A stretch of DNA of 64,000 nt, from the NCBI RefSeq assembly GCF_036324505.1, contig NC_086357.1, positions 26,998,793 through 27,062,792 on the forward strand. Reading direction: 5' to 3'. Made by a program: the position numbers and the translations under genes. The notes under the pieces were generated by a model. The model did not search any database, was not told the DNA's origin, and saw only the letters and a program-made list of their open reading frames with translations. Position 1 is the first letter of the stretch. Each line of letters starts with the position of its first letter. Below are positions 1-64,000 of the stretch, piece after piece. Origin of the DNA: Eleginops maclovinus. Its lineage: Eukaryota > Chordata > Actinopteri > Perciformes > Eleginopidae.

Positions 1-68
<68 letters not shown>
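1..68. repeat. (GT)n microsatellite at window edge
   Basis: An uninterrupted GT dinucleotide array runs from the first base, so its true length is unknown. It lies in intergenic DNA. Confidence 0.99.
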
Positions 69-70
<2 letters not shown>

Positions 71-620
71 TCCTGACAGATGAACAGATGTTTTTCTAGG
101 ACCAGAGACACCTAACCGTTGTCTGACACTCATGTGCAAAACTCACAAAACAATACGAGCTGGAAAACACAGACGCAAAAATAACTGAACAACCTGTCAG
201 CTCTTCCTCCTCCTCCTCCTCCTCCTCCTCCTCCTCCTCCTCCCAACCCAAAAACAACACAATAACAGGATTAATAGCAGCGTGTATTCAGGGTGTTTTG
301 ATATTTACACATCATCTCCGGGAGGAACAGTAAATCTCATTTCTCTGTTGGATGTGTGATGGTGTGCAGAGACCGCTCAGGTAAACATCACTTCCATTTT
401 CAGGACGTTCAGACACTGTGAACACAAACAGCTTCCTCTCGGTGCTGTAAACAAATACATCTCCACAAAGGTAAATAAAGTGACCACGCATCCGGACGGA
501 GAAACACAACATTAGTGCGGAGATGACGGCTGGTTATTTTACTGATGAGGCGAGATTACACACCTGCAAGAGCCCCAAACACTGTGAGAGTTATGTCACC
601 TCCTTGTTGTTGTTGTTGCT

Positions 621-1060
621 TTGTGGTTTTTATTTAAGTTTCTTTCTTCGACTTTTGTGTCTCTTTTTACTTATTTTATGTCTTGTAGTCTCTTTTTGAA
701 TTATTTTTCAGTCTTTTTGTTCTTGCTTTGTCTCTTTTTTATACATTCTGCATGTCTTTATCGGATATTGAAGTCTTTTTGTAGTGAATGTAAGTCTCAA
801 TAATGTACGTTTCCCTCTTGTAATCATGTTCTGTCTTTTTGTAGTAAATGTAGGTATCATGTCATTAATTGTGTGTCTTTTTGTAGTTATTTCATGTCTT
901 TTTCTGTTAATTTAGTGTGTCTTTGAGCTTTTTTGTGTCTTTTTGTATTCCCTCTGCATGTCTTTATAGTTGATTTGTGTAATTTGTCTCTTTTTTCATC
1001 TTTTTCAAGTAACTTTTTAACCATATTTGACCTTTTTGAAGTAATTTGATTCTTTCTGCA
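621..1060. repeat. Degenerate T-rich tandem repeat (TCTTTTTGTAG type)
   Basis: Loose copies of a unit built around GTCTTTTTGTAGTAATT recur every roughly 35-60 bases. Copies are too diverged for a fixed period. I see no coding potential. Confidence 0.6.
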
Positions 1061-1517
1061 GTCATTTCGAGTCTCTTCCTTGTTGGTATGTGTCTCTGTG
1101 ATTGTCATTTTGTACCAAAGGTTCCTGTAACTTTGGGTCCCGGGGCTTGTGCCTGCAAGGCTTATTCAGTTATCAGTCTATACACAGAGCAGCAAAAAGC
1201 TCCAATTGTAGTTTTTGCAGTGTGTGTCGCTACAGTCTCGCCTCTTGGCTCTGACTCGTGTTGACTTGAGTCTCAGACAGTCAGGCAGCCTCACACACAC
1301 ATCCCTCACACACACACACACACACCTCAGCCCAGGTGAGGAGGTTGCTGAGGTCAGCAGTTTGCAGTCAGTCTGCAGATCTGTGGAATTTCTCTCCTCC
1401 TCGAGATCTCCAGAGAGGAGGTGGACGTCCGCTTCACGCCCTGCAGACTCACTGCCTGTCGGCCCTTAGCAAACAGGAGCCCTGACCGTCCGTCACACAC
1501 GCACGCACGCACGCACG

Positions 1518-1519
<2 letters not shown>

Positions 1520-1579
<60 letters not shown>
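1520..1579. repeat. (CA)n microsatellite
   Basis: About 30 CA units follow a short run of GCAC repeats. Reading frames through it on both strands are low-complexity artefacts. Confidence 0.98.
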
Positions 1580-1580
<1 letters not shown>

Positions 1581-2567
1581 CTCTGACCAAAGATGGAGAG
1601 GCTTCACAGAGGGGCCACATTCAGGGAAATCTGAGGTTATTGAAGAGGTTTTAAGCTGAGTGTGATGGGGGAATCTGCAGCATGCACTCATGTCAGATTC
1701 TTTGCCATGATTTGAAGCCATGCACATTTAGAATTAAAACAGCAGAGTTTCAGTAACTTTATCAAATAGTTTGAAAAGTGGTGATACACTGATTTTAGAC
1801 GTCAAAACTGCAAAGTTGTTACCGATTTAATCACCGAGTTTATTCATTTTGGAGAGGAAGAGGTAAAATGACTTCTGGTAAAAACAATGAATAATTCAGG
1901 AATCCTAAACGTGAGAAATAAACTGCAATAAAAGCCACAAAAACTATAGTTTGAGAGACCCTGATTGGCAGAAAAGGGCATATTGTGCCTTTAAGTTGTG
2001 CAATTTCTTCTTCTTTAGTTGCAAAATGTGAAATAACAGATGGAGATCAGACGAGCAGCAGTTTTTCTGTGACCTGCAGAGACAGACCGTGGAAGTGACT
2101 CAGAAACAGATGCTGCAGAAAACACACTCCATGACCTCAGCCCACACCTGATCACACACCTGCCCACGTTATTATTTTATAAGCATCCGGAAAATATCAA
2201 CTTCCATCGAGACTTTGCATGAAAGTTTCTTCGATATTCTTCCTTCCACGACAAAAAGGTTTCCGTTGATGCACCAACTGTTGTTTTTCCAAAGCAGAAT
2301 GTGAGAATATATGCAGTTTATTGTCTCTATATTTATCATTAGGACATTACAGATAAAAAGCACTTGATTCTTGGTTCTTAGTCTAAAGATATTTGCAATT
2401 TTTTTTAAATTAAAAGCTCTAAATGGGTTTGTTTGCAAGAAGCTGTGTTTGCAAAGGGACCAGAGGAAGGGGGACGACAATGCGTCTGGAGGAAAGCAAA
2501 CCTGCATCTTTTTTTACATTAATAAAGCTTAATGTGGCACAGAGGATCCTAAGCCTTGTGGAATACG

Positions 2568-2599
<32 letters not shown>

Positions 2600-3883
2600 G
2601 GTGTAAATAGCACCGCTGACAAACAAAGAGCCAAAAGAAATGATTTATTTAATAATTTCAACATCCCGTTCAGACAGTTTAATAATAAATCTGTTGACAA
2701 AGTGCAAACACAGCTCCTGAACACGGAGCCAGTAGATGTTTTCTCACTCACTCATCTGAAACACGACAGGACGAACACGCAGCGACACAACCGAGCTGAG
2801 AGGCTGCGTGTGTTCCTGTTATAAACGTGGAATCATTTCAGGTATTTCTCCGAGGCGTGTTATTCCTAAAGCATGTCAGAAATGTTCCTCAGCCCGTGTT
2901 AATGATAAATGGGGAGGAATGACTTCATGTTGTTAAATATTGGTTCAAATGATCCCATCAGTACTGACTATTCATATTCTTTATATGAAGAAGGCGTCAG
3001 TCTTCGTTGGTACCTTCGTTAAACCCTAAATACACTTCATTATAAACTACAACAGAAATCCAAAGCACCTTTTAACCAACCAGGTATCCTTTAAATGAAA
3101 TGATATATATAACAAATTATGCATCTGTGAGTTAAACTGCAGGATAAATCCCACATGCTTCAGAATGCAAGCTTTTTGGGTTTAACAAGGCAAATATTTA
3201 TCAGGGTTTAACACTTCATTGGTCCTCGCTTTTTTTGCAACGTATGGTTTAGTGAGATATTATTGTTTTCTAAATAACTAAAAAGCACATTATGGAACTT
3301 TTGGGAAACCCATACATGGGAAAGTGAAACCAAACAGAGACAATCTGTACAACAACAAACAATAGTTTCCTTAACGTGAAAAGCTTATTTTGGTACCATG
3401 CTGTTGTTTTTAACGTGCTTTAGATATGCAAATCATAAAGAAGTTTGTGAATAAGTTGTGTCTTTAAATCCCATGTAGGATGGACCAAATGTTTGGACTG
3501 GAACAAATAAAATATAAAGTAATGCACGATTGTTCCTCCGATTCTATCTATCTACTTCAGAGGATCTTTTTGTCTAAAATATCAAATGCTTGTCAATGTC
3601 AGGGAGGAAAAGCACCAAAGTTTAATTTAAAATAAGCACAAACTCAGCCAAACAAAAACAGCTACAAGTACAGTCTTTCATTGCTTTAAAAACAAACACT
3701 AAAAAGTATTTTCTTCAGAATAATATCAGTTAGAATATAGCCGACGTTATAGGACATACATATAAAACATTTGAAGGTAAACAACAAGGTAACTGCACAA
3801 TAAAGGCATTCATTATTAGGGAGAGGGTCTTCAGTCAGGTCAGCTTCTGTGGGACAGAGAACATACATCAGGGATGAGCTCTT

Positions 3884-3922
3884 CTTCTTCTTCTTCTTCT
3901 TCTTCTTCTTCTTCTTCTTCTT
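3884..3922. repeat. (TTC)n trinucleotide repeat
   Basis: About 13 TTC/CTT units lie just downstream of the lysyl oxidase stop codon on the minus strand, so they are probably transcribed as (GAA)n in its 3' UTR. Confidence 0.9.
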
Positions 3923-3956
3923 CAGTTTTATTTTAAACTTCATGAAAACCTGAGAC

Positions 3957-6900
3957 TCACACAGTGATCCTGCAGTTCCTGGCCTGAACGTAGCCCCCCG
4001 TGTATCGGATGTCGCAGAGAACTTCGTTGTTGGAGAAGTCCGACTCCTGCACCGCCTGAGACGGGTTCACCGTCACCTGAGAGACAAGAGCCGGCTGGAG
4101 TTTATGACTATAAGCTCTACTTTACGTGAGGGATCATGTGCAGCGAGGCGGTCATTATGGGGAAAAGAACACCCGACAGGCTGATCAGGGAGCCCGGCGC
4201 TTATTACTCGGCCAGATACTAACAAACTAACGACTCGAGTCCCAATATTAATTTTAATTATTTTATTGACTCAAAAATGATCGTATTTCCACCGCTAAAA
4301 AAAAAACTCCGTTCCCGGGCGCACCAACGGCTGGAACTGCGACATCAACAACAACTTTACGGCAGCACTAGTCGTTTTCTGTAACTGTTCACATCTGTTC
4401 ACAGTTTCTGATCCACTAACAAGTCCTTAAAGTCTGCAGAGCCCATACCGTGTTCCTGTTAGTGTTGACTTCCTGTCTGTCTTCTTCTGGTGATTTATCT
4501 GACGTCCAGCGCTCCGTCTTTAACCTCTTTCTCTTTCTGGATCCTCCTCAACAACGGTCATTACAGTCCTTGACAGCGGTCTGTACTACTGGATTAACCA
4601 CGTGTCACCTGTTCTGAACTGACCAATCAGAATCGAGTATTCTACTAAACCATGTAATAAGGAGATTTAATGACTCAAAACCTGACTTCGACATGGAAAT
4701 TAAGGACTTTGGCCTTGACTTGAAACAAAATGACTCCAGTGAATTGTCAGTGTTCATTTTCACAGTTTGAATAAATAGAAATACTGCATTTAAATACCTC
4801 GACTATCTTCCAAAACTCCAATTAAACCTGGAGAAATGCATTAATTATCACATTTTCCTCAGGGACAAAGAAGGTGAGACGATTTTGGGTTTGACTTCCT
4901 TTAAGTGCACAGCTAAACATGCACAAAATTAACATTTACCTCCCATGCACTTAATTTATGTATATGCAAGCTAAAGGCTGAACAAACTTTTACTTCCGGT
5001 GAAAAAGGAAATTCCTTATCTTCTCATCAAGTCAAGTTTAACTTTGGAGAAATTCCACATATTTGCAAATCCAGGAAACTGACCATCTTTCTTTTAACTA
5101 AAGATTCACGAAGGTTAAACATGATGTGATGCAAAGATGTGGAGATGCTTCCCCACATGAAGCTGATAATGTTTTAGCCCTTGGTCACGCATAGAAGGGA
5201 ATTGAACAACATTTTTTGCACGTGTGAAATGACTCAATCTGACTTTTTCTACCAGATTTATTATAAAAAATGACTTGAAACTCTTTTTTCGAGACCAATT
5301 GAATTTGAATGTCTGCCTGAGGAGCAGCTGCTGAATATTTCATATTATTCCAGTGATATGGAAACCTGCTGTGAATTATAATGAATCATTAAGCTCTCCC
5401 ACCTTCAGGATGTAGTTTCCCGGGGGTACGTCTGTGATGTCGATCCACTGGCAGTCGATGTTGGCGTGATACGTGTCGTAGCAGCCTGGACCGAGACCCT
5501 GAGGAAAACCAGATTTAGCTGATGAATAAATAAAATAAAATCTGGGTGTTTAGGGAAATATAAAACGAACGACTGACCTGAGTGTGAGACGTGCAGGCGA
5601 AGCGCCGCCTCACCCCTGGGTCACAGGAAGTGTCCTCCAGACAGAAACTGGCTTTATGTCCCTCGGCCACCTTCTGACCCGAGGACACGTCCAGCAGGTC
5701 GTAGTTACTGAACGCCTCCATGCTGTGGTAATGCCTGCACACACATGGGGGGGGGGGGGGGGGGGGGGGTAGACATATCTTTAACTATAACTAAAAGTGA
5801 CACCAGAGTGTAGTCCAGGCACAGACTGGTTTAGGGTGAACTCACTGGTGGCAGCTGTGCCACTCCCACTCATGTTGGGGCTTCACGGGGAGAAAGTCTG
5901 CGGTTCCCTGGTTCTTCACTCGTTGAGGGAACCGCAGCAGAACCCTGTAGTCCAGGTCTCTGACACTGGGCTGATAGGCAGATCTGAGGAGAGAGGAGGA
6001 GGATCAGTGCAAACTTACAATGAGAAACAATGGTCAAAATAATCCTTCCTTCAGGCTCAGATTCATTTGTAGTTTCAATTCTTTTACTTCAGAAATTTAG
6101 GCCAAAAAAGTAATTTAAAAACTTGTAGAAAATATGAGTTATTTTGGACTATCTTCAAGCTCCTGCAAAATGTAGTTTCAGTGCATGTTCTACTCTGCAA
6201 CTGGACATCTAAGGTCAAATTACAGAAGATAAGCAGCTGTGCAACAACAATTAAGGAAGTAGTTTAAAGAAACATGAATATACGAGACATCCTGAGACCA
6301 AATTGAAGTTGTTACACCTCTGATATGAAATATATTGCACAGGATATGATATTGAATGAATTTTGACTCAGTCTACATCCACATCATCTTCACACTCCAC
6401 TGCACATTAACCTCCGTCTCCTGAGAACAATGACATCAAATAGGACGAGATAAAGCAGCGTTAGAGCGGTGCAACAACAATTAGGGAAGTATAGTTTAAA
6501 AAACCATGAATATATGACACATCCTGAGATCTGTGTGTCCACTGGCAGCTTCACATCATCCTCTCACTGCACTGCACATTAACCCCGTCTGCTGAGTGCA
6601 CAGAACAATGCATCACTCTGAGGTTTCTGCCTTCACCTCAGGAATCCTCTGCCGTTCACTTCACAGGGTTTTTTTATTTGGAAAGAGCCGCTCAGATCAG
6701 AGGACCTCAGCGGCTGCCTGGTTGGGAGCGAGGCCAACACTCATCCTGATGTGGCAGCCTCACAGGAGCAGAGCGACCACATTCCCTCATTTAAAAGGGT
6801 TGATGTTTGTGTTTGAAACCTTTCATTACACCCTGGAGGGTATGTGCATGAAAACATGTCAGTCAAAAATCACAAAAAGTGTATTTAGACTGATTAAATG

Positions 6901-8677
6901 TACCGTCTTCTTCACTAATTGACTCCTTTAATTGATCTTGACTTGATTGCTCATTCTCTTTCTCTTAGTATTTACTCTCTGTACTGTGACATGTGTCAAT
7001 GCGTACAATGTGTTGCCAAGCCAATAGAAGTGTGACATAGTGATGTCAGTAAACAAAGAGGTCCAATGGTGGTGTTTTAGGCGCGGGGAAGCCTGGGAAA
7101 CACACTGCAGGAAAAGGGACAGCCCCGACAAAGCATATTAGGCCCTCTTTAAGGTGTTGTGATTCCTTATAAATAAGTGAATGTACCTGGAGAGACAGTT
7201 TTCCTCTGCAGCGCAGCGCAGTGCGTACATCTGAACCCTCTGGATGTAAGAGGCCGCTTGGATGTAATATGGGTCAGGAACCAAGTCTGGGAGACCTGCA
7301 GAAACAAAGAGACAGATTGAAGAATTATACAATATTACCCCGAGTGTCTCACCTCTATGTATCCATACAAGTAGAATAATCTATGTTTACCTTCTTATTT
7401 ATATTATATTTCTTTGGAAATTGAACACATATCATTGCTACACATGTATTTCAAAGTAACATTAACAGCAACAGATTATTAAATGGAGAACTTTGGGAAC
7501 TTTATACTCTCATTACTGCATAATATTCTGCACCACTGCCGGCCAAATACTGCAGTAATGGCTCACTTCCAGTCTATTAAACAGCCATTAACTTCCACTT
7601 CGCTCACGGGCTCTCACACTGCAGACACTAATTGTGTAATTAGGAGGACACTGACTCTCACCCTCATGGAAAGGCATTAGAAAAAAAGAGACATTTTATT
7701 TTGAAAATGACTTTTGGAAAGACTCTCCTGTTTGCCTCACCGTTGTGGAAGAACCTGGTGCCATACCCCGGTCCTGGTGGAGGGCGCACAGTGACCCTGT
7801 TCCTGCGGTCTGCCGGGTAAAAATCATAGAACACGGAGTTCCTGTGATGGATACTGTGCGGATCTCGTGCGCCACCCACGCTCGGAGTCCTGGTGGTTTC
7901 CGGCCTCTGTCTCGGGAAGTGAATCTCCACTGCGTTACCAGACAGAGCTGTGGGGGGAACACTAGACTTTGGAGTGTTTCGGGTCAGTGAGTGCGCTCTT
8001 TGTGCACTTTGAGCGTCTCCAAGAGAGGTTTGCAGTGCGTCCTCAGCCGGGATGCCCCCTCCAGCTGCGGGAGTCCTGTGCGTAATGTCCGGGGATCTCC
8101 CCGGAGGGGTGGTGGTATGTTGTGCGCCAACTCCAGGTGTGCTCCGGCCTCCTCTTGGGACTCCACTGCCGGAAAACTCCTGGATGGAGGTGAAAGCTGC
8201 GGCGCTGCTGTTGGACACCGCCTGTTGCGCACGGTGTCTGGGATCCTCTCTGGTGGACACGAGGCGAGTTTGGGGCTGGGTGTGCGCCCCGGGTCTTCCA
8301 GAAGCAAGTAAATACTGACCTGCATCCACACCAAGCACCGACACATCCAGCGGATTCACTTCGTTTTGGATAGAGGGACCTGCAGCTGCATCCTGGAGCT
8401 CTCCATGGCTGGGTCTCGCGCGTCTTCTGAGCCCAACAGGAGGGTAAGGTCGGTTAAAACCGTGTCTGGTTGTCAAAAAAAGCTGAGGTCGTTCCCTGAT
8501 CTGTGCAGGTTCGTGATACTGAGTCCCCGTGCTCAGCAAACTGAACACCTGGCCGTTATTCTGCCACTGGAACCGGTGCTTCCACGGCGCCACAGGTATG
8601 TGTGAACGGTGCTGACCGGAACACAAACACACCAAAACATCCAGCAGGTAGATTGAAACCAGCACACACTTGTCCAT
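3957..8677 (-). CDS. Lysyl oxidase family (LOX/LOXL1/LOXL5-type), 6 coding exons
   Basis: Predicted secreted copper amine oxidase that oxidises lysine side chains of collagen and elastin to allysine for crosslinking. Coding exons on the minus strand are 8677-7741, 7295-7187, 5983-5846, 5734-5578, 5498-5403 and 4076-3957. All have GT-AG borders and compatible phases and give 518 aa. I start at 8677 because [21 protein letters not shown] is a clean signal peptide; an in-frame ATG at 8704 would add nine residues. The pro-region opens with the family block [13 protein letters not shown] and ends near [15 protein letters not shown]. The catalytic domain has the copper motif [13 protein letters not shown], the quinone-cofactor lysine in EGHKASF and its partner tyrosine in GCYDTY. 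The C-terminus ([11 protein letters not shown]) looks closer to LOXL1/LOXL5 than to LOX. There are no scavenger-receptor domains, which excludes LOXL2-4. loxl5b is my best guess at the orthologue; phylogeny would decide. Confidence 0.93.
5744..5770. repeat. Poly(G) tract in a lysyl oxidase intron
   Basis: A run of about 26 G follows ACACAT a few bases outside the coding exon that starts at 5734. On the transcribed minus strand it is a poly(C) tract directly before the 3' splice site and can serve as the polypyrimidine tract. Confidence 0.9.
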
Positions 8678-8860
8678 GGCTGAAAGTCTGCAACACTGAG
8701 ACATCAACGGCGGACATTTGGGTTTAACATCTTGATGGGGGGTGTTTTACAGACGGCTCCGTCACGCATTTGCGCACAGCTTCACCGCAGAGAGAGAGAG
8801 AGAGAGGGGAAAGACGTCTCCAAATGTTTGTAAAGTGAGGTAATGTCAGAGGAAAAGGGC

Positions 8861-8866
8861 TTTTAT
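8861..8866 (-). promoter_or_regulatory. TATA-like box upstream of the lysyl oxidase gene
   Basis: On the minus strand the sequence reads GGATAAAAGCC about 185 bases before the chosen start codon. A (GA)n tract lies between it and the ATG (8790-8808), as expected for a 5' UTR. The transcription start would be near 8830. Inferred from sequence and position only. Confidence 0.5.
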
Positions 8867-10014
8867 CCACCCTGCTCAGCGAAGAAGCTGCACTCAGGTC
8901 TCAGTTTAACCATTTCAGCACCAAAGAAGAAGAAGAAGGTTTATTTGTTTATCCATAAATCCCAATTCTTATGAAAAGTAAATCGAAAAGCTGATTCAAT
9001 TGATGAGATGATACTTATCCCCTATAAATGACAGCACAACTATAGAATCATTTATGATGTAAAAACGTTTTCCAACATTTCTATCTGTAATCTTTTTATG
9101 TTGTTATACTTATTGTATATTTGTTGTTGTAAAACTATGGACAAAAGAATGTCTTAGAAATAATTAGAATATAATATATATATATATTTTTTAAATCAGA
9201 TAAACTTGAAAATGAATTTCAAACATCAGTAAAATGTACAATAACAAGAAATAAAACGAAATTAATTGTTTGAATAAAGGAAGACAAAATCAATAAATAG
9301 GATCAAATATAAACACCTATTGAACAAATAAAATAATGAAAAATAAAACAAGACAATAATAATACAAATAAAATAATTCATATGAATAATAAAAGTCAAA
9401 TGATTAAAAAACCAACGATATAAAAATAACCAGATACAGAATATGGTATAAGATACGTGTACTCTTTTTATTTTTCATACTGATTATTGTTGTAAAGACA
9501 AAATGTCTTAGAAATATAATAATACAAAAAACAAAAACATTCGGATGAATTTAAAGAATAAATAAAAAGTGAATTTTATAATTATATTTAAGTTCAATTA
9601 AACTTTGAGTAAAACCTGTTGACTTGAGGACAGGTGGACCTCTCACCACAGGATGGCAGTGAACCCTCTCTGAAGGACGGATCTATTTTTACCACGGTCT
9701 CGTGACTCGTGACACCTCAAACACCCTTAAAAGCGTAGAAGTGAGAGACGTCTTTTCTCCTGCTCTACACTTCTCATCTTGGGATGTGAGCTGAGTTCAG
9801 AGTCAGGTTCATTCATATTCTTTCATCCTTAACTTGGCTGCAGATCATTCATATAAATACATGTGAATGGTCTGCAGCTCTGACCTCGTAGTTGACAGGA
9901 TGATATGCCCTCCTGTTTCGAGACCTCCTCCATAAACCAATCGACAAAACGAATGCAAACTCAAGCCTCTCTTTGTGCTCCACTTTATATAAAAGTCCGG
10001 TGCCTGCTTAAAGA

Positions 10015-10140
10015 AAGTGCGAAGTCCATAGGGGCTTGGCCTGGGAACTGGAAGGTCACCAGTTCAAGTCCCCGAAAGACCAAGTGCCACCGTGGTGTCC
10101 CTGAGCAAGACACTGGTTACCTACACTGCTCCTACACTCG
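10015..10140 (+). mobile_element. Truncated tRNA-derived SINE
   Basis: Contains a tRNA-like head with a Pol III B-box-like GGTCACCAGTTCAAGTCC. It is followed by the body block CCCTGAGCAAGACACTGG that is also found, in related form, in the longer SINE near 26.7-27.0 kb. The 3' end is cut off and followed by AT-rich DNA with TAA repeats. The two copies share the head GGGGCTTGG and the CCCTTGAGCAAGG-type body, so they belong to one family. Confidence 0.75.
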
Positions 10141-10590
10141 CTAATTTTAATAATAATAATTAAAACATTTAAATGTTAAAAAAAATTGAATTAAACTTGA
10201 AATAAAAATAAAACAATTCTAATTAAAGACAATTAAAAAGTTTAAATGAAAAAATACTAATAACTGCAGTTTTACTCAGTTAGTCTTTAGATTGTATTTT
10301 CCATTTTTGAAAGTAGACAAATATAAAATAAATCCACGACTAAAGTACAAGTCCATCCCACAGACAAGACAGACGTAGTGTAGATCATTCTAAATGAAGG
10401 TTGTAGATTCTCAGGGGGGGTGTGGTGTGGGGTGTGGGGCGGGGGGGGAGGAGCTCACCTTTACCTTGGTTTTCTTTTTCCGCTGCAGAGTAGATCCAGC
10501 AGCGAGGGGCCGGTCCCGAGTGAACGCTGACGGAGGAGCAGGACCTCGGGACCAGAGGAGGTCAGAGGTCACACACCCCTCTAAATATAA

Positions 10591-10593
<3 letters not shown>

Positions 10594-10645
<52 letters not shown>
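10594..10645. repeat. (CA)n microsatellite
   Basis: About 25 CA units in intergenic DNA. Confidence 0.97.
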
Positions 10646-10646
<1 letters not shown>

Positions 10647-10987
10647 CCTTTCAGCAATTTGTGTGACGTCTTTCATTTACTTAAAAAAGTCAATCAAAGA
10701 CGTTACTGCCAAATACATAATTGGTCAAATCTATTATGTACAGTATGTATAATAAAAATAGGCTCTGTTGCTCTTTCCCAGTCTTATTTCAAGAACAATT
10801 GTATAACTTTATAAACTGTATATAAATAATACATACAGACCTCATGTGAGTTTATTTTAGTCCCCTGTAAATCTGAAAGAGCAGAGAACCTTATACGAGC
10901 ACATGTTGTCTGAGTTCAGTCTGCACCTATTAAAATAACTGACGGTCTTCGAGTTCCTACAGTCATCAGCTGGAGTCACATCACCTG

Positions 10988-10990
<3 letters not shown>

Positions 10991-11028
<38 letters not shown>
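10991..11028. repeat. (GT)n microsatellite
   Basis: About 19 GT units in intergenic DNA. Confidence 0.97.
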
Positions 11029-11029
<1 letters not shown>

Positions 11030-11404
11030 CAGTGTCAGGAGGACGTGCAGTAAAACACTGCGGCCTGGACTCACGGTGCTAAAAATGACAGCAGTGTGTG
11101 TGACGGACGTTAAAACACACACACCAGCGCTGGAGAGAGCACTTACAATGTTTACCTGAATAAGAAAGGGAAACACAGTGGAGACGTACTCTCTACTCTA
11201 CTTGCAGTATTTTAAGTACTACTGTGTGGTATTTGTACTTGAGTATTTCCATCGACTTCTACAGAAAACTTCCCCTTCATTTTCGTCCACCTCTGCACAA
11301 CGCTCCATCACAAAGTCCTGTCAGAGCGTACACAATGCAAACACTGTGAGGTAGCATCAGTGTGTGATATTACAGATGTTCAGGACCTTTTACAGCTGAT
11401 GCAT

Positions 11405-11437
<33 letters not shown>

Positions 11438-11559
11438 TGAATGAGGTCTAGACAGGATCTGTTTTCCCGGGATAAAGTCACCTCTGTTTCACTCTCTGCA
11501 GTGTGTGTGGAAATTCATGTTTTCTGACGCAGCACACACAGTGTTGTTAACCTTTGACC

Positions 11560-12110
11560 TGCGTTCCTGTCAGTGTACTAATATAACATCTTGCATGCCC
11601 GGCCAAAAAAATGTCCCACACCCTAATATCCGTTGGACCTCCTTTAGCTTTGATTACGGCACGCATTCGCTGTGGCATCGTTTCCACGAGCTTCTGCAAC
11701 GTCTCAACATTTACTTCTGTCTTGCATTAATTTTTCTCCAAGATCTTGTATCGATGACGGGAGATTCGGACCACTGCGCAAAGTCTCCTCCAGCACATCC
11801 CAAAGACTCTCCATCGGGTTCAGGTCTGGACTCTGTGGGGGCCGATCCATGTGTGAAATGCTGTCTCATGCTCCCTGAACCACTCTCTCACAATCTGAGC
11901 CCGATGGATCCTGGCATTGTCCTCTTGGAACATGCCCGCTCCATCAGGGAAGAAGAAACCCACTGATGGAATAACCTGGTCCTTCAGTATATTCAGGGAG
12001 TCAGCTGACCTCATTCTTTGGGGACATTGCTGAACCTAGACCAGACCAACTGCAGCACCCCAGATCATAGCACTGCCCCCACAGGCTGGGGACCGTTCTT
12101 TGGGGGCAGT
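11560..12110 (-). pseudogene. Decayed Tc1/mariner-type transposase remnant
   Basis: Conceptual translation of the minus strand gives C-terminal pieces of a Tc1/mariner (DDE) transposase. One frame around 11,820-12,014 has [18 protein letters not shown], which matches the second catalytic Asp region (DDN-IH motif). After a frame change comes NPMESLWDVLEETL (the classic NPIE-LW block), and further on MPQRMRAVIKAKGGPTD, the family's usual C-terminal helix. The N-terminal DNA-binding domain is missing and there are several frameshifts, so the element is dead. I could not define terminal inverted repeats with confidence. Confidence 0.85.
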
Positions 12111-12659
12111 GTAGTTTTATCTTTCATATAATATTTGTGATTTTCTAAACACTTGTTTCCTCTACACTTAACAACTTCTGTTTTACAAAAGGTGGACCAG
12201 ATCCTAGACTCAGTAAAATCCTGCATTCAAAATGTCACTGAAAGGCAAAATCAATACAAATAACAGGGTAGTAAATGCATGTCCATATTTTACATAACAT
12301 TTCAGAGTTGGTTTTAAATTTTAACAACTTTTCTTATTAATTGACCTTCAAATTAAATTTATGAGCAACTTTAATACAAATTAAGCTCCTCATATAATTT
12401 ACCCATATCGTCGCCTTTGTTGATAGATTACTTTAAGAAATTTAAATGTATTTGAACAACAATTAAAGCCTATTTTCAGATTAATGTAATAACAGTTCCA
12501 ATTAAAAAAGGCCGTTTTAATTTTAAAAAACGTTTTTTTTCGATCAGAAAATTAATTAAATGTGATTTATAAATAATTATATCTAACTTTTCATTTTGTG
12601 ATGAAGAGACAGGACACAAAGGGTTCTGGATGTGCTGTATATCAACAGCAACTGGAGCA

Positions 12660-12665
12660 TTTATT
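12660..12665 (-). terminator. Candidate nmrk2 poly(A) signal
   Basis: AATAAA on the minus strand, about 390 bases after the nmrk2 stop codon, in AT-rich sequence that looks like a 3' UTR. A splice-donor-like AG|GTAAGG overlaps the nmrk2 stop, so an alternative 3' end is possible. Confidence 0.4.
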
Positions 12666-13052
12666 TGCAGGACGATGTGCCAGTACAACAAAAAAAGCAA
12701 TGGTTCTGCTGGGGTTCAAAAACACTTACACAAGTCAAAATAAAATAAGACAACGATAAGTTAACCATGCTTTGTTTCACGAACAAAGAATAACATTTAA
12801 AAAAAGACTTCATTAAAAAAAAGTATCCTCGGGACTATTTACAGGTTCTGTACAGGGCTGGAGAGGAGACCTCCTGCTGTGGAAACAGGGAAAACTATGT
12901 TACATTTTATATTCAAATCACATTTTCTTCAGTCTTTTATTTGTAGAAACCAAACTGAATATGTCAGCCGTTAGATTTTATCCACAGAAACTTTTAAATA
13001 TGATTTCTGGCATGTGGAAAATAATGAAAGACTTTCAAATGGGTCTCCTTAC

Positions 13053-16000
13053 CTATAAACGATTGAGCAGGTTGTTCTGAATGCTCTCGTACACCTGGGT
13101 GTAGATCTCATCTTTAGACCTCAAACCATCCAGGCACTCTGCAACACCAACAACACGAATCATGTGTCAAAAACATTGGGAAAGAACACACGGCACAGGA
13201 TTTCCTAACAATTCTGAAAACATTTATTAAAAAGTAACGCATGGAAAAATATGAGTACGTCCTTAACAGATTAAACCTACAGCATAAACTGGGAGTTTGA
13301 GCCACACTACACAGGATCTCCCTTAGAAATGCACTTACAAATACACAAAAAGGCATTATAGAACAGGATTCCTTTAAGCTTTCTGAAATATATATTATTT
13401 TAGTAACACAGGAGCGGAAACGCACCAATATCCAGGCCGCAGCTCTCCATCTCTCTCCTGTGCTTCAGGTACATCGGCCACACGTGACCGTCAAACAGGC
13501 CGGGGGGGTCGGGGACGGTGTACTGTCTCGTACTGGAAATAATAAACACAAAGAGTTAGGGAAATACGCATTTGGGATGTAACCCACAGCTCAGGTCAAA
13601 ACCCAACGGGGAAATGTGGGGATGCATCCATTAAGGAATCTGGCAGGGACGACAATTAATATGAAGTTCATAAACCGCCATCCGGCAGCCCCAGCACCGT
13701 GTCTTTTCATTTCTGTGCGCATGCTGTCTTTGTAAACTTAGTAAAGCACTGTATAGATTAAATTCATTACTCAAATTAATAACGAGGGGACGTTAGCAAT
13801 CTTCAATGTGCATGCTCACCTTCTCCTTCTCTTGCACTCCTCGTAGGGAATCGTGATGTAGAAGGTCTTGTCGAAGACATCCAGCAGGGGGCTAAAGGAG
13901 AGAGGAACCAGAACTTCCATTAAAAACAAACAAAAAGTACTAAATGTTATTAACTAGAGAAAAAAGGGCACAGCGGGTTTTTCTAGAAAAATTAAGTATG
14001 AGGGCGCTGATATTTAAGATGCATCCATTCTTGCTAAAACATGACGGCGCGGACGTAGACAGCAACGCGCCGTCGGAGCTCCGTAAAACAAAGCTCTGAC
14101 TCTGACGACATCTGACACCATGTTCATATTCTGGACTCATTATACTGTTTTTGACCAGAAGAAATATTGTTTTCTGGCATCACTTTAACATTTCACGGGG
14201 AAAATCTGCATTTTCTTATGAGGCTGCACGCCGAAAGTGAGAGGGAGCAGAGACCCTGTGACCCGGTTGAGACCCGGCACAGAGGCCCACTGCTGATCCG
14301 TTATCTGTGACTCTGCAGCTCGGCATGCATCCCTAGCAGTGCAGCTCCTACCCATCAGCAGCTGAACACCTTATCTCACGATACACATGTGTTCATGAGA
14401 AGAAGTACCGAGTGACTCTACAGAATCATCAAAGCACACAAAAAAAAGGGACATAATGTTCCCTTTCTCTTAAAACTTGGGGTTAGTTTAGAGACATGTT
14501 CTTCATTATGTAGATAGACTGCCTGTGTCCATTTATAACGTCTTAAAGAACAGCTGATAATAGAACACCAGTGTTTGTTGACTGAATCTAGAAGTCATTA
14601 ATCTTCATTACCGTGTACCTTTAACTCGCTCATTTACAATAAGAAAATAACCCTATAGAATATTCAATCACTGTTGACACTGTATTTTATTGTATCTGTG
14701 TGCTATGACCATTGAATTTCCCCCAATGGACCAATTAATTTACTATACATCTTAAATTTGGAATAACTAGCCTCGCTGTTTTTAAAAGAACACCCAGTTT
14801 ATGTTAATCAACATGACAGATGAGTAGTTAAGTGTAGCGCAACAAAATTAATGTAATGTTAAATGGAGTGCATTTATATACCCCTTTTGTAACATATCAG
14901 ACAGAAACACTTGGTCATTTGACCCCCTTTCACCCCGTCACACACCAATGATGTCAGAGCTAACATGGAAGACACGGATTGCAAACCAGGAGCGACTCAA
15001 GTAATAAATTGTGTATTTCTAAAGGAAACTTCCACATACAAACCCGTCTACCTTCCGAGTCTCAACCATTCCCCAGTTAGAAATGTTAATGCTCAAAAGG
15101 TGATAATCCCCCAGCAAGTAAAACAAGCAAATATAAATGGACGTACGGGTAGTTGTAGAGCAGGAAGCCCTCCACGATCAGGATGTGTGTCGTCTCGTCC
15201 GGGTTGGTCTCTTCAGGCGCAGAGGACAGCGGGACGCCGTGAGAACGAGCGAACTTCACGGGGTTCTCAATCCAGCCTTTCACCGTGTTGGTCATGGCCT
15301 CCATATCCATGGCTGTGATCACTGTGGAGCGAGAGATTGATAGAGAAAAGGTAGACGGTGGAAAAGATAGACAGCTAATGAGACAGTGAGGAATGTGAGA
15401 TCATTTAAATGTGTTCTGTATTTTAGGAGATGTTGTCAGCTTAATGATGTTGTGCAAATGGCTTTAATGATGCATGTTGTGTTGGAGGGTGGGGGGTATA
15501 CATGACATTAAAGTGACACAGACAGTCTTTGATGAGGTCTTACCATCCCATTGTCTAAAGCCGTCGTCCCCGACTTCTATCTGATCTGGTTTCTGAAATA
15601 ACAGTCACCAATAAAACATTGCTGCAACCTCACAGCTCCGAACACTTCAGATCCCACTCACATGCTGAGAGTAAAGAGGCAGTGCACACAGAGACACAAG
15701 CAAAGGGCGCCCACTAAATAAAACAAGCCATTTATAGAAAAGAACACAGCGTATATTTAATTAGGGAAGATAAGGATAAAATGGATGCATGCTAGAAAAG
15801 TTAAGACCTAAGAGGTGTTATAAAGCTAACCCAAGAATCTGAAGACATGTGAAAGAGAGGTTATCGGACTGACGCAGAAAAGAAGCTATCCTGAAATACA
15901 TTAACATGTCTACTGAGGGGGACAAAGTGGGGGGTGGGAGAGGTCACGTGGCAGCACCCTTAACTTTACATAAAAGCAATGCTCATACAGACTTAGTGAA

Positions 16001-17055
16001 GGGGAACACTAGCCGACAGCAACACAAATAAATCTCTAAACTATCCACTCTCTGAAACTCACCCTGAAAAAGTCGTCTTGGTGCACAACACAGCAGTTGG
16101 GCAACGTCTTGATCAACCGATTGGTCAGGGTGGTTTTCCCACCATTAGTGACCCTGTAAATAAAAACAACAACAATTATTATTATTAATACACATGGCAC
16201 CCTTTGTTTACATTTATAAGTAGGTAAATAGATTAAAATCATTATTCGTAAACATGACAAGAAGTCACATTGAAATGCGTTGCCCTGCTTTAGTAAACAA
16301 TGTATGCTGAATGAAAGCAAACATGCAGTGAAATAGTGTCACGTCCTTATGTGAAAGTGCTTATATAAATGATAAACATGACATTAAACTGTGGTTGGTT
16401 TGGGGCAATAGTCTTGTTAAATTTACCTCCACTTCTCGCCTGTCTCTAGCTTTACAGTTTATGGTCTGGCGGTGAATTTTCAAATGTCCCGCTCGATTTA
16501 TGACAACAAAGCGGGCACATCCGCTGAAGCAGATCTTTATATGCATGACCGTAGTGGCCGAAAGTGACACTACAACTCCCGTGACGTGCGGGGCTTAAAG
16601 GAAACTCAACTGCGCATGCTCAATGGGCCTACATACGGGTCATTTCTCAATATACAGTCGCTGTATTTTGAGCTTCAATTGCCAACGAGTAATTCTCATA
16701 GTGAACGGTGTTTCCACTTCTCTACATACTAAACCGGTTTAACTGCACCTCTTTCTGGCGGGCAGCTGATAGAAAATGTGTCCAATAATGATGTACAACC
16801 TTTATCAGCCAGAAGCTAATGTAAACCCCCATCTATAAAAATAAACAACTATATATTTAAACTTTAAATTCAAAATATCTGCATGAACACCACGTTTCAT
16901 AAAGTAATAAGTGATATAAACTACTCCACTTAACTGTCAGTCATATAGGCTGCAATAACAACATTTATATCTCTTTTCCTAACTAAATGTAGGTAAAAAC
17001 ACCTGTTAGTTAAAAATATAAACACTTACCCGCCAATTCCTATAATGTATTTCAT
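13053..17055 (-). CDS. nmrk2: Nicotinamide riboside kinase 2, 7 coding exons
   Basis: ATP-dependent kinase converting nicotinamide riboside to nicotinamide mononucleotide in the NAD salvage pathway. Coding exons on the minus strand are 17055-17030, 16153-16063, 15592-15544, 15321-15147, 13891-13820, 13532-13426 and 13138-13053. Phases match and the total is 201 aa, close to the roughly 200-230 aa of vertebrate NMRK proteins. The start MKYIIGIGG leads into the P-loop GGVTNGGKTTL. Then come LPNCCVVHQDDFF (substrate site), QWDVITAMDMEAM, the HILIVEGFLLYNY strand, YEECKRRRSTR (lid region) and PDPPGLFDGHVWPMY. NMRK2 rather than NMRK1 is chosen because GG-TNGGKTTLTN, LPNCCV-HQDDFF and the neighbouring atcay match human NMRK2 and its 19p13.3 location. 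The reading frame is intact. In mammals NMRK2 is mainly a muscle gene; whether this holds here cannot be seen. Confidence 0.96.
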
Positions 17056-17245
17056 TTTTCCTTGTCTTTCCGAGAGTCCTGCTCAACGTCAGCGGAAGAA
17101 ACACTCAGGTGTAATTCAAACTAAATTGAAGGATAAAAAAACAACAAATTAATCGCTTAAAAAGGGCGTAAATTTAAGTTTTTAAATCTCTAAAAATCGC
17201 TTCTTTCTACAGCTCCATTGACTGAGTGAGCGCGAGGGACTGCAA

Positions 17246-17251
17246 TTTATA
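17246..17251 (-). promoter_or_regulatory. nmrk2 TATA box
   Basis: The minus strand reads GCATATAAATTGC about 190 bases upstream of the nmrk2 ATG. A CRE-like TGACGTTTT lies upstream of it (about 17,264-17,272). With the CCAAT box below, this forms a plausible core promoter with a start near 17,220. Confidence 0.7.
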
Positions 17252-17339
17252 TGCAGCTTGCGTCGTAAAACGTCACCACGCACGCAGGCATGGGGCGTAC
17301 TCGTGATCTTACGTCGTGTTACGTGCCCTCTTAGATCAG

Positions 17340-17344
17340 CCAAT
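17340..17344 (-). promoter_or_regulatory. nmrk2 CCAAT box
   Basis: The pentamer reads CCAAT on the plus strand, so it is a reverse-orientation box (GATTGGCTG) for the minus-strand gene. It lies about 90 bases upstream of the TATA box, a normal distance for NF-Y sites. Confidence 0.6.
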
Positions 17345-17359
17345 CACAGCCCTTGAACT

Positions 17360-20300
17360 TTCACATATTAACATATTTCCCAGCAGCTGCTCCTGTCTAT
17401 CACACTATCAGCAGATCGTACTATTCCGATGCTCCCTTTAATCCACCTGATAACATAACTCACGTACTGTGGAAAACTACCATTGATGTTTTAAATGCAC
17501 AATGATGGACAGTTACTAAATACATTTGCTGAATACTGTTCTTTCATAATGTACTTTCTAATTTCCTGCTACTTTTCACCCCTAGAAACCACAGTTCATC
17601 GGTAAAAATTGTACTTTTTTACTCCCATCTACAATGAACAGATAATAATAATACATAAATAAAAATGCCGATGTATAAATATAGGTTGAACAACCTCGCA
17701 GTATTTAAAGTAAACTAATTCAATTCAGCTAGGCAAGCATAAAGGTGTATATTATAATGGTTACAATCAAATAATATTGAGGGCCTTAATGATTAATGAT
17801 ATGTCCTACCTTTACTTTCATAACTTTAAGTATGATTTGATGCTGATAGGATTGTGGTTTTAAGGTTTAAGGAAACATTTCGAAATCACACATCTCTATA
17901 AATGTAATTCATTTAATGAAATCGTAAGGAAAAGTATGTCACATAAAGCAGCAGAATCTCATCTATATTCATCAGGAGGGATAAATATCAGCGCACTAGT
18001 ATCATTGTATAACTTTACTAATATTATAGATGCATTAATGTAAACAGCATATCATAATCTATTATTAATATGTTAGTCATTCTGTAGCGGTGCATTATAA
18101 ACCCCACGTCCCTCGAGGTTTATCACCTTCTGTAAAGTGTCTCTCTGTCCGCTGACACGGCGCGTGACTTTTATTTCTATTTGTGTGTTTGCATACGTGC
18201 AATGTGAATCCTGTCACAGTCATCTGGGGTCAGGGGTCAACAGCCAGGGTCCCACTCTGTCAGTATTAAGTGTAATGGAGAAGTGTGTGAAGGGTGACTC
18301 ATGTGATTATATTAGCTGCATCACAGGAGGACCCCTTAATCCAGGAAAAGATGGACATGTAGGGCATCCTCAGGAATCCGGACAAAGGGGACCGTTCTCA
18401 TCACGCAGGAAGATTGGCACTTTTAAAAATCAGAACCAATATGAAATTCTGTTAAAGAAAACAGGTTTCTTAACTTTGTTCTGTGCAGGAGATAGGCTGC
18501 ATTGCAACCATGAACATATCTCCGTATGATGTGTTGGACATTTGAATATAAGATGGGTTTGACTGTAATACTAAGTTCCATTCAGATGTGTTTTGTACGG
18601 TAACTGCCTAAAACACATTCAACTTTACAATACTGGAGATGCTATTACAAAGAAGACTTTTCTGTATAAGAACCACAGACTGCATATGCTATAACATTGG
18701 TACAGATTAAGCATGACAAAACCAAACAGATGTTGGGAGGAACAGTTTATTCAGTTTTATTTACAAGGCAGAACCAACGAAGGATCATCTCTACCATTTA
18801 AATCTGAGCAAACATGTCACATTAGACAAATGGTAGGCAAATCATTTCTAACAATATATTGTGCTTTTATAGTCAAAACGAAAAGTCACAACCAATTGTA
18901 ATACTGGATGTGACTTTATTAAACCTATAAAGTAAAATACACATGGAAAAGCTATACTCTACATTCCTTCACTTGTCATGGACTTATTTTCATCATTTGG
19001 TTCAAAAATAGGCACTCAGCAAACAAACCATGAAGATGAAAAACATTGATTCATTTCTTTGAAAATAATTTTAAAAAAGTTGAACCTCTTTGACATTTCT
19101 GTACCACAAAAGGAAAATAAAATAAAATGGCACTTTTTATAAACCTTCATTTCATTGTATGTACCAAATAAGATATCAGCTACGTGACTGCATATAATGC
19201 TCCTTAACAAAAACACAGTTTAGAGTTTATCTCCAAAAACTAACCCAATGCAATAGTGCAAAATAAAAAGAGAAGGCAGGCGGGAAATACTATACTGCAT
19301 TTCTTTACAAAAATAAAACTCCTCTGCCTTCCTGCTACAGTAAGTTGGAAGACATGAGAAAATCTACGATACCCAAATAAACATCAATCCCATAATGCAT
19401 TCATCGGGAAAGGTTTCAAACTGACACTGTTTATCAGAAACAACACCGAGAACACAAGAGGATGTCGCCCTGCAGAAATTATATACCTAAACCTTATGAT
19501 TATAAAATAATACAACTATTTCCTTTCAGAGGCCGCTGACAGCAAATGTTCCCATATGAAACTGATCAATAAGAATTATAGATATGCACACTCTACACAC
19601 TCAATATGCAGTCATATGTAAAAAAAAAAGTGTGTATTTTGTCTTAAATATTGCCCCAAAATTCCATACAAAATTATTGCAGATATTTTGTAAATTATGG
19701 ATTAGGATTTTTAGCTAGCAGAATACACAGTTGGAATATTATTGTGAAGCATATTTGCTAAATGCTGTAATGTATGACATCTATGTTGCTATTTTGCACA
19801 AAATAAAGCATATTTTTACAACATATATATGATTCTTAAAGATTTTTATCATATGGGGTTTTCCATGACACGCAATGCAGATATTTATAATTTTCCAGCA
19901 ATTTCTATGCACAATAGGACAGAGGCATCATAAAAACAAGGTACAGATGTTAGTAGCCTACGTTTGGACATTTTCTAAATGTCATACAGCATGAGGAGAG
20001 ACAGTAAGAAGGCCTCGTGATACAGCAGGCAATATGAGGCCAAACAATAAAGAGGAAGGCATCTGATGCATCGTTATTTACATTGAAGCACATTATATTA
20101 TCCAGAATATAAATGTGTGTTTGGTATGGTACTGGAACCCTGACCTAAGATCAGCTTCTGCTACATCAATTAAGTTGTTCTCAAGAGTTAAGTTTTTTCT
20201 CACATACATTATGTACACATTTCTAGTGTCAGGCAACACGCTTTTATCTCCAATTGTCAGATTTTCTAAATGTTTGATGTGAAATGTTGACTTTCTTCGG

Positions 20301-22298
20301 TTAATTCAGTATATTTGTTCGGTTTTGAAAGCAGGATTATGTCGTTTTATCATTACATAACGGTTTCAAATCATTTTGATGCTACAAAGACTACAATGGA
20401 TTGGGCAGAGAACTTTTTAACGTGACCTGTTCCTGACCTGTTGTTGCTCAAGTAAAGTTAAGCGCTAACTGTTGCTAATAGTACCTGCAGTAAAATGGTC
20501 AGCCGTTAGCGCAGTGAGCTGTTAGCTCAGTTAGCCACTAGTTAGTTAGGTGTTATCTTAGTTAGCTGAGTTAGCTGTAGGTAGCTTTTATCTCAGTTAG
20601 GTGTTGTCTTAGTTACCTGAGTTAGCTGTAGGTACAGTTAGCTTTTATCTCAGTTAGGTGTTATCTTAGTTAGCTGAGTTAGCTGTAGGTACAGTTAGCT
20701 TTTATCTCAGTTAGGTGTTATCTTAGTTAGCTGAGTTAGCTGTAGGTACAGTTAGCTTTTATCTCAGTTAGGTGTTATCTTAGTTAGCTGAGTTAGCTGT
20801 AGGTACAGTTAGCTTTTATCTCAGTTAGGTGTTATCTTAGTTAGCTGAGTTAGCTGTAGGTACAGTTAGCTTTTATCTCAGTTAGGTGTTATCTTAGTTA
20901 GCTGAGTTAGCTGTAGGTACAGTTAGCTTTTATCTCAGTTAGGTGTTATTTTAGTTAGCTGAGTTAGCTGTAGGTACAGTTAGCTTTTATCTCAGTTAGG
21001 TGTTATCTTAGTTAGCTGAGTTAGCTGTAGGTACAGTTAGCTTTTACTCAGTTAGGTGTTATCTTAGTTAACTGTTAGCTTAGTTAGCTGTTGGTACAGT
21101 TTGTTTCTAGCTCAGTTAGGTGTCATCTTAGTGAACTGTTAGCTTAGTTAGCTGTTAGCTCAGTCAGATGTGAGCTAAATTTGCTGTTATCTAAGTTAAC
21201 TGTTAGCTCACTAATCGGTTAGCATAGGTATATGTTTAATGAGTGATCTGTTAGCGCATTAAGCTGTCAGCTCAGTCAGCTGTTAGCTCAGTTAGCTGTT
21301 AACTCAGTAAGTGGACAGCACTGTAGCTAGCTTGTCTTGATAATTTGTTGACATTGATTGATGTTAGGCTGTGTTAGCAGAATTATTGACTGGCTAGTTT
21401 TTGTTTATTGATAAGTAACATAATTATATTAAATGCATGTGTAACAGCTGTCCATATTTACCACTCTGAAACTGACGAGGCCTTCAACTGAAGTTACAAC
21501 ATCAGTATTTACAATTCCAGTTCACCCAACATTGACAAAATCAACGTCCTGGTTTTTCAGAGCCTCATGATGATATAATATTACAGTGTTAGCTGGTCCG
21601 AACAGAGAAGGATAATGGATCAATGACCCTGACAATGACAGTTTCCACATCGACTTCCTTCTTACATGTTCATGTTGCACAGAGGGTAGGATGTTGGTAT
21701 AACTAGGAAGCATATGAAGACCTGTTGGACCCTCTGCTTCATACGGGAATACATTGAGGTGTTCATGCTCCATACGTCTGTCACACACTCTATAAAGAGA
21801 TAGAGATGTGTGTGGAGGATAAAAGCATTAAAGGACTTTAAAACTTGCATCATGTTAATAAAAGGTGTCCCAATATTGACTGCAATCTTTCCATTTTCAA
21901 TTTGTTTTGTGCACAGATTTCAGGGAAAATGCACTCCTACATTTTGTAAAACTTGTCTATTGATACCACACAGTATCTCTAAATCAATCAAATTACTTTC
22001 ATCATTATACGGATATAGTCTGTGAGTAACGTTAGGTAATTTTGGGTCAATAACAACGTGACCTCGCCTCTACTGAAATATTTGAAGGTTTAAGGATCTT
22101 TTTGTCATTGTATTTAATATTGGACACCTCTCTGAATCAAATCTTTGTACTTACTATATAAAACAGTACGCTGGAATATGCATTTATTAGTCACTATTTA
22201 AACAATTTTGTAAAATATAATGTGGTTGATTGATTTCATGGCAAAGACAAATAAATAAAACTGTATTTTTTATTACCTTCTCCTGCAGAGCGCTGTCC
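17360..22298. other. Region between nmrk2 promoter and atcay stop; possible long atcay 3' UTR
   Basis: I see no conserved coding block. AT-rich DNA from about 18,740 to 20,440 could be a long 3' UTR of the minus-strand atcay gene, ending at one of several minus-strand AATAAA-like sites (for example around 18,755). ATCAY in other vertebrates has a long 3' UTR, but the link here is inference. A 57-bp minisatellite occupies about 20,500-21,310. Confidence 0.4.
20500..21310. repeat. 57-bp minisatellite (GTTAGCT-rich)
   Basis: Units starting GCTTTTATCTCAGTTAGG recur at 20584, 20641, 20698, 20755, 20812, 20869, 20926 and 20983, exactly 57 bases apart, then degrade after about 21,040. The flanks (about 20,500-20,583 and 21,060-21,310) are looser arrays of an approximately 10-base GTTAGCTCA motif. 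The 57-bp unit is therefore a higher-order repeat built from that shorter one. Confidence 0.95.
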
Positions 22299-31777
<9,479 letters not shown>

Positions 31778-32332
31778 CCCTCAGAGAGGAGAGCCTGGAG
31801 GGTGAGGGGGGGGGGGGACAAAGCTCATCAGTGAATCCCATTTACAGCAACAAGAGGAAACTGTCTGATAAATAAGTGCACTAACTAGAGCGTCATGGCT
31901 GCAGGAACACGTGTGGATTAGAGACAAGAGGAGAATCAGCATTGTGTTTTTTTTATCCACTTTTCATTTTAACTGCTCCTCAGTCACATGGTCTGACCCC
32001 CCCCCCAGAGGAGCACATGTGAGCGGCATGTGACTTGGACAGAATCCCCCCTCCTGAGCTCTCCTCAAAGTCAGATATCAAGAAAAGATTTACCCGGGAG
32101 GGGGGGGGGGGGACAGGAGGACTACATGCACCCCTAATCCTCCCCTCCTCCTCCCCCCATAATCCTGCTGCACTGCTGCCTGTTTGATCTCTCACAGATT
32201 TATGTCTCACAGAAAAACTTCTCTTCAGATCTGATGTTTTTAATGTCGGCTTCAGAGTTTGAAGAAAATTCACATTTAGGGGAGACCAGACGTACAAAAA
32301 ATATCCTGAATTTGAAATCCTGTCGTGCGTTA

Positions 32333-32333
<1 letters not shown>

Positions 32334-32405
<72 letters not shown>
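32334..32405. repeat. (GT)n microsatellite
   Basis: About 36 GT units in the atcay-calr intergenic region. Confidence 0.98.
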
Positions 32406-32406
<1 letters not shown>

Positions 32407-34109
32407 ATGTAAAAGGTCTGCAAAGGCTAGAATCCCTGTGTTCCCTCCAAAAAGAGTTTGTCTCCCACACAATCCCCCCCACCCCCTGCATTTGGACTCC
32501 TTCATTTACTTCTGAAACATAATGACATCACTATGTAACACTCAGGCTTCTGTTGGCTGGCGCTCCAACACATGGTACGTGATAGGTTAAGGGGCGGGAC
32601 ATCTCTAAGCGGTGGACCAATCATTCATCGGAAACTCGATAAGTTAAGTTAGCGGCAGCCGGACAGCGATATTTTACGTGAATCGACTTTATTCTGTGTT
32701 TTAATTTCAAATTTTAATAAGGAAGCTTTTTGTTTTGGAGAAGAGGAGATGTCACTGGGTAATTCAGCTTTCAGAAAAAGCATCCTGAACAAAAAACCAT
32801 GAATCTTTAAAATACAATAACAAACTCCAAGAATCCAAGCCTACTTCTAAAGCCACTAAACCCCTTCTTACATTTGTGCTTTGATTGAGACCCCCCCTAG
32901 TGGCAGGAAAATACACATTGTGCTTTAAGATTTCTACAAAATGTTTTCTGGAGAGCTTCACCTTCACTTGAAGATGTAAGCTGTTAAATAAATGTCATTA
33001 AAATACAAAGAAATCAATGTTTAATGAAGATCGTTATTTTTTTTGTCTCTAGCAATTTGTACCAGATCATATAAAGTTGCTCTTATTTTTTGTGACAACC
33101 TACTAGATAGATAATCCCTTAATCAATGCCACAACAGGGACATCTGCAGTGCATGAATATAACATTAAACGTATATTTTGTGGCAGAAAAATACATATTG
33201 TGCTTTAAGATTTCAACCAAACGCTGCTGGAGAAATGGAGCTTTAACCTCACAATGTGACCCTTCACTATATGATTGAAATACATTGTTCCTGCACAAGT
33301 AACGTGCTGAAATAAATTCCTAGAAAGTGCATTGCCTTATTATTTGCGAACCCTGAGCCAAATGCCATCTTTTCCCTGAGTAAACATGGCAGCACAGTCT
33401 TTCTGGGTCATCCCAAATGTACCAGTCACTGAAAGGGGAAACACCCTGACGAGGTTTTACGTCCAAATGCATGCAGTCATTTTAAAATGCATTGCGAAGA
33501 ATAAAGACGCCTGGACGTTATACTCACATGAGCGGTGTAAGCAACCTCTCTCCGGACAGAGTGTTCTCCCCTCCTCGTCGGTCACAGATGCAAAGACTCA
33601 GGCTGAAATTCCTCCTGTCTCTCACTCATTCACATGCACACGTGCACGCTCATGCACACAGACACAGTGTCCTCGGTGTCAGACCCTCTCCAGCAGCAGG
33701 TGTCTGGAGACAGGGGGCACCTCTGTGATGCTGCACCCCAAAACCCCCCTCTTCAACCAGCCTCTGGCCACCGTTGATTGGGAAAAAGCCTGGCTGTGCA
33801 GAGCAAACCGACCACAAAATTCCTTTAATCAAAAATGCATCTGCTCTGGTATCTCTATCTCCCTCTTTTTCTGCAAATACCCATGGATTCCCTTCTTTTC
33901 CCACTCCTAAATATCAATTTACACCTTTACTTGGAGGGGTAACATGTACAAGTCTCTGTTACTCCTTCTTGCTATCATTCAGTGGTCCTCTCTATGTGGC
34001 TTCTGTTCCCCAGCAACAGCATCTCTCTCTCTATCTATCCATTGCCTCTCCGTTTACCCCAACTCTCCCCCCTCCCCATTTATCAAATATTCAGTCCCTT
34101 ACTTCACTT

Positions 34110-34150
34110 GCAACCAACCAACCAACCAACCAACCAACCAACCAACCAAT
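34110..34150. repeat. (AACC)n tetranucleotide repeat
   Basis: About ten perfect CCAA/AACC units. It makes a short Asn-Gln-Pro-Thr artefact in translation. Confidence 0.95.
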
Positions 34151-35916
34151 CATATCCCTGCTGGCTGCACAAATAACAAGCCTCTTTATATATAATTGGT
34201 GCCCTCTGGTAGAAGTATTAATCACGTTATTTATAAAGGATAATGTTTTTCTTTCTGCATGCTTATTTAAATGTAGAGCATAATTGTCCTCACGTTTTGA
34301 GGATGATACCTTTAAAACCCACGGTCGCTTTTACCCAATTAGCTGATTTGCACGTAGTTTGTCAAATAAATGTAATGAAGATGTTTTCTTCCTTTAAATA
34401 TCTGGAAACTGGGTTTACAGATTATATGTCATATTTATATCTTAATCGATGCAAGCATGATTTACAGGAACAAGCGAAATTCATCACAAACGGCAGGAGA
34501 ATATTTGGCTGCGAGTAGAGCAAGAGGATTCCCTTCCACTTACTTCCGGTTTCGTGTAAAACCCGTTTTTGAATACAGTATATTCTTAAAGTATTTTGAA
34601 TTGCAGTCGTCCTTTAATAAAACAAGACTTAAAATAAGTCCGTGTACCTTCGTTTCAATTCTTATTCTTTCTTAACCCAGTCAACAGAAAAGCGACTGCG
34701 ATATTTGTTTAGTTTGTACCGTTTTTAACCAAAAAGGAAGCCAGTGGATCTTTGGAGCGAAGGACCGGAAGTACTTTCAAAATAAAAGCCCTCGTCAGGT
34801 GAACCAGGGATGAGAACAACCTTTATGATAGATAAATATATTAGATTTCGTTGGAATTACAAGAGAGACAGTTTTGAAGGCCCTCTCAGAATCTATATTG
34901 ACAAGACTAGCGTTACAGAGGGCGGGACCAGGGCTTCCCAAAGTTTGGTTTATTTTGAAAGATATTGACCATCAATAACTCAAACACAAAACTTTCCCAA
35001 AACACAAACAGCTTAACAACCATAGAGATAGACATGGGTGTTCAACCGTATTTCCATCAAATCCGAAAGCCGATGCACGCTGTCCTCCGTACTGCACAAC
35101 TTCCATCTGCAGTCCAGTGCCCAGGGACCGTCTACAAAGTGTAACACCGAACAATTATGAGACAAAAATATGAAATAACTTCTCAAATAAAGTTCACCAA
35201 AATCACCTCAGACATCTCCTTCTTCTGCTGATTGTACTACAGTAATACAATATTTTATGTTGAAAGGTGGAGGTAATGGGGGCTGACATGTTCTGCCATT
35301 CTCGGGATTCGAACCCAAATTGAATATACATTATTTTTTAAAGGTATAAATGCATTTGCATGAAATAGGTTTAAAATGCATCATTCTTCATCTCGAACAG
35401 CAGATTCGTTTCCCACTGTTTTTGTTAAGATATGAGTTTGGCCATTTAACCCTACTGATTATACATTTGTTGAAGGTATAAAAGCTTTTGCATTAAGGTT
35501 TATAAAAAAACAAGTCATTAGTTTAATTTTGGTAGATCTCTAAATACTCTCTTTTTAAAAATAAATAATTTTCAAGTGTTATTTTTAAAATGATATTGTG
35601 ATGTTTATTTGTTTTGTTTAATTAAAAAGAAGATGCTTGATTCAAAGTGTTTTCCAAATGTTGTATTCCTTTTTTGTTGTATTTAATTATCTATTATCAC
35701 TTTTTTGTTTTGTTTAGTAAAACATTATTTCATGTTTTTATGTCTTAATATATTTTTCTTATCATTTATTGTATCACAAATAATTGTTGCACATTTTGAA
35801 AAAAAGTATTCTTCTCAAATTGTTATCATTTAACTTTGTTTCCTTATTATTTCATTTAATTGAATTATTTTAATGATTATTTAATTGTATTATTCCATTT
35901 TTTTCACGTCCCTGGG

Positions 35917-35920
<4 letters not shown>

Positions 35921-35982
<62 letters not shown>
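35921..35982. repeat. (GT)n microsatellite
   Basis: About 31 GT units, followed by a G-rich stretch. Confidence 0.98.
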
Positions 35983-35985
<3 letters not shown>

Positions 35986-36563
35986 AGGGGGGGGGCGTCA
36001 CCCTGCCTGGCAGCCCCTCCTCAGCTCTCGGAGAACAGACTCAGGCTATAATAAATTGAACAATTTAAACGGTCAATCAAATACACGCGTTACACATCAA
36101 CATATTACCCTTAGTTTGGCTTCAGATGCATTTCAACATGGTTATATTCCTGATGTTCCATTAAATTAACCATTGTTAATTTAGATTTCCCCCCATTCAC
36201 ATGATTCACATGTCAAAAGACTGTTCATAGGGTAAAATCAATATAATAAAATAAAAATAATTAATTGACTTCTCCATTTATAACTTTAAGCGGGAAAACA
36301 ATGAAATTAAGGAATGAAATTAATTGGTTTAGACAGAAATTTATAGTATTAGTATATTTTTACATGATTATGTAAGAAAATAAAAGACCCTGTTGTTCTT
36401 TAAGGCAATATTCTTCAACATATTACATTTCCTTTGGCTTCAGATACATTTAAAACCGGCTATATTTGAGATTTTCCGTTAAATTAACCATGTTTATGGT
36501 GATTTTTCCTCCATTCACCTACGTCGCATCATCACTCTTCCCTGGGCGTGTATTAAGCAAACG

Positions 36564-36582
36564 CGTGGTCTGCTTCCATTGG
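36564..36582 (-). promoter_or_regulatory. Perfect ER stress response element (ERSE) upstream of calr
   Basis: The plus strand reads CGTGG, nine bases, ATTGG, which is CCAAT-N9-CCACG in reverse. This is the canonical ERSE bound by NF-Y together with ATF6/XBP1. It lies about 260 bases upstream of the calreticulin ATG. Further CCAAT-type boxes lie at about 36,618 (GATTGGCC) and 36,666 (GGCCAATCAG). ERSE control of calreticulin is well established in mammals, so this site both supports the gene call and predicts unfolded-protein-response induction. Confidence 0.9.
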
Positions 36583-36839
36583 CTGCTGGGATTATCCGTC
36601 AAGATTTTCCCTCCACTGATTGGCCGATAGCAGCAGCGCTTCCTCATCGAGGTTCGGAGCCGGCGGCCAATCAGATTCAGACATCTGTTCCGAGCCGAGA
36701 GGAGAGCCTCAGCCTTTTTCACAGTCACACTACTGTAAGAGGGTCTGCATCGGGAAACACCGCCTGCTGCTCGGTTATTTGGACTTATTTGTAATTAAAT
36801 AAGTGTTAATTATTCGTCAGGGGGCTTTAACTCTGCACA

Positions 36840-37961
36840 ATGACCGCCCTGTCGCTTCTTCTGATGGCGGTGTCGGCCGCATCTGCACTGGCCGACTCCA
36901 ATATATATATGCGGGAGCAATTTGAAGATGGGGGTGAGATCCTTTTATCCATTATATTTGTCAAAACTGCATCATTTAGTTCTTTTGTGTTGCATTAAAT
37001 ATAACAATACTGATTCAGTGCATGAGTGGTGGTGGTTAAATTCATATTTGGTGGTTTGATTTTCTTGCATGACAGGTCATAAATCACCATTTCGCTTTAA
37101 TGTACTGCTTCTGCTTGAGATGCATTAAGTGTGCATGGGCTTCATTCATCATTTGACCCCCCTATCCACTCCTTTACTGTCTGTCCTCTCTCTCCATTTA
37201 CCCCCCAGCTATTATCAGTCTGACTCCCCCCCCACCCCCCCTCTCCTGCACGTCCCTCCTCTGGTCATCCTCAGTCACCCTTCTTTACCTACAGCTGTCT
37301 TTTATCACCTTATAGAAAACACAGGCAATGATTTGTCCCTGCAACACATCCACCTCTGCACCTGCTCCCATGCATCTTCAGAGGTGCCGCCTGTGAGTGT
37401 TTCCTCGCAGCTGAACCTGCATTTATTTTATATTGTCCTCCTGCAGATGCCTGGAAGAGTCGCTGGGTCGAATCCAAACACAAGTCTGACTACGGCCAGT
37501 TTGTCCTGACTGCAGGGAAGTTCTACGGCGATGCCGAGCAAGACAAAGGTAAAGGGGGGATTTAATCCACCCTCTGTGGATTTGTGCAAGGTGGTTAACT
37601 CCCAGTTTGTTTTGGAAGAAGGGTGTGTATCCCCTGTTTATCCAAGGAGCTTTAGTGGGAGCTTTGTCTGAGCCTTAATGTAAGTAAACAGAGAATTTGG
37701 TGCTGATGTGTTACTTGCTCATGTTGTTATCCAAAGTATAGACATTATAAAGCCTTAAATATAAGTTACATGGTGTTACTCAAACACGTTTTAGAAAGGA
37801 AGTCCACATCTATGCATCTTTATCTCCCAGGTTCAGAGACTGGAGATGTCAGTTTGGGTCAAACTTGTTAATGGGATTCATTCGCTTTCCTTTTTATTTT
37901 TTAGGTGTTAAGGTTTCCAAATTAATTGTGAGCTTTAGTGTTTATTATTATTATTATTATG

Positions 37962-38012
<51 letters not shown>

Positions 38013-41000
38013 TTTAATCATTTATCACCAGAAGCATTTGGGGTCAAACTTGTTGATTTGTATTATTTATTATTTTATGTCGTTCCCAGAAATGAATCAC
38101 GAGCGTAAACGTTGACAATCCTTAATATTAATATAATTAATATAAGTATTATTTTTATAAATGCATTCATTCTTTTATTATTAGATATATTTCTTATTAT
38201 AAATATTTATTTGAACATATTATCATTTATTATTATTATTATAAATGCAATAGTTGTTTTGGGATTCACATTTATTTTCTTGTGTTTTTTATTTATTTTA
38301 AAGACATCCACTATTTTTTCCTCTTATCTTCTTGTAGTGTTTGTATGAGCTGTATGGAAATAGCTGGAAAAAAGTGTGAACATGTTTGCATTTTTTGCTG
38401 AAACTGAAACAAATCCACTCATTTTAAAGCAAATCTGATGTGAGGATTTAACGGAGTGTTTTATTTAAAGTAACCCTTTCGTTGTCTCTGCAGGTCTGCA
38501 GACGAGTCAGGACGCTCGCTTCTACGCCTCCTCGTCCCGGTTTGATGACTTCAGCAATAAAGGCGAGCCCCTGGTGATCCAGTTCTCCGTGAAGCACGAG
38601 CAGAGCATCGACTGTGGGGGGGGCTACATCAAGCTGTTCCCCTCCAGCCTGAACCAGGAGGAGATGCACGGAGACTCCGTCTACAACATCATGTTCGGTC
38701 AGTGAGGAACCACTCACTAATTACTACAGTGATAGCAGTACCAGTAATCTGGATCTCCCCCCTTTTTTAATGTCTCTTTTCGATGTCTTTTCCATTCTGT
38801 AACATATTATAAATAAATATAAATTGCTTCTGTACCAGAGGCATGATGAACGGCAGACCCACCGGACATCCATCCCCTCTTTATTCTCCGTAAGCTGTCT
38901 CTGCCGTCTGACCAGACATCTGACCCCACCTCCTTATCTCTGGACTCATTAAACCCTTTCTGACCCACAGAGAGATTGTTTCCTGGCATCACTTTAACAT
39001 TTCAGCGGGGGAAATCTGTATTTTGGTTTGAGTTTGAGAGCGCACCCCCCCCCAGAGAGAGGGCGCACCCCCCCCAGAGAGAGGGCGCAGCGCCCCTGTA
39101 ACCTGGTTTAGACAAAACCCTGCTACAGTTTTCTGCTTCTACATGCAAACGAAAACTCATAAACCTTTTATATTTATTTACTATTTACTTCATTGTTTGT
39201 TTGTTGTGTTGTTCAGGTCCGGACATTTGCGGCCCCGGCACAAAGAAGGTTCACGTCATCTTTAACTACCAAGGAAAGAACCATCTGATCAACAAGGACA
39301 TCAGGTGCAAGGTGAGGAATCAATTCATCAATTACCAGGTTTACAAATACATTGTTTTGATGTCAACAATGCATGCATAAATACAGCAAGGCAGGGGGTG
39401 AGTGTTTGGGAGAGAAACTCCCTCTGTAACACAGGGATTTTAGATTTGCAGACCGTTTACATGCACTGTAGAACACACTACAGGAAAGGGGATTCCTTGG
39501 AAAGCAGAACTAACATTCCCTGTGCTCCCTGCAGGATGACGAGTACTCCCACCTGTACACGCTGATCGTGAACCCCGACAACACGTACGAGGTGAAGATC
39601 GACAACAAGAAGGTGGAGTCCGGCAGTCTGGAGGAGGACTGGGACTTACTGCCGCCCAAGAAAGTTAAAGACCCCGAAGCCAAGAAGCCGGAGGACTGGG
39701 ATGACCGGGAGAAGGTTCCCGACCCGGAAGACCAGAAACCAGAGGTCGGTCTGCTTCAGCAGCCTCTATGTTTTTTTTAAGGGGGTCTTTTTATTCAACA
39801 GTACACATTTGTCTTTTGCATTGATGATATAAGACATTTATTTTAAATTCTCCTTCTATTCTCGTTGTCAGGACTGGGACAAGGCAGAGAACATTCCCGA
39901 CCCCGACGCTAAGAAGCCAGAGGACTGGGACGAAGAGATGGACGGCGAGTGGGAGCCGCCAATGGTCGCCAACCCTGAATACAAGGTGACTTTATCTCAG
40001 GATGACAACCGAAAAACACCTCAAGGAAACCATTGACTTCCACACCAGGGGACAGGAAGGGATAACTCCTTCCTGTTTGTAATTTGCGATTCCTCTGACG
40101 TTGCCCTTTCTGTCTGGCGTTCACAGGGAGAGTGGAAGCCCAAAGAGATCTCCAATCCCGCCTACAAGGGGAAGTGGGTCCACCCTGAGGTCGACAACCC
40201 GGAGTACACGGCTGATTCTGAGATCTACAAATACGACAGCATCGGCGTGATCGGACTCGACCTGTGGCAGGTGAGACAACTCAGAAAGATACGGTGCAGA
40301 TAAAAGGGCAAAAGAGAAGACTTTCATATTAAATAAAGAAGCTAATCGCGCTTTAATGCTGGAAGGACACACACACCTATTATGTGAGGTGTTCTGTAAC
40401 TACATCCATCCAGGAATAGGTACACTGCCTTATTGGTGTTAATGCTAAGTCAGCATCAACGTATAAACTCTGTCCATACATCGAAACATTCAGCTCAATT
40501 AGGACAGTGTGGCTTTTCATTTCATCATTCATAATTTCAGTTATTTCAGAAATATTAACCATAATTCTGCTAAATTTCGCCACAGAAATGAATGGAAAAA
40601 CTGTCCAAAAATGTGACATCTTCATGCTACTCTAAACGCTAACTGTTCCTTTATACTTTCACCTAAAACAACAACAATAAAACCTCAAATGTTCCACACT
40701 TTCCTGACATTATGGGCATTAAACAACTTTGAAATCCCATTTTTACTTTTTGAATCCTTCCACCTCGTTTGAAACTTGGTAAAAGTGCCGTTCATTTCTG
40801 ATGTAGGAAAATGATTGGATGTGTTTGCATGAAGTTCCTGACGGCAAAACGTTGATTTGTTGTTGCTGCAGGTGAAGTCCTGGCACCATCTTTGATAACT
40901 TCCTGATCACCAACGACCCAAAGCTGGCAGAGGAAGTGGGAAACGACACGTGGGGTAAAACTAAGGTCAGTGCAAAACTTTATTGAATGTCTGCTCATGC

Positions 41001-41421
41001 ATTCGTCTATTGAGTAGTGTGTCATGGTTCTAGTCAAACAGAAGAAAAAGTAGGAATTAAACTAAATAATTTCACTAAATTATAAAGTGTTAGTATTTAA
41101 ACGTCCAATGGAACAACAGAACGATCTATTCTACGGTTGATTACTTATTCATCTCGTTGTCATCATGTGCATCCTCTGCAGGACGCCGAGAGGCTGATGA
41201 AGGAAAGCCAGGAGGAGGAGGAGAGGAAGAAGCGCGAGGAAGAGGATACTCAGAGGAAGGACGAGGCGAAGGAGGAGGACGACGAGGAGGAAGAGGAGAA
41301 GGATGAGGAGGAGGAAGGAGACGAAGAGGAAGATGAGGACGAGGAGGGAGACGAAGAAGAGCGGGAGGAGGATGAAGAGGACGACGAAGACACAGACTCT
41401 AAACTCAAGGATGAGTTATAA
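36840..41421 (+). CDS. calr: Calreticulin, 9 coding exons, one-base insertion in exon 8
   Basis: ER-lumenal Ca2+-buffering lectin chaperone of the calnexin cycle. Coding exons are 36840-36933, 37447-37548, 38494-38697, 39217-39311, 39535-39744, 39872-39985, 40127-40270, 40872-40965 and 41182-41421. Signal peptide [18 protein letters not shown]; mature start [20 protein letters not shown]. The globular lectin domain includes [14 protein letters not shown] and [14 protein letters not shown] (disulphide cysteines). The P-domain has repeated KPEDWD and GEWEPP/GEWKPK units. The tail is a long Asp/Glu stretch ending in the ER-retrieval signal KDEL before TAA. Exon 8 should be 93 bases but is 94: in GTGAAGTCCTGGCACC an extra T near 40,081+800 (position 40881) breaks VKSGTIFDNF and leads to an early stop if read literally. 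Without it the protein is 431 aa. A sequencing error is the simplest explanation. The paralogue (calr versus a teleost duplicate) is not settled. Confidence 0.95.
37935..38010. repeat. (ATT)n trinucleotide repeat in calr intron 2
   Basis: ATT/TTA array with one GAT interruption, followed by T-rich low-complexity sequence to about 38,310. Confidence 0.95.
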
Positions 41422-41452
41422 ACTCCCAACGCAGGAAGTGACTGTCAATGAG

Positions 41453-42150
41453 CCATAGAGTGGTGCAGGAATGAGTCAGCAAAACCCAGGAGTGAGTCAG
41501 CAGTTCAGCGCTTCCTGTTCCCTCGTCTGGAAGGGAAGGTGTTTGGTTGTTAGCCTGAAATAAGGTCCGGGTTCAAACAAGCTGAAGAGATTTTAACGTT
41601 CTGTACTACGACGAGGCAAGGGAAGACCCCACTGGGGAATTTAAAAACAGCTGTTGCTAACGACTGTCTAAATTGAGACAACTAAACATAATCATGCCCA
41701 ACGTTAGCCTCCTTTAGCTTAGCGGTGGTGACGTGAAGTCATGTGACCGTGCTGTAGTTCCTTTATAGCCCAACATTAGCCTCCTTTAGCTTAGCGGTGG
41801 TGACGTGAAGTCATGTGACCGTGCTGTAGTTCCTTTATAGCCCAACATTAGCCTCCTTTAGCTTAGCGGTGGTGACGTGAAGTCATGTGACCGTGCTGTA
41901 GTTCCTCTATATCCCAAAATTAGCCGCCTTTAGCTTAGCGGTGAAGACCTGAATTCGCGTGACCGTGCTGTAGTTCCTTTATAGCCCAGCGTTAGCTTCT
42001 TGCTTCAACTTGTTTGACTCGGAGATTATTTCCTGCAATAATCCGAAATCACACGGAGAAATCCCATTGGCTTTTTAGTGGAGGGAACCAGGGAGATGCT
42101 GCCTTCAGGGTCCCGAAACAGAAATAGGACATCCCTGCACCACTCTATAG
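41453..42150 (+). mobile_element. TIR-bounded non-autonomous element (MITE-like) in the calr 3' UTR
   Basis: The left end reads CCATAGAGTGGTGCAGGAATG (41453 onward). The right end is its near-perfect inverted copy, CATCCCTGCACCACTCTATAG (42130-42150). No transposase is encoded between them. The interior carries a 72-bp tandem array. The element sits after the calr stop codon and before the poly(A) signal, so it would be transcribed as part of the calr mRNA. A related copy lies near 59,996-60,452 and an internal fragment near 63,738-63,953. The superfamily is not determined; target-site duplications are unclear. Confidence 0.8.
41697..41985 (+). repeat. 72-bp minisatellite inside the calr 3' UTR element
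   Basis: Four units of period 72 (for example CCCAACATTAGCC at 41769 and 41841), the last one diverged. Each unit carries TTTAGCTTAGCGGTGG, a CRE-half/E-box-like TGACGTGA and an M-box-like TCATGTGACC. Confidence 0.93.
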
Positions 42151-43014
42151 GAAGGAGATGATCGACCCTCATGACTGACTGACACCCTGGGGTGGGAGGG
42201 GGTTTTTCATTTGTTTGTTTACAAAATAAGGAAGAAGATGAAAAAAAGGGCAATTATTGTTCTGTTTCCATGTGCTACTACTACTATAATTATAATGAAA
42301 CGAGGATTAGTGATAGGAATAATAAAAAAAGCGTCCATAAAAACGGGAATTCAATCAGTTTACACCCAAAAAAAGATATAAATTGTCATTCATGGAAAAA
42401 CACTTTGGTTTTTATGAAGTATAATGAAAGGCTGTATTTGGTATGCGGATAATACCATGGTTTTGTTTACCTCATTTGTTTGTCTTAATACGTGTGTTAT
42501 TTTTGTTGCTTTTTTTGCAGCCTGCCCTGTAACTACCCCTTTAAACCCTCTGGATCTCAAAGGACATTAATAGACGTCGGGTTATTTTACCTGCCTTCAC
42601 CTGCAGTTCTGGATTAAAACATGGATATTTGACAGCCTGTTGAGGGAAAAGTCATTGGATGGTTGACCGGGGTAAAATGAACTCCCTTGCATAGTTTTGT
42701 ACTGTATAGATTTTGGACTTCAGTGCACGTCCTGTAGTCTCGTGTGTCTGATTAAACTGTGCTGAGTCTCATGCGTACACGGACAGCACTCCAGTAGCCG
42801 GTTAGCTTTCATTCACTTTGTTTTTTCTCATAATACGTGTTCACAGAGTTCTCTTATGGATATCTCTGCACTGCTGTTCCCCAACACACGACCCCCCTCC
42901 CCCCTCCCCGTCTGACAGAGGATCCTTTTGTAAACACACATTTTGTACTAATGCTTGTAAAAGTGGGAAGATTTTCATGTTGCTGTGTGAAAAACAAAGA
43001 CAGGTGTTCTGTTC

Positions 43015-43020
43015 AATAAA
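43015..43020 (+). terminator. calr poly(A) signal
   Basis: AATAAA in GTTCAATAAAACC about 1.6 kb after the stop codon, within sequence typical of a 3' UTR end. A decayed inverted copy of this region lies near 56,870-56,980. Confidence 0.75.
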
Positions 43021-43480
43021 ACCGACCAGTGGAAAATAGCAGAAGGCTTCGTGTGTTTCCTTTTTAAATTTAAAATGGCTTATATTTATTTTTGTAGTGG
43101 AAAGTAAGAATATAGTTGGTGGGTTTATTTTTTTGTGTACATTTACTACACTACACCTGTACTCTGTGACATGTAAGGTAGTTTGTCATCATTGTAATAT
43201 TTTTTTTAATCACAAATTATTATTTCATTTTTAATATTATTATAATTAACTTTATTATTATTGTTATTATTATTATTATTATTACATATTTAATTTTATT
43301 TGTAATTATTTTGTTTCAGTATTTTTAACATTAATATTTAAATTGGTAGTAATATCGAAAATAATTAACAGCTGTTTGAGCGTAACTTAAAGTTTTATAA
43401 ACCTGAGATAAAGACAGTTTTTGGAATGATCTGAAATCTAAAGAGGCCTCTTCAGGTTACTTTCTGACGTCTTGAACCTG

Positions 43481-43554
43481 AGGCGCTGCTGGGATTTGAA
43501 CCCAGGATCTCCTGTTTACTAGACAGGCGCTTTGACCAGCTAAGCTACAGCATT
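43481..43554 (-). tRNA. tRNA-Thr(AGT)-like, outer left copy, weakened acceptor stem
   Basis: 74 nt. Anticodon stem-loop CCTGT-CTAGTAA-ACAGG gives anticodon AGT (Thr). The A-box-like TAGCTTAGCTGG and B-box GGTTCAAATCC are intact. The first two acceptor bases are A A against C C, so pairs 1-72 and 2-71 are lost. No TTTT Pol III terminator follows closely. Mirror copy at 56,338. Possibly a pseudogene. Confidence 0.75.
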
Positions 43555-44039
43555 TCTGTGAAGAGCCTCTTCTTCTTCCTAATCCCTTTAGTAAAGTATT
43601 TACTTTCAAAATATATAAACAACATGATCTGATGTTTAGTTGAAAGTAAAAGGTAAGATGTTGGAGAGACTTTTCACCTCTCCCTATGAACGTACATTTG
43701 AGTTACAGAGGCGTAAGATAGCCTTCCCCTACAAAGAAAATCCCCTCTTATTATGAAGGATATTTACCTTCTACAAACCCTCACATTTAGCCTATCATAA
43801 ATATTGTTGTTCTTCTTTGTTTTTGACCTAGTTTCAATCTGAGTGAGCAGAACTCCAGCTCTGACGACAGCTCTTCTGATTATTACATGTTAGACTCAAT
43901 AACTAGTGTGGCTTTCTCACAACACACACTTTCTCTTTGTATTTCCTACAAACACTTTGACTCGGTTGAAACAGACTGTATATTTACGGCTCTGACGGCA
44001 AATCAAAGAGACATAAGCAGAAGATTACATTCCAACATT

Positions 44040-44045
44040 TTTATT
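44040..44045 (-). terminator. Poly(A) signal of the left palindrome gene
   Basis: AATAAA on the minus strand, about 355 bases after the stop codon of the left gene. It is mirrored exactly at 55,847-55,852 for the right gene, which supports it as the functional 3' end. Confidence 0.65.
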
Positions 44046-44397
44046 GATTACTTAATAAATGATGAAAGCACGCAGCTCCGGGCAGAAACATATCAAATAT
44101 ATACAGATCGCCCCGTTGCTGCGTGTCATGCAGGAAAAAACCGGAAACTCCCGGAGAAAACCTCGTGACCTTAAGCCCCTGAAGCGTTTGACCTCAATTA
44201 ATTGTGTTAGGTCAACAAATATCACATAACAGTATAAGGTAAGTAAAAAGCAATAACATAACATTTACATCAAAATAATAGGAGGGAAAAAACGCAAACT
44301 CCCGGAGAAAACCCAGTACCCTGAGAGCTCAAGTCGGCTAAAGATGGGAAGCGACGTATGGGGGGGGGGTAGGACCTGAGCTCTGTATAAAATTCCT

Positions 44398-47300
44398 CTA
44401 AATATCCCAAGCAGGTGCAGGAGAGCGTCTGAACGGCTTCATGATCGCTCGGCCTACACGATGGAAGAACTTGCAGACCGCGCCGCGCTTCTTCGGTTGG
44501 CTCGTCAGGTGGAGTTTAAAGACGGAGGCCATTGCATTATCCACTAATTCTTCTTTTAGATAGGCTGATGCCAGCACCGTCTCCGCATCGCCAAAATGCT
44601 CGCACAGATCGTTGTAAACTAGCTTGTCGACGCTCTTGAAAGTTTCCGGGGTGATTTCGAAATCCTCTCCCTCCACTTTGGCCCATACTTTCTCCAAAAG
44701 GTACTCTGCGACGTCCTTTGGGTCTCCAAGTGTGCTGTTAACCTTTGAGTTTTTGTAAATCCGTGAAACCAGCTTCATTACAAGGATTCTGACAAATACT
44801 TTGGTTATCTCTTCCTGTGCAGTTGCGTCCTGCACTGATTTTGCACCTGAGTCAGCAGGCACTGCCGATGTTTGTGCGAGTGACCGTAACTCAGGTGCCG
44901 CCAAAGCCTTCTCCACCCTCTTGCTTTGGCTGCCGGCCTGACTGGACATCCACCACCCGAAAAGTCCCTGGAAGTGCCACATTTTATCTCTTATTTCTTG
45001 AAGCAGGGCTTCACGTGGCGGGGCAACGAATATTCTTGTGACTCCTGGGACAACCTCTGGTACTATCATCCCCTCTGTGGTGTGACTGAGGAGGAGATCA
45101 CTAAGCAGCTTTGTGAAATTCAGGCTTTTTCCATCTAAAAGCTGTTGTACTCCTACATACATCTCAACCTCATTATCACCCTGTTGTTCCTCACCCCCGT
45201 TCCTCAGCAGATCCTCAACCTCCTCATCAAAGGACCTCATTGATTCCTCTGTATCATGGTGGGATTCGGGGCAGAATTGTTCCTTCATCTCTGCCGCCAT
45301 CCGATGAATGAACAGTTTGGCAAACTGTTTGGCAAAAAAGTTTTTGATCTTTGTGCCGACTCCTTTCAAGCACGACTCGGGCACATCCCAAGGCTCTAAC
45401 ATGAGACTTTCAGAGTCCCTGACCTCCAGGCTCTCAGCCTCTTCAACGATGGACCTTGCTATGTCTCCCGAAATATTTTTGATCCACTCGGAGGTGTCAG
45501 ATTTAAGAACCTCAATCTCTATATTTTTCATATTATCCAAAAAATTGTCTTCGATTCCAGAGAACTCTTTTATAATTATTCCCTGGACGGCTTCGATTTC
45601 TATCGCAAAGCTTCCCTCTGACCCTCTTGAGACTGTCCTTGAGGTCCTAGAATAGACCGATCCAGTGCCTGAGGCTTTGGACCGAACAGATCCAGTACCT
45701 GAGGCTTTGGACCGAACAGATCCAGTACCTAAGGCTAGGGACTGAACAGATCCTTTACCTGAGGTTTTGGACCGAACAGATCCTTCGCCTGAGGCTTTGG
45801 ACTGAACAGATCCAGTACCTAAGGCTAGGGACTGAACAGATCCTTTATCTGAGGCTTTGGACCGAACAGATCCTTCGCCTGAGGCTTTGGACTGAACAGA
45901 TCCAGTACCTAAGGCTAGGGACTGAACAGATCCTTTATCTGAGGCTTTGGACCAAACAGATCCAGTGCCTGAGGCTTTGGACCGAACAGATCCAGTACCT
46001 AAGGCTAGGGACTGAACAGATCCTTTACCTGAGGCTTTGGACCAAACAGATCCTTCCCCTGAGGCTTTGGACCGAACAGATCCTTCCCCTGAGGCTTTGG
46101 ACCGAACAGATCCGGTACCTAAGGCTTTTGACTGAACAGATCCTTTCCCTGAGGCTTTGGACTGAACAGATCCAGTACCTAAGGCTTTGGAGTGAACAGA
46201 TCCGGTTCCAGAGGCTTTGGACCAAACAGATCCAGTACCTGAGGCTTTGGACCGAACAGATCCTTCCCCTGAGGCTATGGACTGAACAGATCTAGTACCT
46301 GAGGCCTTGGACCGAACAGATCCTTCCCTTGAGGCTTTGGAGTGAACAGATCCGGTACCTAAGGCATTGAACTGAACAGATCCGGTTCCAGAGGCTTTGA
46401 ACTGAACAGATCCGGTTCCAGAGGCTTTGGACCGAACAGATCCGGTTCCAGAGGCTTTGGACTGAACAGATCCAGTACCTGAGGCTATGGACTGAACAGA
46501 TCTAGTACCTGAGGCCTTGGACCGAACAGATCCTTCCCCTGAGGCTTTGGAGTGAACAGATCCGGTACCTAAGGCATTGAACTGAACAGATCCGGTTCCA
46601 GAGGCTTTGGAACGAACAGATCCGGTACCTGAGGCTTTGGACTGAACAGATCCAGTACCTGAGGCTTTGGACTGAACAGATCCAGTACCTAAGACTTTGG
46701 ACTGAACAGATCTAGTACCTGAGGCTTTGGACTGAACAGATCCCGTGCCTGAGGCTTTGGACTGAACAGATCCAGTACCTGAGGCTTTGGACTGAACAGA
46801 TCCAGTACCTAAGGGTTTGGAATGAACAGATCCAGTACCTGTGTCTGAGCGCTGCCAGTCCTTGTTGCTGGTACCCTCTTCCTCTGATCCGTCGTCCATC
46901 ACCTCAATCAAGTCCTCCTGACTTGCTTTCTGCCTACGCGCTGGAAATCGGAACGTGCTTTTCATCTTAGCCACGAAGGCTTTCAACATATCGCAGGCAT
47001 GACTGACCATCACACCAAGTCTGTTTGGGGGAGTGACACGCCTAAACCCATCCTTCAAAGTGTCCTCACTGGCATTGAGTACAGAGTTGGCGCTTTCCAT
47101 AGCCTCCCTGATAATCATTTCGGTCAAGCTTTTTGCGCTGTCGCAGTCGTCAGGGACCTTCACATCCAGGACATCAGCAACAGCCTGAGGGAGAATGTTT
47201 CCAATACAGGACCGAACACACTCCTCAGAAACCACAGTTTTTGTGACCTTAATGATAGCCAGCAAGGCTTCTGTCACCAAACTGACAAAATTCAAAACCA

Positions 47301-47463
47301 GCTCTGCCACAATCAGTTTTATGGCATCGTCTGGTGTTCCTTGATCCAGCAAATCCCACTGCTCCTCACTCATCCGTTTGCAAAAGCTTACAAAAAATGG
47401 ACGAATGTCGTCCATTGCGATTTCTGTCATTCTAGCTGACTGAGAACTTCCTGCTCTAGACAT
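44398..47463 (-). CDS. Intronless repeat-bearing protein of unknown family, left copy (1021 aa)
   Basis: I do not recognise this family and assign no function. One open frame starts MSRAGSSQSARMTEIAMDD with a good Kozak context (A at -3) and ends PFRRSPAPAWDI. Residues about 1-205 are acidic/hydrophobic and predicted helical. About 208-607 are 40 decapeptides of the form G-[TEK]-G-S-V-[QRWH]-S-K-A-[SL], rich in Ser and Lys, encoded by a 30-bp minisatellite. About 615-1021 are again helical. Three segments end in amphipathic Lys/Phe-rich helices (LKAFVAKMKSTFRF; KNFFAKQFAKLFIHRM; CKFFHRVGRAIMKPFRR). No signal peptide or clear transmembrane segment. A long intact frame, a mirrored promoter, a poly(A) signal and a second intact copy argue that it is a real gene. 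It is transcribed away from the palindrome centre. Confidence 0.88.
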   Translation of the reverse strand: MSRAGSSQSARMTEIAMDDIRPFFVSFCKRMSEEQWDLLDQGTPDDAIKLIVAELVLNFVSLVTEALLAIIKVTKTVVSEECVRSCIGNILPQAVADVLDVKVPDDCDSAKSLTEMIIREAMESANSVLNASEDTLKDGFRRVTPPNRLGVMVSHACDMLKAFVAKMKSTFRFPARRQKASQEDLIEVMDDGSEEEGTSNKDWQRSDTGTGSVHSKPLGTGSVQSKASGTGSVQSKASGTGSVQSKASGTRSVQSKVLGTGSVQSKASGTGSVQSKASGTGSVRSKASGTGSVQFNALGTGSVHSKASGEGSVRSKASGTRSVQSIASGTGSVQSKASGTGSVRSKASGTGSVQFKASGTGSVQFNALGTGSVHSKASREGSVRSKASGTRSVQSIASGEGSVRSKASGTGSVWSKASGTGSVHSKALGTGSVQSKASGKGSVQSKALGTGSVRSKASGEGSVRSKASGEGSVWSKASGKGSVQSLALGTGSVRSKASGTGSVWSKASDKGSVQSLALGTGSVQSKASGEGSVRSKASDKGSVQSLALGTGSVQSKASGEGSVRSKTSGKGSVQSLALGTGSVRSKASGTGSVRSKASGTGSVYSRTSRTVSRGSEGSFAIEIEAVQGIIIKEFSGIEDNFLDNMKNIEIEVLKSDTSEWIKNISGDIARSIVEEAESLEVRDSESLMLEPWDVPESCLKGVGTKIKNFFAKQFAKLFIHRMAAEMKEQFCPESHHDTEESMRSFDEEVEDLLRNGGEEQQGDNEVEMYVGVQQLLDGKSLNFTKLLSDLLLSHTTEGMIVPEVVPGVTRIFVAPPREALLQEIRDKMWHFQGLFGWWMSSQAGSQSKRVEKALAAPELRSLAQTSAVPADSGAKSVQDATAQEEITKVFVRILVMKLVSRIYKNSKVNSTLGDPKDVAEYLLEKVWAKVEGEDFEITPETFKSVDKLVYNDLCEHFGDAETVLASAYLKEELVDNAMASVFKLHLTSQPKKRGAVCKFFHRVGRAIMKPFRRSPAPAWDI
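45653..46840 (-). repeat. Coding 30-bp minisatellite in the left palindrome gene
   Basis: Forty tandem 30-bp units, each encoding one decapeptide. Frame is kept throughout because the unit is ten codons. Variant units (GEG, GKG, REG; QSK, RSK, WSK, QFN, QSLAL) occur in recurrent runs of two to four, showing local block duplications. Confidence 0.97.
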
Positions 47464-47706
47464 GGTCCTTATTAATACGGTTACTAACTAACAAATGAAT
47501 AATGTTATTAACTAACAGATTAGTGGTTATTAACTAACAGATTAGTGGTTATTAACTAACAAGTGAGTAATGTTAATAACTCTGTGATGCTGGATTATCT
47601 CTGGATGCTGGATTATCTCTGGATGCTGGATTATCTCTGGATGCTGGCTGTAAAATGATCTGCTGGGTGAATCTGCTGCTGTCTCTCTCAGTAAGAACTG
47701 TATTCC

Positions 47707-47848
47707 TATAAACTTTGAGGTGACGTCATCCACATCAAAGCCACCATAGAACTGACCTCGGAGATCAGAGCAGAATGACGTCATCAAGCAATGGAACGTT
47801 CGCTAGGCTCCGCCCCCAAATGAAGCCTGCCTGTTGTTGCTAGGCAAC
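47707..47848 (-). promoter_or_regulatory. Promoter of left palindrome gene: X-box, two CREs, TATA-like
   Basis: Read toward the gene on the minus strand, there is a palindromic RFX X-box GTTGCCTAGCAAC (47,836-47,848) and a GC-box-like GGGGGCGGAG. Two perfect CREs TGACGTCA follow (47,776-47,783 and 47,721-47,728), then TTTATAGG (about 47,707-47,712). The mirror copy upstream of the right gene keeps all these elements. Confidence 0.75.
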
Positions 47849-48287
47849 AGAAGAAGCGTGTTACTTTTTGCATCGTAGTTTTAAAAACAGCGTCCGGCGC
47901 ATCCCCACAGAAACACTGATACACCAGGATCCCTTCTGCTTTCTGTGGGTTCAATAAGTGCTAAATCAACTGTTTAAATTAAGCATGGAAATGTACATTG
48001 CTTTGGCTAACGTGTTTGTTTTGTGTTCTGTGTTTTCAGAGGTTCAAATGAAGTGGAGACCTGTTTAAAAAGCCTTAAACAAAGACAGAGGAAGGGATGA
48101 GTTGTGTGACGCGTCCTCTGTTTTCCTCCTGCTGTTTAAGTTCAGGCAGACATCGAGAGAAAGCCACAAAAAAGCATTTAAAATATACCACTGAATGGAT
48201 TCTGTAAACATAAGAGGGGTTTTTTAGCTGCTTTGTATGTCTTGAAGTGACCTGAACATGTTTTAAAACACACACAAAGTTCTGCTG

Positions 48288-48310
48288 AACCCTAACCCTA
48301 ACCCTAACCC
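48288..48310. repeat. Short interstitial telomeric repeat (CCCTAA)n, left arm
   Basis: Almost four units of CCCTAA. Mirrored by TTAGGG units at about 51,635-51,656 in the right arm. Confidence 0.9.
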
Positions 48311-48879
48311 ACACTCATAATATTATATTGAATAAATAAATGAACTGTAATGTGCTTGTAATGTTATGTTGTTAAAATATCTTCAATCATGCAGAGTTTC
48401 TGACAACAATTGCTCAAATTAAAGTAAAGAATAGAGTTTACTTGTGGTGTTGTTGTCTAAAAGTCTCCAAATGTATTTCTAATATAAAGTGAACATGTTT
48501 TTAAGTGACCTGTTACCTGCAGACCCTAAGATGACAGCAGAGCTCTGTAAAAACAGTACAAATAGGATGAAATATTATCACCTGCATCATTTAAGCCTCT
48601 AACCTCTACAGAGACACTGTTTTATTATTCTAATTTGGCTTTAACGTTGGTTGTGTTTATGGATTTTGCAGACATTTTGGCGATGATGTTAGTTCTTATT
48701 TTTACCTAGAAATGTAATCCTCAATTCCTACAAGAAGTCCATAACAAAGTGTGTATCCAATATGCAAACGCTCAGACCCTTATGGACTAAAACGTCACAA
48801 CTTCTATTATTTTAATTCCACAGACATAAAAGCATGGATTATAATACCAACACTTCAATCCGTATGATAAAGAAGAAAA

Positions 48880-48908
48880 GGTGCTGTGGATAAATTGGTC
48901 AAAGCACC
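48880..48908 (+). ncRNA. Truncated tRNA-derived hairpin, left arm (unproven)
   Basis: GGTGCTGTGG, a short middle part and TTGGTCAAAGCACC form a stem of about ten pairs with one mismatch. It resembles the tRNA-Thr acceptor and D-arm start closed on itself, with the anticodon and T arms deleted. Mirror copy at 51,032-51,060. No Pol III B box, so expression is doubtful. Confidence 0.35.
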
Positions 48909-49033
48909 TTTGTATATATTTGTAGTTTCATAAATCTGAGATTAAGACAATTTTGGGTTACCTTGAGCATAATTATCTCAAATCTAAAGAGGCATCTTCA
49001 GTTATTCAGTTAAAATCTGAAGTCTTTAACCTG

Positions 49034-49107
49034 AGGCGCTGCTGGGATTTGAACCCAGGATCTCCTGTTTACTAGACAGGCGCTTTGACCAGCTAAGCCA
49101 CAACACC
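49034..49107 (-). tRNA. tRNA-Thr(AGT), left arm inner copy 1
   Basis: 74 nt with full cloverleaf potential. Acceptor GGTGTTG pairs with CAGCGCC including two G-U type pairs. A box TGGCTTAGCTGG, anticodon loop CTAGTAA, B box GGTTCAAATCC. A TTTT Pol III terminator lies about 20 nt downstream (in CAGATTTTAAC). Mirror copy 50,833-50,906 has a better acceptor (GGTGCTG). This pair is the best candidate for expressed tRNA. Confidence 0.9.
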
Positions 49108-49386
49108 TCTGTGAAGGTTCGCTTCTTCTTCCAAATCCCTTTAGTAAAATAGTTTCATATAAAAATATACAAACAACATGATCTGATGGTTATTGAAAGT
49201 ATAAGGTAAGACTTCAGTGAGACTCTCACCTCTCTATGAATGAATTTGAGTTAAATAGTCATAAGATAGTCAAAGCCTTTGGTCATCCTGACAGGAATTA
49301 CATCAAGTCTAAAGAGGATTTTTAAGTTGAACTTTTTAGATTTCTTCTGAAGCCATTTTCAGTTCATGCTTGTCAGAAGATACAAA

Positions 49387-49460
49387 GGTGCTGTGGCTTA
49401 GCTGGTCAAAGCGCCTGTCTAGTAAACAGGAGATCCTGGGTTCAAATCCCAGCAGCGCCT
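49387..49460 (+). tRNA. tRNA-Thr(AGT), left arm inner copy 2
   Basis: 74 nt. Acceptor GGTGCTG pairs with CAGCGCC. A and B boxes and anticodon loop CTAGTAA are intact. Downstream sequence has only TTT, not TTTT, in the first 40 bases, so termination may be inefficient. Mirror copy at 50,480-50,553. Confidence 0.88.
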
Positions 49461-49689
49461 CAGGTTAAAGACTGCAGAGTTTAAAAGAATAACCTGAAGA
49501 TGCCTCTTTGGATTTGAGATTATTATGCTCAACGTAACCAAACACGGTCTTTATCTCAGGTTTATAAAACTACAAATAATGTTCATAAAAGACGTTCACT
49601 AAGGCCAGCACATTGGAGATGTCTGTAGTAAGAATGTTCAGTGATAGGTTAACCACATAATCTCAAGGTGGATTACAAAAGACGTGTTT

Positions 49690-50245
49690 GGAGATTTTGT
49701 CATTTCTGTGTATAAAGGTTATTTGTAGTTTGATAAACCTGGGATAAAGACAGTTTTTGGGTCATCTTCAGCAGAACTATATCAAATCATAAGAGACATC
49801 TCCAGGTTATTCAGTTCAACTCTGAAGTCTTTAACCTCAGGCAGTAGCCTATAGTAAAAAGTGTTCAATGAAAACGATATAAACATTATGATCTCATGTT
49901 TCATTAAAAGTATAAGGTTAGACTTTAGAGAGACTCTCACCTCTCTATGAAGGAATTTGAGTTAAATGGACATAAGATAGTCAGAGTCTTTGGTCATCCT
50001 GAGAGGAATTACATCAACTCTAAAGAGGATTTGGAGTTTATTTACAGTTAGGTTATCAAAGGCTGCGCTGCGGTCTGAGGCGCTGCTGGGATTTGAATCC
50101 AGGATCTCCTGTTTACTAAACAGGTACTTTAACCAGCTAAGCCACAGCACTTCATCTGCTTGAGTCAAACATGAACTGAAGATACCATCAGAATGAACCT
50201 AAAAAGATAAACTTTAAAATCCTCTTCCTCTCAGGATAACCCAAA
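49690..50245. other. Palindrome spacer: degenerate tRNA cassette
   Basis: Unpaired central segment. It is itself a diverged copy of the cassette that surrounds the other tRNAs (block ACTCTCACCTCTCTATGA, block GGTCATCCTGA, a tRNA-like element, and block TATCTCAGGTTTATAAA-type). The palindrome thus grew from an array of tRNA cassettes in alternating orientation. Confidence 0.8.
50078..50151 (-). pseudogene. tRNA-Thr-like pseudogene in the palindrome spacer
   Basis: 74 nt, anticodon loop TTAGTAA still with AGT. The first acceptor pair is A-C, the D-arm side reads AAAGTACC instead of AAAGCGCC, and the T stem has a G-to-A change (CTGGATTCAAATCCCAG) that breaks both pairing and the B box. Likely not functional. 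Confidence 0.75.
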
Positions 50246-50479
50246 CATTTGGACAAGTCTTTTGTAATCCACCTTGAGATTATGTGGTTAACCTATTACT
50301 GAACATTCTTACTACAGACATCTCCAATGTGCTGGCCTTAGTGAACGTCTTTCATGAACATTATTTGTAGTTTTATAAACCTGAGATAAAGACCGTGTTT
50401 GGTTACGTTGAGCATAATAATCTCAAATCCAAAGAGGCATCTTCAGGTTATTCTTTTAAACTCTGCAGTCTTTAACCTG

Positions 50480-50553
50480 AGGCGCTGCTGGGATTTGAAC
50501 CCAGGATCTCCTGTTTACTAGACAGGCGCTTTGACCAGCTAAGCCACAGCACC
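50480..50553 (-). tRNA. tRNA-Thr(AGT), right arm inner copy 2
   Basis: Mirror copy of 49,387-49,460 and identical in all elements seen: GGTGCTG acceptor, TGGCTTAGCTGG A box, CTAGTAA loop, GGTTCAAATCC B box. No close TTTT terminator. Confidence 0.88.
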
Positions 50554-50832
50554 TTTGTATCTTCTGACAAACATGAACTGAAAATGGCTTCAGAAGAAAT
50601 CTAAAAAGTTCAACTTAAAAATCCTCTTTAGACTTGATGTAATTCCTGTCAGGATGACCAAAGACTTTGACTATCTTATGACTATTTAACTCAAATTCAT
50701 TCATAGAGAGGTGAGAGTCTCACTGAAGTCTTACCTTATACTTTCAATAACCATCAGATCATGTTGTTTGTATATTTTTATATGAAACTATTTTACTAAA
50801 GGGATTTGGAAGAAGAAGCGAACCTTCACAGA

Positions 50833-50906
50833 GGTGCTGTGGCTTAGCTGGTCAAAGCGCCTGTCTAGTAAACAGGAGATCCTGGGTTCAAATCCCAGCA
50901 GCGCCT
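50833..50906 (+). tRNA. tRNA-Thr(AGT), right arm inner copy 1
   Basis: 74 nt, well paired acceptor (GGTGCTG with CAGCGCC), intact A and B boxes, AGT anticodon, and TTTT at about 50,926 as a Pol III terminator. Best-formed tRNA in the window. Confidence 0.92.
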
Positions 50907-51031
50907 CAGGTTAAAGACTTCAGATTTTAACTGAATAACCTGAAGATGCCTTTTAGATTTGAGATAATTATGCTCAAGGTAACCCAAAATTGTCTTAATC
51001 TCAGATTTATGAAACTACAAATATATACAAA

Positions 51032-51060
51032 GGTGCTTTGACCAATTTATCCACAGCACC
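51032..51060 (-). ncRNA. Truncated tRNA-derived hairpin, right arm (unproven)
   Basis: Mirror of 48,880-48,908; the same hairpin with GGTGCT/AGCACC stem. The flanking cassette sequence is shared. Confidence 0.35.
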
Positions 51061-51634
51061 TTTTCTTCTTTATCATACCGATTGAAATGTTGGTATTATA
51101 ATCCATGCTTTTATGTCTGTGGAATTAAAATAATAGAGGTTGTGACGTTTTAGTCCATAAGGGTCTGAGCGTTTGCATATTGGATACACACTTTGTTATG
51201 GACTTCTTGTAAGAATTGAGGATTACATTTCTAGGTAAAAATAAGAACTAACATCATCGCCAAAATGTCTGCAACATCCATAAACACAACCAACGTTAAA
51301 GCCAAATTAGAATAATAAAACAGTGTCTCTGTAGAGGTTAGAGGCTTAAATGATGCAGGTGATAATATTTCATCATAGTTAGCCTACTGTTTTTACAGAG
51401 CTCTGCTGTCATCTTAGGGTCTGCAGGTAACAGGTCACTTAAAAACATGTTCACTTTATATTAGAAATACATTTGGAGACTTTTAGACAACAACACCACA
51501 AGTAAACTCTATTCTTTACTTTAATTTGAGCAATTGTTGTCAGAAACTCTGCATGATTGAAGATATTTTAACAACATAACATTACAAGCACATTACAGTT
51601 CATTTATTTATTCAATATAATATTATGAGTGTGT

Positions 51635-51656
51635 GTTAGGGTTAGGGTTAGGGTTC
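51635..51656. repeat. Short interstitial telomeric repeat (TTAGGG)n, right arm
   Basis: Between three and four TTAGGG units, mirror of the left-arm copy. Confidence 0.9.
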
Positions 51657-52093
51657 AGCAGAACTTTGTGTGTGTTTTAAAACATGTTCAGGTCACTTCA
51701 AGACATACAAAGCAGCTAAAAACCCCTCTTATGTTTACAGAAACTATTCAGTGGTATATTTTAAATGCTTTTTTGTGGCTTTCTCTCGATGTCTGCCTGA
51801 ACTTAAACAGCAGGAGGAAAACAGAGGACGCGTCACACAACTCATCCCTTCCTCTGTCTTTGTTTAAGGCTTTTTAAACAGGTCTCCACTTCATTTGAAC
51901 CTCTGAAAACACAGAACACAAAACAAACACGTTAGCCAACGCAATGTACATTTCCATGCTTAATTTAAACAGTTGATTTAGCACTTATTGAACCCACAGA
52001 AAGCGGAAGGGATCCTGGTGTATCAGTGTTTCTGTGGGGATGCGCCGGACGCTGTTTTTAAAACTACGATGCAAAAAGTAACACGGTTCTTAT

Positions 52094-52235
52094 GTTGCCT
52101 AGCAACAACAGGCAGGCTTCATTTGGGGGCGGAGCCTAGCGAACGTTCCATTGCTTGATGACGTCATTCTGCTCTGATCTCCGAAGTCAGTTCTATGGCG
52201 GCTTTGATGTGGATGACGTCACCTCAAAGTTTATA
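52094..52235 (+). promoter_or_regulatory. Promoter of right palindrome gene: X-box, two CREs, TATA-like
   Basis: RFX X-box GTTGCCTAGCAAC at 52,094-52,106, GC-box-like GGGGGCGGAG at about 52,135, perfect CREs TGACGTCA at 52,159-52,166 and 52,214-52,221, and TTTATAGG at about 52,230. A start near 52,260 would give a 5' UTR of about 200 bases with short tandem repeats (an 18-bp CATCCAGAGATAATCCAG unit, then a roughly 22-bp GTTAGTTAATAACCACTAAT unit). Around the X-box the two arms differ at several bases, but the box itself is identical. Confidence 0.75.
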
Positions 52236-52460
52236 GGAATACAGTTCTTACTGAGAGAGACAGCAGCAGATTCACCCAGCAGATCATTTTACAGCCAGCA
52301 TCCAGAGATAATCCAGCATCCAGAGATAATCCAGCATCACAGAGTTATTAACATTACTCACTTGTTAGTTAATAACCACTAATCTGTTAGTTAATAACCA
52401 CTAATCTGTTAGTTAATAACATTATTCATTTGTTAGTTAGTAACCATATTAATAAGGACC

Positions 52461-55400
52461 ATGTCTAGAGCAGGAAGTTCTCAGTCAGCTAGAATGACAG
52501 AAATCGCAATGGACGACATTCGTCCATTTTTTGTAAGCTTTTGCAAACGGATGAGTGAGGAGCAGTGGGATTTGCTGGATCAAGGAACACCAGACGATGC
52601 CATAAAAATGATTGTGGCAGAGCTGGTTTTGAATTTTGTCAGTTTGGTGACAGAAGCCTTGCTGGCTATCATTAAGGTCACAAAAACTGTGGTTTCTGAG
52701 GAGTGTGTTCGGTCCTGTATTGGAAACATTCTCCCTCAGGCTGTTGCTGATGTCCTTGATGTGAAGGTCCCTGACGACTGCGACAGCGCAAAAAGCTTGA
52801 CCGAAATGATCATCAGGGAGGCTATGGAAAGCGCCAACTCTGTACTCAATGCCAGTGAGGACACTTTGAAGGATGGGTTTAGGCGTGTCACTCCCCCAAA
52901 CAGACTTGGTGTGATGGTCAGTCATGCCTGCGATATGTTGAAAGCCTTCGTGGCTAAGATGAAAAGCACGTTCCGATTTCCAGCGCGTAGGCAGAAAGCA
53001 AGTCAGGAGGACTTGATTGAGGTGATGGACGACGGATCAGAGGAGGACGGTACCAGCAACAAGGACTGGCAGCGCTCAGACACAGGTACTGGATCTGTTC
53101 AGTCCAAACCTTTAGGTACTGGATCTGTTCAGTCCAAAGCCTCAGGTACCGGATCTGTTCAGTCCAAAGCCTCAGGCACGGGATCTGTTCAGTCCAAAGC
53201 CTCAGGTACTAGATCTGTTCAGTCCAAAGCCTTAGGTACTGGATCTGTTCAGTCCAAAGCCTCAGGTACTGGATCTGTTCAGTCCAAAGCCTCAGGTACT
53301 GGATCTGTTCAGTCCAAAGCCTCTGGAACCGGATCTGTTCAGTTCAAAGCCTCTGGTACTAGATCTGTTCAGTCCAAAGCCTCAGGTACTGGATCTGTTC
53401 AGTCCAAAGCCTCAGGTACTGGATCTGTTCGTTCCAAAGCCTCTGGAACCGGATCTGTTCAGTTTAAAGCCTTAGGTACCGGATCTGTTCACTCCAAAGC
53501 CTCAGGGGAAGGATCTGTTCAGTCCAAAGCCTCTGGAACCGGATCTGTTCGGTCCAAAGCCTCTGGAACCGGATCTGTTCAGTTCAAAGCCTCTGGAACC
53601 GGATCTGTTCAGTTCAATGCCTTAGGTACCGGATCTGTTCACTCCAAAGCCTCAAGGGAAGGATCTGTTCGGTCCAAGGCCTCAGGTACTAGATCTGTTC
53701 AGTCCATAGCCTCAGGGGAAGGATCTGTTCGGTCCAAAGCCTCAGGTACTGGATCTGTTTGGTCCAAAGCCTCTGGAACCGGATCTGTTCAGTCCAAAGC
53801 CTTAGGTACCGGATCTGTTCGGTCCAAAGCCTCAGGGGAAGGATCTGTTTGGTCCAAAGCCTCAGGTAAAGGATCTGTTCAGTCCCTAGCCTTAGGTACT
53901 GGATCTGTTCGGTCCAAAGCCTCAGGGGAAGGATCTGTTCGGTCCAAAGCCTCAGGGGAAGGATCTGTTTGGTCCAAAGCCTCAGGTAAAGGATCTGTTC
54001 AGTCCCTAGACTTAGGTACTGGATCTGTTCGGTCCAAAGCCTCAGGGGAAGGATCTGTTCAGTCCAAAGCCTCAGGTAAAGGATCTGTTCAGTCCCTAGC
54101 CTTAGGTACTGGATCTGTTCGGTCCAAAGCCTCAGGCGAAGGATCTGTTTGGTCCAAAGCCTCAGGTAAAGGATCTGTTCAGTCCCTAGCCTTAGGTACT
54201 GGATCTGTTCGGTCCAAAGCCTCAGGCACTGGATCGGTCTATTCTAGGACCTCAAGGACAGTCTCAAGAGGGTCAGAGGGAAGCTTTGCGATAGAAATCG
54301 AAGCCGTCCAGGGAATAATTATAAAAGAGTTCTCTGGAATCGAAGACAATTTTTTGGATAATATGAAAAATATAGAGATTGAGGTTCTTAAATCTGACAC
54401 CTCCGAGTGGATCAAAAATATTTCGGGAGACATAGCAAGGTCCATCGTTGAAGAGGCTGAGAGCCTGGAGGCCAGGGACTCTGAAAGTCTCATGTTAGAG
54501 CCTTGGGATGTGCCCGAGTCGTGCTTGAAAGGAGTCGGCACAAAGATCAAAAACTTTTTTGCCAAACAGTTTGCCAAACTGTTCATTCATCGGATGGCGG
54601 CAGAGATGAAGGAACAATTCTGCCCCGAATCCCACCATGATACAGAGGAATCAATGAGGTCCTTTGATGAGGAGGTTGAGGATCTGCTGAGGAACGGGGG
54701 TGAGGAACAACAGGGTGATAATGAGGTTGAGATGTATGTAGGAGTACAACAGCTTTTAGATGGAAAAAGCCTGAATTTCACAAAGCTGCTTAGTGATCTC
54801 CTCCTCAGTCACACCACAGAGGGGATGATAGTACCAGAGGTTGTCCCAGGAGTCACAAGAATATTCGTTGCCCCGCCACGTGAAGCCCTGCTTCAAGAAA
54901 TAAGAGATAAAATGTGGCACTTCCAGGGACTTTTCGGGTGGTGGATGGCCAATCAGGCCGGCAGCCAAAGCAAGAGGGTGGAGAAGGCTTTGGAGGCACC
55001 TGAGTTACGGTCACTCACACAAACATCGGCAGTGCCTGCTGACTCAGGTGCAAAATCAGTGCAGGACGCAACTGCACAGGAAGAGATAACCAAAGTATTT
55101 GTCAGAATCCTTGTAATGAAACTTGTTTCACGGATTTACAAAAACTCAAAGGTGAACAGCACACTTGGAGACCCAAAGGACGTCGCAGAGTACCTTTTGG
55201 AGAAAGTATGGGCCAAAGTGGAGGGAGAGGATTTCGAAATCACCCCGGAAACTTTCAAGAGCGTCGACAAGCTAGTTTACAACGATCTGTGCGAGCATTT
55301 TGGCGATGCGGAGACGGTGCTGGCATCAGCCTATCTAAAAGAAGAATTAGTGGATAATGCAATGGCCTCCGTCTTTAAACTCCACCTGACGAGCCAACCG

Positions 55401-55496
55401 AAGAAGCGCGGCGCGGTCTGCAAGTTCTTCCATCGTGTAGGCCGAGCGATCATGAAGCCGTTCAGACGCTCTCCTGCACCTGCTTGGGATATTTAG
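52461..55496 (+). CDS. Intronless repeat-bearing protein of unknown family, right copy (1011 aa)
   Basis: Inverted twin of the gene at 44,398-47,463 and not recognised. Outside the repeat array I count about seven amino-acid differences in some 620 (for example KMIVAEL for KLIVAEL, EEDGTS for EEEGTS, WWMANQAG for WWMSSQAG). The array has 39 decapeptides instead of 40, which explains the 10-aa length difference, but the order of variants differs in the middle, so more than one unit has been gained or lost. The C-terminal amphipathic basic helix and the final PAWDI are identical. No stop or frameshift interrupts it. Both copies staying open argues for selection or recent gene conversion. Confidence 0.88.
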   Translation: MSRAGSSQSARMTEIAMDDIRPFFVSFCKRMSEEQWDLLDQGTPDDAIKMIVAELVLNFVSLVTEALLAIIKVTKTVVSEECVRSCIGNILPQAVADVLDVKVPDDCDSAKSLTEMIIREAMESANSVLNASEDTLKDGFRRVTPPNRLGVMVSHACDMLKAFVAKMKSTFRFPARRQKASQEDLIEVMDDGSEEDGTSNKDWQRSDTGTGSVQSKPLGTGSVQSKASGTGSVQSKASGTGSVQSKASGTRSVQSKALGTGSVQSKASGTGSVQSKASGTGSVQSKASGTGSVQFKASGTRSVQSKASGTGSVQSKASGTGSVRSKASGTGSVQFKALGTGSVHSKASGEGSVQSKASGTGSVRSKASGTGSVQFKASGTGSVQFNALGTGSVHSKASREGSVRSKASGTRSVQSIASGEGSVRSKASGTGSVWSKASGTGSVQSKALGTGSVRSKASGEGSVWSKASGKGSVQSLALGTGSVRSKASGEGSVRSKASGEGSVWSKASGKGSVQSLDLGTGSVRSKASGEGSVQSKASGKGSVQSLALGTGSVRSKASGEGSVWSKASGKGSVQSLALGTGSVRSKASGTGSVYSRTSRTVSRGSEGSFAIEIEAVQGIIIKEFSGIEDNFLDNMKNIEIEVLKSDTSEWIKNISGDIARSIVEEAESLEARDSESLMLEPWDVPESCLKGVGTKIKNFFAKQFAKLFIHRMAAEMKEQFCPESHHDTEESMRSFDEEVEDLLRNGGEEQQGDNEVEMYVGVQQLLDGKSLNFTKLLSDLLLSHTTEGMIVPEVVPGVTRIFVAPPREALLQEIRDKMWHFQGLFGWWMANQAGSQSKRVEKALEAPELRSLTQTSAVPADSGAKSVQDATAQEEITKVFVRILVMKLVSRIYKNSKVNSTLGDPKDVAEYLLEKVWAKVEGEDFEITPETFKSVDKLVYNDLCEHFGDAETVLASAYLKEELVDNAMASVFKLHLTSQPKKRGAVCKFFHRVGRAIMKPFRRSPAPAWDI
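53086..54240 (+). repeat. Coding 30-bp minisatellite in the right palindrome gene
   Basis: Thirty-nine tandem units with consensus GGATCTGTTCAGTCCAAAGC plus CTCAGGTACT. The first five and last few units match the left gene in order; the middle does not. Confidence 0.97.
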
Positions 55497-55846
55497 AGGA
55501 ATTTTATACAGAGCTCAGGTCCTACCCCCCCCCATACGTCGCTTCCCATCTTTAGCCGACTTGAGCTCTCAGGGTACTGGGTTTTCTCCGGGAGTTTGCG
55601 TTTTTTCTCTCCTATTATTTTGATGTAAATGTTATGTTATTGCTTTTTACTTACCTTATACTGTTATGTGATATTTGTTGACCTTACACATTTAACTGAG
55701 GTCAACGCTTCAGGGGCTTAAGGTCACGAGGTTTTCTCCGGGAGTTGCCGGTTTTTTCCTGCATGACACGCAGCAACGGGGCGATCTGTATATATTTGAT
55801 ATGTTTCTGCCCGGAGCTGCGTGCTTTCATCATTTATTAAGTAATC

Positions 55847-55852
55847 AATAAA
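55847..55852 (+). terminator. Poly(A) signal of the right palindrome gene
   Basis: AATAAA in GTAATCAATAAAAATG, about 350 bases after the stop codon, mirror of the left copy. Confidence 0.65.
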
Positions 55853-56337
55853 AATGTTGGAATGTAATCTTCTGCTTATGTCTCTTTGATTTGCCGTCAG
55901 AGCCGTAAATATACAGTCTGTTTCAACCGAGTCAAAGTGTTTGTAGGAAATACAAAGAGAAAGTGTGTGTTGTGAGAAAGCCACACTAGTTATTGAGTCT
56001 AACATGTAATAATCAGAAGAGCTGTCGTCAGAGCTGGAGTTCTGCTCACTCAGATTGAAACTAGGTCAAAAACAAAGAAGAACAACAATATTTATGATAG
56101 GCTAAATGTGAGGGTTTGTAGAAGGTAAATATCCTTCATAATAAGAGGGGATTTTCTTTGTAGGGGAAGGCTATCTTACGCCTCTGTAACTCAAATGTAC
56201 GTTCATAGAGAGAGGTGAAAAGTCTCTCCAACATCTTACCTTTTACTTTCAACTAAACATCAGATCATGTTGTTTATATATTTTGAAAGTAAATACTTTA
56301 CTAAAGGGATTAGGAAGAAGAAGAGGCTCTTCACAGA

Positions 56338-56411
56338 AATGCTGTAGCTTAGCTGGTCAAAGCGCCTGTCTAGTAAACAGGAGATCCTGGGTTCAAATCC
56401 CAGCAGCGCCT
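56338..56411 (+). tRNA. tRNA-Thr(AGT)-like, outer right copy, weakened acceptor stem
   Basis: Mirror of 43,481-43,554 with the same A A start opposite C C and the same TAGCTTAGC A box. No TTTT within 50 bases downstream. The shared defects mean they existed before the inverted duplication or have been copied by gene conversion. Confidence 0.75.
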
Positions 56412-56869
56412 CAGGTTCAAGACGTCAGAAAGTAACCTGAAGAGGCCTCTTTAGATTTCAGATCATTCCAAAAACTGTCTTTATCTCAGGTTTATAAAAC
56501 TTTAAGTTACGCTCAAACAGCTGTTAATTATTTTCAATATTACTACCAGTTGTTACCAGTTTAAATATTAATGTTAAAAATACTGAAACAAAATAATTAC
56601 TAATAAAATTAAATATGTAATAATAATAATAACAATAATAAAGTTAATTATAATAACAATATAAAACATTTAATAATAATTACAGTAATTAAAATGTGAA
56701 TTACAATGATTAGAAACTACCCAGCATGTCACAGAGTGCAGGTGTTATGTATTATATACACACAAAAAAGTAAAAGTACCCACCAACTACACTCTTACTT
56801 TCCACTACGAAAGTAAATATAATATTATATAAATATAAGCCATTTTAAATTTAAAGAATCCTTCTGCTA

Positions 56870-57020
56870 TTTTCCACTGGTTGGTTTTATTTGTAATGTT
56901 TTTCACACAGCAACATGAACATCCTCCCACTTTAGCATTAGTACAAAATGTGTGTTTACAAAAGGATCCTCTGTCAGACATCAAATGCCCTTTGAGATCG
57001 AGAGGTTTAATACATAATAT
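56870..57020 (-). pseudogene. Fragment of the calr 3' UTR captured at the end of the right arm
   Basis: On the minus strand it matches two calr 3' UTR pieces. One holds CTGACAGAGGATCCTTTTG and CCAGTGGAAAATAGCAGAAGG (left-arm equivalents about 42,912-43,045). The other is TTAAACCTCTCGATCTCAAA (equivalent about 42,541-42,560). The roughly 340 bases between them in calr are missing. Non-coding remnant with many substitutions. Confidence 0.85.
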
Positions 57021-57063
57021 AAAAGTAAGTACTACATCCTGTCCCCAAAATGTTGTGGGGACG

Positions 57064-57066
<3 letters not shown>

Positions 57067-57122
<56 letters not shown>

Positions 57123-57133
57123 TGTGTGTGTGT
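57067..57133. repeat. (GT)n microsatellite
   Basis: About 33 GT units with one AT interruption, just beyond the end of the palindrome. Confidence 0.97.
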
Positions 57134-57212
57134 TCAGCGTGGGCTCATCCCTCAGGAGAGCAGATCTAACACAAACTCATCCCTTATCATCACACACCAA
57201 TATTGACCAGTC

Positions 57213-57367
<155 letters not shown>

Positions 57368-57429
57368 GCAGGATACACTCTGTCCTGCCTGACTGATGAC
57401 AGGAACTCTTTCTCTGTGTCTCTATCCAT

Positions 57430-57630
57430 TTCGTCTCATCCCTGCTCTGTGTCTGATTGGTCTATACACCTCAGAGCTGCACCGCGTCTGATTGGCCGGA
57501 GTCCGGCTCGGGGGCAGCAAATCAGCTCGCTCCATGGTGATGGTGCTGCATCTGGTGAGGGTCTGACTGCCGGGAAGTGCAGGAAGGAGCCGAGCATCAC
57601 CACCTCCTTCCCCTCTGCTCGCTGTTTCCG
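57430..57630 (+). promoter_or_regulatory. Possible promoter island with clustered CCAAT-type boxes
   Basis: GC-richer than its surroundings, with GATTGGTC (about 57,456), GATTGGCC (about 57,489) and AAATCAGC, and an ETS-like CCGGGAAGTG near 57,629. An ATG at about 57,535 precedes a donor-like CTG|GTGAGG, which could be a very short first exon. No downstream exon was found, so this is weak. Confidence 0.3.
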
Positions 57631-57632
57631 GG

Positions 57633-57634
<2 letters not shown>

Positions 57635-57693
<59 letters not shown>

Positions 57694-57707
57694 TGTGTGT
57701 GTGTGCA
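57635..57707. repeat. (GT)n microsatellite
   Basis: About 35 GT units with one CT interruption. Confidence 0.97.
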
Positions 57708-58647
57708 GCAACTGTTCCTGCAGCATCATGAGTCAGCATGTTATGCTCTTACCCAGAAGACCTTTAAGGCTCTGTTGTATTTGAGTGGGACAGGTACAAA
57801 TATAATATCAATTTAATCCCATAAATAAAAACATAGAAAATGACACACAAGTTTTCAGAGAGATCATTTCAAGTGTTTCTGTGTGAAGCTGTTTATCAAT
57901 TCAATACTTGTTTCCATGATCCTGTTCTTATGCATATTTCTTCATTTGTGCATGAAAAACTCTGAGTGGAAAAGCAAAAAATCTGCAAAAACTCTTGAGA
58001 TATTGCAAAATAAAGATCTGTCAAAGGTTGTGTGTCGATGAAAAAAACGTGCAGCAAAATACAAAGTGGATCAATTATGACCTGGGTGTGTATACAAAAA
58101 AAACAACCTGAGCGTGAAACGCAGAAAATATGCAAAGCCTCTTGGAATATATCAAAAATGAGCTGCAAAATCTTGCATAAATGAAAGCAACATGAAAGAA
58201 TATGCAATGTAAATAGAGGAATACATGATAACTTTCATGAAGCATCTGAAAAAAATGATCCTGCTTCTTCAAAGCCTGCTAAACATTCTGTAGGGAGTTT
58301 GAGCAGAGAAAAGCCCCTTGAAATGAAGTGCAAAAAGTTGGGGAAAGAGTGGAAATGCCAAAAATGTGGTGGGTTTCAAAGTATGTTTCACGTCCATTTT
58401 CATTTTGCAAGATGAAATTACTCTTTATATTGCGATATTCACATCAGGATACTGATAGCACTTGTCAGGGAACTAGTAATTGTAACAGGAGTCATTTTTA
58501 AAGTAACCTTCAAAACCCTGCAGGTTTACCATACAGTAGACAAATACCTCTACCGACCACCAGGTGTGCTGTGACTCCACAGATCAGCCGTTACCTGCTC
58601 TGAGTATTATGAAGAAAGCAGACAGCAGCATGACTCACAGACAGACA

Positions 58648-58774
<127 letters not shown>

Positions 58775-59995
58775 TCTCCCTATAAACACTTTTTTGAAGA
58801 CTTCACTTTCCCAGCTCAGCAACAACCATCACCAAAACAATACATTTTTATGCATAATTTATGCCTTTGTAAACGAAGTGGGTTCCCATAAAGCACAGTA
58901 GGAATATACAACAACAAATATCCCAACATTCAAATGGATCACCAAAAGGAAGAAAACTCCCACCACCATCACAACTGTAAACACCTAAATACATAAAAAT
59001 AAACCCATTAATTAAAGTAAATATGTTATTAAATTCAAGATAAAATGAATGTACATATAAATATATTTTAAAATACATACAGTTTACTTTATAGAAATAC
59101 AAATGATAGCAAATAATTATTAGTTGCTTTAAAAAATAAATAGTCACAATAACTGATACTAAATAAAACAATTAACAAATAATAATAATTAAAAATAAAT
59201 AAGAATAATTACAGATAATAATAATAATAATAATAATGATAATAATTGTTTTTGGGTAAGGTTGCATGAATTGTTGGTCAACAATATTTAGTATCTATTC
59301 ACTTTAAGGGATTTAGCTGACATTTTAAGGGTTAATTTGTTCGCATGACCTTGATTTTCATCCAACAAACACCTAAATGTGTAAATGCACAAGTATTTTG
59401 TGAGCAGGAGGTGAAGTTTGTAGATTAATACCGGCTTTTTGTTTGGTGTTGTTGTTATCTGTGTTCTCAAGGCTTTATCTTTAATCTATATACTCCTCAA
59501 AGCTGTTCTGCACAGCCATAAAAGTGTGTTTTGTTTTTCAGGAAATTTTCTGTGAACTCATTGTCAGTGTATCTGTGCAGACTGGCAGCTGAGTGTGTGT
59601 GTGTGAGTGAGTGTGTGCTGAGTCATGTTGTTGACCTCCTCTCCTCCTCTTGTCTTACTGGAATCAGTCTGTTGTTATGAAATCTTCTATCTGCAGGGCT
59701 TTTTTTTAATCACATGATGTGCTTTCATACAAGCTTTTTTGCACTTTGTCATGTCTTCTGTTTTTCTTTTCATTTCTCCATCTCAGCAGGTTCTGGTACT
59801 ACTGTTCTGCACAATCTGCATTTAACCTGCAGTTTGGTAGATCATTATTTTACCATCTGTGCTTTGTGCACTGTTAGCAGCTGAGAGGACGGTGTGCTGT
59901 TCGTCTGTCCAACACTTTGTCCCAGTGACACATCTCAACAACTGCAGATATCCATGAAATCTGTGCCAATGAATGTACTTTTTTTTGGAAGCCAC

Positions 59996-60452
59996 TACAG
60001 AGCAGTGCAGTGATGAAGTATTTAAAAGTTAGCATCCCCCATTCCCTCCACAAAAAGACAATGTTAACACCACTTTTTTGAAGTAAAAACTTCACGTCAC
60101 CGCCGCTAAGCTAAAGGTGGCTAATGTTGGGCTATAAAGGAACTACAGCACGGTCACATGACTTCAGGTCACCACCGCTAAGCTAAAGGAGGCTAATGTT
60201 GGGCTATAAAGGAACTACAGCACGGTCACATGACTTCAAGTCACCGCCGCTAAGCTAAAGGAGGCTAATGTTTGGCTATAAAGGAACTACAGCACGGTCA
60301 CATGACTTCACGTCACCACCGCTAAGCTAAAGGCGGCTAATGTTTGGCTATAAAGGAACTACAGCACGGTCACATGACTTCACGTCACCACCGCTAAGCT
60401 AAAGGCGGCTAATGTTGGGCTATAAAGGAACTACAGCACGGTCACATGACTA
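59996..60452 (-). mobile_element. Second copy of the TIR element with five 72-bp units
   Basis: Begins with a diverged TIR (CTACAGAGCAGTGCAGTGATG) and a subterminal block with TCCCTCCAC and AAAAAG that matches the calr 3' UTR copy in inverse orientation. Five 72-bp units follow (about 60,092-60,452). The other TIR is missing. Confidence 0.75.
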
Positions 60453-61287
60453 AGGATCGACTTGATAAGCCAGAGAGTTTTTGCATTGATGACAGAAGAT
60501 GACCCTTACTGACTCCCTGTTTGTTTTGACCCTCTACATGTTTCTGTTGTTGCATTATCTGTCTTTTCCCGTCCTCCTGTTTGTGTGATTTCCCGCCAGT
60601 GATCATCAGCCTCCGCTCTGATCAGAGTCCAGGTTTTTTTGTCTTTGTGCAGACTCACTAGCAGGTAAACACTACTGCCGCTGCAGAGAGGACATAACAG
60701 CATGTACCGACCTCTGCTGCTACTGCTGGAGATGACAATGAAGATTGCACCATTTCCTGCAGCTGAATCAGGTCAAGTTGTTCCTGCTGGGCTGAGCTGG
60801 TTTCACCTCCAAAAAATTCCTGCGGGAGGTTGGGAGGATGCAGAAGAGAAAGTGCAGCTCGGGGATTCACATAAAGAGAAGAGGGATCGTTTCCCTGTAA
60901 GCAGCCTTCTAATTTTCCAGAGAAAGACAAACTGAGCTCCACCCAGCTTCATGTTCTCACTCTGATCTGATCTGAGGCCAGGCTGTCTGTCGGGAGGAAG
61001 ATAAAGACATGAGGGAGCCTGCAGCGGAGCAGTTAGAGGCTAACTAGGGGGCTTTCAGGGAGTGTTTTCTCAGGAAACTCAGCACAAACGTTTTTTTCCC
61101 CAGGGAGTCAAACAGCTTCCCTTTAGAGTGAGGACATCTCACTTTTCTAAATTGATGAGGACATTATTCACCTCCTGTAATAAGACACACAACACAGACA
61201 GCAAGTCATTTTTAGCTCAAGCCAGCAGCATGAGAATCAAGATATCTCTAAAGTCGACATCATGCTTGACTGTGGAATCGTTTATCC

Positions 61288-61418
<131 letters not shown>

Positions 61419-63071
61419 TATTCTGATATAAGAAACCAGTTCTCTTTAGTATCTGAGCTAGTTGTTACAAGCTGTTTGAAAGTCGGCAGGTGTTTGGTAT
61501 ATATTTGTGAGGTTAGATTTTTGCCAAAATGCCATTATTGTTTAACTCAAGTTGGCCTTTCGCCAATGCCGCTAACCCTAAATGCAAATACATTTTGACA
61601 CGTAATTGAAACACCAGATTTAAATAATAGTTCTTGCTAAAATGTGCACACTGAATTTGCAAAATACAGCAAGTGTTACATTTTTATTTTAGTTCTGGTA
61701 CTTAAATGATCTAAAATGATTCAAATCAGAGAAAGAAGTTGTCATGTTATTTCATTAAGATTAAATTGTTATTATTTTCAATGATTTGTTTTACTTAAAA
61801 ATAGAAAGATTATATTTTTATTTAAATAATTGTTATATTTTATTTTGATTAAGATACTTTAACCATCTGAAATTATAATAAAACATATATTTTATTGTTA
61901 TTTAAATAGTGGTTTTATTTATTTTAAACTAAAATACTTACCTTTTCTAAAATGAATACAATTAAAATAAAAAGCTTCATTTTTGTTTATTTGTAACATT
62001 TTCATTTTATTTATTTCATTTTATTCCGGCTTTTTGTTGTTGTAAATTATTCAGTTCTAAAATTGTGTTTCATAATTATATATTTATTTGACTTAATGGG
62101 CATTCAGTAAACAGTACTGAGCCTTGTGGCATCCCTTTTTCATCCCAAGAGATGAAACACAAAGTCAGCTTGTAAAAGATAAGACAGAAAAATGAAGTGA
62201 AATCTTTCTGAACCCACAGAGGAACATTAAGTCTGTCAGCCAAAGATCAAACAAACAGCATGTATTAATCTGCAGATTTGATTTAGCAGTTAGCAGTTTT
62301 TTCCCAGTCAGACAACATGATGAACATGCTGCTGACTTTGCACATTTTTTAACACCAACTATAAGTTACCAGCTTCATTGCACAGCCTGGGAAAATATTA
62401 CTTCACATGACGACAGCAGTACAGGACGGAAGATGAAGGAAGAGTTCCATGTGTGGTTAAAACCACACATGAAACTATCAGCAGGCTCTCAGAGAGAGTT
62501 CGCCGGGAAAACCCCGCCCGGTGTTTCTGCCTGTCTGTGGGAAGATGGAGGTCAGGCTCCAGCAGATAAACCGTCAGCTCCGTCACGTCGACTCGGTGAC
62601 GTCCGGCTGTGAAGAGAGGACTGTGGGCCGATGGGTGTCATGTTGTAGCATCGTACCGTTAAATCATTAGGATGGAAAACCAATGCATGATGGATGCAAG
62701 TGTTTTTCACTGACTATATTCCAAGTCTACTGATTTTGTCTTTTCGTGTGTCTGCAACAGCTGGATTTCCTATCTGGGAATCAATAAGGTTTACCTTAAT
62801 TCATTTTGAATTTTCATTATGTCTGCATTGTTTGACTCTGCAAGGTCACAATGCAGAGACTCTACTGCCGAGTGCTGAGGTATTATCAGGCTGTTAAACT
62901 CAGTGTTGGTTGGCAGTTGAGATACTTAATATCAGCAGCTTTTAAAATAGTGATAAACGGGGAGCAGTTTGCAGATACATATGTTCACGTAGGAGGAGGA
63001 GTAAACATCTCCACCACATGTTGGTCGTGCCGTGAGCAGATCCTCCTCCACTCTGATGTATTGATGCTACT

Positions 63072-63186
<115 letters not shown>

Positions 63187-63737
63187 GCCTATCTAAGGTG
63201 GACATCAGACTGTGTCATCAGCGTTAGATAACACATAAGTAGCCTTGGAGAAGTGACAGGACAGTTTGTGTTATATTGAAAGTTATTCTATATATTTTTT
63301 AAAGTGGAAATCATTTGCGTGTGTGGGAGAGAAATTGCCTCTGAAGGGAACACAGGGATTTAAGCCTTTGCAGACAATTTACATGCACAAAAACCTATAT
63401 AACTACAGGAGAGGACCCCCCCCAAAAAGCATAATAGGACGTCCGTATTTCTACACTGTGGTATTACTACCTTCCACATCTCGTTCTCTGCTTAGCTGCC
63501 AGTGCTTCGAGGTCCTGATGGAGTTTGCTTTATGGAGGATCTGATTTACAGCAGCAGCACTTAACAGCTCAGGTTACTGCAGGGTTTAGTCAGCAGGTGG
63601 TATGCTGGGATGAGCTCAGAGCTGCTCATCATAACAACAACACCCACACTCTTAAAACCTCTCAACCTCTGCAGACCTGTCCGTAAGAAAGTGCATTTAG
63701 ATGAGGAGGCTAATTAAAGTACTTTGTTTGTTTATTG

Positions 63738-63953
63738 TGAAGTCATGTGACCGTGCTGTAGTTCCTTTATAGCCCAACATTAGCCGCCTTTAGCTTAGCG
63801 GTGGTGACGTGAAGTCATGTGACCGTGCTGTAGTTCCTTTATAGCCCAACATTAGCCTCCTTTAGCTTAGCGGTGGTGACGTGAAGTCATGTGACCGTGC
63901 TGTAGTTCCTTTATAGCCCAACATTAGCCGCCTTTAGCTTAGCGGTGGTGAGG
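63738..63953 (+). repeat. Third locus of the 72-bp minisatellite
   Basis: Three units of the same 72-bp sequence as in calr, in the plus orientation. It starts inside a unit (GTGAAGTCATGTGACC) and has no recognisable TIR nearby, so it is a fragment or a separate array of the same family. Confidence 0.85.
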
Positions 63954-64000
63954 TGTTGATGTAACTTTAATGCATTGATCATTATATGCACAATGATTCC

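Follow-up and report, generated by a model that had tools for sequence, protein, structure and literature searches.

Large palindromes that carry genes are usually attributed to missing recombination on the X, Y or W chromosome, and palindromes with twin genes are best known from sex chromosomes. Multigene families that evolve in concert under ectopic gene conversion form a known general class. The ampliconic palindromes of the mammalian X and Y have inverted arms with intact twins of multi-copy genes, and these arms resemble each other more closely than would be expected from the duplication's age; for human Y palindromes an arm identity of 99.9% is reported (PMC3403216). Among teleosts, locally amplified and near-identical gene copies are described for the sex-chromosome arrays of Xiphophorus (mc4r and other genes, up to 1-1.5 Mb on the X and Y chromosomes) in a paper whose text mentions neither gene conversion nor the word palindrome (PMC13277934). 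Among the papers listed by our literature search, mostly on mammalian sex chromosomes, none concerned a fish palindrome of this kind by title.

We analysed 64,000 nucleotides of the genome of Eleginops maclovinus (the window), for which a preliminary description had noted a palindrome at 42540-57020 with about 0.55 kb unpaired at its centre. Self-BLAST of the window gave one inverted match, 42910-49687 against 56979-50253, with 94.65% identity over 6,808 columns, and the homology picks up again at 42541-42568 / 57010-56984 (score 39, against a best score of 27 in 300 shuffles). The palindrome, confirmed by these two matches, extends from 42541 to 57010, with arms of 7.1 and 6.8 kb and a spacer of 565 bp in agreement with the unpaired centre described; left-arm positions 42569-42911 have no counterpart in the right arm. 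The divergent pair of intact genes is likewise present as uninterrupted reading frames, and both arms carry the tRNA-type sequences and telomeric repeats that had been described, the latter being short (two overlapping TTAGGG 12-mers per arm). The structure resembles the mammalian palindromes in its inverted arms, in its intact twins of a multi-copy gene and in arms whose likeness exceeds what the duplication's age would suggest, and the Xiphophorus arrays in its near-identical local copies. It differs from the former in being short (14.5 kb) and in having arms about 99% rather than 99.9% identical (the human figure of PMC3403216); moreover, its neighbour is an ordinary gene, its chromosome has no known sex linkage, and its host species is reported to be a sex changer. 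The features of the locus are collected in Table 1.

Table 1. Features of the palindrome and its calreticulin neighbour, in window positions.
Feature	Position	Strand	Details
Calreticulin (calr), later exons to KDEL stop and 3' UTR	38469..43045	+	stop at 41407-41421; left-arm neighbour
Left palindrome arm	42541..49687	.	inverted match to 50253-57010
Outer flank with older divergence retained, left	43030..43340	.	partner 56562-56876
Homogenised inner tract, left	43341..49687	.	partner 50253-56561
tRNA-Thr(AGT)-like, outer left	43480..43554	-	ARAGORN, Rfam
Left twin gene	44398..47463	-	uninterrupted ORF, 1021 aa
In-frame 30-bp minisatellite, left gene	45659..46841	-	396 residues, 39.6 units
Left promoter module	47721..47848	-	exact CRE 47721-47728 and 47776-47783; X-box 47836-47848; GC box between
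Short interstitial TTAGGG repeat, left	48290..48307	-	
tRNA-Thr(AGT)-like	49033..49107	-	ARAGORN, Rfam
tRNA-Thr(AGT)-like	49387..49461	+	ARAGORN, Rfam
Spacer	49688..50252	.	largely a copy of the tRNA-Thr unit, rearranged and more diverged
tRNA-Thr(AGT)-like, spacer	50077..50151	-	ARAGORN, Rfam
Right palindrome arm	50253..57010	.	inverted match to left arm
tRNA-Thr(AGT)-like	50479..50553	-	ARAGORN, Rfam
tRNA-Thr(AGT)-like	50833..50907	+	ARAGORN, Rfam
Short interstitial TTAGGG repeat, right	51636..51653	+	
Right promoter module	52094..52221	+	X-box 52094-52106; GC box; CRE 52159-52166 and 52214-52221
Right twin gene	52461..55496	+	uninterrupted ORF, 1011 aa
In-frame 30-bp minisatellite, right gene	53083..54235	+	386 residues, 38.6 units
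tRNA-Thr(AGT)-like, outer right	56338..56412	+	ARAGORN, Rfam
calr 3' UTR remnant, outer end of right arm	56876..57010	-	like 42912-43030 and 42541-42568; 42569-42911 missing

The arms had been described as keeping their elements in mirror order; their identity, however, is not uniform. With the minisatellite and outer flank excluded, the inner arms have 55 raw substitutions in 5,164 sites (98.9% identity, or about 99.1% if ten mismatches at 48989-49000 are taken as an offset pair of indels; a borderline value for the arm identity of about 99% or more that, with a short spacer, marks ampliconic sex-chromosome palindromes), whereas the coding minisatellite, as aligned, differs at 113 of 1,153 sites (about 90% identity) and the outer flank at 33 of 268 ungapped sites (about 88%). 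As a yardstick for the age of the arms we used a broken third copy on contig C10. Over the comparable sites of the outer flank, which is about 310 bp long, the left and right arms differ from C10 by 39 and 33, much as from each other, while in 735 sites of inner non-coding DNA the arms differ from each other by only 6 and from C10 by 52 each, so that relative to this yardstick they are about seven times less different from one another. The left-right and left-C10 counts of the outer and inner regions are distributed differently (Fisher p = 8e-6, the compared pairs sharing sequences), and the step is abrupt: 43341-43557 has 2 left-right differences in 213 sites against 20 in 213 to C10. Because the outer flanks are as diverged from each other as either is from C10 and the inner arms far less so, we conclude that this is an old inversion, the interior of which underwent homogenisation at a later time. 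The outer flank offers only those 268 comparable sites and is AT-rich and of low complexity.

An assembly artefact had been among the explanations first offered, and CLR reads make the assembly of palindromes difficult. If a read chimera had folded back, or a haplotig had been joined the wrong way round, uniform near-allelic identity would be seen out to the borders; instead, divergence steps from about 1% to about 12% near 43341, the inner arms differ in the order of their minisatellite repeats as well as by that 1%, and divergence in the outer flank reaches that of a paralogue from a different contig. The right arm also terminates in a shortened calr 3' UTR, the window contains no N, and with a reported read N50 of 22 kb and an assembly made from 10-40 kb reads, some reads could span 14.5 kb (PMC10298351). 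On these grounds we consider an artefact very improbable.

The inner arms may have become alike in more than one way. We looked for a mosaic of small conversion tracts among the inner substitutions and found none: their distribution is even (variance/mean p 0.17-0.97; p 0.46 for the longest identical run), and one large event fits equally well. This even spread and the single step near 43341 would also be expected if an older, short inverted flank on the right had been followed by one recent duplication of the gene and inner region between the inverted flanks, the inner identity then simply recording age; the inverted tRNA-Thr units supply homology for such an event. A duplication in two steps is hard to separate from one conversion of the whole arm, but paralogues on C4, C23 and, more weakly, C6 share the peak of identity over the gene, which favours a recurrent process, and we regard the two-step history as unlikely. 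Homogenisation by gene conversion between the arms is the likely course: such conversion, or a similar templated repair, would have evened out the inner 6.3 kb of each arm, perhaps in a single event and perhaps repeatedly, while the outer flank kept its older divergence. Taken together, the locus is very probably a real inverted duplication of an intact orphan gene beside calr, the inner 6.3 kb per arm of which was later homogenised, likely by arm-to-arm conversion; we give this reading a probability of roughly 0.7.

The palindrome protein is a member of an orphan family, to which LOC118495494 of Sander lucioperca and notothenioid hypothetical proteins also belong, most of these having no stated function among the matches listed. 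Residues 1-205 of the C9 protein (C9 being the contig of the palindrome) are 62-77% identical to notothenioid hypothetical proteins, and paralogue L009 is 37% identical to the uncharacterised Sander protein among the matches listed. Our count of the family omits matches confined to the repeat region of the query (C4 near 55-62 kb, C5, C9 at 25.97 and 29.12 Mb, C13, C22, C23 and others) and weak matches on C11 at 3.06 Mb. An inverted pair on C4, about 78 kb apart, has 1 difference in 1,869 coding sites, with 22 in 670 upstream and 10 in 1,054 downstream, and copies L014 and L018 on C23 have 5 in 1,881 (dS 0.0024) with 41 in 585 upstream. The C23 pair L014/L016 shows little contrast (coding 1/1,878, upstream 5/470, downstream 0/458). 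In the toothfish D. mawsoni, four copy segments in three proteins, each on a 4,129,320-base contig, have no differences in 380 amino acids, compared with 65-73% identity of residues 704-871 to five cryonotothenioid proteins. Copies within a genome thus resemble each other more than their flanks do, and more than they resemble copies in sister species, with L014/L016 a weak case. The family resembles other concerted families with ectopic gene conversion in that likeness between copies is far greater in coding sequences and proximal promoters than in the outer flanks; it differs in being an orphan family and in having, on C9, two members with a coding minisatellite that together make up a palindrome. 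The near-identical coding sequences of several distant paralogues, set within more divergent flanks, suggest that homogenisation may be a habit of the whole family.

The repeat arrays of the twin genes differ in length by exactly one 10-residue unit and also in repeat order. Outside the minisatellite the twins have 7 replacement and 6 silent differences (dN/dS 0.32), counts too small for an inference of selection; among diverged paralogues dN/dS is 0.65-0.83. An exact CRE is present in all nine family promoters examined and an exact X-box and a GC box in eight each, no more than about 425 bases from the ATG, and all eight exact X-boxes in the 222,208 bases scanned (the window and 17 loci) fall in these promoters. 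The copies appear from their sequences to share an RFX/CRE-type promoter, in which an X-box and a CRE precede the start codon. The X-Y module of MHC class II type is a known promoter class; we dropped it as a candidate because the exact CRE starts 59-97 bases after the start of the X-box and CCAAT boxes occur in only three of nine promoters. The shared X-box and CRE predict expression in the germline or in ciliated cells, and with such a promoter the genes would be active in male germ cells or in ciliated cells of another kind; there, additional copies of like sequence would be predicted to supply more of a reproductive protein that evolves fast. In mouse the targets of RFX2 and CREM are reported as largely separate sets (PMC4498915), so the joint occurrence of the two motifs is not a proven testis signature.

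Arms near 99% identity, intact multi-copy genes and promoter motifs of a germ-cell kind are also what one would see if a young sex-linked region had formed an ampliconic palindrome, as on the mammalian Y or X, and such a region had been proposed here. E. maclovinus, the Patagonian blennie, is described as a protandrous hermaphrodite (PMC9530513), and on this account we rejected sex linkage as the leading reading; with calr as the neighbour and family copies on several other chromosomes, we hold it to be highly unlikely. The other proposal, a local structure of ampliconic type, is supported by the homogenised inner arms, by both twin genes being intact and by several paralogues that bear the same signature: the structure probably behaves as an ampliconic palindrome does, but away from any known sex chromosome. 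If true, a palindrome homogenised by conversion, in a fish that changes sex and on a chromosome that seems ordinary, would separate two causes that are normally confounded, absent crossing-over and selection favouring reproductive genes in many like copies, and the locus is small enough for single long reads, so that arm-to-arm conversion could be measured directly. More tentatively, and with somewhat less than even confidence, we suggest an ampliconic system without a sex chromosome, in which a fast-evolving male-germline family of perch-like fishes near chromosome ends recurrently forms tRNA-seeded inverted pairs and palindromes whose copies are kept alike by gene conversion; palindromes would then arise from the biology of germ-cell genes and not from absent crossing-over.

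The 3' end of calr was placed at 43045 from an AATAAA at 43015-43020. Pieces of the calr 3' UTR form the outer end of the right arm, so that the left arm was probably the source from which it was copied at this locus. The same pieces suggest that the unit was duplicated in inverted orientation at the calr site, from left to right, and the inverted tRNA-Thr units occupying the centre may have served for the break and template switch.

ARAGORN and Rfam found the same seven tRNA-Thr sequences, three per arm and one in the spacer; with a TTTT within 60 bases downstream of two of the seven, they are at most putative as active tRNA genes. The unit flanking them occurs on C9, C10, C7 and C19 only, among the matches listed (of 261), and at other tRNA clusters little beyond the tRNA itself matches, again among those listed. 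We dropped a tRNA-derived SINE as a candidate because of this restricted flanking unit and because scores against the tRNA model are 55-70 bits for the tRNA parts.

Self-comparison of the window (C9:26998793-27062792) found a single large inverted repeat, 42910-49687 against 56979-50253, with 94.65% identity over 6,808 columns. An extra 28-column match (42541-42568 against 57010-56984; score 39, against a best of 27 among 300 shuffles) carries the homology out to the border proposed in the preliminary description, while 42569-42911 has no right-side partner in the arm comparison. With this inverted match, its border, the intact divergent reading frames and the tRNA-Thr genes, the palindrome described there is confirmed. 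Each twin ORF contains an in-frame 30-bp minisatellite, and each arm has three tRNA-Thr(AGT)-like genes, with a seventh in the spacer. At the centre both arms finish in an inverted pair of their own (197 columns, 91-92% identity), and between them the spacer forms a third, half-inverted copy of the tRNA-Thr unit. A 72-bp minisatellite flanks the palindrome on both sides; its first array lies downstream of the calr stop codon and matches the second in opposite orientation (94% over 301 bases).

Features of the palindrome and of the gene family in the E. maclovinus assembly (window positions unless a contig is named)
Feature	Location	Strand or arrangement	Size
Left arm	42541-49687
Right arm	50253-57010
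Spacer	49688-50252		565 bp
Left twin ORF, uninterrupted	44398-47463	minus	1021 aa
Right twin ORF, uninterrupted	52461-55496	plus	1011 aa
Palindrome centre	48700-51240	nest of inverted tRNA-Thr units
72-bp minisatellite arrays	41696-41996; 60089-60451; 63737-63955
calreticulin-matching exon	39514-39777
KDEL end of calr frame	41407-41421
Outer flank	43030-43340
Immediately inside the step	43341-43557
Inner non-coding DNA	43650-44397
Broken copy L021	C10:3213001-3223000, 5409-7637	outer flank inverted relative to gene fragment
tRNA-Thr flank unit, L036	C19:1938501-1948500, 4742-5148
Intact pair	C4	inverted	about 78 kb apart
Three intact copies	C23	two inverted	42 kb apart
Two copies, one with broken frame	C6
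Gene fragments	C4, C7, C8, C10, C14

The broken third copy on C10 served as a yardstick for the divergence of the arms. In the outer flank, counting only the 268 columns ungapped in all three sequences, left and right arms differ at 33, left and C10 at 39, and right and C10 at 33. Immediately inside the step (213 columns) the corresponding counts are 2, 20 and 20; they are 6, 52 and 52 in inner non-coding DNA (735 columns) and 7, 44 and 44 in inner coding DNA (900 columns). A Fisher test of left-right against left-C10 counts, outer flank against inner non-coding DNA, gave p = 8e-6, which is a guide only because the compared counts share sequences. The broken C7 copy agrees: over one inner stretch the arms differ at 0/408 sites, and arm and C7 at 60/380. 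These counts are evidence for an older inversion whose inside is younger and homogenised. One event spanning the whole arm, or a duplication in a second step, fits too in place of repeated conversion, since differences are evenly spread in the inner tract and a search there for an unusually long identical run found none. The older inversion probably arose within the Eleginops line, because the C10 protein is closer to the twins (90.5% identity, 168 residues) than are the five cryonotothenioid proteins compared (65-73%).

The coding minisatellite departs from this pattern: 113 of its 1,153 sites, as aligned, differ between arms, against about 1% elsewhere, so its change outpaces erasure by homogenisation. 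It spans 396 residues on the left and 386 on the right, a difference of one unit, and in a unit alignment permitting only whole-unit gaps 16 of the 37 distinct unit sequences are common to both arms.

The gene next to the left arm is calr: one exon matches calreticulin chains in PDB (E 2.7e-32), and the frame terminates in KDEL. At its outer end the right arm carries two pieces resembling calr 3' UTR (like 42912-43030 and 42541-42568). Because these tag the right arm end, the simplest reading would have the left side as parental and the right arm as an inverted copy made at the site after the gene unit adjoined calr. There was probably more than one rearrangement near the tRNA-Thr unit, because in L021 the outer flank is inverted and its junction with the gene matches window 43030, just past the calr poly(A) signal. 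A tRNA-Thr flank unit is also present on C19, and tblastn (E 1e-5) found no gene trace beside it in the 10 kb of L036.

Searches of the assembly (606,306,633 bases in 27 contigs) with the C9 protein and one paralogue found relatives on C4, C23 and C6 with about 33-45% identity in matched pieces. The C4 pair differs at 1/1,869 coding sites, 22/670 upstream and 10/1,054 downstream. On C23, L014 and L018 differ at 5/1,881 coding, 41/585 upstream and 1/85 downstream sites, L016 and L018 at 6/1,878 coding sites against 18/418 and 5/425 in the flanks, and L014 and L016 show a small contrast (1/1,878 against 5/470 and 0/458). The two C6 copies, L019 and L020, differ at 5/2,258 sites of a stretch slightly longer than the frame, against 16/1,180 and 1/190 in the flanks. 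The homogenised-gene pattern of the C9 palindrome is thus repeated elsewhere in the family. Purifying selection was rejected as the cause of the L014/L018 coding identity because silent sites are nearly identical too (1 difference in about 422).

The copies on C4, C6, C7, C9, C10, C14 and C23, the C19 tRNA unit and the C8 18.3-Mb fragment are all no farther from a chromosome end than about 18% of its length, and a weak match on C8 (9.46 Mb, E 5e-7) lies outside this zone; the tally leaves out C11 rows. This placement, noticed post hoc, is only suggestive.

Nine promoters were examined: two in the window, two on C4, three on C23 and two on C6. All nine carry an exact CRE, TGACGTCA; eight carry an exact X-box, GTTGCC[T/A]AGCAAC (the ninth is one base off), and eight a GC box. 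Overall identity of the 450 bp upstream of the left C9 gene to three paralogues is only about 56%. Across 222,208 bases (the window plus 17 loci, several picked for holding the gene), 8/8 exact X-boxes and 13/15 CREs fall inside the examined promoters. Germ-cell expression of the family genes is a prediction, since RFX2 and CREM are both described as master regulators of mouse spermiogenesis, yet with largely different target sets (PMC4498915).

Human Y palindromes are described as at least 99.9% identical and kept so by conversion, and most human palindromes above 99% as carrying testis genes (PMC3403216); fish sex chromosomes, too, are described as carrying ampliconic gene arrays (PMC13277934). 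The C9 locus shows homogenisation and its geometry lies at the border of the human identity range, but it sits outside any known sex chromosome, in a species described as a protandrous hermaphrodite (PMC9530513). By this comparison it works like an ampliconic palindrome and is not assigned to the sex-chromosome class. The interpretation first suggested for it is partly supported: a local ampliconic structure is favoured and a young sex-linked region disfavoured. Beyond that first reading we add evidence that the inversion is older than its homogenised interior, a calr 3' UTR tag indicating the likely direction of copying, and the recurrence of this pattern among other family members. The published E. 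maclovinus assembly is described as having 606,289,673 bases in 26 scaffolds and as based on PacBio CLR sequencing and Hi-C data from a male (PMC10298351).

Three predicted proteins of the toothfish D. mawsoni, each listed on a 4,129,320-base contig, contain four copy segments with 0 differences in 380 residues. The gene models continue from one copy into the next, which suggests that these copies are direct tandem repeats, not a palindrome. Two Dissostichus eleginoides relatives in this orphan protein family (P0012 and P0014) bear names of proteins from a methanogen operon and from tRNA thiolation, ill-fitting labels that are probably annotation errors.
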